A stretch of 64,000 nucleotides of DNA from Achromobacter pulmonis (GTDB lineage Bacteria; Pseudomonadota; Gammaproteobacteria; Burkholderiales; Burkholderiaceae_B), in NCBI RefSeq assembly GCF_902859765.1, contig NZ_CADIJV010000018.1, positions 1 to 64,000 on the forward strand, written 5' to 3'. Below are positions 1 to 64,000 of the stretch, one piece after another. The translations under genes were made by a program, and so were the position numbers. Numbering within the stretch: the first letter of the stretch is position 1; each line of letters begins with the position of its first letter. A model generated the notes under the pieces. That model worked only from the letters and a program-made list of their open reading frames with translations. It did no database searches and was not told the origin of the DNA.

Positions 1-1113
1 CAAGCCTGCGGCCGAGTGGCGCGGCCCGGCCGTCGGCTGGCCGGCCGGCGAGGCGCCGCGCAGGCGCCGCCGCAACCGCTCCACCGGTTCGGCGACCAGC
101 ACGTTCAGCAGCGCCGCGAAGCCGATGCTGCCTGCCACCACCAGCGTCATGAACATCATCGGCTGGCGCAACTGCGTACCATCGAGCAGCCAGCCAAAGA
201 ACACGATGACCAGCGCGTGGCAGATATAGATCGGATAGCTCAGCTCACCAATCGCCTTGTCCAGGCGATAGCGCGCCTGGAACAGGAAAGCCAGCGGCAT
301 CAGCGCGGCGAACAACAGCACCGCCAGGCCGTCGCGCACCGTCGGCGGCAAGGCGATGGAAAAATGCGCCAGCGCGTACAGCAGCAGCAGCGCGGTGCCG
401 AGTTCGGGCAGGCGCCGCAGGCGCGCGCTCCACGCCTGCCAGCGCGGCAGCAGCACCTGGTGCGACAGCGAGCCGGCCAGGAACAGCGCCAGTTCGGTCG
501 GAAAGAAGCGATAGGTCCAGGGGTCGCTCCTGCCGATGCCGCTGGCCACCAGCGCCACGCGCAATGCCAATGAGGCCAGCAGCAGGAGCAGCAGGCGTCG
601 TGGCGAATGCAGCACGAAGGGCGCGATCAGGTAGAAGCTCAATTCCACGCCCAGCGTCCAGGCCTGCGGCACCAGCAGGCCCTGGTACAGCGGCACGTCG
701 CTGTGCGCGAAACTGCCGGTAAAGGCCAGCGCGCCGTGTTCGATGCCGAAGAACATCAGCCAGTCCTGTCCCAGGATCAGCAGGTTCGACAGCGCCAGGT
801 ACACGGTTGCGGTCAGCGGCAGGCCGTCATAGATGCGCCAGAACGGCGACTCGCCGGCGCCGGCATAAGCCAACAGCGTCAATGCGGCCACCACCAGGTA
901 GACGGGATACAGACGCAGCGCGCGGTTGGCGTAGAACCGGCCCGGCGCGCCCTGGTAGTGGTCGGTGGCGGTAAGCACGTAGGAAATCAGGAAACCCGAG
1001 ATCACGTAGAAAAGCTGCACCGCCAGGCGTCCGCCCACCAGCCGGTCGGTGGCGGCGCCGCCCAGGTGGTCCAGTACGACAGACAGCGCCAGCAAGGTTC
1101 TCAGCATGCCCAT
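1..1113 (-). CDS. OafA/YrhL-type membrane acyltransferase (acyltransferase family 3), C-terminus cut by window edge
   Basis: The frame is open from an ATG at 1113 to the left edge without a stop (371 codons visible), so the end is missing. The N-terminus reads MGMLRTLLALSVVLDHLGG; the LDHL histidine is where family-3 acyltransferases carry their catalytic His. It is followed by VQLFYVISGFLISYV, the usual second membrane segment. About ten hydrophobic segments follow. Family members move acetyl or other acyl groups onto lipopolysaccharide, peptidoglycan or exported glycans at the inner membrane. A GGAG lies 9 bases before the ATG. The substrate cannot be told from sequence. The tail visible here is proline/alanine-rich, so little is probably missing. 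Confidence 0.88.
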   Translation of the reverse strand, partial: MGMLRTLLALSVVLDHLGGAATDRLVGGRLAVQLFYVISGFLISYVLTATDHYQGAPGRFYANRALRLYPVYLVVAALTLLAYAGAGESPFWRIYDGLPLTATVYLALSNLLILGQDWLMFFGIEHGALAFTGSFAHSDVPLYQGLLVPQAWTLGVELSFYLIAPFVLHSPRRLLLLLLASLALRVALVASGIGRSDPWTYRFFPTELALFLAGSLSHQVLLPRWQAWSARLRRLPELGTALLLLYALAHFSIALPPTVRDGLAVLLFAALMPLAFLFQARYRLDKAIGELSYPIYICHALVIVFFGWLLDGTQLRQPMMFMTLVVAGSIGFAALLNVLVAEPVERLRRRLRGASPAGQPTAGPRHSAAGL

Positions 1114-1358
1114 CGCCGTGTCTCCGGAAATTGTTGTCGTCGCCCGAGGCTGTTGCCGGCCAGGCGCGAAGCGTCAATCGATTCTGCGCGCCCGGGCGGC
1201 CCGCCGCCATGCGGCATTCGATGCAACCCCTCCGGCGCGCGGTTTAGCGCGCCCGGCGCGATGTGCTGCTTTGGGATTCGGCTGTCGGGATGAGGCGCGG
1301 GACGGGGCCTGCCCAGGGCGGTTACAGTCGAGGGAGTGTCTTTTCTGGAGGGCTGTCC

Positions 1359-1889
1359 ATGTCTACTTTCCTGTCTTCGCGATATCGCCTGGCCGGTGTC
1401 TGCGCGCTGGCCATGGCGCTGGCGGGCTGCGCCGGATCGACCGCAGGCGCGCGTCCCCAGGGCGCCGCTGCCGCCAACGCGGCCAGCAGCGCCGATTCGC
1501 TGGCCCAGACCAGCTGGGAGCTGGTGCGCTGGACGCAGCCCGGCGGCGCCCTGCGCGAGATTCCGCACGGCGACAATGGCGAACCGATCCGCCTGACATT
1601 CCTGGCGCAAGGCAGGCAGTACCGGACCGAAGGTTTCTCGGGTTGCAACCGCTACATGGGCCGCTACCAGCTCCAGGGCGGCAAGCTGTCGATCGAGGCG
1701 CGCGCCGCCACCCGCATGGCGTGCGTGCCGGCGGCCCGCGCCGCGCTCGAGAACGACTATCTGCGCGGCCTGGGCGCGATCGACTCGTTCACGCTGGACA
1801 GCGGCGGCGCGCCGCGCCATTTGAGCTTCAATCTGCGCGGTGGCGACGTCCTGGAATTCGAGCGCCGCCAGGATCCGCCGACGCCCTGA
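1359..1889 (+). CDS. META-domain lipoprotein (HslJ-like), copy 1
   Basis: 176 residues. The start at 1359 has GGAGG 8 bases upstream and gives a lipoprotein signal peptide with lipobox LAGC (Cys near residue 24), so the protein is probably anchored in the outer or inner membrane. The mature part is one META domain: an AQTSWELVRW opening, then FSGCNRYMGRY and a second Cys in RMACVP, which probably form a disulfide. META/HslJ proteins are small envelope proteins linked to heat or novobiocin tolerance in E. coli; their biochemical role is unclear. The next gene is a paralogue with the same opening, so this is a local duplication. The product name is secure at domain level only. Confidence 0.87.
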   Translation: MSTFLSSRYRLAGVCALAMALAGCAGSTAGARPQGAAAANAASSADSLAQTSWELVRWTQPGGALREIPHGDNGEPIRLTFLAQGRQYRTEGFSGCNRYMGRYQLQGGKLSIEARAATRMACVPAARAALENDYLRGLGAIDSFTLDSGGAPRHLSFNLRGGDVLEFERRQDPPTP

Positions 1890-1972
1890 AACCGGCGCCG
1901 CGCCTACAATGGACGCTACCGCGCCGTGCGGCAAGCGTGCCGGGGCGCCCTGGTTTTCCACGGGAGATATCG

Positions 1973-2767
1973 ATGTTCTTGTCCTCTTCCTGGCGCTGGA
2001 TCGCGCCTTGCGCGCTGGGCCTGGTGCTGGCGGCCTGCGCGGCGCCGCCGCGCGGCGCGGACGGGCGCGACCCGCGCTTCCAGCCGGCCGCCGCCTCCGA
2101 CGTGCTGGCGCAGACCAACTGGGAGCTGGCACGCTGGACCCGCCCGGGCGGCGCGCTGCGCGAGATCCCGCATCCGTCGTCGCATTCGGTGCCGTTGACC
2201 ATCGGCTTCATCCATGACCAGGGCGCCACGCGGGCCACCGGCTTTGCCGGCTGCAACACCTACAGCGCGCCCTACACGGTGGCCAACGGCCAATTGATCA
2301 TCCCCTCCGGCCCGGTGGCGACCATGAAGGCCTGCGCGCCCGTGAACATGCGGCTCGAACAGGAATTCCTGGCTGCGCTGACGCGCATCACCGCCACCTC
2401 GTTCGACAACACCAGCAATCCGCAGCGCATGACCTGGGCGCTGAGCAACGGCGACACGCTGGATTTCGGCCGCCGCCTCGATCCGGTCGCCGGCGGTCAG
2501 GTGGGCGCGACCAAGCTGGTCTACGTCAACGCCGAACGCGTGCCCTGCAACGCCGGCGCCGGCCGCGCCATGTGCTATCAGGTGCGGGACACCCCGACGC
2601 AGCCGTGGCAGCTCTGGTACGGCGACATCACCGGCTTCGATTTCCAGCCCGGCATCCGCTATCGCCTGCGCGTGGTCGAGGTCAGGGACCCGAATCCGCC
2701 GGCCGACGCCTCGGGCTTGCGCTGGGTGCTGGACGCGGTGGTGGAACAGGAAATCGTGCGGCGCTGA
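1973..2767 (+). CDS. META plus DUF4377 lipoprotein, copy 2
   Basis: 264 residues. The start at 1973 follows GGGAGA and gives a lipoprotein signal with lipobox LAAC. Residues about 40-165 form a META domain ([27 protein letters not shown]), clearly paralogous to the preceding gene. Residues about 180-264 match the DUF4377 pattern: [11 protein letters not shown], a second Cys in MCYQVR, then a Trp-rich stretch and a VVE...[12 protein letters not shown] end. The two-domain order META-DUF4377 is known in proteobacterial envelope proteins of unknown function. The 83-base gap from copy 1 has no terminator, so co-transcription is likely. Confidence 0.87.
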
Positions 2768-2865
2768 GCCGGCGCGCTGCAGGCCCGCGCTTGACCCGCG
2801 ACAAGCGGGCCGCGCGGGGCAGCGATTACTATTACGGCCTTCGCCGCTTTCCGCCTTGCTTTGCC

Positions 2866-3603
2866 ATGTCTTCCGTCGTCAATATCGCCGCCTACAAATT
2901 CGTTTCGCTGGACGCGTTGCCCGAGCTGCGCGCGCGGCTGCTGGCCGAGGCCGGCGCGGCCGGCCTGAAGGGCACCATCCTGCTGGCCGGGGAGGGCATC
3001 AACCTGTTCCTGGCGGGCACGGCGGACGGCATCGACACCTTCCTGCGGGGCCTGCGCGGCGACGCCCGGTTTGCCGATCTCGAAGTCAAGTTCAGCCACA
3101 GCGCGCAGGTGCCGTTTCGCAAGCTGCTGGTCAAGATCAAGCGCGAGATCATCCGCATGGATCACCCGGCGATCCGGCCCGAGGCCGGCCGTGCGCCGGG
3201 CGTGGACGCCAGGACGCTGGCGCGCTGGCTGCAGCAGGGGGCCGACGACAGCGGGCGCCCCGTGGTCATGCTGGACACGCGTAATGCCTTCGAGGTCGAC
3301 GAGGGCACCTTCCGCGATGCCATCGACTGGCGCATCGACCGCTTCACGCAGTTCCCGGCGGCGGTGCAGGCGCACCGCGCCGAGCTGGCGGGCAAGACCG
3401 TGGTCAGCTTCTGCACCGGCGGCATCCGTTGCGAGAAGGCGGCCATCTACATGAACGAGGCCGGCATCGAGAACGTCTACCAGCTCGACGGCGGCATTCT
3501 CAAGTATTTCGAGGAAACCGGTGGCCCAGGGTTCGACGGCAAGTGTTTCGTGTTCGACGAACGCATTTCGCTCGATCCGGCGCTGGCGCCGAGCAAGGAC
3601 TGA
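2866..3603 (+). CDS. trhO: tRNA uridine(34) hydroxylase TrhO (rhodanese family, short form)
   Basis: 245 residues from ATG 2866 ([12 protein letters not shown]). The N-terminal third is the acylphosphatase-like UPF0176 domain ([12 protein letters not shown]). The rest is a rhodanese domain with the family hallmark [13 protein letters not shown], holding the active-site Cys and a second Cys. TrhO (YceA in E. coli) makes 5-hydroxyuridine at position 34 of certain tRNAs using oxygen. The E. coli protein is about 350 residues; this one stops shortly after the rhodanese fold ([14 protein letters not shown]) and lacks the cysteine-rich tail. That is a shorter subfamily and not a frameshift, because the frame is clean and a terminator follows. 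Confidence 0.87.
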
Positions 3604-3669
3604 GATCGCCGCGACTGATTGCGCCATTCGCTGCCGAGCGCCCGGCGCGGCGCGACCGTCACGACAAAA

Positions 3670-3699
3670 AAATGAGCCCGCCGATCGGCGGGCTCATTT
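3670..3699. terminator. Bidirectional rho-independent terminator between trhO and metG
   Basis: A perfect 30-base palindrome (arms AAATGAGCCCGCC around a GATC centre), with an A run before it and T-rich bases after it. It lies between two converging genes, so it can end transcription from both sides. Confidence 0.85.
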
Positions 3700-3726
3700 C
3701 ATTGGGCGGGTGCGCGGATCGCGCGA

Positions 3727-5793
3727 TCAGCGCACGCGCATGCCGGGCTTGGCGCCGGGGAACGGCTCCAGCACGTAGATGCCGGCGTCGACGGCCTCGT
3801 CAGCATGGCTGGCGGCCAGCACCATGCCTTCCGAGACGCCGAACTTCATCTTGCGCGGGGCCAGGTTGGCGACCATGACGGTCAGCTTGCCGATCAGGTC
3901 TTCCGGCTTGTAGGCCGACTTGATGCCGGAGAAGACGTTGCGGTGGCGGCCTTCGCCCACGTCCAGCGTCAGGCGCAGCAGCTTGGTCGAGCCTTCGACG
4001 TGTTCGCAGTTGACGATCTGCGCGATGCGCAGGTCGACGCGGGCGAAGTCGTCGATCGAGATGGTTTCGGCCAGCGGTTCGCCGCCGGGGATCACGGCGG
4101 GGGCGGCGGGCGGCTCGAACAGGTCTTCCAGCATCTGCGGCTCGACGCGCTGCATCAGGTGCTTGAACGGCGCCACGCGCTGCGGCAGCACCGCGGCATC
4201 GGCCCAGGTGAAGTCGGCGTCGGCGCCGAACAGCTCGCGGGCGACGCGCTCGGCCAGGGCCGGCAGCACCGGCGCCAGCATCACCGACAGGGCCTTGAAG
4301 CCGGCCAGCGAGCGCGAGCAGATGTCCTGCAGCGCGGCCTTCTGCGCGGCGTCGGCGCTGGCGATGCCCTTGGCCAGCACCCACGGCTGGGCCGTGTCGA
4401 AGGCCTGGTTGATGCGGTCGGCGTAGGCCATGATCTCGCGGATGGCGCGGTTGTATTCGCGCGCCTCGAAGGCGGCGCGAATCGACTCGGCCTGCGCGGC
4501 ATACTCGGCCGACAGCGCGGCGGTGTCGCCCGCATAGGCCAGGGCGCCGTCGAAATGCTTGGTGATGAAGCTGGCGGCGCGGCTGGCGATGTTGACGTAC
4601 TTGCCGACCAGATCGCTGTTGACGCGGGCGATGAAGTCTTCCGGATTGAAGTCGACGTCCTCCACCCGGGCGTTGAGCTTGGCGGCGATGTAGTAGCGCA
4701 TCCATTCGGCATTCATGCCGAGTTCCAGATAGCGCAGCGGCGAGATGCCGGTGCCGCGGCTCTTGGACATCTTTTCGCCGCTGACGGTGATGAAGCCGTG
4801 CACGTTGACCGCGTCCGGCGTCTTGCGGCCGGCGAACTTCAGCATCGCGGGCCAGAACAGCGCGTGGAAATAGACGATGTCCTTGCCGATGAAGTGCACC
4901 TGCTCGGTGCTGCCGGCCGGATCGAGCAGGGCGTCGAAATCCAGGCCCTTGACCGCGCAGTACGACTTGAGCGAAGCCAGGTAACCGACCGGCGCGTCCA
5001 GCCAGACATAGAAGTACTTACCCGGCGCGTCCGGGATCTCGATGCCGAAATACGGCGCGTCGCGCGAGATGTCCCAGTCGCCGAGCTTGGCTTCGCCGTC
5101 CTCGGCGCCCAGCCATTCACGCGTCTTGGCCAGCATTTCGGGCTGCAGGTGCTTGCCGCCGCTGGCGTTGCTGCCGGTGGTCCATTGCTGCAGGAATTCG
5201 ACGCAGCGCGGGTCCGACAGCTTGAAGAAGAAGTGATCCGACGACTTCAGCACCGGCGTGGCGCCGGTCAGGGCCGAGTAGGGGTTGATCAGGTCGGTCG
5301 GGGCGTAGACCGCGCCGCAGACCTCGCAGGAGTCGCCGTACTGGTCCTTGGCATGGCACTTGGGGCATTCGCCCTTGATGTAGCGGTCGGCCAGGAACAT
5401 GCCCTTGACCGGATCGTAGAACTGCTCGATGGAGCGGGTTTCGATCAGGTCCTGCGCCTTGAGCGCGCGGTAGATGTCCTGCGACAGCGCGACGTTCTCG
5501 GGCGAATCGGTGGTGTGCCAGTGGTCGAAACGGATGTGGAAACCGTTCAAATATTGCGGACGCTCGGCGGCGTAGCGCGCCACCAGCGCCTGTGGCGTGA
5601 TGCCTTCTTTCTCGGCCTTGAGCATGATCGGCGCGCCGTGCGCGTCGTCGGCACCCACGAAGTGCACCGTGTGGCCCGCCATTCGCATCGAACGAACCCA
5701 GATGTCGGCCTGGATGTACTCCATGATGTGGCCGATGTGGAAGGATCCGTTGGCGTAGGGCAGCGCAGTGGTGACAAAGAGAGTGCGAGACAT
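3727..5793 (-). CDS. metG: Methionyl-tRNA synthetase
   Basis: 688 residues, full length for the dimeric bacterial enzyme, which charges tRNA-Met in the cytosol. HIGH is at residues 19-22 and KMSKS at 341-345. The zinc knuckle uses Cys143, Cys146, Cys156 and Cys159, so this is the four-cysteine class-1 MetRS form. The anticodon-binding helical domain follows. From about residue 585 there is an EMAP/tRNA-binding domain ([14 protein letters not shown]) that mediates dimerisation and tRNA binding. The start at 5793 is an ATG in the canonical sequence [16 protein letters not shown]. It converges with trhO and diverges from apbC. Confidence 0.97.
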
Positions 5794-6007
5794 GGTTGTC
5801 GGTCGAGGTTGAGGGGAAAAATGGGTTGGCCGGCCATTTTAGGGCAACGGCGGGGAGACGCCCGGCGCAGAGGGGGGCGGCCCCCCAAAACGAAGCAACC
5901 CGCCGGTCGCGCGCGGCGCGTCTGGCGGGTTGTATCGCGGTGAGCCGGGAGACCGGCCGCTGGCGCGTGAGGCGGCGGCGAGGCGGCCGCAGCCGGTGCG
6001 GCCGCGC

Positions 6008-6283
6008 TTAGCGGACTTCGCGGGCCTCGACGTCGATCACGTCGCCGCGCGGCTGCGTGGCGAACGGGGCGCTGGCGGGCTGGAACGGGCTGGGACGGGC
6101 GCCCTGGCGCTGGCTCCAGTAGGCGCGCACGCCGAAAGGCTTGCCGCGCACCTTGGCGACCACGTACAGGATCGCCACGGCGATCGCCGTGGACAACATG
6201 AAGACCAGCGCCATCGCCATGCCGATCAAGGCCAGGGCGGCGAATAGGACGGCTCGGAAGAAGCGGATAAGAGTATTGGTCAT
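6008..6283 (-). CDS. Small membrane protein of unknown function
   Basis: 91 residues from ATG 6283 (MTNTLIRFFRAVLF). A TTG five codons upstream is a possible but weaker start. Residues about 8-45 are one or two hydrophobic segments, followed by a basic stretch and a soluble tail rich in Pro, Gln and Ala ending DVIDVEAREVR. I do not recognise the family. It stands alone on the minus strand, 101 bases from the divergently transcribed apbC. The protein-like composition and clean start support a real gene, but no function can be assigned. Confidence 0.65.
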   Translation of the reverse strand: MTNTLIRFFRAVLFAALALIGMAMALVFMLSTAIAVAILYVVAKVRGKPFGVRAYWSQRQGARPSPFQPASAPFATQPRGDVIDVEAREVR

Positions 6284-6384
6284 GAAGGTCGGATGCAAAA
6301 CGCAGCGAAAGGTTCCCGTGTATCCGCTATCCTTTAGGGGATGGCGGCCCGCAGACGCCGCGCTGCCTACGGAACCATAGTGAC

Positions 6385-7473
6385 ATGAGTATAACGATAG
6401 AACACATCCGCGCCGCGCTGCGCGGCGCGCAAGACCCGAATACCGGCCTGGACCTGGGTGTTTCTGTAAAAGATCGTGACATTCGAATCGACGGCGGCCG
6501 CGTTGGCGTGGCGCTGGAACTGGGTTATCCGGCCGACGCCGCGCGCGATCAGGTGCGCGCCATCGCGGTGGCGGCGCTGGCCGCCGCCGGCGCGCCCGGC
6601 GCCGACGTGGACATTTCCTGGAAAGTGGCCGCGCACGCGGTGCAAAAAGGCCTCAAGCCGCTGCCCAATGTACGCAACATTATTGCGGTCGCTTCCGGCA
6701 AGGGCGGCGTGGGCAAGAGCACCACGGCCGTGAACCTGGCGCTGGCGCTGGCCGCCGAGGGCGCCCGGGTCGGTTTGCTGGACGCCGACATCTATGGCCC
6801 CAGCGTGCCGACCATGCTGGGCATTTCGGGCCGTCCCGAGAGCCTGGACAACAAAAGCATGGAGCCGCTGACCGGCCACGGCCTGCAGGCCAACTCCATC
6901 GGCTTCCTGATCGACGCGGACGCGCCCGCCATCTGGCGCGGCCCCATGGTCACCCAGGCGCTCGAACAACTGCTGCGCCAGACCAACTGGCGCGATCTCG
7001 ATTACCTGATCGTCGACATGCCGCCGGGCACCGGCGACGTGGCGCTGACGCTGGCGCAGAAAGTGCCGGTAGTGGGCGCCGTCATCGTCACCACGCCGCA
7101 GGACGTGGCGCTGCTGGATGCGCGCAAGGGCCTGCGCATGTTCCAGAAGGTCGAGGTGCCGATCCTGGGGGTGGTCGAGAACATGGCCATCCACATCTGC
7201 TCGCAGTGCGGCCACGCCGAGCACATCTTCGGCGAGGGCGGCGGCCAGCGCATGGCCGCGCAGTACGGCACGCCCTGGCTGGGCAGCCTGCCGCTGACGC
7301 TGGCGATCCGCGAGCAGACCGATGCCGGCACGCCGACCGTGGTGGCGGACCCGGGCAGCGAAGCGGCCGGGTTGTACCGCGCCATCGCGCGCAAACTGGC
7401 GGCGGGCGTCGCGGCGCTGCCCCGTGACATGGCCGGGAAGTTCCCGTCCATCGTCGTGCAGCAGCCGTCTTGA
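6385..7473 (+). CDS. apbC: Iron-sulfur cluster carrier ATPase ApbC/Mrp
   Basis: 362 residues. Residues about 5-90 form the MIP18/FeS-assembly domain (DPNTGLDLGVSVK). A deviant Walker A GKGGVGKS spans residues 105-112, typical of the MinD/Mrp P-loop family. Walker B is in the DYLIVDMPPGTGD region. The C-terminal CxxC is Cys272/Cys275 (HICSQCGH), which bridges a 4Fe-4S cluster across the dimer. The protein carries and hands over Fe-S clusters in the cytosol. tamA starts 3 bases after its stop, so the two are probably co-transcribed although their functions are unrelated. Confidence 0.95.
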   Translation: MSITIEHIRAALRGAQDPNTGLDLGVSVKDRDIRIDGGRVGVALELGYPADAARDQVRAIAVAALAAAGAPGADVDISWKVAAHAVQKGLKPLPNVRNIIAVASGKGGVGKSTTAVNLALALAAEGARVGLLDADIYGPSVPTMLGISGRPESLDNKSMEPLTGHGLQANSIGFLIDADAPAIWRGPMVTQALEQLLRQTNWRDLDYLIVDMPPGTGDVALTLAQKVPVVGAVIVTTPQDVALLDARKGLRMFQKVEVPILGVVENMAIHICSQCGHAEHIFGEGGGQRMAAQYGTPWLGSLPLTLAIREQTDAGTPTVVADPGSEAAGLYRAIARKLAAGVAALPRDMAGKFPSIVVQQPS

Positions 7474-7476
7474 CGC

Positions 7477-9369
7477 ATGCAGTGGGCGGCCCGGGCCTTC
7501 TTGGCTGGACTTTGCGTAGTGGCGGGCGAGGCGATGGCCAAGCGCCCGGAGATCATCGTGGACCCGGGCGGCGTGCCGCCCGCCGCGTTGCAGGCGATCA
7601 CCGAGGCGGTGGACGCCATTGCGCGCCTGGCGGAAGACCAGGACGGCGGCGAAATCAATCGCTTGCGGCGCCGCGCGCGCGACGCCACGCTGGCGGCGCT
7701 GGCCACCCAGGGCTATTTCTCGCCCACCGTCACGCTCGAGGCCGGCACCGACATCGGCGGTGAAACCTGGGACATCGGCATCGTGCCCGGCAAGCGCACC
7801 ACGGTGTCGTCGGTCGACCTGACGTTCACCGGCCGCATCACGCGGCCGGAATACGCGCAGCGGGTGCAGAAACTGCGCGACGACTGGCTGCTCAAGCCTG
7901 GCCAGCCTTTCATCAACGCCGACTGGAACAGGGCCAAGTCTTCATTGCTGGACGAAGTCTCGGTGCGTGATTTCATGCTGGCGCGCATGACCGCCTCCGA
8001 GGCCGACGTGCAGGCCGACGCGGCCTCGGCGGCCTTGCGCGTCACCATCGACAGCGGGCCGCTGGTACGCATGGGCGAACTCAGCACCGAAGGGCTGGAG
8101 CGGGTGCCGCCCAAGCTCATCACCCGTTATGTGCGTTACTCGCCGGGGGCGGTCTACGACCAGAACCGCCTCGACGAATGGCAGCAGGACCTGCAATCGA
8201 CCGCGTTTTTCCGGGGCGCCTTCGTGTCGGTGCGCCAGCCGGGCAGCGCCCAGCAGCCCGTCGAACCCGCCAGCGACCGGGCCCGCGCGCCCGGCGCGGC
8301 CGACGTGGCCGAATCCACGCCCGCCGGAGATCCTGCCGTGTCCGGCGCCTTGCCGCCGCCGCCAGCCAAGTACGATTCCGACGGCGAGGTGACCCTGCCG
8401 CTGCAGGTGCGCGTGGTCGAGGCGCCGCCCAAGCGCCTGTCGGTTTCGCTTGGCGTCGACGACGAGGCCGGCGTGCGGCTGGAATCGCTCTATCGCCAGA
8501 ACGTGGTGTTCGGCCAGCCGGTGACCATGGAATCCGGTTTCAGCGTCGACCGCCTGCAGCAACGCGTCTACACCGATTTCCTGCTGCCGCCGACCGAGCG
8601 CGGCTACAAGGACTCCATCGGGGTGCTGGCGCAGCATTCCGATATCCAGGGGCTGGACGTGACCCGCTACGCCCTGGGCGCCACCCGCAGCCAGGAGCGC
8701 AAGGGCGCCGGCGACAGCCGCGTCACCTACGAAACCCGCTGGGGCCTGCTGCTGGCGCAGGACCACGTCAAGATCGACGGCGGCGATGAATACACGCTGC
8801 CCACGCTGACCGCCACCGGCGAATGGCTGCGGCGCGATGTCGACAACAAGTACGACCCGCGCGAGGGCAACCTGATCGCCCTGGGCGGCGGCGTGGGGGT
8901 GACGCTGGATACCGGCGAGCCGTACACCCGCGCCCGTTTCCGCGCGCAGAAGTGGTGGCCGATCGGCAAGCTGGACGTGCTGACCGTGCGCGGCGAGGTT
9001 GGCCGCGTCTGGGCCAACGGCAATGTGCAGGTGCCGGACGATTTCGGTTTCCGCACCGGCGGCGCGCGCTCGATCCGTGGCTACAAGTACCAGAGCATCG
9101 GCCTCAAGCGTGACAACGCCACCGTGGGGGCGCCGGCGCTGGTGGTCGGCAGCGTTGAATACGATCACTATTTCAATGAGCGCTGGGGCATGGGGGTGTT
9201 CCTCGACGCGGGGGATGCGGCCCAATCCTTTGGCGACATGTCGCTGGCGCTGGGTTACGGCGTGGGCGCGCGGGTGCGCACGCCGGCTGGCCCGCTGTTC
9301 CTGGACGTGGCCTATGGCCAGCGCGAGCGCGACCTGCGCCTGCACTTTTCGCTGGGGATCGCGTTTTGA
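7477..9369 (+). CDS. tamA: Outer-membrane translocation and assembly protein TamA
   Basis: 630 residues in the Omp85/BamA superfamily. A signal peptide (residues 1-about 21, ending GEAMA) is followed by three POTRA-like repeats to about residue 320, with a low-complexity Pro/Ala linker near 265-300. The C-terminal half is a 16-strand surface-antigen (D15) barrel with FRTGGARSIRGYKYQSIG, which carries the conserved RGY loop, and it ends in a terminal Phe (LHFSLGIAF) as BAM substrates do. With TamB it helps insert certain outer-membrane proteins and has been tied to phospholipid transport. tamB overlaps its stop codon. Confidence 0.93.
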   Translation: MQWAARAFLAGLCVVAGEAMAKRPEIIVDPGGVPPAALQAITEAVDAIARLAEDQDGGEINRLRRRARDATLAALATQGYFSPTVTLEAGTDIGGETWDIGIVPGKRTTVSSVDLTFTGRITRPEYAQRVQKLRDDWLLKPGQPFINADWNRAKSSLLDEVSVRDFMLARMTASEADVQADAASAALRVTIDSGPLVRMGELSTEGLERVPPKLITRYVRYSPGAVYDQNRLDEWQQDLQSTAFFRGAFVSVRQPGSAQQPVEPASDRARAPGAADVAESTPAGDPAVSGALPPPPAKYDSDGEVTLPLQVRVVEAPPKRLSVSLGVDDEAGVRLESLYRQNVVFGQPVTMESGFSVDRLQQRVYTDFLLPPTERGYKDSIGVLAQHSDIQGLDVTRYALGATRSQERKGAGDSRVTYETRWGLLLAQDHVKIDGGDEYTLPTLTATGEWLRRDVDNKYDPREGNLIALGGGVGVTLDTGEPYTRARFRAQKWWPIGKLDVLTVRGEVGRVWANGNVQVPDDFGFRTGGARSIRGYKYQSIGLKRDNATVGAPALVVGSVEYDHYFNERWGMGVFLDAGDAAQSFGDMSLALGYGVGARVRTPAGPLFLDVAYGQRERDLRLHFSLGIAF

Positions 9370-12300
9370 CGGCGCTGCGTCGATTCCTGCGGCGCCTGCT
9401 GGTGTGGTGGCTGCCGGGGCTGGCGATGCTGGCGGTGCTGGCGTGCAGCTTCATCTTCTGGCTGCTGGCCTCGCAGACCGGGACGCGCCTGCTGCTGACC
9501 ACCGCGGCGCAGCAGCTCGATGGCCAGGCGCTGGCGGTGCGCGGTTCGATCCTGCGCGGCCTGAACGTCGGCCGGCTCGACCTGAACGTGGACGGCACCC
9601 GCATCGGCATCAGCGACCTGCGCCTGCGCGTGCATTGGCGCGCGCTGGGCAACCGCTTGCTGCACGTGCGCGAGATCGCGGCGGGCAAGGTCGAGGTCGT
9701 GCTGGCCCCCAGCCAGGAGGCGCCCGCCGACACGGGTGGCGACGAGCCCTTCACCCTGCCGTCGCTGCCGGTGGACATCGCCGTGGACCGTCTGGCGCTG
9801 GGCGAGTTTCACCTGCTGCGGGACGGCCAGCCGTTGCCGGTCGAGCTGGGCGACCTGAGCGCCACATTCGCCGCCGGCAGCCACGGCGCGCAACTGCGTA
9901 TCGCTCACCTGCGCGTGGGCCACGAGGTCGGCCAGGCGCAGGTGAGCGGGCAGGCCGAGTTGTCGGGCCTGGCCGATCCCTGGCCATTCGCGGCGCGGCT
10001 TGACGTGACGGCGCGCGGGGCGGGGCCGGATTCGCCGCTATGCCAGGCCGACCAACTCAGCGGCAAGTTCGCGCCGCCAGCAAAGCCGCGGGCCCAGGAT
10101 GCCAAGGCGCCGGCGCCCGTGACGGCCGGCAATCAGGCGCCGGCCGCGTCGGCGGGCACGCCGCCGGTGGCCTCCAGGAACCCGGCCGCGAACGGCTTCG
10201 TCGGTCCGCCGGCCCCCGCCTGCCAGGTGCTGCTGCGCGCGGACGCGGCCGGCTCGCTGGAGGGTATCCAGGCCAAGCTCGATGGCACCGGCGCCGGCCT
10301 GGCCCTGAACGTGGCGGCCGAGCTGGCGCCGCGCACGCCGCTGGTGCTGCGCAGCGCGCGGGCCGATGCACGGCTGCCGGACAATTCGACCCTGGCGGCG
10401 CGCCTGGACCTGCAGGCCGTGGATGGCCGGCCGGGCCGCGACCGCATCGCCGGCAGTCTCCAGGCGCGCCGGCTGGATCTGTCCGCCTGGCTCGGCGCCG
10501 CGGTCCCGCCGGCGGTGGTCAGCGCCACCGCACAGTTGAGCGCCGAGTTCGAGAACCTGAGTCAGTTGCGCCAGGCCGCGATCGACCTGCGTTTCGAGGA
10601 GGGCGCGCGCTGGAACAGGCAGACGCTGGCGGGCACGGCCAAAGCCGAGCTGGATATCGACGCGCCCGCCGCCGCTGCGGTCCCGCCTGAGACGGGCGCC
10701 AGGCCGGCGCCCGGCGGTCCTGCCGGCGCTGGCGCGGCGGCGGCCGACCTGCTGGCGGGCTTGCGCATCCATGGCCTGGACCTGGACCTGAAGCTGGGTC
10801 CGAACCGGGTTCGCGCGCAGGGCGAAGTGGGCGGCACCGACGGCGCGCTGACGCTGGACGCGCAGGCGCCGCGGCTGGACGCATTCTGGCCCGGTATCCC
10901 GGGAGGCGCCGAGCTCAAGGGCAAGCTCACCGGCGCCATCGGCGCCCACAAGGGCGAATTCACCGCCGGCTATCGCCCGGCCCGGCCACGCCCCGGCGTG
11001 CTGGGCGAGTCGCCGGCCCAGGTCGGCATCGCTTTCGCCGGCGGCTGGGGCAAGGGGCCGGCGGACGCGGCCGATGCCTCCCTGGCCGGCTGGCGTGGCA
11101 CGGTCTCGCGGCTGACGGCCGGCAGTGCCGGCTTCACGGTCTCGGTCGAGCGGCCGGTGACGCTGTCGTTCCTGCCGGCGGCGCGGGCGCCGCAGTGGCA
11201 GTGGCAGGTCGGCCAGACGGTGCTGGGCGTGGCCTTGCCGGGCAAGGAAAAGCTGGTCATTGCCCATCAGGGCTCGCGTGGCGGCGCCCGGCGCTGGGAA
11301 ACCGCCGGGCGGGCCGACAACCTGGTCATCACCGCCGCCATGGCGCGCCAGGTGATCGCCGCGGTTGATCCGGAGGCGGCGGCGCGGATGAAGAAGGGGC
11401 CCAAGCGCGTCAACGCCGCCGTGGCCGAGAGCCAGCGGCGTATCGCGCTGGACGCCTCCTGGGATCTGAAATTCGACGGCCGCCTGGCCGGCCGTGCCCG
11501 CATCGCGCGCCGCGATGGCGATCTGCTGATTCCGGGCGACCCGCCGGTGCCGCTGGGCGTGAAGTCGCTGGTGCTGGACCTGAGCGCCACGCCCACGTCG
11601 GCCAACGCCAGCCGCCTGGATGCCCGGCTGGACCTGGCCACGGACAAGATGGGCAAAATCGCCGGCAGCGGCAGCGCGCTGCTGGTGGCCGATGCCCAGG
11701 GGGGCATGGCGCTGGACCCGCGCCAGCCGATCCGCGCCAGGCTGGACGCGGATATCGCCGATCTGGCCTGGGTCGGCTTGTTCGTCGGCGATTCCATGGA
11801 AATTGGGGGCCAGGTCAAGGCCAACCTGGAGGCGCAGGGCACCCTCAACGGCACATGGCGCGCCAGCGGCGCGATCCGGGGCGACAAGCTGCGGGTGGTG
11901 CGCATCGACGACGGCGTGCGCCTGATCGATGGCACGCTGTCGGCGCGCCTGGACGGTGACAAGCTGGTGCTGGACAGCCTGCGCTTTCCGGCCTCGCTGC
12001 GAGTCATGCCGGCCGAATGGCGCACCAAGGAGTGGATCACCAGCGATCCCGGCGCCAAGGGCGGCTACGCCGAAGCCAAGGGCCAGTGGAACCTGATCGA
12101 CGGCGGCGGCAGCGTGCGCCTGACGCTGTACCGCTTCCCGGCGCTGCAGCGCTCCGACCGCTATGCCATGGTGTCCGGCACCATCGACCTGAACGCCGCG
12201 ATGCCGCGCATCGACATCGTCGGCGACCTGAAGGCGGACGCCGGCTGGTTCAGCCTGGAGATTCTGCAAGGCGTGCCGTCGCTGGACGATGACGTCAAGG

Positions 12301-13100
12301 TGCGGCGCGCGGGCGACAACCCCGGCGCCGTTTCGACGCCGTTGCAGACCAGCATGAATCTGAAGTTCGACATGGGGCCGCGCTTCTACATCACCGGCAT
12401 GGGGCTGGACGCCGGCCTGCTCGGTTCGATCCAGATCCAGCTCAACGACGGCCGCCTGACCGGCGTGGGCGCGCTGCGCACCCGCGGCGGCGGCATCGAG
12501 GCCTACGGCCAGAAGCTGCGGCTGCGGCGCGGCACGCTGACCTTCCAGGGCCGGCTGGACAATCCGTTGTTGGATATCGAGGCGCTGCGCACCGGCGAGC
12601 AGGTCGAGGCCGGCGTCAAGGTAGGGGGCACGGCGCAGCGCCCGCGCATCGACCTGGTGTCGTACCCGGACGTCAGCGATGTCGAGAAACTGTCGTGGCT
12701 GCTGCTGGGGCGCGGCCCCGACGAAAGCGGCAGCGACGCCGCCCTGCTGCTGTCGGTGGGCACGGCCCTGTTGGGTGGCGGCGAGCCGTTCTACAAGCAG
12801 TTCGGGCTGGACGACCTCAGCGTGCGCACCGGCAACCTGGGCAGTTCGGGCAGCATCCTGCCCGACCGCACCGTGGCCGGCGACGTCAACCGCGACAGCG
12901 ACAGCCAACTGGCGACGCAGTTCCTGGTGGCCAGCAAGGCGTTCGCCAACGGCATCACGCTCAGCGTCGAACAGGCGCTGGCCGGCAGCGATACCGTGGG
13001 CCGGGCCAGCTACCGCCTGGCGCGCGGCCTGTCGCTGGACCTGAAGGGCGGCTCGGTCAATGGCATCGCCCTGGTGTATCGCACGTTCTTTGGCGATTGA
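9366..13100 (+). CDS. tamB: Translocation and assembly module protein TamB (AsmA-like bridge)
   Basis: 1244 residues. The start is a TTG at 9366 that overlaps the tamA TGA by four bases (TTGA); the next in-frame ATG would remove most of the membrane anchor, so TTG is preferred. Residues about 10-35 are the single inner-membrane anchor. A long beta-rich periplasmic body of AsmA-like repeats follows, interrupted by a Pro/Ala-rich linker near residues 235-290. The last about 350 residues are the TamB (DUF490) domain, ending in GGSVNGIALVYRTFFGD, the part that contacts TamA. It forms a hydrophobic groove across the periplasm. Confidence 0.93.
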   Translation: MTALRRFLRRLLVWWLPGLAMLAVLACSFIFWLLASQTGTRLLLTTAAQQLDGQALAVRGSILRGLNVGRLDLNVDGTRIGISDLRLRVHWRALGNRLLHVREIAAGKVEVVLAPSQEAPADTGGDEPFTLPSLPVDIAVDRLALGEFHLLRDGQPLPVELGDLSATFAAGSHGAQLRIAHLRVGHEVGQAQVSGQAELSGLADPWPFAARLDVTARGAGPDSPLCQADQLSGKFAPPAKPRAQDAKAPAPVTAGNQAPAASAGTPPVASRNPAANGFVGPPAPACQVLLRADAAGSLEGIQAKLDGTGAGLALNVAAELAPRTPLVLRSARADARLPDNSTLAARLDLQAVDGRPGRDRIAGSLQARRLDLSAWLGAAVPPAVVSATAQLSAEFENLSQLRQAAIDLRFEEGARWNRQTLAGTAKAELDIDAPAAAAVPPETGARPAPGGPAGAGAAAADLLAGLRIHGLDLDLKLGPNRVRAQGEVGGTDGALTLDAQAPRLDAFWPGIPGGAELKGKLTGAIGAHKGEFTAGYRPARPRPGVLGESPAQVGIAFAGGWGKGPADAADASLAGWRGTVSRLTAGSAGFTVSVERPVTLSFLPAARAPQWQWQVGQTVLGVALPGKEKLVIAHQGSRGGARRWETAGRADNLVITAAMARQVIAAVDPEAAARMKKGPKRVNAAVAESQRRIALDASWDLKFDGRLAGRARIARRDGDLLIPGDPPVPLGVKSLVLDLSATPTSANASRLDARLDLATDKMGKIAGSGSALLVADAQGGMALDPRQPIRARLDADIADLAWVGLFVGDSMEIGGQVKANLEAQGTLNGTWRASGAIRGDKLRVVRIDDGVRLIDGTLSARLDGDKLVLDSLRFPASLRVMPAEWRTKEWITSDPGAKGGYAEAKGQWNLIDGGGSVRLTLYRFPALQRSDRYAMVSGTIDLNAAMPRIDIVGDLKADAGWFSLEILQGVPSLDDDVKVRRAGDNPGAVSTPLQTSMNLKFDMGPRFYITGMGLDAGLLGSIQIQLNDGRLTGVGALRTRGGGIEAYGQKLRLRRGTLTFQGRLDNPLLDIEALRTGEQVEAGVKVGGTAQRPRIDLVSYPDVSDVEKLSWLLLGRGPDESGSDAALLLSVGTALLGGGEPFYKQFGLDDLSVRTGNLGSSGSILPDRTVAGDVNRDSDSQLATQFLVASKAFANGITLSVEQALAGSDTVGRASYRLARGLSLDLKGGSVNGIALVYRTFFGD

Positions 13101-13114
13101 GGCCCGCCGCCGTT

Positions 13115-13133
13115 CCGCCCCCGCTGGGGGCGG
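13115..13133 (+). terminator. GC-rich hairpin after tamB
   Basis: CCGCCCCC and GGGGGCGG pair around a three-base loop just after the tamB stop. There is no T run, so it may be a weak or Rho-assisted end, or only a stabilising 3' structure. Confidence 0.35.
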
Positions 13134-13188
13134 GGCGGCGCTCGGGATAAAATGACGTCCATTCCATTCCCCAAGCACCTTTGCCATC

Positions 13189-13752
13189 ATGAGCATCAAA
13201 AGCGACCGCTGGATCCGCCGCCAGGCTGAAGTCGGCATGATCGAACCCTTCGAAGCGGGTCAGGTCCGCACGGCCAATGGCGGGCGCATCGTCAGCTACG
13301 GCACCAGCAGCTACGGCTACGACGTGCGTTGCGCCGACGAATTCAAGATCTTCACCAACATCAATTCCACTATCGTCGATCCCAAGAACTTCGACGAAGG
13401 TTCGTTCGTGGATTTCAAGGGCGATGTCTGCATCATCCCGCCCAACTCGTTCGCGCTGGCCCGCACGGTGGAATATTTCCGTATCCCGCGCAGCGTGCTG
13501 ACCATCTGCCTGGGCAAGAGCACCTATGCCCGCTGCGGCATCATCGTCAACGTGACGCCGCTGGAACCCGAATGGGAAGGCCACGTCACGCTGGAATTTT
13601 CGAACACCACGCCGCTGCCGGCCAAGATCTACGCCGGCGAGGGCTGCGCCCAGATGCTGTTCCTGGAAAGCGACGAGGTCTGCGAGACCTCGTACGCCGA
13701 CCGCGGCGGCAAGTACCAGGGCCAGCGCGGCGTGACGCTGCCGCGCACTTGA
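13189..13752 (+). CDS. dcd: dCTP deaminase
   Basis: 187 residues, the usual bacterial length. It deaminates dCTP to dUTP, feeding dTMP synthesis; thyA lies elsewhere in this window. Conserved stretches are [27 protein letters not shown] with the active-site Ser and Arg, and [18 protein letters not shown] with the catalytic Glu. A TAAAAT -10-like box sits about 35 bases before the ATG. The gene is separated from tamB by 88 bases with a GC-rich hairpin and is probably transcribed on its own. Confidence 0.96.
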
Positions 13753-13795
13753 TACCGCGCCGGGGGCCGCGGCGCCCGCCGGGCCCGCTGCCGCC

Positions 13796-14653
13796 TCAGG
13801 AGGCGGTTTGGCGCCCGGGCGCCTGGCGCAGGTAGTCGATGTCCCATTCGCCTTGCGCCACCGGCTCGAAGCCGTGGCGGCGATAGAAGCGGTTCGAGTC
13901 GCTGCCGCGCAGCGCGCCCACGCGCACCGGCAGGCCGCGGTGGTCTGCATCCCGCAGCAGGCGGCCCAGCACCCGGCTGCCCACGCCCAGGCCTTGCGCC
14001 GCGGGCAACACATACAGATGATCCAGCCGCAGGGCGTCGCCGTCGGGGCGCAGGGCGTAGAAGCCGACGCGCGCGCCGGCGCGCTCGATGAACCAGGTGT
14101 GGCCGGGGCTGAACGTGGCGCGCAGCCGTGCCCGGGCCCGCTCCGGGTCGAACCGGCCCAGGCGTTCCAGGCTGTCGCGCATGGCTTCGATGCGGATCGC
14201 CAGCAGGGCTTCGAAATCGGCTTCGGTCACGGGCGCATCGCGCAGCGTGTCCGCCGCCAGCGCATCGTAGCCGCGGCCCAGGAACTGCATGATGCAGATG
14301 CCATGACCGAACGGGTCGCTCAGGTGGGCGATGCGGCCCCAATCATGCGAAACCGCCGGATCTTCCAGCCGCGCGCCCGCGGCCACCGCCCGCGCCACCG
14401 CGTCATCGACGTCATCGACCACCACGTCCAGGTGCACCGGGGTCCAGTGGCGCGCGTAGTCGCGCGGCTGGCGCGCGGCGCCCGCGGCCGGTGTGCCGGC
14501 GGCCTTTTGCAGCAGGTAGATGGGCGCCGGGGCGCCCAGCATTTCGGCGCCGGTCGCGCCCAGCCGGCGCTGCAGCGCCAGGCCGAAGGCGCGGGTATAG
14601 AAATCGATGGCCGCCTCGAGGTCGGGCACGTCGATGTTGACCAGAATGCGCAT
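13796..14653 (-). CDS. Two-domain protein: glyoxalase/VOC fold fused to GNAT acetyltransferase
   Basis: 285 residues from ATG 14653, which has GAGGAAAAG 6-8 bases upstream; an upstream in-frame extension lacks support. Residues 1-about 130 are a glyoxalase/bleomycin-resistance (VOC) domain: MRILVNIDVPDLEAAIDFY, then HLDVVVDDVDDAVARAV and a SDPFGHGICIMQF end, all typical. Residues about 145-285 are a GNAT domain with the acetyl-CoA loop LPAAQGLGVGSRVLG and the end motif NRFYRRHGFEP. The frame is unbroken across the junction. Such fusions often modify or bind small toxic compounds, but the substrate is unknown. It converges with dcd. Confidence 0.88.
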   Translation of the reverse strand: MRILVNIDVPDLEAAIDFYTRAFGLALQRRLGATGAEMLGAPAPIYLLQKAAGTPAAGAARQPRDYARHWTPVHLDVVVDDVDDAVARAVAAGARLEDPAVSHDWGRIAHLSDPFGHGICIMQFLGRGYDALAADTLRDAPVTEADFEALLAIRIEAMRDSLERLGRFDPERARARLRATFSPGHTWFIERAGARVGFYALRPDGDALRLDHLYVLPAAQGLGVGSRVLGRLLRDADHRGLPVRVGALRGSDSNRFYRRHGFEPVAQGEWDIDYLRQAPGRQTAS

Positions 14654-14796
14654 GGTTTCTTTTCCTCGGGGACGGAGCGCAAAACATAGCACGCCGCGCG
14701 CGGCCGGGAACTGCGGGCAATGCGCTAAAGAACCTGCGGGGGCGACCGTAAAATGACATATGTGTTTGCCGATTTGGCGACGTCATTTCAGCAAGC

Positions 14797-16056
14797 GTGA
14801 GCAAGGCCCTATCCGTGCGTTACCCCCATATCCCCTGGCTGCCCCTGTTGTTCTACCCTGCGCTGCCAGTGATGGCGGCGGTCGGGCTGTTGCTGTGGCG
14901 CCAGTGGCCGCCGGCGCTGACCCTGATCATGCCGTTCGTGCCCTGGGTCATGGCGCTGGTGGGGGCGGCCATTTGCATGATGTACCAGCGCTCGCAGACC
15001 CTGGCGCTGATGCTGGCGGTGCTGGCCGCCGTGGCCGTGTGGCCAACGCTGGCCCGCCAGGCGCCCTGGGCGCTGGGGCCGGCGCTGGTATGGTGGTCGT
15101 TGGCCTATAGCATCAACGCGCTGTGGCCGGAACGCGCGGGCATGCTGCGCGACCTGGCGGCCCGCCTGGGCCTGATGGCGGCGGGCGTGGCCGCCATTGC
15201 GCTGGCCGGCAAGGAAGGTGTGTCGCAGCTGTTCGGCGAGCTGGCGGTGCAGGGCGTGCTGGCGCGGCTGGGGGTGCCGTTCGAGGCGCTGGCGGCGTTG
15301 CTGCTGACCGGCTTGACGCTGACTCTGCTGTTGTTGCGCTATGGCCGCCCGCAGCGGGCCGGCCAATGGCTGGGTTTCGTCTGCATGGCCTGGGCGCTGC
15401 CGCGCGGCGCCGAGCATGGCATCGAACTGGCCATGATGGCCGCCGCCGCGCTGACCTCGCTGTCCATTTCGCTGGCGCACGAGGGCTATCACATGGCCTT
15501 CCGCGACGAACTCACCGGCCTGCCGGGGCGGCGCGCGCTCAACGAGCGCCTGCAGCGCATGGGCCGCGTCTATACGTTGGCCATGGCCGACGTGGATCAT
15601 TTCAAAGTATTCAACGACACCCATGGGCACGACGTCGGCGACCAGGTGCTGCGCATGGTGGCGGCGCAACTGCGCCGCGTGCCGGGCGGCGGCTACGCCT
15701 ATCGCTACGGGGGCGAGGAATTCACGCTGGTGTTCCCGGGCAAGACCGCGGTCGAGGCGATGCCGCACCTGGAAACGGTGCGGCGCGCCATCGAGGCCTA
15801 CCAGATGCGCCTGCGCGACAAGCCGGCGCGCCCCAAGGCCGACCAGCTCGGCTTGCGCCGGCGCGGCGTGCGCGCCGGCCGCAATGCGCGGCCGCTGCGC
15901 GTGACGGTGAGCATCGGCGTGGCCGAGCGCGGCGAGGCCTTGCGCGCGCCGGATGCGGTCATCAAGGCGGCTGACCAGGCGCTCTACAAGGCCAAGGACG
16001 GTGGCCGCAATCAGGTGTGCGCCTACGGCGCGCGGCGGCGCGCGGGCGCGGCCTGA
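14797..16056 (+). CDS. Membrane diguanylate cyclase (GGDEF)
   Basis: 419 residues from a GTG at 14797; another in-frame GTG six codons on is possible. About six hydrophobic segments fill residues 10-225 with no recognisable ligand-binding motif. The GGDEF domain starts near residue 240 (FRDELTGLPGRRALNERL) and has DVDHFKVFNDTHGHDVGD and an intact GGEEF at residues 305-309, so it should make cyclic di-GMP. The RxxD inhibitory site that normally sits five residues before GGEEF is absent, so product inhibition is probably lacking. An insertion rich in basic residues (about 345-370) precedes VTVSIGVAERG. Confidence 0.9.
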   Translation: MSKALSVRYPHIPWLPLLFYPALPVMAAVGLLLWRQWPPALTLIMPFVPWVMALVGAAICMMYQRSQTLALMLAVLAAVAVWPTLARQAPWALGPALVWWSLAYSINALWPERAGMLRDLAARLGLMAAGVAAIALAGKEGVSQLFGELAVQGVLARLGVPFEALAALLLTGLTLTLLLLRYGRPQRAGQWLGFVCMAWALPRGAEHGIELAMMAAAALTSLSISLAHEGYHMAFRDELTGLPGRRALNERLQRMGRVYTLAMADVDHFKVFNDTHGHDVGDQVLRMVAAQLRRVPGGGYAYRYGGEEFTLVFPGKTAVEAMPHLETVRRAIEAYQMRLRDKPARPKADQLGLRRRGVRAGRNARPLRVTVSIGVAERGEALRAPDAVIKAADQALYKAKDGGRNQVCAYGARRRAGAA

Positions 16057-16069
16057 GCGGCGCGGCGGT

Positions 16070-16591
16070 TCAGCGGCCGGGCAAGGGCAGCGCCATCAGC
16101 AGTTCATCGTAAAGCGTGCCGTTGACGCACAGGGCTTCCTGTTCGTGACCATACTGTTCGAAGCCGAGGCTGGCGTACAGCCGGCACGCGGCGGTGTTGT
16201 TGGCGGTGACGCTCAGGAGCACCGTGCGCACGCCGGGCATGGCGGCGGCGTGGTCGATCGCCGCCTGCAGCAACAGCCGCGCCAGGCCTTGGCCACGCCA
16301 GGCCGGCGCCACGTATACGCTCCAGACATGCGCCTTGTGGCGCATCTTCAGCTTGCGCTGCCGGGCCACCCCGATGATGCCGGCCAATGCCTGGCCGACG
16401 AATACGCCGAACATGGCGCTGTCGTCCACGGGGACGATCCAGGCGCGGATGTCCGCCAGTGTCAGCGTGTGTTCCTCTTCGTAACTCGATCCGAACGCTT
16501 CGGGGGTTTCGCGCAGCGCATCCAGGCGCAACTGGCGCAGGGCGGGGGCATCCTCGGCGGTAAGGCGTCTGACGAGCGGAGCGGGATTCAT
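16070..16591 (-). CDS. GNAT-family N-acetyltransferase
   Basis: 173 residues. The layout is classic GNAT: an N-terminal VRRLTAEDAPALRQLRLDAL, a strand region with GQALAGIIGVAR, the acetyl-CoA loop VAPAWRGQGLARLLL near residues 91-105, and the closing NTAACRLYASLGFEQYG. The FGSSYEEE segment near residue 33 is common in members acting on amino groups of small molecules or protein N-termini. The substrate is unknown. It converges with the diguanylate cyclase gene (13 bases between stops). Confidence 0.9.
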   Translation of the reverse strand: MNPAPLVRRLTAEDAPALRQLRLDALRETPEAFGSSYEEEHTLTLADIRAWIVPVDDSAMFGVFVGQALAGIIGVARQRKLKMRHKAHVWSVYVAPAWRGQGLARLLLQAAIDHAAAMPGVRTVLLSVTANNTAACRLYASLGFEQYGHEQEALCVNGTLYDELLMALPLPGR

Positions 16592-16662
16592 GGAGCGGAG
16601 CGAGTGTTGGGAATTGGGAACGGTCGAGGCCGCGCGCGGCCAGTATAGGCGGGCAGGCTGCC

Positions 16663-16668
16663 TATAAT
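16663..16668 (+). promoter_or_regulatory. Likely -10 box (TATAAT) before the 16706 gene
   Basis: A perfect TATAAT lies about 40 bases before the start of the unknown gene. No convincing -35 box is seen 17 bases upstream, so only the -10 element is claimed. Confidence 0.4.
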
Positions 16669-16705
16669 GGGGTCAACGCCGCTTGCGGTTTTCACACAGG
16701 AGCCA

Positions 16706-17161
16706 ATGATGTTCGGTTTCCTCAAGATAAACCAGGACGCCAAGCGCGACGAGGTCCAGGAAGAGTTCGTGGCGCGCGTGGCCCATGCCGCGCAGGATTT
16801 CGTCCAGGCCGCCGGTCAGGCCGGCGCCGGGCTCGACTATTCCGTGTCGAGCGTCCATGCCCTTGATGACGTGCTCGACGCCGCGCATCTGGGCAAGTTG
16901 TCCCTCACCCCCATGCAGACCGTCGGCGCCGCCGCCTATCTCTACGAGGTGGTGCGGCGGGCCCATGGCGGGCTGTACGAAGTCTGCGACGACGAGGACC
17001 CGGTGGTGCTGGTATGCGGCGCGCCGCAGGCCGAGGTCTGCCTTGGGGCCATTGCCAAGGTCGAACGGCGCATCCGCTATGGCGCCGCCGAAGCCATCCC
17101 GCCGTACTTCGAGCGCTTCCTGGCGGCGCTGGCGGCGGGGGGCGACGTTACCCTGCGCTAG
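16706..17161 (+). CDS. Conserved-looking cytosolic protein of unknown function
   Basis: 151 residues. Two adjacent ATGs (16706, 16709) follow AGGAG; the second has the better spacing (6 bases), so the true protein may begin MFGFLK. It has no signal peptide or membrane segment. It is acidic and mostly helical in appearance: a leading FGFLKINQDAKRDEVQEEFV, then a stretch with LSLTPMQTVGAAAYLYEVVRRAHGG, and an end with IPPYFERFLAALAAGGD. I do not recognise the family and see no catalytic motif. It has its own promoter-like TATAAT. Confidence 0.75.
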   Translation: MMFGFLKINQDAKRDEVQEEFVARVAHAAQDFVQAAGQAGAGLDYSVSSVHALDDVLDAAHLGKLSLTPMQTVGAAAYLYEVVRRAHGGLYEVCDDEDPVVLVCGAPQAEVCLGAIAKVERRIRYGAAEAIPPYFERFLAALAAGGDVTLR

Positions 17162-17430
17162 GCCTGGCCATCCTCCCGCGCGCCCAGTCTGCCGCCATCG
17201 CGGCCCCGGCGCCCGGCGTGGCCGCCGCCGTCGGGAAAACCCCCGCGCCGGGGGGGCGTGGACGGTTCTTTTCGAGGTTGGCCGGCCCCGGGGGAAAACC
17301 GCCCTACAATTCCGCCATTCCCGCCGCCGGCGGGAACCTCGCGCCCGCCTGTCATCAGACGGTTTTTCACTAGAAGTACACTCGCGTCCGCCAACCCGGT
17401 CCGATTCGCCTTGCCCCCAGGAGCGCCTGC
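17162..17430. other. Intergenic region before the decarboxylase
   Basis: 269 bases with no credible gene. A TACAAT at 17305 could be a -10 box, but no -35 sits at the right distance. Short GC-rich dyads (CCGCCGGCGG near 17325) are present. The last 15 bases hold the decarboxylase ribosome site (CAGGAG). Confidence 0.4.
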
Positions 17431-19692
17431 ATGAAATTCCGCTTCCCCATCTTCATCATCGACGAGGACTATCGTTCCGAGAACGCGTCCGGTCTGGGTA
17501 TCCGTGCTTTGTCTTCGGCGATCGAGGCCGAGGGCGTCGAGGTGATCGGGGTGACCAGTTACGGCGACCTGAGTTCGTTCGCCCAGCAGCAGAGCCGTGC
17601 CAGCGCCTTCATTCTGTCGATCGACGACGAAGAGTTCGACGTGGACTCGCCCGAGGACGTGGCCAGCGCGATCAAGAACCTGCGCACCTTCATCGGCGAA
17701 CTGCGGTTCCGCAACGCCGACATCCCGATCTACCTGTACGGCGAGACGCGCACCTCGGAGCACATTCCGAACGACATCCTGCGCGAACTGCACGGCTTCA
17801 TCCACATGTTCGAGGACACCCCCGAATTCGTGGCGCGCCACATCATCCGCGAAGCCCGCAGCTATGTGGACAGCCTGCCGCCGCCGTTCTTCCGTGAACT
17901 GGTCAAGTACGCGCAGGATGGTTCCTATTCCTGGCACTGCCCCGGCCATTCGGGGGGCGTGGCGTTCCTGAAGAGCCCGGTGGGCCAGATGTTCCACCAG
18001 TTCTTCGGTGAGAACATGCTGCGCGCCGACGTCTGCAACGCCGTCGACGAACTGGGCCAACTGCTGGACCATACCGGCCCGGTGGCCGAGTCCGAGCTGA
18101 ACGCGGCGCGCATCTTCCACGCCGACCACTGCTTCTTCGTGACCAACGGCACCTCGACCTCGAACAAGGTGGTGTGGCACGCCAACGTCGCCGCCGGCGA
18201 CGTGGTGGTGGTGGACCGCAATTGCCACAAGTCGATCCTGCACGCCATCACCATGACGGGCGCGATCCCGGTGTTCCTGCGCCCGACGCGCAACCACCTG
18301 GGCATCATCGGCCCGATCCCGCTGGAAGAGTTCCACCCGGACAACATCCGCAAGAAGATCGAGGCCAACCCGTTCGCGCGCGAGGCGGTGAACAAGAACC
18401 CGCGCATCCTGACGCTGACGCAGAGCACCTACGACGGCGTGATCTACAACGTCGAGATGATCAAGAAGGAGCTGGGCAGCTACGTCGACACGCTGCACTT
18501 CGACGAAGCCTGGCTGCCGCACGCGTCGTTCCACGAGTTCTATCACGACATGCACGCGATCGGCCAGGACCGCCCGCGCAGCCAGGACGCGATGGTGTTC
18601 GCCACCCACTCCACGCACAAGCTGCTGGCCGGCATCTCGCAGGCCTCGCAGATCATCGTGCAGGAATCCGAGACCCGCAAGCTGGACCGCAACGTCTTCA
18701 ACGAAGCCTACCTGATGCACACGTCGACCTCGCCGCAGTACGCGATCATCGCGTCGTGCGACGTGGCCGCGGCCATGATGGAGCCCCCGGGCGGCACCGC
18801 GCTGGTCGAGGAAAGCATCCGCGAAGCCATGGATTTCCGCCGCGCCATGCGCAAGGTGGAGTCCGAGTTCGGCAAGAACGACTGGTGGTTCAAGGTCTGG
18901 GGCCCGAACCGCCTGGTGTCCGAAGGCATCGGCAACCGCGACGAGTGGATCCTGGAGTCCAACGACCACTGGCACGGCTTCGGCGACCTGGCCGAAGGCT
19001 TCAATATGCTGGACCCGATCAAGGCCACCGTCATCACGCCGGGGCTGGACATGTCGGGCAGCTTCGGCGAAACCGGCATTCCGGCCGCGCTGGTCTCCAA
19101 GTACCTGACCGAGCACGGCGTGGTGGTCGAGAAGACCGGCCTGTATTCGTTCTTCATCCTGTTCACCATCGGCATCACCAAGGGCCGCTGGAACACGCTG
19201 CTGACCGCGCTGCAGCAGTTCAAGGACGACTACGACCGCAATCAGCCGCTGTGGCGCATCCTGCCGGACTTCTGCCGCGGCCATCGGCGCTACGAGCGCA
19301 TGGGCCTGCGCGATCTGTGCCAGCAGATCCACGAGGCCTATCGCGAGCGCGACGTGGCCCGCCTGACCACGGAGATGTACCTGAGCGACATGGTGCCGGC
19401 GCTCAAGCCGTCCGACGCCTTCGCCCGCATGGCCCACCGCGAGGTCGAGCGGGTCGACATCGACCAGCTCGAAGGCCGCGTCACCGGCGTGCTGCTGACG
19501 CCGTATCCCCCGGGCATCCCGCTGCTGATCCCGGGCGAACGCTTCAACCGCACCATCGTCCAGTACCTGCAATTCGCGCGTGAGTTCAACGAACGCTTCC
19601 CTGGCTTCGAAACCTACATCCACGGCCTGGCCGACGAAGTGGGCCCGGACGGCGAGAAGCGTTACTACGTCGATTGCCTGATCGAAGACTGA
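17431..19692 (+). CDS. Arg/Lys/Orn decarboxylase, wing-domain (AdiA/LdcI) type
   Basis: 753 residues, the normal length of this PLP fold-type I family. Residues 1-about 130 are the receiver-like wing domain (IFIIDEDYR, LSIDDEEFD). The PLP part includes SWHCPGHSGGVAFLKSPVG and the cofactor Lys397 in ATHSTHKLLAGISQASQ. These enzymes decarboxylate arginine, lysine or ornithine in the cytosol, consuming a proton; inducible forms aid acid survival and others make polyamines. The substrate cannot be fixed from sequence. No antiporter gene is adjacent. A flavoprotein gene follows after 17 bases. Confidence 0.92.
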   Translation: MKFRFPIFIIDEDYRSENASGLGIRALSSAIEAEGVEVIGVTSYGDLSSFAQQQSRASAFILSIDDEEFDVDSPEDVASAIKNLRTFIGELRFRNADIPIYLYGETRTSEHIPNDILRELHGFIHMFEDTPEFVARHIIREARSYVDSLPPPFFRELVKYAQDGSYSWHCPGHSGGVAFLKSPVGQMFHQFFGENMLRADVCNAVDELGQLLDHTGPVAESELNAARIFHADHCFFVTNGTSTSNKVVWHANVAAGDVVVVDRNCHKSILHAITMTGAIPVFLRPTRNHLGIIGPIPLEEFHPDNIRKKIEANPFAREAVNKNPRILTLTQSTYDGVIYNVEMIKKELGSYVDTLHFDEAWLPHASFHEFYHDMHAIGQDRPRSQDAMVFATHSTHKLLAGISQASQIIVQESETRKLDRNVFNEAYLMHTSTSPQYAIIASCDVAAAMMEPPGGTALVEESIREAMDFRRAMRKVESEFGKNDWWFKVWGPNRLVSEGIGNRDEWILESNDHWHGFGDLAEGFNMLDPIKATVITPGLDMSGSFGETGIPAALVSKYLTEHGVVVEKTGLYSFFILFTIGITKGRWNTLLTALQQFKDDYDRNQPLWRILPDFCRGHRRYERMGLRDLCQQIHEAYRERDVARLTTEMYLSDMVPALKPSDAFARMAHREVERVDIDQLEGRVTGVLLTPYPPGIPLLIPGERFNRTIVQYLQFAREFNERFPGFETYIHGLADEVGPDGEKRYYVDCLIED

Positions 19693-19709
19693 GCGGGCCT
19701 GGAGTCTTG

Positions 19710-20912
19710 ATGTTCGATGTCGCCGTTCTCGGCGCCGGCGCCGCTGGCATGATGTGTGCCGCGGTCGCCGGGCAGCGCGGCCTGCGGGTGGTGCTGGTGG
19801 ACCACGCTGAGCGCCTGGCCGAGAAGATCCGCATCTCCGGCGGCGGCCGCTGCAACTTCACCAACCTCGGCGCCGGCCCCGCCAACTTCCTGTCCGACAA
19901 CCCGCATTTCTGCCGCTCGGCGCTGGCGGGCTATACGCCGCAGGATTTCCTGGCGCTGCTCAAGCGCCACCGCATCGCCTGGCACGAGAAGCATCGCGGC
20001 CAGTTGTTCTGCGACGATTCCAGCGAGTCCATCATCGAGATGCTGCGCGCCGAATGCGATGCCGGCGGGGTGCAGTGGCGCATGGGCTGCCAGGTGGCCG
20101 AGGTGGCCCACGGCGATGCCGGCTTCGAGCTGCGCACCAACCAGGGCGCGATCCGCGCCGCCAGGCTGGTGGTGGCCACGGGCGGCATGGCGATTCCACA
20201 GTTGGGCGCGACCGACTTCGGCCTGAAACTGGCGCGCCAGTTCGGGCTGAAGGTGGTCGAACCGCGGCCGGCGCTGGTGCCGCTGACCTTCGACCCGGCG
20301 CAGTGGCAGCCGCTGTCGGAACGGTCCGGCGTGGCGCTGGAAGTCAACCTGGCGACCGGCCAGGGCAAGGCGCGCGGCGAGTTCCTGGAAGACCTGCTGT
20401 TCACCCATCGTGGGCTGTCGGGTCCGGCGATTCTGCAGATTTCGAGTTACTGGAAGCCGGGCGAGCCCATCGTCATCGACCTGGCGCCCGGGCGAGACCT
20501 GGCCGCCGAACTGCTGGCGGCCAAGTCCGGCAACCGGCAGCAACTGCATACGGTGCTGGCCGGCCTGTGGCCCAAGCGCCTGGCCGACCGCTGGCTGCAA
20601 CTGGCCGAGCAGGGCGGCAAGCCGGGCCTGGCGGCGCTGCGCCTGGCCGACGCGCCGGACAAAACCCTGCGCGCCCTGGCGCAGGACATCCACCAGTGGA
20701 GCCTGGTGCCCAGCGGCACCGCCGGCTACAAGAAGGCCGAGGTCATGCGCGGCGGGGTCGACACCCGTGGCCTGGACCAGAAGTCGATGCAGGCCCGCAC
20801 CACCCCCGGCCTGTACTTCATCGGCGAGACGGTGGACGTGACCGGCTGGCTGGGGGGCTACAACTTCCAATGGGCCTGGGCCAGCGGCGTGGCCTGCGGC
20901 AAGGCGCTCTAG
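19710..20912 (+). CDS. HI0933/YhiN-family FAD-binding flavoprotein
   Basis: 400 residues from ATG 19710, with GGAG 6 bases upstream. The N-terminal FAD loop is VLGAGAAGMMCA. Family-specific stretches follow: EKIRISGGGRCNFTNLG, LVVATGGMAIPQLGATDFG, LFTHRGLSGPAILQISSYW, and the closing FIGETVDVTGWLGGYNFQWAWASG. It belongs to the BaiN/HI0933-like NAD(P)/FAD oxidoreductases, whose physiological substrate in most bacteria is unknown. It lies 17 bases after the decarboxylase and is probably in the same transcript, but I see no functional link. Confidence 0.92.
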   Translation: MFDVAVLGAGAAGMMCAAVAGQRGLRVVLVDHAERLAEKIRISGGGRCNFTNLGAGPANFLSDNPHFCRSALAGYTPQDFLALLKRHRIAWHEKHRGQLFCDDSSESIIEMLRAECDAGGVQWRMGCQVAEVAHGDAGFELRTNQGAIRAARLVVATGGMAIPQLGATDFGLKLARQFGLKVVEPRPALVPLTFDPAQWQPLSERSGVALEVNLATGQGKARGEFLEDLLFTHRGLSGPAILQISSYWKPGEPIVIDLAPGRDLAAELLAAKSGNRQQLHTVLAGLWPKRLADRWLQLAEQGGKPGLAALRLADAPDKTLRALAQDIHQWSLVPSGTAGYKKAEVMRGGVDTRGLDQKSMQARTTPGLYFIGETVDVTGWLGGYNFQWAWASGVACGKAL

Positions 20913-20975
20913 GCTTTCCAGACGCCTTTCCCGGGCACGGTTCATGCTGCGTGCGGATGCGATGTCCGCGCCATA

Positions 20976-20994
20976 GCCTGTCTGCATGACAGGC
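20976..20994. repeat. Seven-base inverted repeat upstream of sodA
   Basis: GCCTGTC and GACAGGC face each other around TGCAT, between the flavoprotein stop and the sodA promoter region. No T run follows. It could be a weak 3' structure or a protein-binding dyad. Confidence 0.35.
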
Positions 20995-21023
20995 ATTGCA
21001 ACATGGCCGTTGTGGTATTAAAT

Positions 21024-21042
21024 AAAAATGCCTATCATTTGT
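21024..21042 (+). promoter_or_regulatory. Possible Fur box in the sodA promoter
   Basis: Eleven of nineteen positions match the GATAATGATAATCATTATC consensus, including an unbroken ATCATT. The site sits in a strikingly AT-rich patch (21015-21055) of an otherwise GC-rich region, 57 bases before the sodA start. Iron-dependent control of the Mn enzyme is known in Bordetella pertussis. The match is moderate. Confidence 0.45.
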
Positions 21043-21098
21043 ATTTCTAAAATTCAGACGTGCGCCAGCCCCGGCCGCGTCGCCCGACGGAGACCGCC

Positions 21099-21713
21099 TT
21101 GGCCTATACCTTGCCGCCCCTGCCTTACGCCTGCGATGCCCTCGAACCGCATATCGACGCGCTGACGATGGAGATCCACCACGGCAAGCATCACCAGGCC
21201 TACGTCAACAACCTGAATGCCGCGCTGGAGGGCGCCGGCATCGCCGCCGACGAGCCGGTCGACGCGCTGGTGGCGCGCATCGACCAACTGCCCGAGGCCA
21301 TCCGCGGCGCGGTGCGCAATAACGGGGGCGGCCACGCCAACCACAGCCTGTTCTGGTCGGTGATGTCGCCGCGCGGCGGTGGCGAGCCGGACGGCGCGCT
21401 GGCCCGCGCCATCGACACCGAACTGGGCGGCCTGGCCGCCTTCCGCAACGCCTTCACCCAGGCCGCGCTGACGCGCTTCGGCAGCGGCTGGGCCTGGCTG
21501 AGTGTGACGCCGGGCGGCAAGCTGGCGGTCGAGAGCAGCGCCAACCAGGACAGCCCGCTGATGCAGGGCAATACGCCGATCCTGGGGCTGGACGTGTGGG
21601 AACACGCTTACTACCTGAAGTACCAGAACCGTCGGCCGGAATACATCGGCGCCTTCTACAATGTGATCAATTGGTCCGAGGTGGCGCGCCGCTACGCCGC
21701 CGCCGTGGGCTGA
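21099..21713 (+). CDS. sodA: Superoxide dismutase, Mn type
   Basis: 204 residues. The start is taken as TTG 21099, because GGAG lies exactly 6 bases before it and the protein then begins [20 protein letters not shown], the standard family N-terminus; an upstream GTG would add 13 unlikely residues. Metal ligands are in [25 protein letters not shown] and [21 protein letters not shown] and the NQDSPLM glutamine are manganese-type signatures, against the AAQVWNH of iron enzymes. It converts superoxide to peroxide and oxygen in the cytosol. The ZIP gene follows 27 bases later. Confidence 0.93.
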
Positions 21714-21740
21714 GCCGGCATTGCGCGGAGGCAGCGGTCC

Positions 21741-22634
21741 ATGAATACCTTCAGCCGTCATCGCATCCGGCCCGCGGCCACCAGCGTCAGTGTCTGGACG
21801 CTGGCGGTGCTGGTCGCCTGCCTGGGCTTGTATCAGATGTGGGTCTACTTCAACGGGCACGCGCCGCACGTGGCCGACGCGCTGCTGGGCGGCATGGTGG
21901 CCGCTGGCGCCACCGCGGCGGGTACGCTGCCGATCCTGTTCGCGCGCACCATTCCACAGAAAGTGCAGGACGGCATGTTCGGCTTCGGCGCCGGCGTGAT
22001 GCTGGCGGCCAGCGCCTTCTCGCTGGTGGCGCCGGGCATCGCGGCGGCCGAATCGCAGGGCGCCGGCCCGTGGGGCGCGGGCCTGACGGTGGGCGCCGCC
22101 ATCCTGTTGGGCGCGGCGGCGCTGCTGCTGATGGACCGGCTGCTGCCGCACGAACACTTCATCAAGGGCCGCGAGGGCATCGAAGCGCACCGCCTGCGCC
22201 GCACCTGGCTGTTCGTCTTCGCCATTACGCTGCACAACCTGCCCGAGGGGTTGGCCATTGGCGTCGGTTACGCCGGCAACGATCCGCTGCGCGGCACCGC
22301 GCTGGCCACCGGCATCGCGATCCAGGATATTCCCGAAGGGCTGGTGGTGGCGGTGGCGCTGATCGCGGCCGGCTACAAGCGCGCGTTCGCGGTGGCGCTG
22401 GGCATGCTGTCCGGGCTGGTCGAACCGGTCGGCGCGGTGCTGGGCGCGGCGGTGGTGGGCTGGTCGGCCGCCTTGTTGCCGTGGGGGCTGGGCTTTGCCG
22501 CCGGCGCCATGCTGTTCGTGATCAGCCACGAGATCATTCCCGAATCGCACCGCAAGGGGCACGAGGTCTACGCCACCTGCGGCCTGATGCTGGGCTTCGT
22601 GCTGATGATGCTGCTGGATACGGCGTTGGGCTGA
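21741..22634 (+). CDS. ZIP-family divalent metal transporter, BbZIP-like
   Basis: 297 residues with eight membrane segments. Metal-site motifs are [12 protein letters not shown] on helix 4 and [12 protein letters not shown] on helix 5; the latter has Asp-Ile-Pro-Glu, as in BbZIP of Bordetella bronchiseptica. [18 protein letters not shown] and the closing [15 protein letters not shown] plus LLDTALG also match that protein closely. BbZIP-type proteins let Zn2+ and other divalent metals into the cytosol through an elevator-type mechanism. The gene is 27 bases after sodA with no terminator between, so co-expression is likely. The metal preferred here is unknown. Confidence 0.92.
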
Positions 22635-22648
22635 AGCCCATGGCGGGC

Positions 22649-22669
22649 GGCGGCCGTCCGGTGGCCGCC
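22649..22669 (+). terminator. GC-rich hairpin after the ZIP gene
   Basis: GGCGGCC and GGCCGCC pair around a seven-base loop 15 bases after the ZIP stop. It lacks a T run, so it is a weak terminator candidate. Confidence 0.35.
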
Positions 22670-22719
22670 GATCAACAACGCGGCGGCGTTTCGCGGTATG
22701 CTTTCGGCGCTGTCACGCA

Positions 22720-22960
22720 TGTTGCGGGAGAGAGCGGCCGTTCACCCGGTCGCCGCCGAAGGCGCAATTCGCCCGGAATCGCTCAGGTATCCCATACCGC
22801 GCATGTTTGCCCTGTCCCGGTTTTCACCGCGTGGACGCGGCAAAGCAGCACTCTGGAGAGACCTGGCGCCGCAACCCATCAGGGCATCGCGCGCAGACCA
22901 GGCGCCGAAGGTGCAAACCCGCCACGCGGGGCAACTCTCAGGCAAAAGGACAGAGGGGCG
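22720..22960 (+). promoter_or_regulatory. Tandem glycine riboswitch controlling gcvTHP
   Basis: Two glycine aptamers in tandem. Aptamer 1 (about 22722-22788) has GCGGGAGAG, then CGCCGAAGGCGCAA and GCTCAGGT. Aptamer 2 (about 22850-22957) has CTCTGGAGAGACC, then GCGCCGAAGGTGCAA and AACTCTCAGGCAAAAGGACAG. These are the textbook conserved cores and closing strands. The element ends about 85 bases before gcvT. In this family glycine binding turns on expression of the glycine cleavage genes, which are exactly what follows. Confidence 0.95.
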
Positions 22961-23043
22961 GAAAATTCAGCCGTTGGGCGGGCATCTGTCCCCTGGCGGC
23001 ATTCCGTAACCCTGGCCCCGCAGCCGCTCCGGAGTACCCGCGC

Positions 23044-24144
23044 ATGTCCGCACCCCTCAAACGCACCCCGCTGGCCGACGAACACATCGCCGCCGGCGCC
23101 CGCATGGTCGATTTCGGCGGCTGGGATATGCCCCTGGCCTACGGCTCGCAACTGGAAGAGCACCACGCGGTGCGCCAGGATGCCGGCATGTTCGACGTCT
23201 CGCACATGCTCAACGCCGACATCGTCGGCCCCGATGCCTACGCCTTCCTGCAGCGGCTGGTGGCCAATGACGTGGCCAAGCTGACCGTGCCCGGCAAGGC
23301 GCTCTACACCTGCATGCTGAACCCGCAGGGCGGCGTTATCGACGACCTGATCGTGTATTTCTTCGCCGCCGACCAATGGCGCGTGGTGGTCAATGCCGGC
23401 ACCGCCGACAAGGACATGGCCTGGATGCAGCGCGTCAAGCAGGCCGGCAAGTTCGACGTCACCATCACGCCGCGCCGCGACCTGGCCATGATCGCCGTGC
23501 AGGGCCCCAATGCCCGCGCCAAGGTCTGGGCCGCGCGTCCGGCCTGGCAGGCGGCCAGCGAGCCGCTGACCCCGTTCGTGGCCGCCCGCGTCGGCGACGA
23601 CATCCTGGTGGCGCGCACCGGCTACACCGGCGAAGACGGCTTCGAAATCGTGTTGCCCGCCGCCGAGGCAGTGCAGTTGTGGCGCGACCTGGCGGCCCAG
23701 GGCGTGCGTCCGGCCGGCCTGGGCGCGCGCGACACGCTGCGCCTGGAAGCGGGCATGAACCTGTACGGCCAGGACATGGACGAACTGACCCAGCCGGGCG
23801 AAGCCGCGCTGACCTGGACGGTGTCGCTGAAGAACCCCGAGCGCCGCTTCATCGGCCGCGACGCGCTGGAACAATTCGCCACCCCCGCCGCCTTTGTCGG
23901 CCTGAAGCTGCAGGAACGCGGCGTGATGCGCGCCCACATGGCGGTGCGCACCAAGCACGGCATGGGCGAGCTCACCAGCGGCACCATGTCGCCGACGCTG
24001 GGCGTGTCGATCGGTTTTGCCCGCCTGCCGCAAGGCGTGGCCGCCGGCGATACGGTCGAAGTCGACATCCGCGGCAAGTGGGTGCCCGCCCTGGTCTGCA
24101 AGCTGCCGTTTGTCCGTAACGGCAAAGCCGTCGAACACTCGTAA
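23044..24144 (+). CDS. gcvT: Glycine cleavage system T protein (aminomethyltransferase)
   Basis: 366 residues from ATG 23044. It transfers the methylene group from the aminomethyl-lipoyl arm of GcvH to tetrahydrofolate, releasing ammonia. Family motifs: [24 protein letters not shown], the folate-site region with [15 protein letters not shown], and [16 protein letters not shown]. The C-terminal barrel ends with [15 protein letters not shown]. It is the first gene of gcvTHP and lies directly downstream of a tandem glycine riboswitch. An internal GC-rich dyad lies in the 99-base gap before gcvH. Confidence 0.97.
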
Positions 24145-24243
24145 ACTCGAAGCTTCGCGCTGGCGGCCGGCCCCCTGGGGCCGCAGCCGCGGGCGCGAGG
24201 CGCGCAACACTTTTTCTCCATCCGAATCCCCCCAGGAGCTCCC

Positions 24244-24621
24244 ATGAGTCTGCCCACCGATCGCAAGTACACCGAGTCCCATGAATGGGTCAAAGCCGAA
24301 GGCGACGTGTTCGTCGTCGGCATCACCGATACCGCCCAGGACCAGCTGGGTGACCTGGTCTTCGTCGGCGACGTCAAGGTCGGCGCCAAGCTGAACGCGG
24401 GCGAGACCGCCGGCGTGGTCGAGTCGGTCAAGGCCGCTTCGGACATCTACGCGCCCGTGGCCGGCGAAATCGTCGCGTTCAACGACGAACTCGAAAGCAA
24501 CCCCAACCTGATCAACGAATCGGCCTTCACCGCCTGGATCTTCAAGATCAAGCCGGTCAACGCCGCCGATGCCGACAAGCTGCTGGACGCGGCCGGCTAC
24601 GAAGCCGTCGCCAACGGCTAA
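24244..24621 (+). CDS. gcvH: Glycine cleavage system H protein (lipoyl carrier)
   Basis: 125 residues, standard length. The lipoylated lysine is in [18 protein letters not shown], near residue 64. The N-terminal [13 protein letters not shown] is typical. It shuttles the aminomethyl group between GcvP, GcvT and dihydrolipoyl dehydrogenase. An AGGAGCTCCC ribosome site precedes the ATG. It lies between gcvT and gcvP as in other betaproteobacteria. Confidence 0.98.
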
Positions 24622-24713
24622 GCCCGTCGGGGCGGGCGCGGCGCTGGCGCCGCCGCCCGCCCATGCATCACCGTCCGTCCCTCCGACGACACCGCCATCC
24701 CGAGATCCCTCCC

Positions 24714-27587
<2,874 letters not shown>

Positions 27588-27597
27588 TGCCGCATGA

Positions 27598-27624
27598 GGG
27601 CCCGCCCTCGTTGGGGGCGGGCCC
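27598..27624 (+). terminator. Hairpin after gcvP
   Basis: GGGCCCGCCC pairs with GGGCGGGCCC around a seven-base loop, 10 bases after the gcvP stop. Only a short T stretch follows, so it probably acts together with the next hairpin. Confidence 0.6.
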
Positions 27625-27651
27625 TTGAGGCCGGCCTCGCGCCAGGCAAAA

Positions 27652-27681
27652 AAATACCCCCATCGCGAGATGGGGGTATTT
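27652..27681. terminator. Bidirectional terminator between gcvP and the DUF945 gene
   Basis: A perfect 13-base stem (AAATACCCCCATC) closes a GCGA tetraloop, with an A run before it and TGTTTTTG after it. It lies between converging genes and has the form of a strong terminator on both strands. Confidence 0.88.
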
Positions 27682-27698
27682 GTTTTTGCGCGGCCGCC

Positions 27699-29693
27699 TT
27701 ACTTCTTGGCCGGCGCTGCCGTGACGGTGTTGGCGAAGTCCTCGACGATGCTGAAGTAGGTGTTCAGCAGGATCTGCAGGTTCTTCTTGCCGATGCCGCC
27801 TTCGGCGTTCATGTCCATCTGCAGCACGGCCTGGTTCTTGTCGTCCAGGTAGGCGCGGGTCCAGCGGTATTCCTGGTTCCAGGCGTTGATGGCCTTGAGC
27901 GTGGCCGGCTTCTTGCTGGCGTAGGTGGCGGTGGCCACCAGGTCGTAGCACTTCTCGGAGAAGTCGTTGCACAGGAATTCCAGGCGCAGGTCGGTGGCGC
28001 CGGTGTTGGCCGCGTCCAGGATCAGGACCGGACCTTCGTCGCCTTCGATCTGGCGCGTGGCGTAGCCCATGTCTTCGAGCATGCGCACGACCATGTCGAC
28101 ATCGAACTGGTTCACGACATCGGCGTTGCTGGTCGCCGCCATGGCGTCGTCCATGACGCTGGCGTCGGCCGCCGGCCCCGCTTCGTGCTCATCGTCCATG
28201 CCTTCAGGCAGGTCTTCCTCGGACATGTCGTCGTGTATTCCGGCCGCGCCCAGCAGGCCCGAGAACATTTCCTCGGCGGGGATCTTCTTGCCGTTCAGGT
28301 CGCCCATGCCGTCGGCGAAGTGGAATTTGCCGACGATATTGTCGCCGTCGTTCTTGCCGACGTTGAGCATTTCGGCCATGCCGGACATGTTGCGCACGTT
28401 GTCGGCGGCTTCGGCCTCGGCCTTGTCCGCGCTCAAGCCGTTTTTCTTGATGGCGTATTGCACCATCAGATCCTGCACCATGGGCTTGGAGATCACCAGG
28501 GTGGCGTCGATCTGCTTGATCGCCTTGATCGCGATTTCCTGCGGCGTGAGGTTCTTGACGTCGGGCGGGTTGGCCAGGTCCAGCCTGAAGTTCAGCTTGC
28601 TTTCGCCCTTGGCGGTCTTCCAACTGATCGGGTCGATGCTGAACGACGGATTGCCGGCCAGGATCTTGCCGGCATTGTCCAGCAGCACCTGGATCTGTTC
28701 GTCCTTCAGGCCCTCGTCCTGGGTGTCGGCCATGTACTGGCTGATGAGCTGGTTGTAGGTGTCCGACAGCTGCTTGACCGCGGCGCCGTCCAGGCTGGAC
28801 AGCTTGATCACGGCCTGGCCATTGCCCAGCGCCACGTCATTGACGGTCAGGTCACCGGTCTGGTAGACGGCCTGGATGTTGATGTTCTTGTCGTCTTCGG
28901 CGAGCTTGACGGTGTAGCCGAAGTTGTCGAGCACGACCTTGACGTCGGTGTCCGGCTTGATGACTTCGGCGCGCTGGATCTTGATGCCCGAGTCGCCGAC
29001 CGACAGGCCGAACTTGCCCATGCGGCTGTCCACGTCCATCGACAGGCCCGACAGCACCATCTTGATGGGGTCGTGGCTCTTGGTGCCGTCCACGGCCAGC
29101 GTGTCGGTTTTGGCGCTGGCGGTGATGGCCTGCAGGCCGCGGTCGAAGGTGCCGGTGATTTCCATGCCGCTGAAATCGACCGAGTTGCCGTCATGGACCA
29201 CCTTCACCGGCGCGATGCGCGTGGTCGAGGCGGAGTGGCCGCCAAAGCTGACCATGGCATCGGAGACCAGCGGCGTGACATCCTTGGTCAGTTCGAACAC
29301 CGGTTTGACGTTGTCGGTCTTGGCCAGCTCGGCATGGACGAAGGCCAGCTTGGGGGCGATGGCGCCGCGCGCCAGGGCGCTCTTGGGGAACGGGCCGTGT
29401 TCGATGCGGGTATCGAATTCGATCATGCCGGGGGGCATGTCGTTGGGGGATTTGTCGTTCTTGACGAACGACAGGCCATAGCGCGCCTGGGTCGAGAACA
29501 GGCCGCGCTCATACTGGAGCTGGTCGATGCGCAGGCCGAACAGGGGCGTGATCCGGGCCAGCTTCTCATTGGCTTCGGCCAGGCGACGCTGGGTGCTTTC
29601 CTCGATACGTTTGCCGGTGTACCACGTGGCGCCCACCCAGCTTCCCGCTCCCACTATGACCACCGCGAGGGTGATTGCTACGCTCTTCTTCAT
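27699..29693 (-). CDS. DUF945 (YdgA-like) envelope protein
   Basis: 664 residues. Residues 1-about 25 are a signal anchor (MKKSVAITLAVVIVGAGSWV), so the body is probably periplasmic. The YTGKRIEESTQRRLAEAN helix and the YERGLFSTQARYGLSF strand are typical of the DUF945/YdgA family. It is mostly beta-strand predicted, and acidic near 500-540 (EEDLPEGMDDEHEAG). The C-terminal 150 residues (NQFDVDMVVRMLEDMGYATR, then CNDFSEKCYDL) look like a separate YbjN-type domain. No enzyme motif is visible. It converges with gcvP and stands alone. Confidence 0.8.
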   Translation of the reverse strand: MKKSVAITLAVVIVGAGSWVGATWYTGKRIEESTQRRLAEANEKLARITPLFGLRIDQLQYERGLFSTQARYGLSFVKNDKSPNDMPPGMIEFDTRIEHGPFPKSALARGAIAPKLAFVHAELAKTDNVKPVFELTKDVTPLVSDAMVSFGGHSASTTRIAPVKVVHDGNSVDFSGMEITGTFDRGLQAITASAKTDTLAVDGTKSHDPIKMVLSGLSMDVDSRMGKFGLSVGDSGIKIQRAEVIKPDTDVKVVLDNFGYTVKLAEDDKNINIQAVYQTGDLTVNDVALGNGQAVIKLSSLDGAAVKQLSDTYNQLISQYMADTQDEGLKDEQIQVLLDNAGKILAGNPSFSIDPISWKTAKGESKLNFRLDLANPPDVKNLTPQEIAIKAIKQIDATLVISKPMVQDLMVQYAIKKNGLSADKAEAEAADNVRNMSGMAEMLNVGKNDGDNIVGKFHFADGMGDLNGKKIPAEEMFSGLLGAAGIHDDMSEEDLPEGMDDEHEAGPAADASVMDDAMAATSNADVVNQFDVDMVVRMLEDMGYATRQIEGDEGPVLILDAANTGATDLRLEFLCNDFSEKCYDLVATATYASKKPATLKAINAWNQEYRWTRAYLDDKNQAVLQMDMNAEGGIGKKNLQILLNTYFSIVEDFANTVTAAPAKK

Positions 29694-29850
29694 CGTTTTG
29701 CTTTGTCGTTGATTGTCGAGTCTTGCCCGAGCGGCGCGACGCCATTGCTTGGCGTGGGCGGCCCGGACGCGTTCATCGGCCTGTCAGGACCCGCGGCGAG
29801 TATACCGAGGCGGAATGGTGTCTTGCGGTGCGTGCGGTTACTGAAGATTT

Positions 29851-29882
29851 CAAAATGAAAGCCGGCGCCCTCGGGCGCCGGC
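29851..29882 (-). terminator. Terminator after the first M81 gene
   Basis: Read on the minus strand, a GCCGGCGCC/GGCGCCGGC stem with a four-base loop is followed by TTTCATTTTG. It lies 21 bases after the M81 stop and would end the long catabolic transcript. Confidence 0.72.
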
Positions 29883-29903
29883 CAGATTGTCGACAAACCG
29901 CCC

Positions 29904-31379
29904 TTAAAGCGGATCGAGCGGGTAGATCGGCCGCCGCACGTGCTTGAAGTCGAGCTGGCCGTAGTCGGAGGTGGTGACGCCGACGCCGGTGCATTCAATG
30001 ATCTCGGTGGCCATGGCCGAGAAGCCGGCGCGCCAATGGATGCGGCTCTTGAGCACCACGTAGCGCTTTTGCAGCGGATCGATGCCGGCCGACAGCAGGC
30101 AATTGATATCGAACGGCTCCTGGTGCCGCGATACCACCACGATCTCGACCCGGCCGGTGTCGATCACGACGGTCAGGCCGGTATCGTTGCGCACGCCGCG
30201 GTACATGGGGCCGCGGTTCAGGTAGACGCCGTCGAACACCAGCTTGACCCGGCCGGTCACGGTCAGCGGCTCGCCGGGCCGGTTGATGGCCGGCATGTCG
30301 ACCTTGCCGCCCAGCGGCAGGGTGATGGTGCTGCCGACGCCGGCCGTGGCGGCCTCGCGCGCCGCCTGCGGGTCGCAGATGGCGTAGAACACCACGTTGT
30401 CCAGTTCCTGGCGCAGCACTTCGGCCAGTACCGCCGTGGTGTCCATGGTGCCGCCGGAGCCGGTGTTGTCGTAGTGATCCAGCAGCACCACCGGCCCTTG
30501 TTCGATGGCCTTGGCGCGGGCGATGGTGGGCGCCAGCGGTTCGGCGTGGAATACCCACTTGGCGCGGTCGGTCCAGGCGCGGTCCAGCAGCTCGTCTCGG
30601 TATTGTTCGGCCTGCGCCAGGTTGGCGTCGGTACAGACCACGGCGCTCAGGCCGGCCTCGCGGATGTCGGCATGCGGAAAGCCGACGAACACCGAGGCCG
30701 CCAGCACGCCCTCGGCTTCCAACTGGCGGCAGCGCTCCTGCAGCGACTTGTTGGGGTCGGCATGGGTGCCCTGGCACATGACGTGCGGCAGCATGGGCTT
30801 GCTGGCCCAGGTCATTACCGGCTTGATCTCGCCCTTGAGCGTGCGCACGATGACGTTGGCCGCGCGCACGCCGGCCTCGCGGATGTCCACGTGCGGGTAG
30901 GTATGGAAGCCGCTGATGACGGTGGCGTTGTCGACGATGTCGGCATAGATGTTGGCGTGCATGTCCAGCGTCACCGCCACCGGGGTCGTGGCGTCGATCG
31001 CGCGCAGGCGGCGCAGCAGGTCGCCCTCGGCGTCTTCCACGCCCTCGGCCACCATGGCGCCGTGCAGGTCCAGCAGGATGGCGTCGTAGCCGCCCTTGCG
31101 GACCTCGTCCAGCACCAATTGGCACAGCCGTTCGTGGGTTTCGGCGCTGGCCGGGCCGCTGGGCCAGGATTCGGCCGCCACCGGCACCACGATCTCGGCG
31201 CCGACGCGGCGCGCCACGTCGATATAACCGCCCAGGCCGCTGTCGGTGTTCTCGTAGGCCCGGATGGCGCGCTCGCCCGCCAGGATTTCAGGGTTGCCGC
31301 GGAAAAAGCGCGCGAGCGGGGTCGGCACGGGCGAAAAGGTATTCGTCTCGTGTTTGATCATTGCCAGAAGCCAACGCAT
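29904..31379 (-). CDS. M81-family metallopeptidase (MlrC-like), copy 1
   Basis: 491 residues. Family marks in order: KHETNTFSP near the N-terminus, LLDLHGAMV, LDMHANIYADIV and FHTYPHVDIREAG. These carry the Glu and His/Asp residues that bind zinc in microcystinase C. A later DHYDNTGSGGTMDTTA is also conserved. M81 enzymes hydrolyse unusual amide bonds; MlrC cuts next to the beta-amino acid Adda in linear microcystin. It is the last gene of the minus-strand catabolic run, 33 bases after the amidase. A second, diverged copy lies at 38092. The actual substrate is unknown. Confidence 0.9.
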   Translation of the reverse strand: MRWLLAMIKHETNTFSPVPTPLARFFRGNPEILAGERAIRAYENTDSGLGGYIDVARRVGAEIVVPVAAESWPSGPASAETHERLCQLVLDEVRKGGYDAILLDLHGAMVAEGVEDAEGDLLRRLRAIDATTPVAVTLDMHANIYADIVDNATVISGFHTYPHVDIREAGVRAANVIVRTLKGEIKPVMTWASKPMLPHVMCQGTHADPNKSLQERCRQLEAEGVLAASVFVGFPHADIREAGLSAVVCTDANLAQAEQYRDELLDRAWTDRAKWVFHAEPLAPTIARAKAIEQGPVVLLDHYDNTGSGGTMDTTAVLAEVLRQELDNVVFYAICDPQAAREAATAGVGSTITLPLGGKVDMPAINRPGEPLTVTGRVKLVFDGVYLNRGPMYRGVRNDTGLTVVIDTGRVEIVVVSRHQEPFDINCLLSAGIDPLQKRYVVLKSRIHWRAGFSAMATEIIECTGVGVTTSDYGQLDFKHVRRPIYPLDPL

Positions 31380-31412
31380 GGAAATTCCTGTGGGTTGCCA
31401 AAGGGGAAAGGA

Positions 31413-32822
31413 TCAGGCGGCCTGGGGCGGCTGCGGCCAGGGATGCTGCGCCGGGCGCATGCGCTCCCAGGCGCGGGCCAGGCGCAGCACACCGAGGTCG
31501 TCGAAGCGGGCGCCGGCGATCTGCAGGCCGATCGGCAGGCCGGCCCGGGTGTAGCCGCAATTGACCGAGGCGGCCGGCTGCTCGCTCATGTTGTAGGGCA
31601 GCGTGTAGCCGATGTGGTGCATGGTGGTGGCGACGTCGTTGGTGGGCGCTGGCCACTCGGCGTTGTAGGCCACTACCGGCGCCACGGGCGACAGCACGTA
31701 GTCGTAGGGTGCGGTGGCGGCGACTGTCCTGGCGCGCACGTTGAGGGTTTCGTAGTAGCTGCGGAACACGTCCTCGCCCGACTGGCCACCGCCGCTTTCG
31801 GCCCAGGCGCGGATGAACGGCAGGATCCGGGCGCGGCGTTCTTCCGGCAGGGCGCCCAGGTCGAGCGCCGAGCGGGTGCGCCAGAAGCGGTCGACCCCTT
31901 CCAGCATCCCCGGCGTCATCCAGGGGGGCAGCGGCGTGACGATGGCGCCAGCCGCCTCGAAGAGGCGCGCCGCCGCTTCAACGGCGCCGCGGATCTCCGG
32001 GTCCAGCGGCAGGCCGCAGCCGGCGTCCAGCTGCAGGCCGATGCGCAGGCCGCGCACGTCGATGTCCAGGTTGAGCCAGTCGAAGTCCTGGAACGGCAGG
32101 CTCATGTGGTCGCGCGCGTCGGGCTGCGACAGCACGCCCATCATGAGCGCGGCGTCGGCGACGTCGCGCGTCATGGGGCCGGCGCAGCGGCCCATGAAGG
32201 GCGGGTCGATCGGGATGCGGCCCAGGCTGGGCTTGAGCGTGGCGATGCCGCACCAGGCGGCCGGCAGGCGCACCGAGCCGCCGATATCGGTGCCGATGTG
32301 CAGCGGGCCGTAGCCCGCCGCCGCGGCCGCGCCGGCGCCGGCGCTGGAGCCGCCGGGGTTCTTGGACAGGTCCCAGGGGTTGCGCGTCAGCGCATGGAAG
32401 CTCGACAGGCCGGACGACAGCATGCCGTAGTCGGGCATGGTGGTCTTGCCCAGCACCACGGCGCCGGCCTCGCGCATGCGCGCCGCCGGCGGGGCGTCGG
32501 CCGTGGCCGGCGTCAGGTCGGTGGCGGCGGTGCCCAGCGGCACCGGCACGCCGCGCGTGGCGATGTTTTCCTTGATGGTGGCGGGCACGCCGTCCAGCGA
32601 GTAACCGCCGCAGGCCAGCGGCTCGCCTTTCATCCAGCGCGCCTCGGAGGCGCGGGCCGAGGCCAGCGCCTGGTCGGGATCGAGCGCATAGGTGGCGTGG
32701 ATGTGCGGCTCCCAGCGCGCGATGTGATCGAGCACCGAGCGCGTCGCCTCGACCGGCGACAGGGTCTTGTTGCGATAGGCGGCCAGCAGTTCCTGGGCCG
32801 AGAGTTCATGCGGTTGCGACAT
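31413..32822 (-). CDS. Amidase-signature family amidohydrolase
   Basis: 469 residues from ATG 32822; a TTG four codons upstream is less likely. The Ser-cisSer-Lys triad is visible: Lys in VPATIKENIATRG, cis-Ser and nucleophile Ser in GGSSAGAGAA and TDIGGSVRLPAAWCG. Amidase-signature enzymes cleave simple amides, carbamoyl groups or amino-acid amides in the cytosol. It sits between the transporter ATPase gene (47 bases) and M81 copy 1, so a role in breaking down the imported substrate is inferred. The substrate cannot be read from the sequence. Confidence 0.93.
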   Translation of the reverse strand: MSQPHELSAQELLAAYRNKTLSPVEATRSVLDHIARWEPHIHATYALDPDQALASARASEARWMKGEPLACGGYSLDGVPATIKENIATRGVPVPLGTAATDLTPATADAPPAARMREAGAVVLGKTTMPDYGMLSSGLSSFHALTRNPWDLSKNPGGSSAGAGAAAAAGYGPLHIGTDIGGSVRLPAAWCGIATLKPSLGRIPIDPPFMGRCAGPMTRDVADAALMMGVLSQPDARDHMSLPFQDFDWLNLDIDVRGLRIGLQLDAGCGLPLDPEIRGAVEAAARLFEAAGAIVTPLPPWMTPGMLEGVDRFWRTRSALDLGALPEERRARILPFIRAWAESGGGQSGEDVFRSYYETLNVRARTVAATAPYDYVLSPVAPVVAYNAEWPAPTNDVATTMHHIGYTLPYNMSEQPAASVNCGYTRAGLPIGLQIAGARFDDLGVLRLARAWERMRPAQHPWPQPPQAA

Positions 32823-32869
32823 GGCGGATTCCAATTGCGGGGGGATGCCTGGGTGTTACGTGGGCGCCC

Positions 32870-34561
32870 TCAGGCGGCGGGGGCTGCCAGTCCGGCCGCC
32901 ACGGGCCGGAAATTGCGGAAGTCCCAGTCGCGTCCGGGCGCCGCGTCGATCAGGGCGCGGGTGTATTCGTGGCGGGGGTCGGTCAGCACGGCCTGCGCGG
33001 CGCCGGTCTCGACGACCTTGCCGCGCTGCATGACCATGATGGTGTCGCAGATCTGCGCGGCCACGCGCAGGTCATGCGTGATGAACAGCACGCCCACCCC
33101 GGTGCGCTCGCGCACCTGTTCGAGCAATTCCAGCACCTGCGCCTGCACCGACACGTCCAGCGCCGACACGGCTTCGTCGGCCACCAGGATCTCCGGGTCC
33201 ATCACCAGCGCGCGGGCGATGCAGATACGCTGGCGCTGGCCGCCCGAGAACTGGTGCGGGTAGCGCCGCATGGCGTCGGGACTCAGGCCGACCACGGACA
33301 GTGTCTCGCCGGCGCGGCGCTCCGCCTGGTCGCGCGGCACGCCGAAATTGAGCAGGCCTTCGATGATGGACTCGCCCACGGTGCGGCGCGGGTTGAGCGA
33401 GCGGTACGGGTCCTGGAACACGATCTGGATGCGGCGGCGCACCGGACGCAGGGCCGCGCCGGACAGGGTGCTGAGGTCCTCGCCGCCCATCATCATGTGC
33501 CCGGCGGTGGGTTCGATCAGGCGCACGATGCAGCGCGCCACGGTCGACTTGCCCGAACCGGATTCGCCGACGATGCCCAGGATCTCGCCCTTGCGCAGCG
33601 TCAGGTTGACGTCGGCCGCGGCGATCACGTTCTGCGGCGCGCGGCGCGAGAACAGCGAACCCTTGCCGCCGTAGGTGCGGCCCAGGCCCTTGACGTGCAG
33701 CACCGGCTGGCCGGCGGGCGCCTCGCGGTGCGACGGCACCAGGCTGGGCACCGATGACACCAGGCGCCGCGTGTACGACTGCTTGGGCTCGGCCAGGATC
33801 TCGTTGCGCGTGCCGCTTTCGATCAGGTCGCCGCGGTTCATCACCACGATGCGGTCGGCGATCTCGGCCACCACGCCGAAATCGTGCGTGATGAACAGCA
33901 CGGCGGTCTGGTGCTTGAGCTGCAGTTCCTTGATCAGCAGCAGGATCTGCTTTTGCGTGGTGACGTCCAGCGCCGTGGTCGGCTCGTCGGCGATCAGCAG
34001 CTTGGGTTCCAGGATCAGCGCCATGGCGATCACGATGCGCTGGCGCTGGCCGCCCGAGAGCTGGTGCGGATAGGCGTCGTAGATACGTTCGACATCGGGC
34101 AGGTGCACCGAGCGGAACATCTCCAGCACCTTGGCGCGGCGTTCGGCGGCCGACATGCGGCGATGCAGCCGCAGCACTTCGTCGACCTGCTTGCCGACGG
34201 TGTGCACGGGATTGAGCGCGGTCATGGGTTCCTGGAACACCATTGCCATGCGGGTGGCGCGCAATTCGCGCAGGCGGCGCGGCGTGGCATTGGCCACCTC
34301 CTCGCCTTCGACGCGGATCGACCCCGCGCTGATGCGCAGCACGCCCGGCGGCAACAGGCCCATGACGGCCAGCGAGGTGACCGACTTGCCCGAGCCGGAC
34401 TCGCCGACCACGCACACGGTTTCGCCGGCGTTCACATCCAGGCTCAGGTTGCGCACCACGCGGTTGCCGGCGCCGCCAACCTCCACCGACAGGTTGCGGA
34501 TGGCCAGCACGGCGGACGAGGCATCGCCCGCGGGGGGAGTGGGAGAATAAGTCATCGGCAT
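32870..34561 (-). CDS. Dpp/Opp-type ABC importer, fused dual ATP-binding protein
   Basis: 563 residues from the ATG at 34561 (MPMTYS), which overlaps the upstream permease stop as TGATG; ATG 34555 is an alternative. Two complete nucleotide-binding domains: the first with GESGSGKSVTS, LSGGQRQRIVIAMAL and LLIADEPTTALDV, the second with GESGSGKSTVARC, FSGGQRQRICIARAL and ILVADEAVSALDV. It corresponds to DppD and DppF joined in one chain, common in proteobacterial peptide/opine/glutathione importers. It powers uptake through the two permeases upstream. Confidence 0.95.
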   Translation of the reverse strand: MPMTYSPTPPAGDASSAVLAIRNLSVEVGGAGNRVVRNLSLDVNAGETVCVVGESGSGKSVTSLAVMGLLPPGVLRISAGSIRVEGEEVANATPRRLRELRATRMAMVFQEPMTALNPVHTVGKQVDEVLRLHRRMSAAERRAKVLEMFRSVHLPDVERIYDAYPHQLSGGQRQRIVIAMALILEPKLLIADEPTTALDVTTQKQILLLIKELQLKHQTAVLFITHDFGVVAEIADRIVVMNRGDLIESGTRNEILAEPKQSYTRRLVSSVPSLVPSHREAPAGQPVLHVKGLGRTYGGKGSLFSRRAPQNVIAAADVNLTLRKGEILGIVGESGSGKSTVARCIVRLIEPTAGHMMMGGEDLSTLSGAALRPVRRRIQIVFQDPYRSLNPRRTVGESIIEGLLNFGVPRDQAERRAGETLSVVGLSPDAMRRYPHQFSGGQRQRICIARALVMDPEILVADEAVSALDVSVQAQVLELLEQVRERTGVGVLFITHDLRVAAQICDTIMVMQRGKVVETGAAQAVLTDPRHEYTRALIDAAPGRDWDFRNFRPVAAGLAAPAA

Positions 34562-35466
34562 CAGATCCTGCGCACCATTTTCGGGTCGAGGGCGTCGCGC
34601 AGCGCGTCGCCCAGGATGTTCACGCTGAGCACGGTCAGCGACAGGAACAGGCCCGGGAACAGGATCAGGCCGGGCAGCATGCGGAAGTACATGCGGCCTT
34701 CGGACATGATGTTGCCCCACGAGGCGATCTCGGGCGGGATGCCCGCGCCCAGGAAACTCAGGATGGCCTCGGTCAGCATGGCCGAGGCGAACACATAGGT
34801 GCCCTGCACGGTCAGCGGCGCGATGGTGCTGGGCACCATGTGGCGCCACAGCAGCAGCGGCAGTGGCGTGCCGAGGGCCAGGGCGGCCTCGACGTAGGGT
34901 TCGCCGCGCACGCTCAGGATCTGGCCGCGCACCAGACGCACCACCCGCGGCACCTCGGGAATGGTGATGGCCACCAGCACCGTCGTCAGGCTGGCGCCGG
35001 TGACGGAGACCAGCGCGATCGCCAGCAGGATGCCGGGGATCGCCATGATGGCGTCCATGGTGCGCATGATGAGGCCGTCGAGCGAGCGGAACCAGCCGGC
35101 GATGACGCCGACCACCAGCCCGATGGTGACGCTGACGACCGCCGCGCCCAGGCCCGCGATCAGCGACGTCTGGGCGCCATAGGCCACGCGCGACCAGACG
35201 TCGCGGCCGAAGGCGTCGGTGCCGAACAGGTACTCGGTGAACGGCTGCTTCAGGCGCGCGCCGGGATTGAGCAGAGTCGGGTCGACCGTGCCCAGGTACG
35301 GCGCGAACAGGGCCATGCCGATGATGGCGACCAGCACCACCAGGGCCAGCATGACCGGCCAGCTCTTGAGGCCGTGGCGGATCTGGCGCCAGGCGGTGAC
35401 GTGGGGCGTGCCGCCGCCGGGAAGGTCGGCGGCCGCTTGCGCGGCGGCGTCGGTTGGCGTTTGCAT
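34561..35466 (-). CDS. Dpp/Opp-type ABC permease (DppC-like)
   Basis: 301 residues with six membrane segments. The N-terminal extra segment (about 35-55) is followed by GTDAFGRDVWSRVAYGAQTS, the hallmark of the C-type permease, then the EAA coupling loop near VRGQILSVRGEPYVEAALALG. It forms half of the inner-membrane channel together with the DppB-like protein. It overlaps the ATPase gene at its stop and follows the DppB-like gene after 9 bases. Confidence 0.95.
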   Translation of the reverse strand: MQTPTDAAAQAAADLPGGGTPHVTAWRQIRHGLKSWPVMLALVVLVAIIGMALFAPYLGTVDPTLLNPGARLKQPFTEYLFGTDAFGRDVWSRVAYGAQTSLIAGLGAAVVSVTIGLVVGVIAGWFRSLDGLIMRTMDAIMAIPGILLAIALVSVTGASLTTVLVAITIPEVPRVVRLVRGQILSVRGEPYVEAALALGTPLPLLLWRHMVPSTIAPLTVQGTYVFASAMLTEAILSFLGAGIPPEIASWGNIMSEGRMYFRMLPGLILFPGLFLSLTVLSVNILGDALRDALDPKMVRRI

Positions 35467-35475
35467 GGCGTGGCC

Positions 35476-36417
35476 TCAGTATCGGATACGGGGGTCGAAC
35501 ACCGTGTAGGCGCAATCGACAACCAGATTGATGAAGACGTAGACGAAGGCGAAGAACAGCGTCAGGCCCTGGATGACGGGATAGTCGCGCGCCAGCACGG
35601 CTTCCACCACCAGCCGGCCCACACCGGGGATGTTGAACACCGACTCGGTCACCACCACGCCGCTGATCAGCAGCGCGATGCCCAGGCCCACCACCGTGGC
35701 GATGGGCACGGCGGCATTGCGCAACGCATGGCCGAGCAGCACGCCGGTCTCGGTCAGCCCCTTGGAGCGCGCGGTGCGGATGAAGTCTTCGCCCATCACC
35801 TCGATGACGCTGGTGCGCGTGATGCGGGCGATCAGCGCGATGTAGACCGTGGACAGCGCCAGCGACGGCAGGATCAGCCGGTGCAGGAACAGCCAGAAGC
35901 CGTTGGCCAGCGGCGTGTAGCCCTGCACGTTGAACCAGCCCAGCTTGATGGCGAAGGCCCAGATCAGCAGGTAGCCGGTGACGAACACCGGCACCGAGAA
36001 GCCCAGCACCGAAAAGCCCATGACGGCGCGATCGAGCAGCCGGCCCTGGCGCCAGGCCGCCAGCACGCCCAGCGGAATCGCCACGATCAGCGTGAAAACC
36101 AGCGTCAGCAGCGCCAGGCTCAGCGACGGTTCGAGGCGCTGGCCGATGAGCTGGGTGACCGGCACGCCGGACATCAGCGAAGTGCCCAGGTCGCCCTGCA
36201 GCAGCTTGCCGCCCCATATGAAGAACTGCTTGACCACCGGCTGGTCCAGGCCCATCGTCTGGCGGATCTGCTCGATCCGTTCGGGCGTGGCGCCGTCGCC
36301 CGCCATGATGATGGCCGGATCACCCGGGCTCAGACGCAATATCGCAAAGACCACCACCGCGACCATCACCAGAACGGGGATGGTCGCGAGGAGCCGGCGT
36401 GAGACGAATGCCAGCAT
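35476..36417 (-). CDS. Dpp/Opp-type ABC permease (DppB-like)
   Basis: 313 residues and six membrane segments. It begins MLAFVSRRLLATIPVLVMV, then RLSPGDPAIIMAGDGATPE and GDLGTSLMSGVPVTQLI, all standard for B-type permeases. The coupling loop is MGEDFIRTARSKGLTETGVL. The order substrate-binding protein, B permease, C permease, ATPase is the common one for peptide-type importers. It lies 26 bases after the binding-protein gene. Confidence 0.95.
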   Translation of the reverse strand: MLAFVSRRLLATIPVLVMVAVVVFAILRLSPGDPAIIMAGDGATPERIEQIRQTMGLDQPVVKQFFIWGGKLLQGDLGTSLMSGVPVTQLIGQRLEPSLSLALLTLVFTLIVAIPLGVLAAWRQGRLLDRAVMGFSVLGFSVPVFVTGYLLIWAFAIKLGWFNVQGYTPLANGFWLFLHRLILPSLALSTVYIALIARITRTSVIEVMGEDFIRTARSKGLTETGVLLGHALRNAAVPIATVVGLGIALLISGVVVTESVFNIPGVGRLVVEAVLARDYPVIQGLTLFFAFVYVFINLVVDCAYTVFDPRIRY

Positions 36418-36443
36418 GCATTTCCCCCTGAACTACTTGCCCG

Positions 36444-38009
36444 TCAAGGGGCTTTTTTCACATTCCAGAACGCGAACACCGGCGCGTGCACCAGGCCCGA
36501 GAGCTTGGTCGAGTAGACGGTGGGCACGGACATCTGGCCCAGCGGCACGTACAGGCCTTCATCGATGCCGATGCGCTGCAATTCATCGGCGATCTTCTTC
36601 TGCTCGGCCGGGTCGGAGGTCAGCGCGAACTTGGTGCGCAGTTCCTCGACTTGCGGGAAGTCGGGCCAGCCGAACCAGGCGTTGTCGCCGTTGGCCGCGG
36701 CCGGGGCCGAGCGCACCGGGTCCATCACGTCGGTGGCGTACCAGTTGGTGTTGTGGATGTTCCAGCCGCCTTCGGCCGGCGCCGCCTTGGAGGCGCGGCG
36801 GGTGGCCACGCTCTGCCAGTCCATCGCCGCCAGGTTGACGTTGAAGCCGGCCTTGCGCAGCGCCTGGGCCATCACCACCGGCTGGGCCGACAGCGTGCCG
36901 ACGTCGGTGGCATGCATCATCAGGATCGGGGTGTTGTCGTAGCCGGCTTCCTTGAGCAGGGCCTTGGCCTTCTCGATGTTCGAGGGCACCACGATGTCCT
37001 TGCCGATGTCCGACTCCAGCGGCGTGCCGCAACCCCACAGCGAGGCGCAGGTCTTCCAGTACTTGGGATTGCCCACCAGCGCCTTCATCACGTCTTCCTG
37101 GCCGATGGCGTACATCGCGGCCTGGCGGATCTTCTTGTTGTTGAAGGGCGGGTACTTGAAGTTGAAGCGGTACATCGTGAAGTAACCGACCGGACTGAGC
37201 GATTCTTCCTTCAGGTCCTTGTTGCCCTCGACCATCGGCAGCAGGTCGTAGGGGAACTGCTCGACGAAGTCGATTTCACCGCCGAGCAGGGCGTTGGCGG
37301 TGGTCAGGGCGTCGGGCATCACGTCCCATTCGACCTTGTCCACGTTGACCACCTTGCCGCCGGCCAGGCCACTGGCCGGTTCCTTGCGTGGCACGTAGTC
37401 GGTGTTTTTGACGTAGACGGTCTTCACGCCCGGCTTGAATTCGGCAACCTTGAACGGGCCCGAGCCGGTCATGTCGGTGATCGGCTTGCCGACAGGCTGT
37501 TCGGCGATGCGCTTGGGCATCATGAACGGCGCGGTGCCGGTGGGCTTGGACAGGGCGCGCAGCGCCAGGTCCGTGGGTTCTTTCATGACGATGCGGAAGC
37601 TCTTGTCGTCGATGACTTCGATCTTGTCGGTGAATTTCAGCAGGGTGCGGCCCATGCCGTCGCCCGCCGCCCAGCGCTTGATCGACGCGACGCAGTCCTC
37701 GGCCGTGACCGGCTTGCCGTCGTGCCATTTCTGGCCCGGGCGCAGGGTCATGGTGTAGGTCTTGCCGTCGGCCGAGACATCCCATTTTTCCAGCATCTGC
37801 GGCTGGATCTTGTTGTCGGCGTCAGTGGCCAGCAAGGTGTCGTAGATCATGTAGCCGTGCCACGTCGTGATGTACGCGGTGGTGGCGTGCGGATCGGTCA
37901 GGCGCAGCGGCGAATGCATCACCGCCTTGATGACGGTTTCGGCGTAGGCGCCATGCGCCATCAGCAGGGTGGCGCCGGCGAATGCGGCCGCGCGGACGAA
38001 CTTGAGCAT
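36444..38009 (-). CDS. Periplasmic solute-binding protein of a peptide-type ABC importer (SBP family 5)
   Basis: 521 residues. The signal peptide is residues 1-23, cut after GAYA. The mature protein shows DGKTYTMTLRPGQKWHDGKPVTAEDCVASIKRW, split here as YTMTLRPGQKWHDG and PVTAEDCVASIKRW, the family signature, and later NPKYWKTCASLWGCG with a likely disulfide. It captures the substrate in the periplasm and sets the specificity of the importer. Members of this subgroup bind peptides, glutathione, opines or other N-linked small molecules; this one cannot be narrowed further. It follows M81 copy 2 after 82 bases. Confidence 0.94.
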   Translation of the reverse strand: MLKFVRAAAFAGATLLMAHGAYAETVIKAVMHSPLRLTDPHATTAYITTWHGYMIYDTLLATDADNKIQPQMLEKWDVSADGKTYTMTLRPGQKWHDGKPVTAEDCVASIKRWAAGDGMGRTLLKFTDKIEVIDDKSFRIVMKEPTDLALRALSKPTGTAPFMMPKRIAEQPVGKPITDMTGSGPFKVAEFKPGVKTVYVKNTDYVPRKEPASGLAGGKVVNVDKVEWDVMPDALTTANALLGGEIDFVEQFPYDLLPMVEGNKDLKEESLSPVGYFTMYRFNFKYPPFNNKKIRQAAMYAIGQEDVMKALVGNPKYWKTCASLWGCGTPLESDIGKDIVVPSNIEKAKALLKEAGYDNTPILMMHATDVGTLSAQPVVMAQALRKAGFNVNLAAMDWQSVATRRASKAAPAEGGWNIHNTNWYATDVMDPVRSAPAAANGDNAWFGWPDFPQVEELRTKFALTSDPAEQKKIADELQRIGIDEGLYVPLGQMSVPTVYSTKLSGLVHAPVFAFWNVKKAP

Positions 38010-38091
38010 GAAATTCCCCTTTTATGCGGAGTGAGCGGCGTGTCTGCCGCTACGTCGTTGACACGCCGCGCCAAGGAGCGGCGTGCGAGGG

Positions 38092-39597
38092 TCAGTCGGC
38101 TGCGGCACCGGCGAAGACCGGGCCGCAAGGCGCCATTCTGATGCCGGGACGCAAGCGTGTCCATGGTTGTTTTGCCGCATCCATCAGCATCGAGCCCGGC
38201 GCGGCGCAAACCAGGATCGTGTGGGCGATCGGTGTGAAGTCGGCACGGAAATGCGCCGAGCTTTTCACCGCCAGGATGGCCGCGCGGCGCGGCTCGATGC
38301 CGGCGAAACGGAACATCTCCTGGTCGGCCATCTGCACCTTGTTGGAGGCCACCACGATGCGCACGCCGCCGATGCGCAGACAGGCGCTGGGGCCCAGGTC
38401 CATGTGGAAGCCGCGGTAGAACGCGCCGTGCGTGTCGAAGCGCCCATCCGAAGTTTTCTCCACGATGAACTCTGCGTCTAGCGGTTCGTCGTCGGGAATA
38501 CCCGAGTGTCCACCCAATGCAATGCGGACCGATTTACCCACGCCGGCGCGGTGCGCGGCCAGCGCCGCTTCCGGATCGACGATCAGGCCGATGGCGGCGT
38601 CGCGCACCTGGTGGCGGATCAGCGCGCGCAGCAGGCCGGTGGTGTCGGAACTGCCGCCGGCGCCAGGGTTGTCCTGCGCGTCCGCGATGATCACGGGCGC
38701 ATTGGCCTCGCGCGCCAGGCGCAGGGCGGTGGTGATCGCATCATCCGGTGTGTAGAGCGTGCCACCGAAATCACGCTCGGCATCGAGCACGGCGCGCGCC
38801 AGGGTGTCGGCGGCCGCGTCGGCGTCGGCCTGGGTCGCGCCGTAGGCCCAGACCGCGGGCAGGCAATCGGGAAAATCCGCCGCCGGGAAACCGGTGGCCA
38901 GCGACACGCTGTGGGCGCCGCGCGCCTCGATGTCGCCCACCATCTGGTAGAGCGAGCGCGCCGGTTCGATGTCGGTCGATTGCCAGCACAACGGGATCAG
39001 GAAGGGCAGCTGTCGCAGCGCCACGCAGGGACGCGGCGCGCCGGCCAGGCGCCGCGCCAGCAGCGCGGCGGCGCGCTGGCCGGTTTCGGCCATGTCGATG
39101 TGCGGATAGGTGCGATAGCAGACCAGCGCGTCGGCATGGCGCACCATCGCCGGCGTCATGTTGGCGTGCAGGTCGAGGCTGGCCACTACCGGCACGTTGG
39201 GGCCGACCAGGTCGCGTACGCGTTTGAGCAGTTCGCCTTCGCCGTCGTCCAGGTGCTCGGTGACCATGGCGCCGTGCAGGTCGAGATAGACGCCGTCCAG
39301 CGGCATGGCCGCTTGCAGGCCGTGCAGGATCAGCGCGCTGATGCGTTCGAACGCATCCTCGGTGACCGGGCCGGACGGGCTGGCCGCGGCCCAGGTGGAC
39401 GGCAGCAGCGTGTGCTGTTGCATGGCCTCGATGAAGCCGGCCACCGGAATGTTGGCGCCGGCCACGGCCGGGAACAGCGCCGGGCCGCTGACCAGCTTCG
39501 GCCAGCCGCCGCCCTTGTCGGCGAAGTCTTCCCAGGCCGCGCGCGAGGGCGCGAAGGTATTCGTTTCATGCTGAAAGCCGCCGATCCCGATGCGCAT
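38092..39597 (-). CDS. M81-family metallopeptidase (MlrC-like), copy 2
   Basis: 501 residues, paralogue of the gene at 29904. It has QHETNTFAP, YLDLHGAMV, LDLHANMTPAMV and YRTYPHIDMAETG, so the zinc-site residues appear intact. The distal motif is DAQDNPGAGGSSDTTG where copy 1 has DHYDNTGSGGTMDTTA, and the histidine before TYPH is Arg here, hinting at a different substrate pocket. Its place between the semialdehyde dehydrogenase gene and the importer genes suggests the imported compound contains an amide bond that M81 enzymes can cut. Confidence 0.9.
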   Translation of the reverse strand: MRIGIGGFQHETNTFAPSRAAWEDFADKGGGWPKLVSGPALFPAVAGANIPVAGFIEAMQQHTLLPSTWAAASPSGPVTEDAFERISALILHGLQAAMPLDGVYLDLHGAMVTEHLDDGEGELLKRVRDLVGPNVPVVASLDLHANMTPAMVRHADALVCYRTYPHIDMAETGQRAAALLARRLAGAPRPCVALRQLPFLIPLCWQSTDIEPARSLYQMVGDIEARGAHSVSLATGFPAADFPDCLPAVWAYGATQADADAAADTLARAVLDAERDFGGTLYTPDDAITTALRLAREANAPVIIADAQDNPGAGGSSDTTGLLRALIRHQVRDAAIGLIVDPEAALAAHRAGVGKSVRIALGGHSGIPDDEPLDAEFIVEKTSDGRFDTHGAFYRGFHMDLGPSACLRIGGVRIVVASNKVQMADQEMFRFAGIEPRRAAILAVKSSAHFRADFTPIAHTILVCAAPGSMLMDAAKQPWTRLRPGIRMAPCGPVFAGAAAD

Positions 39598-39675
39598 CAG
39601 GATTCCCCTTATTGTGTGTCTTTCGGCAAAACCCCGGCCGCTTTGCGGCTCGGGGCGGTGAGAGCGTCTACATGA

Positions 39676-41172
39676 TTACTTGGCCACCGGCATGGTGAAT
39701 TCCGCACCCTTTGCGATGCTGTCCGGCCAGCGCTGCATCACGCTCTTGTAGCGTGAGTAGAAGCGGATGCCTTCCTCGCCGTAGGCGTGGTGGTCGCCGA
39801 ACAGCGAGCGCTTCCAGCCGCCGAACGAGTGCCAGGCCATCGGCACCGGGATCGGCACGTTGATGCCGACCATGCCGACCTTGATCTGGCGGGCGAAGGC
39901 GCGCGCCACGCCGCCATCGGAGGTGAAGCAGGCCACGCCGTTGCCGAACTCGTGCGCGTTGATCAGTTCGACCGCGGCGGCGAAGTCGGGCACGCGCACC
40001 ACGCACAGCACCGGTCCGAAGATCTCTTCGCGGTAGATGTTCATCGTGGGCTTGACCTGGTCGAACAGCGTGCCGCCCAGGAAGAAGCCCTTCTCGGCGC
40101 CCGGCACCTGCAGGCCGCGGCCGTCGACCACCAGTTCGGCGCCGGCGGCGATGCCATCCTCGATATAGCCGATGACCTTGTTGCGGTGCTGCGCGGTGAC
40201 GAGCGGGCCCATCTCGGCATCGCCCTGCATGCCATCCTTGACCACCAGGGCCTTGACGCGCGGCGTCAGGCGTTCGATCACCTTGTCGGCCACGTCGCCC
40301 ACCGCCACGGCCACCGAGATCGCCATGCAGCGCTCGCCGGCCGAGCCATAGGCCGCGCCCATCAGCGCGTCGGTGACCTGGTCGAGGTCGGCGTCGGGCA
40401 TCACCACCAGGTGGTTCTTGGCGCCGCCCAGGGCCTGCACGCGCTTGCCGCGACGGGTGCCTTCGGCATAGATGTATTCGGCGATCGGGGTCGAGCCGAC
40501 GAAGGACAGGGCCTCGACGTCGGGGTGTGCGATCAGCGCGTCCACGGCCTGCTTGTCGCCGTGCACGACGTTGAACACGCCCGGCGGCAGGCCGGCTTCG
40601 GTCAGCAGCTCGGCCAGGCGCAGCGAGGCCGAGGGATCGCGTTCGGACGGCTTGAGCACGAAGGTATTGCCGCAGGCGATGGCCACCGGGAACATCCAGC
40701 ACGGCACCATCATCGGGAAGTTGAACGGCGTGATGCCGGCCACCACGCCCAGCGCCTGGCGCATGCTCCAGTTGTCGATGCCGCCGCCGATCTGGTCGGA
40801 ATACTGGCCCTTGAGCAGTTGCGGAATGCCGCAGGCGAATTCGACGATCTCGATGCCGCGCATCACTTCGCCCTTGGCGTCCGAGAACACCTTGCCGTGC
40901 TCGCGGGTGATCAGCTCGGCCAGTTCGTCCTGATGCTGGTCCAGCAGCGCCTTGAAGTTGAACAGCACGCGGGCGCGCTTGAGCGCCGGGGTTTCCGACC
41001 AGGCGGGAAAGGCGGCCTTGGCCGCCGCCACCGCCAGCGCGACTTCATCGGGCGAGGCCAGCGGCACCGAGGAGATGATCTCGCCGGTGGCCGGATTGAA
41101 GCCGTCGGCGTAGCGGCTGCTGCGGCCGTCGTAGGGCTGGCCGTTGATGTAGTGGGAGAGGTTCTTCTTCAT
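39676..41172 (-). CDS. mmsA: Methylmalonate-/malonate-semialdehyde dehydrogenase (CoA-acylating)
   Basis: 498 residues from ATG 41172 ([12 protein letters not shown]). It oxidises malonate or methylmalonate semialdehyde to acetyl-CoA or propionyl-CoA with loss of CO2 and reduction of NAD+. The catalytic Cys is residue 282 in [35 protein letters not shown] and [16 protein letters not shown] are typical of MmsA/IolA. It lies 92 bases after the aminotransferase gene whose product, malonate semialdehyde, is its substrate, so the pair forms a beta-alanine or 3-aminoisobutyrate pathway. Confidence 0.94.
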
Positions 41173-41264
41173 GGGTAAAGCCCGGTTCTTTGAAAATGCC
41201 GGAGGGCGACCCGGGGCCGCCCGCCGTTGTGTGCGATGCGCGGCGTCTGGCGCCGCGCCGGAGG

Positions 41265-42590
41265 TTACGCGACTTCCTTGAGCACCTTGCCGATCTGCTC
41301 GAAGATCTGGCCGATCTGCGCTTCTTCGATGATCAGCGGGGGCGAGACGGCGATGATGTCGCCGGTGTAGCGCACCATCAGGCCGCTGTCGAAGCATTTC
41401 TGGAACACTTCGGCGGCGCGCGCGCCCGGCGCGCCGGCGCGCGGCGCCAGCTCGATACCGGCCACCAGGCCCAGGTTGCGCACGTCGATCACATGCGGCG
41501 CGCCCTTCAGGCTGTGGGCGGCCTGTTCGAAGGCGCCGGACAGCTTGCGGGCGCGGGCGAACAGGTCTTCGCGGCGGTAGATGTCGAGCGTGGCCAGGAT
41601 GGCGGCGGCCGCCAGCGGGTGGGCCGAATAGGTGTAGCCGTGGAAGAACTCGATGCCGCCGGCCGGGCCATTGACGATGGCGTCATGCACTTCGCGGCGC
41701 ACCGCGACGGCGCCCGCCGGCACGGCGGCGTTGCTGACGCCCTTGGCCATGGCGATCAGGTCCGGCGTGACGCCGAAGAATTCCGACGCGGTGGCCGCGC
41801 CCAGGCGGCCGTAGGCGGTGATGACTTCGTCGAAGATCAGCAGGATGCCGTGCTTGGAGGTGATCTCGCGCAGCTTTTCCAGGTAGCCCTTGGGCGGGAT
41901 CAGCACGCCGGTGGAGCCGGCCATGGGCTCGACGATGACCGCGGCGATGGTCGAGGCGTCGTGCAGCGCGATGATGCGTTCGAGTTCGTCGGCCAGATGC
42001 GCGCCCCAGGCCGGCTGACCCTTGGAATAGGCGTTCTGTTCCAGGTTGTGCGTATGGGGCAGGTGGTCCACGGCGGGCAGCAGCGCGCCGGAGAAGGTCT
42101 TGCGGTTGGTCGAGATGCCGCCCACCGAGATGCCGCCGAACCCCACGCCGTGGTAGCCGCGCTCGCGGCCGATCAGGCGGGTGCGCTGGCCGTCGCCGCG
42201 GGCGCGGTGATAGGCCAGGGCGATCTTCAGGGCGGTGTCGACCGATTCCGACCCCGAGTTGGTGAAGAACACGCGGTCCAGGCCCTGCGGCATGAAGCTG
42301 GCGACGGCGGTGGCCGCTTCGAATGCCAGCGGGTGGCCGAGCTGGAAGCCGGGCGCGTAGTCCATGATGCCGGCCTGGCGCGAGATCGCCTCGACGATCT
42401 CCTGGCGGCCGTGGCCGGCGTTGACGCACCACAGCCCGGCCGTGCCGTCCAGCACCTGGCGGCCGTCGGCCGAGGTGTAATACATGCCCTTGGCCGACGC
42501 CAGCATGCGCGGGTGCGCCTTGAATTGCTTGTTGGCGGTGAAAGGCATCCACAGATGGGACAGGTCGGGCAACTCGGCGGGGGCGTTCAT
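41265..42590 (-). CDS. Omega-amino acid:pyruvate aminotransferase (class III)
   Basis: 441 residues from ATG 42590, with TGGAG 5-9 bases upstream; longer in-frame starts run into the regulator. It is a class-III PLP aminotransferase. [32 protein letters not shown] and [17 protein letters not shown] match beta-alanine:pyruvate transaminases (BauA-like). The PLP lysine is residue 283 in [16 protein letters not shown]. It turns beta-alanine or similar omega-amino acids plus pyruvate into malonate semialdehyde plus alanine. It is the first gene of the minus-strand run, divergent from the MocR regulator. Confidence 0.93.
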
Positions 42591-42713
42591 GGTGGCTCCA
42601 GGGCAGGGACAAGCGCCGGGCCTGCGCCAAGTGGGGCGGGCAGCCGGCGGGATGCGATTGATTCTGGTCCGTCCTGGGGCGAATGAAAATATACAATCCG
42701 CGCAAACCGGGCT

Positions 42714-42746
42714 AACTGTATAGTTGCAGGCATGGCAACTGTACAG
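42714..42746. promoter_or_regulatory. Probable MocR operator: repeated AACTGTAYAG in the divergent promoter
   Basis: AACTGTATAG (42714-42723) recurs as AACTGTACAG (42737-42746), 23 bases apart, about two helical turns. The same bases also form an inverted repeat, TGTATAGTTGC and GCAACTGTACA, with one mismatch and a seven-base loop. MocR regulators often bind direct repeats near their own gene. The site is 14 bases before the regulator start and faces the aminotransferase gene. Confidence 0.6.
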
Positions 42747-42759
42747 ATAACGTAGCGTC

Positions 42760-44178
42760 GTGATCGACTTCCAGCCTGTGCGCGCCCGTGGCCAGGCGCC
42801 GACCCTGGTGGACCAGGTGGTGGCGGCCGTGCTGCGCGCCATCGAGGCGCAATTGCTGCGTCCGGGTATGTCCCTACCTTCGGTGCGCGAGTTTGCCCGC
42901 CAGCACCAGGTCAGCACCTTCACCGTGGCCAGCGCCTACAGCCGGCTGGTGTCGCTGGGCTGGCTGGCGGCGCGGCCGGGCGCCGGCTACCGGGTGGCCT
43001 CGCCCGATGCGCCGGCACGCCGTGGCGAGCCGCAGTCGTGGGAGCCGCCGCGCCTGAATGCGGCCTGGCTGCTGTCGGACATCTTCGCGGACCATTCCAT
43101 CCCCATCAAATCGGGCTGCGGCTGGTTGCCGGGCGAATGGCTCAATGAAGAGGGGCTGCACATGGCGCTGCGCCACATGGGCCGGGTGCCGGCCATGCGC
43201 ATTGCCAACTACGGCCATCCCTATGGGTACGCGCCGCTGCGCGAAACCATCGCCGCCACGCTCGGCGCGCAGGGGATGGAGGTCGAGGTGTCGCAGGTGC
43301 TGCTGACCCAGGGCGTGACGCACGGGCTCGACATGGTGATCCGCACCTTGCTGCGGCCGGGCGACACCGTGCTGGTCGAGCAGCCGGCCTATGCCAACCT
43401 GCTGCAGATGCTGCGGCTGGCCGGCTTGCGGGTGGTGCCGGTGCCGCGCACCCTGGACGGCCTCGATTGCGAGGCGCTGGAGCAGGCCGCCTCGCAGCAC
43501 CGGCCGCGCGCGCTGTTCGTCAACACCGCCCTGCAGAACCCGTCCGGCGCCAGCATCAGCATGGCCAATGCCTTCCGCATCCTGCAACTGGCCGAACGCC
43601 ATGGTCTCTGGGTGATCGAGGACGATATCTCGCGCGAACTGGCGCCGGGCGTGACGCCCATGCTGGCGGCGCTGGATGGCGGCCGCCGGGTGGTCTATCT
43701 GGGCGGCTATTCCAAGGTCATCAGCCCGTCGGTGCGGGTCGGCTACGTGGTGGCGCACCGCGACCTGGTGCGCGACATCGCACGCACCAAGATGGCGGTG
43801 GGGCTGACCTCGCCGGAGATCATGGAGCGCATCGTGCACCAGGTCATCCGCGAGGGCCGCTATCGTGCCCACATCGAACGCACCCGCGAACGGCTGGCCC
43901 AGGCCCACGCGTCGGTGGCGGAGCTGATGGCGCAGCATGGTTTCGAGATCTATGCGCGGCCCCGGGCCGGCCTGTTCCTGTGGGCCAAGGTGGCCGGCCA
44001 GTGGCGCGAGCGCGGCGCCAACGGCCTGGCCGGATTGGCGCTCAAGGATGGTATCTGGCTGGCGCCGGGCTCGTATTTCGAGGCCGATGAGGCCGATACG
44101 CCGTGGGTGCGCTTCAACGTGGCGTATTCGGAAGCGCCGGCCCTGTGGCGCTTCATGCGCAACGCGGGCGCGGTCTGA
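42760..44178 (+). CDS. MocR-family regulator (GntR wing-helix plus aminotransferase-like domain)
   Basis: 472 residues from a GTG at 42760. Residues 1-about 80 are a GntR-type DNA-binding domain (SLPSVREFARQHQVSTFTVASAYSRL). Residues about 100-472 are an aminotransferase fold with the PLP lysine at 319 in LGGYSKVISPSVRVGYV. MocR proteins sense an amino compound through PLP and usually activate a divergent catabolic gene. It is transcribed away from the aminotransferase gene, and the repeats between the two starts are its likely binding site. Confidence 0.92.
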   Translation: MIDFQPVRARGQAPTLVDQVVAAVLRAIEAQLLRPGMSLPSVREFARQHQVSTFTVASAYSRLVSLGWLAARPGAGYRVASPDAPARRGEPQSWEPPRLNAAWLLSDIFADHSIPIKSGCGWLPGEWLNEEGLHMALRHMGRVPAMRIANYGHPYGYAPLRETIAATLGAQGMEVEVSQVLLTQGVTHGLDMVIRTLLRPGDTVLVEQPAYANLLQMLRLAGLRVVPVPRTLDGLDCEALEQAASQHRPRALFVNTALQNPSGASISMANAFRILQLAERHGLWVIEDDISRELAPGVTPMLAALDGGRRVVYLGGYSKVISPSVRVGYVVAHRDLVRDIARTKMAVGLTSPEIMERIVHQVIREGRYRAHIERTRERLAQAHASVAELMAQHGFEIYARPRAGLFLWAKVAGQWRERGANGLAGLALKDGIWLAPGSYFEADEADTPWVRFNVAYSEAPALWRFMRNAGAV

Positions 44179-44218
44179 TCTTCCGGACCGGCTGGGCCGC
44201 CGGTAGCGGGCGCCGCTA

Positions 44219-44704
44219 TCAGGCGCGCTCGTACGTCACGAAGTCGTAGCGGTAGCCGTTTTCCGCGGGCTGCGCCGCGCGCGCGGTTTCGCGCCACTGG
44301 AAGCCGGGCAGCAGCGGGAAGAAGGCATCGCCCTCGACCTCGGCATGGACCTCGGTGGCCAGGACGCGGCTGGCCAGCGGCAGGGCCTGCGCATAGATCT
44401 GCGCGCCGCCGATGACGAAGGCCTCAGCGCTGTCGCCACAGGCGGCGACGGCGGCCTCCAGCGTAGCCACCACGGTGGCGCCGGCGGCCTCGAAAGCGGG
44501 GTTGCGGCTGATGACGATATTGGCGCGGCCGGGCAGGGGACGGCCGAGCGACTCCCAGGTCTTGCGGCCCATGATGATCGGATGCCCCAGCGTGCTGCGT
44601 TTGAAATGCGCCAGGTCGCCCGGCAGTTTCCAGGGCAGGGCGTTGTCGCGGCCGATGGCGCGATTGGTGGAATAGGCGACGATCAGGATCAGGCGGGCGG
44701 ACAT
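44219..44704 (-). CDS. folA: Dihydrofolate reductase
   Basis: 161 residues, normal for bacterial DHFR. It regenerates tetrahydrofolate with NADPH. The N-terminus has LILIVAYSTNRAIGRDNALPWKLPGDLAHFK, split here as VAYSTNRAIGRDNALPW and KLPGDLAHFK, with the substrate-binding Asp in PGDLAHFK. IIMGRKTWESLGRPLPGR carries the NADPH site and FVIGGAQIYAQAL the second one. It converges with the MocR gene. The thyA gene that is often adjacent to folA lies 2.7 kb away here. Confidence 0.97.
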   Translation of the reverse strand: MSARLILIVAYSTNRAIGRDNALPWKLPGDLAHFKRSTLGHPIIMGRKTWESLGRPLPGRANIVISRNPAFEAAGATVVATLEAAVAACGDSAEAFVIGGAQIYAQALPLASRVLATEVHAEVEGDAFFPLLPGFQWRETARAAQPAENGYRYDFVTYERA

Positions 44705-44723
44705 GCGGTCGGGGAGGGTCTGT

Positions 44724-44746
44724 AAAAAAGGGCCGGCATTGCCGGC
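44724..44746 (-). terminator. Rho-independent terminator after the MHYT-GGDEF-EAL gene
   Basis: On the minus strand, GCCGGC-AAT-GCCGGC followed by CCTTTTTTACA. It lies about 90 bases after the MHYT gene stop and 20 bases before folA, insulating folA from that transcript. Confidence 0.72.
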
Positions 44747-44833
44747 GGGAAGACCCCAAGCGTAGCAAATTTGACCGGCCGGGCCGGGCCGCGTCGTCGC
44801 GCCGGCCGGGGGGGCACGGCGGCAGGGGCCGGC

Positions 44834-46897
44834 TCAGCCGCTGGCGTGCTCCAGGAATTCGTCGGCCGGCATCGGCTTGCCCAGCAGGAAGCCCTGCAGC
44901 GAATCGCAGCCCAGGCCGGTCAGGAATTTCTGCTGCGCGGTGGTTTCCACCCCCTCGGCCACGATGCGCAGGTTCAACTGCTGCGCCAGCGCGACGATGG
45001 CCGAGACGATGGCGGCGTCCTCGTTGTCATTGTCCAGCTGGTTGACGAAACCGCGGTCGATTTTCAGTTCGGTGGCCGGCAGGCGCTTCAGGTACAACAG
45101 GCTGGAGTAGCCGGTGCCAAAATCATCGATCGAGATAGTCACGCCCAGCCCCGACAGGCGCTTGAGCACGGTCAGGCTGGCCTCGGCATCGCGCATGGCG
45201 GTCGACTCGGTCACTTCCAGCGTCAGGCAGGACGGCGGCACGTCGTGGCGCGCGAGCGCGCCGCGCACGGTTTCGACCAGGCTGGAATGGGCGAATTGCA
45301 GCGCCGAGATGTTGACGGCGATGGTCCAGTGTCCCTGTCCGGCGTTGATCCATGCGCGCATCTGGCGGCAGGCCTCGTTGATGACCCAGTCGCCGATCGA
45401 CAGGATCAGCCCGGTCTTTTCCGCTGTCGGGATGAACTGGTCCGGGCCCACCAGGCCGCGGGTGGGATGGTTCCAGCGCAGCAGCGCCTCGGCGCCGATG
45501 ATGGGGCCGGCCGGCGCTTCGTATTTGGGCTGGTAGTGCAGCACGAACTGACCCAGTTCCTGCGCCAGGCGCAAGTCATGCAGCAGTTCGATCTGCTCGT
45601 GGGCGTCGGCGTTCATCGACGGCTCGAAGAAGCTGTAGCCAGTGCCGCCCAGGCGCTTGGCATGGTACATCGCGGCGTCGGCATTGGTCAGCAGGGCGTG
45701 GGTGTCCTCGCCGTCGTTGGGATAGATGGCAATGCCGACGCTGGAGGTCACCAGCACTTCGTGTCCGTACACCATCACCGGCCGCGCGATCGCCTCGATC
45801 AGGCGGTCCGCCACATTGGCGGCGTCGGTGGGTTCGGCCACTTCGCTGAGCACGATGAACTCATCGCCGCCCAGGCGGGCCACCGTGTCCTGCGTGCGCA
45901 GGGTCTGGCGGATGCGCTGGGCCAGGTCGATCAGCAGGGCATCGCCGGTATGGTGGCCATAAGCGTCGTTGACCGCCTTGAACCCGTCCAGGTCGAAGAA
46001 CAGCACGGCGAAATAGCCCTTGCGGCGACTGGCGCTTTCGATCGCCTGTTCCAGCCGGTCTTCCAGCAGGATGCGATTGGGCAGCTTGGTCAGCGTGTCG
46101 TGCAGCGCCAACTGCACCAGTTCTTCGTTGGCTTCGGCCAGCGATGAGGCGAGCGCCGAGGTCCGGGCCTCCAGGCGGTTGTCCAGCACCGCCACCACCA
46201 GGGCGATGGCCAGCACGCTGAGCGTCACGGCGGTCACGGCAATGGCCAGCCAGCCGGCCGAGATGCCCGTGTTCGCCGCCGTGCAGAGGCTGCCCGCCGG
46301 GAAGCCCGCGGCCTCCATGCCGGTGTAATGCATGCCGACGATGGCAAGCCCCATGACCCCCGCCGCCAGCGGCCGCGACAGGGCCACGCGCGGACCGTCC
46401 TGGCGCAGGCGGTAGGTGATCCACAGCGCCGCGCCCGACGCCGCCACCGCGATCACGATGGACAGGATGAACCAGGCCGGATCGTAGACGATGCCGGGCA
46501 TCATGCGCATGGCGGCCATGCCGATATAGTGCATGGCGGCGATGCCCGCTCCCATCAGCAGGGCGCCGCTGACCAGGCGGGGCCAGGGCAGCTCGTCCTT
46601 GCAGACGACCCACAGCGCGAATGCGGAACAGCCTATGGCGATGGCCAGCGACAGTACCGTCAGGGGCAGGTCGTAGCCCATCGGGATCGGCAGGCTGAAC
46701 GCCAGCATGCCGACGAAATGCATGGACCAGATGCCGATCCCCATGGCCAGCGCGCCGCCCGCCAGCCAGTAGCGCGCCGCCGGCAGCCCGCTCGCCGCCC
46801 GCACGCGATTGGCCATACCCAGCGCCGTGTATGACGCCAGGATGGCGACCCCTAGGGATACGAGGACGAGCGAAGGGTTATATGTTCCAACGAGCAT
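44834..46897 (-). CDS. MHYT-GGDEF-EAL cyclic di-GMP protein
   Basis: 687 residues. Residues 1-about 240 are a seven-segment MHYT sensor with the repeated signatures MHFVGMLAF, MHYIGMAAM and MHYTGMEAAG, proposed to bind copper and sense O2, CO or NO. A GGDEF domain follows with RLGGDEFIVL, preceded by an RxxD inhibitory site (RTQD). The EAL domain has GAEALLRWNHP, LEVTES, DDFGTGYSS, ELKIDRGF and AEGVET, so both enzymatic sites look intact. It could either make or break cyclic di-GMP. It separates folA from thyA and has a terminator after it. Confidence 0.93.
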   Translation of the reverse strand: MLVGTYNPSLVLVSLGVAILASYTALGMANRVRAASGLPAARYWLAGGALAMGIGIWSMHFVGMLAFSLPIPMGYDLPLTVLSLAIAIGCSAFALWVVCKDELPWPRLVSGALLMGAGIAAMHYIGMAAMRMMPGIVYDPAWFILSIVIAVAASGAALWITYRLRQDGPRVALSRPLAAGVMGLAIVGMHYTGMEAAGFPAGSLCTAANTGISAGWLAIAVTAVTLSVLAIALVVAVLDNRLEARTSALASSLAEANEELVQLALHDTLTKLPNRILLEDRLEQAIESASRRKGYFAVLFFDLDGFKAVNDAYGHHTGDALLIDLAQRIRQTLRTQDTVARLGGDEFIVLSEVAEPTDAANVADRLIEAIARPVMVYGHEVLVTSSVGIAIYPNDGEDTHALLTNADAAMYHAKRLGGTGYSFFEPSMNADAHEQIELLHDLRLAQELGQFVLHYQPKYEAPAGPIIGAEALLRWNHPTRGLVGPDQFIPTAEKTGLILSIGDWVINEACRQMRAWINAGQGHWTIAVNISALQFAHSSLVETVRGALARHDVPPSCLTLEVTESTAMRDAEASLTVLKRLSGLGVTISIDDFGTGYSSLLYLKRLPATELKIDRGFVNQLDNDNEDAAIVSAIVALAQQLNLRIVAEGVETTAQQKFLTGLGCDSLQGFLLGKPMPADEFLEHASG

Positions 46898-47358
46898 TTT
46901 TGGAGTCCTGTCCTGAGCGCATACAGCCGCCGCGCCGGCCTCAATTCAAATCAATTAGTAGTCAACGGTTGCAACTTGGCCGCACGGGCATTCTGCTGTC
47001 GACGCTGGCGATTCACATACTCTCTTGTCTGGATGGGGGGGGCGGCGCCGCCCTGCAGGCGGTCGGCGAGACCAGCGGATGAGCCGGTCACGCGGCGAGT
47101 GGCAGGCACGGCGCGGCAAGGGCCGTTCAGCAGCGACGGCGCGCAGGGCTTGCAGTACCCGCGTCCGAGGCTAAGGGATGGGTTATACCGAAAACGCGCT
47201 TCCAGAAGCTCACCAATCTTCACCTGTGCCGGGCGGGGCGTGCCCGCCACGCGGCGTCGTTGTACGCGCCTCGCATGGCCTGGCCACGCGGCGGCGACCG
47301 CGCCAGGCCGGGCGGCCGATGGCCGGTCCGCGCGAGGCGCCTTCAAGTGGCAGCCGGT
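46898..47358. other. 461-base gap without a supported gene
   Basis: Between the MHYT gene and thyA on the same strand. Open frames here are short, overlapping and of shadow-like composition. The left part should hold the MHYT promoter (AT-rich stretch 46940-46985). I see no RNA gene, repeat or clear terminator for the MHYT upstream side. Confidence 0.5.
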
Positions 47359-48330
47359 TCAGACGGCCATGGGAGCGGTGAGCGGGGCGTGATGGGTGTA
47401 GCCGGCCAGCGAAAAATCGCCCGGTTCGACCTTTTCGAGCCATTCCGGTTCATAGCGGCCGGTCTGGGCGAAATCGGGGATGCGGTCGGACAGCACCAGC
47501 CGGGGCGCCTCGTGCGGCGTGCGCGTCAGTTGCTCGCGCAGCATCGGCAGGTGGTTCTCATAGATGTGGGCGTCGCCGATGAAATACGTGAACCAGCGCG
47601 GCGTGTAGCCGGTCAGCCGGCCGACCAGGTGCAGCAGCGCCGCGCCTTCGGTCAGGTTGAACGGCGTGCCCAGGCCGACGTCATTCGAGCGGATGTACAG
47701 GCACAGCGAGATTTCGCGCGTGGTCGCGTTCGGCAGGAACTGATAGAGCAAGTGGCAGGGCGGCAGCGCCATTTCCTCGATCTGCGCCCAGTTCCAGCCG
47801 TGGAACAGGATGCGGCGGTCGCCCGGACGCTCGTGGATGGTGTCCAGGCACTGGCGCAACTGGTCGACCGCCTTGTACAGCAGCACCTTGGGCGCGCCGC
47901 CTTCCTGCAGGTCGGCCACCTTGGTGTAGCCGCGGGCCAGGGCATCGGCGATCTGGCCGTCGCGGCCGGCGTCCAGCAGTTTGTAGGCCGGCCATTGGCG
48001 CCATTGCACGCCGTAGACCGGGCCCAGGTCGTCCGGCCCTTCGCGGTACGGGTTGGCCAGCCATTGGGCGTTTTCGTTGGCGTTCTGGTCCCAGACCTTG
48101 CAACCCAGTTCCCGGAACGCGGCGGCGCTGCGCACGCCGCGCAGGAAGCCGACCATTTCACCGATGGCGGACTTGAAGGCCAGTTTCTTGGTGGTGACGG
48201 CCGGAAAGCCCTGCTGCAGATCAAAGCGCAGCGAGGCGCCCGGCATGCTCAGCGTGCGTATGCCCGTCCGGTTTTCCTGCCACGCGCCGGTGTCCAGGAT
48301 GGATTGAACGAGGTCCAGGTATTGTTTCAT
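47359..48330 (-). CDS. thyA: Thymidylate synthase
   Basis: 323 residues. It methylates dUMP to dTMP using methylenetetrahydrofolate. The catalytic Cys is residue 192 in [32 protein letters not shown] and [21 protein letters not shown] are standard. It is about 60 residues longer than the E. coli enzyme because of an insertion in the small domain (near residues 85-145), as in the long form known from lactobacilli. It ends in APMAV, matching the usual Ala-Val-type terminus. The OsmC gene lies 47 bases upstream on the same strand. Confidence 0.97.
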
Positions 48331-48377
48331 GGGTACAGAATCAGAAAAGGCTGAAGTGGCGCCGGCAACGGGCAGCG

Positions 48378-48821
48378 TCAGGCGGCCGCCGGGGCTTCCT
48401 GGGTATCGACGATATCCACTGAGAAGGTCAGTTCGGCGGTCTTTTCAAGCATGGCGGAAGCCGAGCAGTATTTCTCGTGCGACAACTGCACCGCGCGCTC
48501 GACCGCCGCGCGCGGCAGGTTGCGGCCGGTGACGGTGAAGGCGAAGTGGATGCGCGTGAACACCTTGGGGTCGACGTCGGCGCGGTCGGCCTGCAGTTTG
48601 ACGCTGCAGCCGGTCACGGCATGGCGGCCGCGCTTGAGGATCAGCACGACATCGTAGGCGGTGCAGCCGCCGGTGCCGGCCAGCAGCATTTCCATGGGGC
48701 GGGGCGCCAGGTTGTGGCCGCCGCCGTCCACCGCGCCGTCCATCACGGCCACATGGCCGCTGCCGGTGCTGGCGGTAAAGAGCATGCCGTTGGGGCCGCC
48801 CCAGTCGATCGTGCATTCCAT
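48378..48821 (-). CDS. OsmC/Ohr-family protein (YhfA-like)
   Basis: 147 residues from ATG 48821, with AAGGA 7 bases upstream. The family pattern is clear: [23 protein letters not shown] with the first Cys, and [15 protein letters not shown] with the second. In OsmC/Ohr proteins these two cysteines reduce organic peroxides; the YhfA-like subgroup has a less certain role. It is 118 bases from the divergent coq7 and 47 bases upstream of thyA. Confidence 0.93.
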
Positions 48822-48938
48822 TTCTCGGGTCCTTGTGCTTGAGCGCAATCAATGGCTGATGATACCCGTTGCGTACAATTCCAGGCGTGAGAGCCCCGCC
48901 CCGCGTCAGGGGTGTGTGCCGCAATCCAGGAGTTGTCC

Positions 48939-49616
48939 ATGTCCCCCTCCCTGTCCCCAACCGCTCCCGCCAGATTCCCGCGCCGCGCCGCGCCGCTGGA
49001 CGCACTGCTGGCCGAGGCCGACCGGGCCTTGCGCGTGCTGTCCGGCAGCGCCAGCGCCGGCCGGCCCAACCCGGCCACCGCCGAGGAGGCGCCGGACACC
49101 CTGTCGGCGCAGGAAAAGCGCCATGCGGCCGGGCTGATGCGGGTCAATCATGTGGGCGAGGTCTGCGCCCAGGCGCTGTATCGCGGCCAGGCCGCGGTGT
49201 GCCGCGAGCCCGGCCCGCGCAACCTGTTGCTCGAGGCCGCTGGCGAAGAGGTCGATCACCTGGTGTGGTGCAACCAGCGTCTGGGGGAACTGGGCAGCCG
49301 GCCCAGCCTGCTCAACCCGGTCTGGTATGCCGGCTCGTTCGCGCTCGGCCTGCTGGCCGGCTACGCGGGGGCGCCGCGCAACCTGGGTTTCATGGCCGAG
49401 ACCGAGAAGCAGGTCGAGGCGCATCTGGAGGGGCATTTGCGCACGCTGCCGCAACAGGATGCGCGCTCGCGCCAGATCGTGCAGAAGATGAAGGAAGACG
49501 AGGCCCAGCACCGCGCCAGCGCCGAAGCGGCCGGCGGAGTGCCGTTGCCCGCCCCGGTCAAGGCCGCCATGCGCGCGATGTCCAAGGTCATGACGACCAC
49601 AGCGTACTGGATCTGA
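48939..49616 (+). CDS. coq7: Ubiquinone biosynthesis hydroxylase Coq7 (di-iron, DMQ monooxygenase)
   Basis: 225 residues from ATG 48939, with AGGAG 6 bases upstream. It hydroxylates demethoxyubiquinone in ubiquinone synthesis at the inner membrane. The di-iron ligands are in [41 protein letters not shown] and [10 protein letters not shown]. The short hydrophobic hairpin near 125-145 ([15 protein letters not shown]) is the membrane-contact part. The first about 55 residues are a variable leader. Coq7 replaces UbiF in many betaproteobacteria. Confidence 0.94.
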
Positions 49617-49718
49617 GGGCGGCGGCCCGGCGGCACCCCCCTGGGGCATCAAAATGTTGCGATGCGCAATAATTGCCGCAATCTGGTGCCGGGCGCACCT
49701 TTCTGGTGCAAATCATAG

Positions 49719-49791
49719 GGCGGGATTACCCGGCCAAGGCTAGGGTAAGTCCGCAAGGGGTAAACCCGTTTGGCAATAACCCGCCTTTTTT
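49719..49791 (+). terminator. Long-range hairpin ending in T6, after coq7
   Basis: GGCGGGATTA pairs with TAACCCGCC across about 50 bases (one bulge), and TTTTTT follows. Two smaller hairpins lie inside, and a GCACC/GGTGC hairpin just before (49695-49709). It is either the terminator of coq7 or the end of a separate structured RNA. Confidence 0.5.
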
Positions 49792-49828
49792 GAAAAACAT
49801 TGCTGGGCGCGGCTTTGCGGGCGATGAC

Positions 49829-49861
49829 AGCCTGCGTTGCGGCAAAAAAGCAACGCAGGCT
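49829..49861. repeat. Perfect 12-base inverted repeat with A-rich loop
   Basis: AGCCTGCGTTGC and GCAACGCAGGCT surround GGCAAAAAA. No T run follows on either strand. Its strength suggests an RNA structure or a protein-binding site just upstream of the small-RNA promoter. Confidence 0.5.
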
Positions 49862-49890
49862 CCGAGAGCCTGATGCGCGCAAAAAAAATC

Positions 49891-49919
49891 TTGCATCGCA
49901 CAAAAAAACCCGATACTAT
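49891..49919 (+). promoter_or_regulatory. Sigma-70-type promoter of the candidate small RNA
   Basis: TTGCAT, exactly 17 bases, then TACTAT. A-rich stretches lie just upstream (49881-49888) and in the spacer. The transcription start would be about 49926. Confidence 0.65.
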
Positions 49920-49925
49920 GCATCT

Positions 49926-50071
49926 CATCGGATGTTGAAACGCAGTCGGCGCGGTGCCAAACCCCGACAGCGCAGTGAGCGAAAGCGGCTCCCAACATGC
50001 CACGGTTGTCTCCTCCACCCTCCTCCTTTGGTGGATTTAGCCCGAGATCTCACGATCTCGGGCTTTTTTTT
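49926..50071 (+). ncRNA. Candidate small RNA with an anti-Shine-Dalgarno loop
   Basis: About 145 bases between a good promoter and a strong terminator, with no open frame. ATGTTG (49932-49937) pairs with CAACAT (49993-49998), closing a domain that contains a GTCGG/CCGAC hairpin. Next, TCCACC (50014-50019) pairs with GGTGGA (50030-50035) and exposes the loop CTCCTCCTTT. A CUCCUCC loop can pair with ribosome-binding sites, as in the CcsR/cuckoo-type small RNAs of alphaproteobacteria. It is not 6S, 4.5S, tmRNA or RNase P. Family unknown; existence inferred. Confidence 0.62.
50039..50071 (+). terminator. Strong rho-independent terminator of the small RNA
   Basis: An 11-base perfect stem, AGCCCGAGATC with GATCTCGGGCT, a four-base loop and eight Ts. 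Confidence 0.92.
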
Positions 50072-50339
50072 AAGAAAAATCAACGCGTCCCCAATTTCCT
50101 GAGCGCGGCGTCGAAGCGCGTTGGGGCAGGGGGCGGGAAAGGATTTCAGACGCGGCTGCCCTCCTTATGACGGACTCCGTGTTTTCCCTTGGATATTTCG
50201 CGTGCGCAGGGGCGGAAAGCTCTACAATCAATTCATGAAATCCGTATTTCCGCGGGCCAATGGCCGCGTCGCGGCACACCCCTCAACCGGGGACGCTGCG
50301 CCGGCCCGGTCCGCGGCCGTTACGTTCTGTCCCGGTGAA

Positions 50340-50367
50340 TTGCACTTCCTTATTCCTGCCATATATG
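50340..50367 (+). promoter_or_regulatory. Possible promoter of the 50430 gene
   Basis: TTGCAC, 16 bases, TATATG, about 63 bases before the start codon. A TACAAT at 50223 is another possible -10 box but lacks a -35. Confidence 0.35.
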
Positions 50368-50429
50368 GGCGTTACACCTGCCGTCGATAATGGCCGGCCT
50401 GTCTCGATAGACCAACCAGAGGTGACCCT

Positions 50430-51533
50430 GTGACCTGGCTGTACATATGCGTGGTCGCGTTCATGGTGGGGGGACTCATCGTGGCGTCGGAGCGCTGGCA
50501 TGGCGCCTTCACCGGCGACAGCGATCTCAACAAGCCGCAAGCGAACCATTCGCGCGCCACGCCGCGCGTGGGCGGACTGGCCGTGCTGGCCGGCACGCTC
50601 ATGGGTCTGCTGGTGCTGGGGCCCGACAACATGACCCTGACCTGGCTTTGGCCGGCATTGTTCGTTTCGGCGCTGCCGGTGTTCGTGGCGGGGCTGCTCG
50701 AAGACATCACCAAGGACATTGGCGCCAGCAAGCGCCTGCTGGCCGCCTTCGCGTCCGCGGCGATCGCCTGGTGGCTGCTGGGCGGCGTCAGCCGCGTCGG
50801 CATGGCGCCGGTGGACTACATCCTGTCGTATTGGCCGGTTTCCCTGATTTTCACCATGTTCGCGGTGGGTGGCTGTACCCATGCGCTGAACATCGTCGAT
50901 GGCATGAACGGGCTGGCCGGCATGGTCGCGACGCTGATGGCGGTGTCCATCAGCCTGGTCGCGCTGCAGGTGGGCGATGTGCCGATCTTCCTGGTGGCCG
51001 CGGCCCTGGCATCGGCCACGCTCGGCTTCCTGGTGTGGAACTTCCCCTTCGGGCGCGTGTTCCTGGGGGACGGCGGCGCTTACTTCCTGGGCTTCATGCT
51101 GGCCGAGCTGGCGGTGCTGCTGGTGGTGCGCAATCCGTCGGTGTCGCCGTTCTACGCCTTGGCGGTGTTGTTCTACCCCGTTTTCGAAACCGGTTTCTCG
51201 ATCTGGCGCCGCCGCTTCAAGCGCGGCGTGCCGGTGGACCAGCCGGATGCCCTGCACCTGCATCAGTTGGTGTTCCGCCGGCTGGTGCGCGTGACCTTCA
51301 GCCGCGGACGCCGCCACGCGGTGCCGGCGCTGTGCAACGCCCTGGCTTCGCCCTACATGTGGGTCCTGGCCCTGATCGGCCTGGTGCCGGCCACCATCTG
51401 GTGGGACAACGCCTGGGCGCTGAGCGCCAGCCTGCTGGTCTTTGCCGGCGTGTACATCTGGCTGTATGCGCGCCTGGTGTCCTGGCGCCGGCCAGGATGG
51501 CTGCTGCTGCCGTCCGTCCTGCGGGCCGATTAA
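50430..51533 (+). CDS. Undecaprenyl-phosphate sugar-1-phosphate transferase (WecA/WbpL family)
   Basis: 367 residues from a GTG at 50430 (AGAGGTG upstream). About eleven membrane segments. Catalytic motifs of the polyprenyl-phosphate N-acetylhexosamine-1-phosphate transferases: AGLLEDITKDIG (DD-type, here ED), NIVDGMNGLAG, GRVFLGDGGAYFLGF, and the cytosolic LHLHQLVFRR, equivalent to the HIHH loop. It starts glycan assembly by moving a HexNAc- or related sugar phosphate onto the lipid carrier at the inner membrane. It is the first gene of the polysaccharide cluster. Donor sugar unknown. Confidence 0.92.
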   Translation: MTWLYICVVAFMVGGLIVASERWHGAFTGDSDLNKPQANHSRATPRVGGLAVLAGTLMGLLVLGPDNMTLTWLWPALFVSALPVFVAGLLEDITKDIGASKRLLAAFASAAIAWWLLGGVSRVGMAPVDYILSYWPVSLIFTMFAVGGCTHALNIVDGMNGLAGMVATLMAVSISLVALQVGDVPIFLVAAALASATLGFLVWNFPFGRVFLGDGGAYFLGFMLAELAVLLVVRNPSVSPFYALAVLFYPVFETGFSIWRRRFKRGVPVDQPDALHLHQLVFRRLVRVTFSRGRRHAVPALCNALASPYMWVLALIGLVPATIWWDNAWALSASLLVFAGVYIWLYARLVSWRRPGWLLLPSVLRAD

Positions 51534-51571
51534 GTTTTTGGGTGCCCCGGTGATTTCCGCCGGGGGCCCGG

Positions 51572-51619
51572 TTATCCATCACCCCGACCATATTTAAAAT
51601 GCCGTAATGGTTCTTACGG
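51572..51619 (+). promoter_or_regulatory. Likely tviB promoter and adjoining dyad
   Basis: TTATCC, 17 bases, TAAAAT (51595-51600) in an AT-rich patch. Just after it CCGTAA and TTACGG (51602-51619) form an inverted repeat that could be an operator or a leader hairpin before the AAGGGAG ribosome site. Confidence 0.4.
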
Positions 51620-51632
51620 TAAAGGGAGAATT

Positions 51633-52910
51633 ATGTTGCGTATTCAGGATGTGAAACTCGCGGTCGTCGGCCTGGGCTACGTCGGCCTGCCGTTGGCGGT
51701 CGAGTTCGGCAAGAAGCGGTCGGTTATTGGTTTCGACATCAACACCCGACGCATCGAGGCGCTGAAGGCCGGCCATGACCACACGCTGGAAGTCAGCGAC
51801 GCCGAATTGGCCGAGGCCACGCAACTGAGCTACACCGCCGACCGCGCCGAGCTGGGCCAGGCCAATGTCTTCATCGTCACCGTGCCCACGCCGATCGACG
51901 AATACAAGCAACCCGACCTGACGCCGCTGGTCAAGGCCAGCGAGACCATCGGCGCGGTGCTCAAGCGCGGCGACATCGTCATCTATGAATCGACCGTGTA
52001 CCCCGGCGCCACCGAGGAAGACTGCGTGCCGGTGCTGGAACGCGTGTCGGGCCTGAAGTTCAACGTCGATTTCTACGCCGGCTACAGCCCCGAACGCATC
52101 AACCCGGGCGACAAGGCGCACCGCGTCAGCACCATCAAGAAGGTCACGTCGGGCTCGACGCCGGAAGTGGCCGAGCTGGTCGACCAGCTCTACAAGCAGA
52201 TCATCACCGCCGGCACCCACAAGGCTGCCAGCATCCGCGTGGCCGAGGCCGCCAAGGTGATCGAGAACACCCAACGCGACGTCAACATCGCGCTGATCAA
52301 TGAACTGGCGCTGATCTTCAACAAGATGGGCATCGATACCGAAGCGGTGCTGCAGGCCGCCGGCACCAAGTGGAACTTCCTGCCGTTCCGTCCGGGCCTG
52401 GTGGGCGGACACTGCATCGGCGTGGACCCGTACTACCTGACGCACAAGGCGCAGTCGATCGGCTACCACCCCGAGATCATCCTGGCGGGCCGCCGCCTGA
52501 ACGACTCGATGGGCGGCTACGTGGTGTCGCAACTGGTCAAGGCCATGACCAAGCGCCGCATCCACGTGCAGGGCGCGCGCGTGCTGGTGATGGGCCTGGC
52601 CTTCAAGGAAAACTGCCCCGATCTGCGCAATACCCGCATCGTCGACATCGTCAAGGAACTGGGCGACTACAACGTCGATGTCGATGTGTACGACCCGTGG
52701 GTGGACGCCGAAGAGGCCATGCACGAATACGGCATCACCCCGGTCACCAAGCTCGAGGAAGGCAAGTACGACGCCGTGATCCTGGGCGTGGCGCACCAAC
52801 AGTTCGCCGACATGGGCGCGGCCGGCATCCGCAAGCTGGGCAAGCCGGAACACATTCTTTACGACCTGAAGTACGTGTTGTCGCCCGCCGAATCCGATCT
52901 GCGCCTGTAA
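51633..52910 (+). CDS. tviB: UDP-N-acetylglucosamine 6-dehydrogenase, TviB type
   Basis: 425 residues. It closely follows the Vi-antigen enzyme TviB: the NAD loop [39 protein letters not shown], and [13 protein letters not shown]. The catalytic Cys is residue 261 in [16 protein letters not shown]. It oxidises UDP-GlcNAc (or UDP-GalNAc) to the uronic acid with two NAD+. AAGGGAG precedes the ATG. The next gene, tviC, makes the epimer, so UDP-GalNAcA is the likely product of the pair. Confidence 0.93.
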
Positions 52911-52924
52911 TAGGAGGATGTCGC

Positions 52925-53950
52925 ATGACCACACGCTTTGAATCCGTCACCCGGGAGCTGGCCGCCGCGCCGCGCAAGTGGCTGGTAACCGGCTGCGCCG
53001 GCTTCATCGGCTCCAATCTGCTGGAAGCCCTGCTCAAGCTGGACCAGACCGTCACCGGCCTGGACAACTTCGCCACCGGCCACCAGCGCAACCTGGATGA
53101 AGTGAAAGCCGCCGTCACGCCCGAGCAATGGGCGCGGCTGACCTTCATCGAAGGTGACATCCGCGACCTCGAGGTTTGCCGTCGCGCGGTTCAAGGCGTG
53201 GATTTCGTGCTGCACCAGGCCGCCCTGGGTTCGGTGCCGCGCTCGCTGAAGGATCCGATCACCACCAACGAGGTGAACATCGGCGGGTTCCTCAACATGC
53301 TGGTGGCGGCGCGTGACGCGGGCGTCAAATCGTTCGTGTATGCCGCTTCCAGCTCGACTTACGGCGACCATCCGGCGTTGCCCAAGGTCGAGGAGAATAT
53401 CGGCAAGCCCTTGTCGCCCTATGCGGTGACCAAATTCGTCAACGAGCTGTACGCCGACGTGTTCGCGCGTTCCTACGGGTTCGAGACGGTGGGCCTGCGC
53501 TACTTCAACGTGTTCGGCAAGCGCCAGGATCCCAACGGCGCCTATGCCGCGGTCATTCCCAAATGGACCGCCGCGATGATCCAGGGCGAGGACGTCACCA
53601 TCAACGGCGATGGCGAGACCAGCCGCGATTTCTGCTTCGTCGACAACGCGGTGCAGGCCAACATCCTGGCCGCGATGGCGCCGGCCGAAGGCCGCAACCA
53701 GGTCTACAACGTGGCCGTCAGCGGCCGCAGCACCTTGAACCAGCTGTTCGGGTTCCTGGTGAAGGCGCTGGGCAACCAGGGCGTCGCCTACGACAAGCAA
53801 CCGGTCTACGCCGACTTCCGGGCGGGCGACGTGCGCCATTCGCAGGCCGACGTCAGCAAGGCCGGCCGGCTGCTGGGCTACCAGCCCACGCATACCGTGC
53901 TGCAGGGCCTGGAAGTGGCAATGCCCTGGTACACGCAATTCCTGCGTTGA
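52925..53950 (+). CDS. tviC: UDP-GlcNAcA/UDP-HexNAc 4-epimerase, TviC type
   Basis: 341 residues from ATG 52925 (AGGAGG upstream), an extended short-chain dehydrogenase. NAD loop [33 protein letters not shown], the catalytic Ser in [12 protein letters not shown] and Tyr/Lys in [17 protein letters not shown]. These stretches match TviC/WbpP. With TviB it gives UDP-GalNAcA. It lies 14 bases after tviB and is followed after one base by the flippase gene. Confidence 0.93.
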
Positions 53951-53951
53951 T

Positions 53952-55301
53952 TTGAAAGCACTCATCCGCAAACTCGGCAGCATCCACCCGGATCACCAGC
54001 GCATTTTCAAGGGCGCTTTCCGGGTGGCGCTGTTTCTGCTGCTGGGCAAGGCCGCCGGCGCCATCAAGGAGATGGCGGTGGCGTACCGCTATGGCGTCAG
54101 CGATGCCGTCGACGCCTATCAGTTCACGATGACCATGGCCACCTGGCTGCCGGTCACCATCGTGGGCGTGCTGTCAGTGGTGCTGATTCCGGTGCTGGTG
54201 CGCTTGCGCCGCGCCGAGGATACCGAGCGTGAGCAATTCATCCGCGAGCTGCAAGGCTGGGTGGCGGCCGCGGGCATCGCGCTGGCCTTGTTGACCTGGT
54301 TCGCCTGGCCACAGGTGCTGGGCGCGCTGGGGCAGGGCCTGTCGGCGCGCGTCGGCGAGATGACCGGCGAGCTGTTGCTGGCCTTCGCGCCGGTGTCGGC
54401 ATTGCTGCTGGTGGCGGGCATCAGCGCCGCGCGGCTGCGTTCGCATGAGCGTCACGTCAATACCCTGCTGGACAGCGTGCCGGCGGTGGCGACGCTGGCG
54501 TGGGTCATGCTGGCCGCCAGCGCCGAGAGTATCGGACCGCTGTTGTGGGGCACGCTGGTGGGCTATGCGATCCAGACCGTGTGGCTGGCCTGGCTGGCCG
54601 CGCGCGCCGACGGAGGATTCTGGGGCGCGCCGAGGCTGACCCTGCGTTCGCCCCATTGGCCCGAGTTGATGGGCGCGGCCGGCGTGATGCTGATCGGCCA
54701 GGTGGCCATGAGTTTCGTCGGGCCGCTCGATCAATACGCCGCCGCCAACCTGGGCGCCAATGCCAATGCCACGCTGGGTTACGCCAGCCGCCTGTTGTCG
54801 CTGTTGCTGGGTATCGGCGCGGTGTCGGTGGGCCGCGCGGCGCTGCCGGTGTTGGCCGACGTGCAGGCGCGCGGCGACACGGCGCGCGCGCGGGCCATGG
54901 CATTGAAATGGTCGGTGCTGATGGTGGCGGCCGGCGCCGGCGCGGTGGCGGTGGGCTGGGTGCTGGCGCCTTGGGGCGTGTCGGTGCTGTTCCAGCGCGG
55001 CGCCTTCACCGCCGAGAATACCGCGGCCGTGGCGCATGTGTTGCGTTGGGGCCTGCTGCAATTGCCGTTCTACTTCGGCGTGCTGATCCTGGTGCAGTTG
55101 CTGGCCAGCCAGAACCGCTATCGCATCATGGCCGCCATCGCGGTCGCCAATTTCGCGTTGAAGGCTGGCCTGAATACTGTGTTGGCGCCGAAGATGGGGG
55201 CCGCGGGCATCATGCTGGCCACCAGTCTGATGTACCTGTTGTCCTATGCCTGCTACCTGGTGGTGGCCTTGCGCCGCGCCGAACCCAAAGAGGCCGACTG
55301 A
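53952..55301 (+). CDS. MurJ/MviN-family lipid-linked glycan flippase
   Basis: 449 residues from a TTG at 53952, one base after the tviC stop; the first in-frame ATG would delete the first membrane helix, so TTG is preferred. About 13-14 hydrophobic segments. VLFQRGAFTAENTAAVA is a clear MurJ mark, where MurJ has the same Phe-Gln-Arg-Gly motif. Chromosomal murJ for peptidoglycan is usually elsewhere; within a glycan cluster this copy probably flips the O-unit, in place of a classical Wzx. The function is inferred from context. Confidence 0.85.
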   Translation: MKALIRKLGSIHPDHQRIFKGAFRVALFLLLGKAAGAIKEMAVAYRYGVSDAVDAYQFTMTMATWLPVTIVGVLSVVLIPVLVRLRRAEDTEREQFIRELQGWVAAAGIALALLTWFAWPQVLGALGQGLSARVGEMTGELLLAFAPVSALLLVAGISAARLRSHERHVNTLLDSVPAVATLAWVMLAASAESIGPLLWGTLVGYAIQTVWLAWLAARADGGFWGAPRLTLRSPHWPELMGAAGVMLIGQVAMSFVGPLDQYAAANLGANANATLGYASRLLSLLLGIGAVSVGRAALPVLADVQARGDTARARAMALKWSVLMVAAGAGAVAVGWVLAPWGVSVLFQRGAFTAENTAAVAHVLRWGLLQLPFYFGVLILVQLLASQNRYRIMAAIAVANFALKAGLNTVLAPKMGAAGIMLATSLMYLLSYACYLVVALRRAEPKEAD

Positions 55302-56444
55302 ATGCCCGCCGCTTCCGACACCGGCCGCGCGCAACGCGTGCTGCTGTTCATCCATTCCCTGCACGGTGGCGGCGCCGAACGCGTGGCCGCCGACCTCAGC
55401 GCGCACTGGGCCGCCATGGGCCGCGAGGTGATGGTGGTGACCCAGGCCGGCACTGATGGCGACGCCTATGCGCTGCACCCCCAGGTGCGCCGCGAAGTGC
55501 TGCACACGGCGGGCGAGGGCGGCGGCCTGCGCGGCATCTGGAGCAACATGCAGCGGGTGCGCGCGCTGCGACGTGTGGTCAAGGCGTTCCGGCCCGACAT
55601 CGTGCTGGGCATGATGACCACCGCGTCGGTGCTGTCGGTGCTGGCCTGCGCCGGGCTGGGATGCCGTGTCATCGCCACTGAACACACCCATCCGCCATCG
55701 CAGACCCTGTCCGGCTTCTGGCAGCGCCTGCGTCGCCTGACCTACCCGCGCGCCGCGCGCGTGGTGGCCCTGACGCGCGGCACCGCGCAATGGCTGGAGC
55801 GGCATGTGCCGGGCTCGCGGCTGGCGGTGATCCCCAATCCGGTGCACTGGCCGCTGCCCCAGGGCGAGCCGGTGCTGGCGCCGCCAGCAGGCGCCGGCCG
55901 CAAGCGCCTGCTGGCGGTCGGCCGGCTGCACGCGGACAAGGGCTTCGACCTGCTGCTGCGGGCCTACGCGCGGCTGGCGCCGTCGCATCCGGACTGGGAT
56001 CTGGTTATCCTGGGCGAAGGCGGCGAGCGCCGCGCCTTGGAGGCGCAGGTGCGTGAAGCCAGTCTGCAGGATCGCGTCCACCTGCCGGGGCGTGCGGGTA
56101 ACGTGGGCGATTGGTACCAGAGCGCCGACCTGTACGTGCTGACCTCGCGTTTCGAGGGGCTGTCCAATACCTTGCTGGAATCGATGGCCAGTGGCCTGGC
56201 CGCGGTGGCGTTCGATTGCGACACCGGGCCGCGTGAAATCGTGCGCGAAGGCGTCGATGGCGTGCTGGTGCGGCCCAATGGCGATGTCGACGCGTTGTGC
56301 CGCGCGCTCGATGCGGTGATGGGCGACGAGGCCGGCCGCCAGCGCATGGCGGCGGCGGCCACGGCGGTACGCGAGCGCTTTTCCGCCGCACGCGTGCTGG
56401 GCCTATGGGAAGAACTTTTTGCTGCGGTGACCACGAGAACCTGA
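55302..56444 (+). CDS. Glycosyltransferase family 4, first of four
   Basis: 380 residues; its ATG directly abuts the flippase stop. GT-B fold: N-terminal HSLHGGGAERVAADL, the C-terminal nucleotide-sugar half with LLAVGRLHADKGFDLLLRAY and the EX7E-type site SRFEGLSNTLLESMASG. The inverted donor site follows (FDCDTGPREIV). It adds a sugar to the lipid-linked glycan on the cytosolic face. Donor and acceptor are unknown. It is most like the gene at 58384 (HAGGAERVA, FDCPSGPREM), suggesting duplication. Confidence 0.93.
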   Translation: MPAASDTGRAQRVLLFIHSLHGGGAERVAADLSAHWAAMGREVMVVTQAGTDGDAYALHPQVRREVLHTAGEGGGLRGIWSNMQRVRALRRVVKAFRPDIVLGMMTTASVLSVLACAGLGCRVIATEHTHPPSQTLSGFWQRLRRLTYPRAARVVALTRGTAQWLERHVPGSRLAVIPNPVHWPLPQGEPVLAPPAGAGRKRLLAVGRLHADKGFDLLLRAYARLAPSHPDWDLVILGEGGERRALEAQVREASLQDRVHLPGRAGNVGDWYQSADLYVLTSRFEGLSNTLLESMASGLAAVAFDCDTGPREIVREGVDGVLVRPNGDVDALCRALDAVMGDEAGRQRMAAAATAVRERFSAARVLGLWEELFAAVTTRT

Positions 56445-56448
56445 AATC

Positions 56449-58380
56449 ATGTGTGGAATTGTCGGAATTTGGGGCCCCCTGGGTGACAAGGCGCAAGTGC
56501 TGGCGGAGAGTTGCCGCCGCATCCGCCACCGCGGGCCCGACAGCAACGGCTTCTGGGAAGACGCCGAAGCCGGCCTGGCGCTGGCGCACGTGCGCCTGGC
56601 GATCCAGGACCTGACCGAAGCCGGCCATCAGCCGATGGTGTCGGCTTGCGGCCGCTACGTGATGGTGTTCAACGGCGAGATCTACAACCACCTGGACATG
56701 CGCCGGCAGTTGGAAGCGTCCGGCCTGGCGCCGTCCTGGCGCGGCCATTCCGATACCGAGACCCTGCTGGCCGGTTTCACCGCGCTGGGCATCGAGGCCA
56801 CGCTGCAGGCCTCGGTCGGCATGTTCGCCATCGCGCTGTGGGACCGCGCCGCGCGCAAGCTCCTGCTGGCGCGCGACCGCATGGGCGAAAAGCCCCTGTA
56901 TTACGGCTACTCGGGCGCCGACCTGGTGTTCGCGTCCGAACTCAAGGGCTTGATGCCCATTCCCGGTTTCGGCCGCAACCTGAACCGCAATGCGTTGGCG
57001 TCGTTCATGCGGCATAACTACATTCCCGCGCCGCAGTCGATCTACGAAGGCATCGCCAAGCTGCCGCCCGGCACCTGGATCGAATTCACCGCCGACGACA
57101 CCCGCAGCCGCCGAATGCCCGAGCCGCGCGTGTACTGGTCGGCGCGCGAGGCCGCCGATACCGCGGCGCAATCGTTGCTGTCGTTTGATTCCGACGCGCA
57201 GGCCACCGACGCGCTCGAAGGCGTGCTGTCCAAGGCCGTCGGCGGCCAGATGCTGTCCGATGTGGCCCTGGGGGCGTTCCTGTCGGGCGGCATCGATTCG
57301 TCCACCATCGTCTCGCTGATGCAGGCGCAGAGCGCGCGGCCGGTGCGCACGTTCGCCATCGGCTTCCACGAAAAAGGCTACGACGAGGCGCAACATGCCA
57401 AGGCGGTGGCCACGCACCTGGGCACCGATCATACCGAGCTGTATGTCACCGCCGACGATGCGCTGGCGGTGGTGCCGGGCCTGGCCGACATGTACGATGA
57501 ACCGTTCGCCGATTCATCGCAGATCCCGACCTCGCTGGTGACGCGCATGGCGCGCCAGCATGTCACCGTGGCGCTGTCCGGCGACGGCGGCGACGAGCTG
57601 TTCGGGGGGTATTCGCGTTACTTCCGCGTCAACAACTGGTGGCAGAAGTGCGAGCGCATTCCGGCGCTGCTGCGCACCCCCGCCGGCGCGCTGCTCAGCG
57701 CCTCGACCCACCTGCCAGGCCGTGGCGCCTGGCGCGGCAAGGTCGGCAAGCTGGGCGAGTTGCTGCGGGCCGACACGCGCGGTGATTTCTACCGCTTGTT
57801 CGTGTCGTACTGGTCGGACCCGGCCCGCGTGGTCAAGGGCGCCGTGGAGCCGGTGTCCGAGTTCGCGCGGGAGATGCGCGGCTCGACCTTCGAGGCCATG
57901 ATGAAGCTCGATACGGTGACCTATCTGCCGGACGACATCCTGGTCAAGGTGGACCGGGCCGCCATGGCGGTAAGCCTGGAGACCCGCGTGCCGCTGATCG
58001 ACCACCGCGTCTACGAATTCGCCTGGAGCCTGCCGCACCGCTACAAGGTGCGCGGCGCCACCGGCAAGTGGCTGCTGCGCCAGGTGCTGTACCGCCATGT
58101 GCCGCAGGCGCTGGTGGACCGCCCCAAGCGCGGCTTCGCCGTGCCGCTGGCCGCCTGGCTGCGCGGCCCGCTGCGCGACTGGGCCGAGGCCCTGCTGGAT
58201 CCGGCGCGCCTGCGCCAGGAAGGCTGGTTCGAACCCGAGCCCATTCTGCGCAAATGGCGCGAGCACGTGTCCGGGCATCGCAATTGGGATAGTCATCTTT
58301 GGGGCGTGCTGATGATGCAGGCCTGGCTGGACCGCTACCGCGCCGGTGGCGAACAGGGAGGAACGGTTGGGAGTCGCTGA
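56449..58380 (+). CDS. Asparagine-synthase-like glutamine amidotransferase
   Basis: 643 residues. Cys2 (MCGIVGIWG) is the glutaminase nucleophile; RHRGPD, VFNGEIYNHL and SDTETLL complete the N-terminal half. The synthetase P-loop SGGIDS is at residues 279-284, and LSGDGGDELFGGYSRYF follows. AsnB proteins make asparagine, but copies inside O-antigen loci (for example of Bordetella and Pseudomonas) amidate uronic acids. With tviB/tviC nearby, amidation of GalNAcA to GalNAcAN is the favoured role. It is wedged between two glycosyltransferase genes. Confidence 0.92.
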   Translation: MCGIVGIWGPLGDKAQVLAESCRRIRHRGPDSNGFWEDAEAGLALAHVRLAIQDLTEAGHQPMVSACGRYVMVFNGEIYNHLDMRRQLEASGLAPSWRGHSDTETLLAGFTALGIEATLQASVGMFAIALWDRAARKLLLARDRMGEKPLYYGYSGADLVFASELKGLMPIPGFGRNLNRNALASFMRHNYIPAPQSIYEGIAKLPPGTWIEFTADDTRSRRMPEPRVYWSAREAADTAAQSLLSFDSDAQATDALEGVLSKAVGGQMLSDVALGAFLSGGIDSSTIVSLMQAQSARPVRTFAIGFHEKGYDEAQHAKAVATHLGTDHTELYVTADDALAVVPGLADMYDEPFADSSQIPTSLVTRMARQHVTVALSGDGGDELFGGYSRYFRVNNWWQKCERIPALLRTPAGALLSASTHLPGRGAWRGKVGKLGELLRADTRGDFYRLFVSYWSDPARVVKGAVEPVSEFAREMRGSTFEAMMKLDTVTYLPDDILVKVDRAAMAVSLETRVPLIDHRVYEFAWSLPHRYKVRGATGKWLLRQVLYRHVPQALVDRPKRGFAVPLAAWLRGPLRDWAEALLDPARLRQEGWFEPEPILRKWREHVSGHRNWDSHLWGVLMMQAWLDRYRAGGEQGGTVGSR

Positions 58381-58383
58381 CGT

Positions 58384-59499
58384 ATGAAGATCCTGATGCT
58401 GGTCAGTTCCATGCATGCCGGCGGCGCCGAGCGTGTGGCCGCCACGCTGGTCAATGCGTGGGCCGAGCGCGGCGACGATGTCACCCTGACGCCGACCTAT
58501 TCGTCCAAGGGCAGTTGTTTCTATCCGCTGTCGGACAAGGTCAAGCTGGAATGGCTGGCGGATCTGGCGGGCACGCGCGTCTCCGGTCCGATGGCCGCGT
58601 GCAAGCGCCTGCTGGCGCTGCGCCGGCATATCTGCGACAGCGCGCCGGACGTGGTGGTGTCGTTCCTGACCAACGTCAATGTGGCCGCCATTTTGGCCAC
58701 GCGCGGCCTGCGCACGCCGCTGATCGTCTGCGAGCGCACCAATCCGGTGGCTGAAACCACCACTGGCGCCGTTTGGCGCAGATTGCGCCGCCTGCTGTAT
58801 CCGCGCGCCGACATGGTGACGGTGCAGGCGGCCGATACCGCCGGCCCGTTCGCGCGCCAGGTGCCGGGCATCAAGCGCCTGGCCGTGATCCCCAATCCGC
58901 TGCCGGCGCCGCTGTTGGAGGCGCCTCGGGTAGCGCAGCGCGAAGACGGCGCGCCGCGCATGCTGCTGGCGATGGGGCGGTTGGTGACGGACAAGCAGTT
59001 CGACCTGCTGATCGATGTGTTCGCGCAACTGGCGCCCGAATTTCCGGACTGGAACCTGCGTATCTGGGGCGAAGGCCCCGAGCGCGGCGCGCTGGAGCGC
59101 CAGGTCGAACGCCTGGGACTGCAGGCGCGCATCAGCCTGCCGGGGCGCACCGAGACGCCCTGGGAAGAACTGGCCCAGGGCCAGGCCTTCGTGCTCAGTT
59201 CGCTGGTGGAGGGCTTTCCCAACGTGTTGCTGGAGGCGATGGCGTTGGGCCTGCCGTGCGCCGCCTTCGATTGTCCCAGCGGCCCGCGCGAAATGACGCG
59301 CGACGGCCAGGATGCCCTGCTGGTGCCCGCTGGCGACCGCGAGGCGCTGCGCGAGGCGCTGCGCCGCCTGTTGGGCGATGCGGCGTTGCGCCGGCAACTG
59401 GGCGAGCGGGGCGCTGATGCGGTGCGCCAACGTTATGCACTGGCCAGCGTGCTGGCGGAATGGGATGAATTGTTCGAAGCCGTGAGGGAAGGGCGATGA
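58384..59499 (+). CDS. Glycosyltransferase family 4, second of four
   Basis: 371 residues, starting 3 bases after the amidotransferase stop. SSMHAGGAERVAATLVNAWAERG at the N-terminus, LLAMGRLVTDKQFDLLIDVF and the EX7E site SSLVEGFPNVLLEAMALG. It shares VIPNPLPAPLL and FDCPSGPREM with the 55302 protein (VIPNPVHWPLP, FDCDTGPREI), so the two are paralogues and may act on similar sugars. The last four bases overlap the next gene (ATGA). Confidence 0.93.
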   Translation: MKILMLVSSMHAGGAERVAATLVNAWAERGDDVTLTPTYSSKGSCFYPLSDKVKLEWLADLAGTRVSGPMAACKRLLALRRHICDSAPDVVVSFLTNVNVAAILATRGLRTPLIVCERTNPVAETTTGAVWRRLRRLLYPRADMVTVQAADTAGPFARQVPGIKRLAVIPNPLPAPLLEAPRVAQREDGAPRMLLAMGRLVTDKQFDLLIDVFAQLAPEFPDWNLRIWGEGPERGALERQVERLGLQARISLPGRTETPWEELAQGQAFVLSSLVEGFPNVLLEAMALGLPCAAFDCPSGPREMTRDGQDALLVPAGDREALREALRRLLGDAALRRQLGERGADAVRQRYALASVLAEWDELFEAVREGR

Positions 59500-60650
59500 G
59501 CGCCGCCTTGCGCATCGTCCATGTGATCACCGGCCTGGGCCAGGGCGGCGCGGAGTCCGTGTTGTGGCGGCTGGCCACCTTTCCCGGGCAGGACGTGGAA
59601 CACATCGTTGTGTCGCTGACCGACGACGGCCTTTATGGCGAACGGCTGCGCGCGGCCGGCGTTGCCGTGCATGCACTGGGCATGCCGCGCGGCCGCATCA
59701 CGCCGGGCGGCTTCATGGCCTTGCGCCGTTTCATCGCCGGCGCCAAGCCCGATGCGGTGCAGACCTGGATGTATCACGCCGACCTGATCGGCGGCCTGGC
59801 GGCGCGCCTGGCGGGCGTGCGCGCCATTGCCTGGGGCATCCGCAATTCCGGCGCCCATCTCGAGCGCAGCAGCCGTTCGGCCCGCATGGTGCTGCGCGCC
59901 TGCGCACTGCTGTCGGGCGTGCTGCCGGGCGCCATCGTGTGCGCCGCGCAGGATGCCGCCGAACGGCACGCGGCCAAGGGCTATCGCCGCGACCGCATGG
60001 TGGTGATCGCCAACGGCTACGACCTGTCGCGCTACGCGCCCGACGCGGCGGCGCGGGCGCGGGCGCGGGCCGAGTGGGGGCTGGACGGCGATGTGCCGGT
60101 GATCGGCTGCGTGGCGCGCTGGGATCCGCTGAAAGACCACGCCAACCTGCTGCGCGCGGTGGCCGCGCTGGTGCGCGATGGCCGCGACGCCGGGTTGCGC
60201 TGCGTGCTGGTGGGGCGCGGCATGACGGCCGACAATCCGGCGCTGATGACCTGGGTCGACAAGCTCGATCTGCGCGAGCGGCTGGTGCTGGCGGGGCCCA
60301 GCGATGACGTGCCGGCCGTGATGAACGGGCTGGACCTGCACGTATTGTCCAGCTGCGCCGAGGGCTTTCCCAACGTGGTGGCCGAGGCCATGGCCTGCGG
60401 CGTCTATTGTGTGGCGACGGACGTGGGCGATGCCGCCTACATCATCGGCGATACCGGCGTGGTGGTGCCGCCCGAACAGCCCGAGGCGCTGGCGCGCGGC
60501 ATCGAGAGTGCGTTGCGCGAGGTGGCCGCGCGCGGCCGGAGCCGCGCCGGCGAGGCCGGCCGTGCCCGGGTGCTGGAGCACTTCGACCTGGCGCGCATGG
60601 TGCAGAACTACATCGCAGTGTGGCGCCGCCTTGCCGGAGCCTCGGCATGA
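59496..60650 (+). CDS. Glycosyltransferase family 4, third of four
   Basis: 384 residues, overlapping the previous gene by four bases. HVITGLGQGGAESVLWRLA at the N-terminus, then VIANGYDLSRYAPD, CVARWDPLKDHANLLRAV and the EX7E-type SSCAEGFPNVVAEAMACG. The donor-site EGFP motif is standard for GT4. The acceptor is unknown. It is translationally coupled to its neighbours. Confidence 0.93.
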   Translation: MSAALRIVHVITGLGQGGAESVLWRLATFPGQDVEHIVVSLTDDGLYGERLRAAGVAVHALGMPRGRITPGGFMALRRFIAGAKPDAVQTWMYHADLIGGLAARLAGVRAIAWGIRNSGAHLERSSRSARMVLRACALLSGVLPGAIVCAAQDAAERHAAKGYRRDRMVVIANGYDLSRYAPDAAARARARAEWGLDGDVPVIGCVARWDPLKDHANLLRAVAALVRDGRDAGLRCVLVGRGMTADNPALMTWVDKLDLRERLVLAGPSDDVPAVMNGLDLHVLSSCAEGFPNVVAEAMACGVYCVATDVGDAAYIIGDTGVVVPPEQPEALARGIESALREVAARGRSRAGEAGRARVLEHFDLARMVQNYIAVWRRLAGASA

Positions 60651-61780
60651 GCCCGGCCCGCCGCCTGCTGTTCGTGGTCAACAATCCGGCGTTCTTCATG
60701 TCGCATCGGGTGCCTGTGGCGCTGGCCGCGCAGCGCGCCGGCTACGACGTGCACGTGGCCACGATGGATGGCCCCGCGGTGGCCGATATCGAGGCGCTGG
60801 GCATGACCCATCACGTGGTCCCGATGACGCGCAGCGGCAAGCATCCCTTGCAGGAATTGGGCACGCTGCTGTCATTGCTGCGCCTGTTCCGCCGGCTGCG
60901 GCCGCAGGTGGTGCACCTGGTGACCATCAAGCCGGTCCTGTACGGCGGCATCGCCGCGCGCCTGGCGCGCGTGCCGGGCATGGTGGCGGCGATCTCCGGC
61001 CTGGGTTTCGTGTTCCTGTCCAATTCGTTGAAGATGCGGCTGGTGCGCGCAGTGGTGGCGCGGCTCTACCGCCTGGCGCTGGGCCATCGCAACAGCCGCG
61101 TGATCTTCCAGAATGCCAGCGACCGCGATCTGCTCCAATCGCTAGGCGCGGTGCGCGATGAGCAGGTGGTGCTGATCCGCGGCGCCGGGGTCGACCTGGA
61201 CCAGTACCGCGCGCTGCCCGAACCGCCGGCGCCGCCGGTGGTGGTGACGATGGTGGCGCGCCTGCTGCGCGACAAAGGGGTGCGGGAATTCGTGCAGGCC
61301 GCGCGCCTGCTGCGCGAGCGCGGCGTGGACGTGTCGATGCAGTTGGTGGGCGGAGTGGATGCGGGCAATCCGGCCTCGGCGACGCCGGCCGAGGTCCAGG
61401 CCTGGCAGCGCAAAGGCTGCGTGCAGGCCCTGGGCGAGCGATCCGATGTGCCGCAGCTCTATGCGGCCTCGCATATTGCGGTGCTGCCGTCCTACCGCGA
61501 AGGCTTGCCGAAGTCGCTGATCGAGGCCGCGGCCAGCGCGCGCGCGGTGGTCACCACCGACGTGCCAGGCTGCCGTGACGCCATCGATCCGGGCAAGACC
61601 GGGCTACTGGTGCCCGTGCGCGACCCGCAGGCGCTGGCCGACGCGATCGCCCGCCTGGCCGATGATCAGGCCCTGCGTCAGGCCATGGGGACAGCCGGGC
61701 GTGCCCTGGCTGAACGCGAATTCAATATTGAGCGCGTCGCCCGCCTCCACGTCGAGCTGTACGACACGCTCAGCGCCTGA
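60647..61780 (+). CDS. Glycosyltransferase family 4, PglA-like, fourth of four
   Basis: 377 residues from ATG 60647, four-base overlap (ATGA) with the previous gene. The N-terminal FVVNNPAFFMSHRVPVALAA and AAISGLGFVFLSNSLKMR segments are those of the PglA/WbpU-type GT4 group, which often adds GalNAc-type sugars to a lipid-linked acceptor. LIRGAGVDLDQY, MVARLLRDKGVREFVQAA and LPSYREGLPKSLIEAAAS form the C-terminal half. Last gene of the cluster; it converges with pgi 18 bases on. Confidence 0.92.
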   Translation: MSPARRLLFVVNNPAFFMSHRVPVALAAQRAGYDVHVATMDGPAVADIEALGMTHHVVPMTRSGKHPLQELGTLLSLLRLFRRLRPQVVHLVTIKPVLYGGIAARLARVPGMVAAISGLGFVFLSNSLKMRLVRAVVARLYRLALGHRNSRVIFQNASDRDLLQSLGAVRDEQVVLIRGAGVDLDQYRALPEPPAPPVVVTMVARLLRDKGVREFVQAARLLRERGVDVSMQLVGGVDAGNPASATPAEVQAWQRKGCVQALGERSDVPQLYAASHIAVLPSYREGLPKSLIEAAASARAVVTTDVPGCRDAIDPGKTGLLVPVRDPQALADAIARLADDQALRQAMGTAGRALAEREFNIERVARLHVELYDTLSA

Positions 61781-61798
61781 GGCGGCCGCCGCGTCGCC

Positions 61799-63358
61799 TC
61801 AATGGCGGCGCGCGATGGCGTCGATCCAGAAGCGGGTCGAAGGGTCCTGGGGCGCGGTCTGCTGGGCGGGCGCGTCCAGTTCGCGGATGATGTTCTTGGC
61901 CAGGGCCTTGCCGAATTCCACGCCCCACTGGTCGAACGGGTTGATGCCCCAGATCACCCCCTGGGTGAAGACCTTGTGTTCGTACAGCGCCAGCAAGGCG
62001 CCCAGCGTATAGGCTTCCAGGCGCGGCAGCACGATCAGCGACGACGGCCGTCCGCCCGGATGCACCTTGTGCTGCGCCAACAGGCGCGCGCGCGCCGCAT
62101 CGGGTTCGACCCGCGCGGTTTCGGCCAGCGCTTCATCGAACGACTTGCCACGCAGCAGCGCTGCCCGCTGGGCCAGGCAATTGGCGATCAGCAGTTCGTG
62201 GTGGCGCGCGTAGGCGTGGTCGGGCTGTTCGCACAGGATGAAATCGACGGGCGCGCCCGCGGTGTCCTGGTGCAGCCACTGGAAGAACGTGTGCTGGCAA
62301 TCGGTTCCCGACATGCCCCATACGGCCGGCCCGGTCGGCACGCCCGCCGGGCTGCCATCGGCGGTCGCCACCTTGCCCAGCGATTCCATTTCGAGCTGCT
62401 GGGCCCATGGCACCACGTGATAGAGGCGCGAATCGTAGGGCGAAATGACCAGCGAATCGAAACCCAGCACGCTGCGGTTGACCACGCCAGCCAGCGCCAG
62501 CTGCAGCGGCGCGTTCTCGGCCAGCGGGGCGTGGCGGAAGTGTTCGTCCATGGCCGCGGCGCCAGCCAGCAACTGGTCGAAACAGTCGTTGCCCAGCGCC
62601 AGCGCCACCGGCAGCCCGATGGCGGACCAGAGCGAATAGCGGCCGCCGACCCAGTCCCAGATCTGGAAGATGTGATCGGGTGAAATGCCGAGGTTGAGCG
62701 CGGCCTCGACGTTGGCGGTGATCGCCACCACCTGCTTGATCGGATCGGCCACGCCGGCCTCGCGCAACCAGTTCATGGCCACTTCGGCGTTGGCCAGCGG
62801 TTCGGTGGTGGTGAAGGATTTCGAGGCGACGATGACCAGGGTGTTGTGCGGGTCCAGCCGGCTCATGGCATCGGCCACCGAATGCGAATCGACGTTCGAG
62901 GCGAAACGCACTTCGCGCCGCATGCCGCCATGGCGCAGGGCGCGGGTGACCAGCCGAGGTCCCCAGTCGCTGCCGCCGATGCCCAGGTGCAGCACGCTGC
63001 TATAGCGGCCGGCCTCATCGGCGGCGCGCACGAACTGGCGCACGCGTTCGCGTTCGGCCAACACGGCGGCGGCGACCATCGCGGGCGGCCGGGCAGCGCG
63101 CAGCGCCGTGTGCCAGGCCGGGCGCTGCTCGGTCCAGTTGGCGTTGCCGCCGTCGAACAGCCGGGCGCGCGCGGCATCGAAGTCCTGCTGCGCCAGCAGC
63201 GCCGCGGCGGCCTGTTGCAGCGCGGGGGAATCGGCCTGGGCGCTCAGGTCCAGGCGCAGTCCCGGGGCATGGATCAGGCGCAGTTGCTCGCCGCGCAGAG
63301 GGGCGGCGGCGGCAGCGGCGGCGAATGCGCGCCAGGCAGGGCTGTTGGGCAGGGACAT
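61799..63358 (-). CDS. pgi: Glucose-6-phosphate isomerase
   Basis: 519 residues from ATG 63358. It interconverts glucose-6-P and fructose-6-P. Phosphate- and sugar-binding marks: GIGGSDWGPRLVTRAL, SKSFTTTEPLANAEV, GGRYSLWSAIGLPVAL, MSGTDCQHTFFQWLHQDT (split FQWLHQD), and the closing NPFDQWGVEFGKALAK. It is shorter than the E. coli enzyme (549). Seven bases separate it from the phosphohexomutase gene, so the two form an operon that supplies precursors for nucleotide sugars. Confidence 0.95.
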   Translation of the reverse strand: MSLPNSPAWRAFAAAAAAAPLRGEQLRLIHAPGLRLDLSAQADSPALQQAAAALLAQQDFDAARARLFDGGNANWTEQRPAWHTALRAARPPAMVAAAVLAERERVRQFVRAADEAGRYSSVLHLGIGGSDWGPRLVTRALRHGGMRREVRFASNVDSHSVADAMSRLDPHNTLVIVASKSFTTTEPLANAEVAMNWLREAGVADPIKQVVAITANVEAALNLGISPDHIFQIWDWVGGRYSLWSAIGLPVALALGNDCFDQLLAGAAAMDEHFRHAPLAENAPLQLALAGVVNRSVLGFDSLVISPYDSRLYHVVPWAQQLEMESLGKVATADGSPAGVPTGPAVWGMSGTDCQHTFFQWLHQDTAGAPVDFILCEQPDHAYARHHELLIANCLAQRAALLRGKSFDEALAETARVEPDAARARLLAQHKVHPGGRPSSLIVLPRLEAYTLGALLALYEHKVFTQGVIWGINPFDQWGVEFGKALAKNIIRELDAPAQQTAPQDPSTRFWIDAIARRH

Positions 63359-63365
63359 GGGCAAT

Positions 63366-64000
63366 CTAGAAAGGCAGGGACGCTTGGGGGGCCAGTTTAG
63401 CCAGTTCGCGCCGGAAATCAGCCTGGATGCGGGCCAGCGCCTCGGCGGTCTGGGCCTCGAAGCGCAGCACCACCACCGGCGTGGTGTTGGAGGGACGGGC
63501 CAGGCCGAAACCGTCAGGGTATTCGGCGCGCACGCCATCAATGGTGATGACGCGCGCGGCGCCGGGGAATTGGCCTTGTTCCTGCAGCGCCCGGACCAGG
63601 GCGAACGGCTGGCCTTCTTCCATCTCCAGTTTCAATTCGGGCGTCGAGACGTCCTGCGGCAGCGCTTCCAGGGGCGCGCCGGCATCGCTGAAGCGCGACA
63701 CGATCTCCAGCAGGCGGGCGCCGGTGTAGAGCCCGTCATCAAAGCCATACCAGCGCTCCTTGAAGAAGATGTGGCCACTCATTTCGCCGGCCAGCGGGGC
63801 GCCGGTCTCGGCCAGCTTGGCCTTGACCAGCGAGTGGCCGGTCTTCCACATCAGGGCCTCGCCGCCGGCGGCCTCGACCGACAGGCCGACGTGCCGGCTG
63901 CACTTGACGTCATAGATGATGGTGGCGCCGGGGTTGCGCGCCAGCACGTCGCGGGCGAACAGCACCAACTGGCGGTCGGGCCAGATGATCTGGCCGGACT
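63366..64000 (-). CDS. Phosphomannomutase/phosphoglucomutase, C-terminal part (cut by window edge)
   Basis: 211 residues visible, open to the right edge. It opens inside domain 3 (QIIWPDRQLVLFARDVL), then YDVKCSRHVG and GHSLVKAKLAETGAPLAGEMSGHIFFKERW, here read as KTGHSLVKAKLAE and GEMSGHIFFKERWYGFDDG, the sugar-specificity loop. ARPSNTTPVVVLRFEA is the phosphate-binding end of domain 4. The active-site Ser and the metal-binding DGDGDR lie outside. It matches the AlgC/ManB-type bifunctional mutases, which give mannose-1-P and glucose-1-P for surface glycans. Confidence 0.93.
   Translation of the reverse strand, partial: SGQIIWPDRQLVLFARDVLARNPGATIIYDVKCSRHVGLSVEAAGGEALMWKTGHSLVKAKLAETGAPLAGEMSGHIFFKERWYGFDDGLYTGARLLEIVSRFSDAGAPLEALPQDVSTPELKLEMEEGQPFALVRALQEQGQFPGAARVITIDGVRAEYPDGFGLARPSNTTPVVVLRFEAQTAEALARIQADFRRELAKLAPQASLPF

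Follow-up and report, generated by a model that had tools for sequence, protein, structure and literature searches.

With two M81 metallopeptidase genes, an amidase gene, a peptide-type importer and two enzymes of beta-amino acid breakdown grouped beside a divergent regulator gene, a region of Achromobacter pulmonis raises the question of which compound its products take up and degrade, and whether these genes belong to one system. The window (64,000 nucleotides, the whole stretch analysed) is Achromobacter chromosomal DNA.

Organization and conservation of the block

Ten genes lie at positions 29904-44178, nine on the minus strand and a divergent mocR on the plus strand, and gene calls and profile scores bore out both the number and the limits given in an earlier note on this DNA. 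The start codons of these genes were chosen by the analyst. Profile searches placed AptA, the (methyl)malonate-semialdehyde dehydrogenase (MMSDH) and the amidase each above its NCBI curated cut-off. The features are as follows.

29860..29883, minus strand: terminator-like hairpin after M81a, at the block end (10-pair stem, T-rich tail)
29904..31379, minus strand: M81a, MlrC-family metallopeptidase (491 aa; PF07364 309 bits, PF07171 175 bits)
31413..32822, minus strand: amidase-signature amidase (469 aa; NF005450 778 bits, cut-off 458)
32870..34555, minus strand: DppD-DppF-like importer ATPase with two fused domains (561 aa; ABC_tran and oligo_HPY each matched by two stretches)
34561..35466, minus strand: importer permease, DppC/OppC type (PF00528 above and PF12911 slightly below gathering score)
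35476..36417, minus strand: importer permease, DppB/OppB type (PF00528, PF19300)
36444..38009, minus strand: family-5 solute-binding protein (521 aa; PF00496 263 bits)
38092..39597, minus strand: M81b, MlrC-family metallopeptidase (501 aa; PF07364 354 bits, PF07171 205 bits)
39632..39655, minus strand: hairpin in the mmsA-M81b gap, terminator-like with TTTT behind it (fold -18.9 kcal/mol)
39676..41172, minus strand: mmsA/oapD, CoA-acylating MMSDH (TIGR01722 705 bits, cut-off 448.5)
41265..42590, minus strand: aptA/oapT, omega-amino acid:pyruvate aminotransferase (NF052567 727 bits, cut-off 500)
42691..42697, no strand assigned: ATACAAT element upstream of aptA, highly conserved and TATA-like when read on the strand of aptA
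42714..42746, no strand assigned: likely MocR operator, AACTGTAYAG direct repeat with a 23-bp period, unique in the genome and conserved
42760..44178, plus strand: mocR/oapR-like regulator with GntR domain and aminotransferase fold (PF00392, PF00155)

The ten-gene block occurs in nearly all Achromobacter genomes examined. The full-length Achromobacter loci, which had been picked by their M81b, all contained the ten genes in order (25 of 25), with L011 and L018 left out as lying on cut contigs; L018 also displayed odd permease and ATPase identities (52% and 46%). The nine minus-strand genes were recovered together in 25 of 26 compared loci, the exception being L071, whose M81b match fell on M81a, and all nine are under purifying constraint (dN/dS 0.07-0.15 in three pairwise comparisons). 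Because of this constraint and the order kept in 25 of 25 loci, the block is not a chance assemblage. The check on relatives suggested in the earlier note came out in its favour: gene order is kept, including the aptA-mmsA-importer-M81 linkage, and neither order nor strand differs between Achromobacter, genus g9 and the Bordetella-type genera g15 and g36. The Bordetella version has no amidase, and importer and M81a are absent from two of the 12 genomes of g15 and g36 (L077, L081).

Across relatives, the same slot exhibits nested forms, from aptA alone to aptA-mmsA, then aptA-mmsA-importer-M81a, then the addition of the amidase and finally of M81b. These forms could reflect growth or loss, and no direction is claimed. 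L091, which holds the nearest outside M81b, also has M81a and near-sister importer proteins, so that L071-L075 may be loci that have lost M81b. In L072, importer and M81a are present with no mocR match. Two further loci bring an M81 gene near AptA in other layouts: L076 (described below) and L111, where M81a adjoins a MocR and an AptA equivalog. M81a occurs at 80% identity or more in 19 of 151 family genomes, and each of the 19 also has an AptA (81-100%) no more than about 10 kb away; more broadly, an M81 gene lies within 15 kb of AptA in at least 21 of 109 AptA-bearing genomes (counted by eye). No M81 gene was seen at three annotated alphaproteobacterial AptA plasmid loci or at one Caballeronia AptA locus, and the linkage between M81 and aptA does not extend beyond a few related genera. 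Six M81a relatives from outside the family (51-59% identity) lie in stretches which, as far as examined, have no importer or aptA, and relatives of M81b were found in 493 plasmid records.

A beta-amino acid core with peptidases and an importer

The earlier note held that these parts had not been described together, which is right only in part: mocR-aptA-mmsA is already known as the beta-alanine-responsive OapR system of Cupriavidus necator, and for Bordetella a MocR paralogue was predicted in 2016 to control an aminotransferase together with dppABCD (see below). Compared by description, the OapR-OapTD locus (H16_A0271-A0273) has the same divergent MocR, with AptA followed by MmsA, and the block likewise combines divergent mocR, aptA, mmsA and a repeat operator; in contrast, importer, amidase and M81 genes do not figure in the available passages describing the C. 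necator operon (PMC7057948, PMC6572756). OapR is reported to respond to beta-alanine and 3-aminobutanoate (PMC7057948). The AACTGTAYAG repeat, also readable as a 12-7-12 imperfect inverted repeat (42716-42746), occurs once in the genome at up to three mismatches (mean 0 in 100 window shuffles) and is likely, judging from its conservation, to be the MocR operator. Both the ATACAAT element and the operator were recognised as conserved in an alignment of mocR-aptA gaps from 54 loci, a few of them duplicates, and the operator halves are conserved in loci without the importer too. The regulator scored below the cut-offs for GabR (116 bits, cut-off 600) and PdxR (255 bits vs 320).

The genome encodes a single AptA (E up to 1e-120), whose best-ranking solved relatives are beta-alanine/omega-amino acid:pyruvate transaminases. 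An omega-transaminase of Alcaligenes (now Achromobacter) denitrificans, likened here by description, uses aliphatic beta-amino acids (PMC3281772). Pyrimidines were rejected as the source of beta-alanine: the best dihydropyrimidinase match in the genome stays below the curated cut-off (TIGR02033 73.9 bits, cut-off 393), and beta-alanine formed from uracil by the reductive route is therefore not expected.

Both M81 Pfam domains scored above gathering score in M81a and in M81b. The zinc ligands of MlrC are conserved (M81a E11, D139, H141, H163; M81b E11, D142, H144, H166) and invariant across 16 aligned sequences including MlrC itself, and the AlphaFold model of M81a (pLDDT 85) matches 7ylq and 3iuu (TM 0.68-0.79). 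Neither protein reached the MlrC microcystinase cut-off (NF041767, 999; M81a 180 bits, M81b 194 bits). In a gappy part of the alignment, the Adda-pocket residues W59, F67 and F96 are replaced by I32/L35, A41/A44 and E70/A71 in M81a/M81b, and the proposed base E70 of MlrC aligns with N44 and G47, respectively. With zinc ligands kept and the Adda pocket lost, M81a and M81b probably have a substrate other than microcystin. The microcystin pathway itself was rejected, since neither MlrA nor MlrB is encoded in the block and both MlrC tests failed; its mlr gene cluster resembles the block in having a cytoplasmic M81 zinc peptidase that frees a beta-amino acid and a clustered transporter (PMC12474180, available text), which is the MFS protein MlrD, whereas the block has an ABC importer. 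A recent duplication of the M81 pair was likewise rejected, given an identity of about 32% and two deep clades in a tree built by a quick method, with long branches flagged and two duplicate loci left out.

The importer deserves the name 'Dpp-type', used in the earlier note, at the superfamily level and not as DppA, since its binding protein reaches 62 bits against a cut-off of 1005 (NF043070). The closest solved relative of this protein is 8vdx from Bordetella bronchiseptica (E 1.6e-94), and its own model is poor (pLDDT 64); judging by structure titles, solved family-5 binding proteins also include carriers of opines and metal chelates.

On balance, we lean towards a block that imports amide-bound beta-amino acids and hydrolyses them to supply AptA and MmsA. 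The binding protein, two permeases and fused ATPase would likely take up a small compound, peptide-like or amidated; in the cytoplasm, M81a and M81b would cut the amide bond next to the beta-amino acid, as MlrC does on Adda, and the amidase may remove an amide or a second acyl group. From what is known of their families, AptA is expected to use pyruvate as acceptor for the amino group of beta-alanine, 3-aminobutyrate or 3-aminoisobutyrate, and MmsA to convert the semialdehyde, where it is a substrate, to acetyl- or propionyl-CoA. MocR would likely sense the free beta-amino acid as OapR does, at the conserved mocR-aptA operator. Beta-aminoacyl peptides or amides, such as beta-alanyl dipeptides, are the most likely substrate class on this scheme. 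Much the same uptake-and-burn reading had been offered in the earlier note; conserved order and linkage, the single AptA and the lack of a dihydropyrimidinase above the cut-off speak for it, and the hairpin after mmsA and the lack of beta-specificity in M81 proteins (see below) weaken it.

The imported compound may instead bear the beta-amino acid on its amine side, as in N-acetyl- or N-carbamoyl-beta-alanine or pantothenate-like amides, with amidase and M81 enzymes removing the acyl group. This is consistent with the M20 aminoacylases found beside importer-M81 cassettes at 9 of 32 loci outside the aptA slot, and with the different layout of L076, in which a Liv-type importer, a carbamoylase-family hydrolase (TIGR01879 422 bits, cut-off 204) and an M81 gene occupy the aptA slot downstream of mocR. 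We nevertheless judge this route unlikely: MlrC, the sole M81 enzyme with known chemistry that was found, cuts on the carboxyl side of its beta-amino acid according to the available text (PMC4810221, PMC12474180), and a domain search detected no carbamoylase gene among the ten block genes.

Transcript structure and cassettes with other partners

The hairpin at 39632-39655 was missed by a consensus terminator scan and detected by folding, and comparable hairpins occur in several Achromobacter and Bordetella gaps. It is a possible transcript boundary, so that a single transcript of nine genes is not certain. The locus might then consist of two adjoining units: aptA-mmsA, burning beta-alanine as in C. 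necator, and M81b-importer-amidase-M81a, a separately promoted operon for peptide use whose product would be different, for instance a D-amino acid. Such an arrangement would fit the 14 of 20 analyst-chosen aptA-centred loci in which aptA, with or without mmsA, has neither importer nor M81, and the importer-M81 cassettes that elsewhere stand alone or beside D-serine ammonia-lyase (DsdA). It is rendered improbable by the constant order and strand in Achromobacter, g15, g36 and g9, by a gap of only about 2 nt between mmsA and the binding-protein gene in L072 (by extrapolated ends), and by the aptA-linked importers, whose binding proteins make up a clade of their own (support 100/100, 21 rows).

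Outside the aptA slot, related cassettes adjoin DsdA in 13 of 32 loci, other partners being an APH kinase with a class III aminotransferase, and a gamma-glutamyltransferase. The 32 loci, some still near-identical, are those with binding protein and M81 at 45% or more (34 kept) minus the aptA-slot loci L048 and L050; five aptA-slot loci and three duplicates had been left out before. In trees with partner labels assigned by the analyst, clades of importer proteins track the partner enzymes. Since such cassettes lie beside other amino-acid enzymes, an M81 gene by itself is no sign of a beta-amino acid, and the reliance on M81 as a pointer to one in the earlier note is not supported.

Known systems and significance

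Weakest is the view, drawn from a 2016 Bordetella prediction of an aminotransferase and dppABCD under a MocR paralogue and read as GABA use (PMC5320631), that the block would feed GABA-type compounds: the predicted gabT2-dppABCD may be this locus, but we consider the GABA reading very improbable, as the aminotransferase exceeds the AptA cut-off and reaches only 173.5 bits against 506.65 for GabT (TIGR00700), a true GabT (603 bits) is encoded elsewhere in the same genome, and the partner is MMSDH, not GabD. That regulon shares a MocR-type regulator, a class III aminotransferase and a Dpp-like importer with the block; M81, amidase and MmsA are absent from the available part of its description (PMC5320631). 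Ten genomes had 16 additional sites with a binding-protein gene, and the gabT2-dpp locus was not matched at the 11 inspected (L138-L147); partners there include other M81 genes (L142-L144, L146), a dihydropyrimidinase (L138), an amidohydrolase (L140) and amidases (L144, L145, L147). At L145 there is, in addition, a class III aminotransferase with 36% identity to a Rhizobium one.

In P. phymatum, Bphy_7644-7651 similarly clusters a Dpp-like importer, an M81 gene and a class III aminotransferase, and seven of its genes drop 2.5-4.1 log2 in nifA-mutant nodules (PMC8305402, available text); it differs in its distant importer (permease 33% identity) and in its aminotransferase (34% to AptA, 298 bits vs cut-off 500). 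In Arthrobacter sp. Helios, M81 and D-serine ammonia-lyase genes carry adjacent locus tags (ArtHe_12365-12370), and PEG drought stress raises their expression 59- and 8-fold; this organism belongs to another phylum, its partner acts on D-serine, and AptA-MmsA is not named in the available text (PMC9608346).

What is new here are the partner-linked importer-M81 cassettes and the importer clades that follow their partners. Tentatively, M81 may be a general bacterial family cleaving the amide bonds that hold non-standard amino acids (beta- or D-), forming with a matched family-5 importer a plug-in cassette whose neighbouring enzyme module reveals the amino acid released; the Achromobacter block would be its beta-amino acid version. 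The Arthrobacter M81 gene beside D-serine ammonia-lyase added weight to this proposal. MlrC is described as a peptidase releasing an N-terminal beta-amino acid, in agreement with the cut next to Adda given in the earlier note, and as cleaving the Adda-Glu bond only, with a hexapeptide left over (PMC4810221, available text). M81 genes are common, yet this reaction was the only one found in the openly licensed literature searched. If the cassette proposal is true, the neighbouring enzymes would amount to a list of predicted, assayable M81 substrates, and the block would represent a catabolic route for beta-peptides or beta-amides and a source of new beta-aminopeptidases for beta-peptide degradation.

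Layout, conservation and transcript signals of the block

The gene list of the earlier note, a mocR regulator divergent from a run of aptA, mmsA, M81b, binding protein, two permeases, fused ATPase, amidase and M81a (M81a and M81b being MlrC-family metallopeptidases), was borne out for all ten genes by coordinates and profile matches. According to the coordinates, the nine-gene run has intergenic gaps of 5 to 92 bases and ends at a terminator-like hairpin after M81a. The host genome belongs to Achromobacter, and by M81b its nearest named relatives are A. dolens, A. ruhlandii, and A. insuavis (96-97%). The gene order, whose conservation in related species had been put forward as a check, is kept: in 25 of 25 full-length Achromobacter loci, tblastn found the complete set of ten, flanked by thyA-folA and ydgA. 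This figure is conditional on M81b, by whose presence the loci were selected, and leaves out the cut contigs L011 and L018. M81b was absent from one of the seven Achromobacter genomes of the family sample (G045), where the other nine genes were present (L071). The amidase is absent from eleven Bordetella loci, of which L048 is without mmsA as well and L034 is cut before mocR. Across all nine genes, dN/dS values of 0.07-0.15 (three pairs) indicate purifying selection.

The mocR-aptA gap carries an AACTGTAYAG direct repeat with a 23-bp period, a site that has no second copy in the genome when three mismatches are allowed and whose halves are recognisable upstream of aptA, importer-less loci included. 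Operators of this type, combining direct repeats with an inverted one, have been described for the betaproteobacterial regulator OapR (PMC5320631). The compounds to which OapR of Cupriavidus necator responds are beta-alanine (Km 201 uM), 3-aminobutanoate, and isoserine (PMC7057948). Within the run, the mmsA-M81b gap contains a hairpin (-18.9 kcal/mol) followed by TTTT, which counts against one operon; the same gap has clearer hairpins and longer T runs in Bordetella L026 and L032, and some aptA-mmsA gaps also have hairpins. Of the Bordetella loci scanned, only L050 showed a hairpin after M81a, and that a weak one.

Composition of the aptA slot in relatives

The slot was compared in 20 aptA-centred loci, picked by eye, with a 45% threshold for mmsA matches.

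Gene content of the aptA slot in relatives
aptA, with no mmsA matching at 45%: nine loci (L076, L081-L088)
aptA-mmsA, importer and M81 both absent: six loci (L077-L080, L089, L090)
aptA-mmsA-importer-M81a: four loci (L072-L075)
aptA-mmsA-importer-M81a plus amidase: one locus (L071)

The window form is the L071 set completed by M81b, placed between mmsA and the binding protein gene. In L072 no mocR match was found, and, going by extrapolated ends, about 2 nt lie between mmsA and the gene for the binding protein. M81a at 80% or more occurred in 19 of the 151 family genomes, all 19 with AptA within about 10 kb; among the Bordetella-type genera g15 and g36, it lay near AptA in 10 of 12 genomes. 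Another M81 lies close to AptA in two further genomes, where the genes are arranged differently. The genes that follow mocR in L076 encode an importer of Liv type, a hydrolase of the hydantoinase/carbamoylase family, and an M81. In L111, an M81a (64%) directly adjoins a MocR gene in convergent orientation, with an AptA equivalog 2.6 kb away and the importer absent. Overall, M81 was within 15 kb of AptA in at least 21 of 109 AptA-bearing genomes, as counted by eye. The host genome has one AptA (E up to 1e-120), two MMSDH genes above cut-off, and no dihydropyrimidinase above the curated cut-off.

M81-importer cassettes and their partner enzymes

Subtracting two aptA-slot rows from a 34-row table left 32 importer-M81 cassette loci outside that slot, found by M81b or M81a similarity, thus conditional on M81 and including some near-copies. 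Partners within 12 kb were D-serine ammonia-lyase (DsdA, 13), M20 aminoacylase (9), amidase (7), ArgE-type enzymes (4), gamma-glutamyltransferase (2), APH kinase with class III aminotransferase (2), and GabT (1); five of the 32 had no listed partner. The family sample has 20 M81b places of 55-64%; in nine of these, from five genera, DsdA is collinear with the importer, and in a further two it is encoded on the opposite strand, no more than 8.2 kb away. In a binding-protein tree of 54 rows, six partner labels need 6 changes (minimum 5, shuffled mean 29), a clustering inflated by near-copies. The nearest non-Achromobacter amidase among the fetched loci (Pseudodonghicola L043, 63%) is above the same curated cut-off, and a further importer-M81b cassette is found 2.7 kb away from it.

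Several individual loci were also recorded. Upstream of M81-importer cassettes, L103 (449-3185) and L042 (634-3084) encode an APH-family kinase and a class III aminotransferase (PRK06148 halves), which we take to be hydroxylysine or phosphoethanolamine-type enzymes. Another two-M81 set, L064 (Rhizobium sp. NLR16a p4, 3671-19488), comprises M20, M24 (distantly DoeA-like), both M81 genes, importer, class III aminotransferase, and aldehyde dehydrogenase. In L091 (3707-18500, G128), three tandem binding-protein genes are accompanied by one M81b, two M81a, and a gamma-glutamyltransferase; the M81b and importer of this locus are close outside relatives of those in the window. In L138 (12563-14029, G148), a dihydropyrimidinase above the curated cut-off adjoins a different subtype of the importer (57%). 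The host itself has a further M81 (G000:C3:207007-208497, L053; 53% to M81b) directly adjoining an MFS transporter, a pairing that recurs on plasmids of Caballeronia, Rhodococcus, and Streptomyces (L062, L065, L066, L069), and a fourth (G000:C37:41247-42713, L054; 39% to M81a) near a urea/amide-type binding protein. The relatives of this fourth M81 in L113, L114, and L076 have, in addition, a hydrolase of carbamoylase type, which was tested for L113 and L076. A cluster on Paraburkholderia phymatum pBPHY02 (L061, 3541-12695), which combines an importer with an M81 and a class III aminotransferase, is a nodule-expressed M81 system, its genes being down 2.5-4.1 log2 in nifA-mutant nodules (PMC8305402). 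Independently of the family-sample cassettes, the adjacent tags ArtHe_12365-12370 of Arthrobacter sp. Helios are a published M81-DsdA pair that went without comment, its genes being induced 59- and 8-fold by PEG as drought stress (PMC9608346).

Relation to MlrC and reading of the block

Both enzymes align with MlrC (M81a over residues 2-490, E 1.9e-49; M81b over 61-466, E 7.5e-52) and retain the zinc ligands E39, D167, H169, and H191 in MlrC numbering (after PMC9982164, where H196 stands once and H191 elsewhere), as well as H133, D332, and K464. Both lack W59, F67, F96, E70, and S392 of MlrC. The predicted M81a model has the MlrC fold, with TM 0.77 to 7ylq chain A and 0.68 to chain B. MlrC, predicted to be cytoplasmic (PMC12474180), frees the N-terminal beta-amino acid Adda and leaves the remaining hexapeptide uncut (PMC4810221).

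Cassette partner modules act on amino acids unusual in form (beta-, D-, N-acyl-). Together with MlrC chemistry, this suggests that M81 enzymes open amide bonds closed to ordinary peptidases; since AptA-MmsA is the partner in the window, the block is read as acting on beta-amino acids.

The earlier claim that these parts had not been described together holds, within the literature searched, for the full combination. It does not extend to the mocR-aptA-mmsA core, already known, or to an importer and aminotransferase under a MocR regulator, predicted earlier in Bordetella (PMC5320631). Outside microcystin work, the literature searched has passing mentions of M81, among them those in the NifA-dependent P. 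phymatum and Arthrobacter papers. To the extent of that search, novelty applies to the gene combination, to the presence of two conserved clades of M81, and to the partner pattern.
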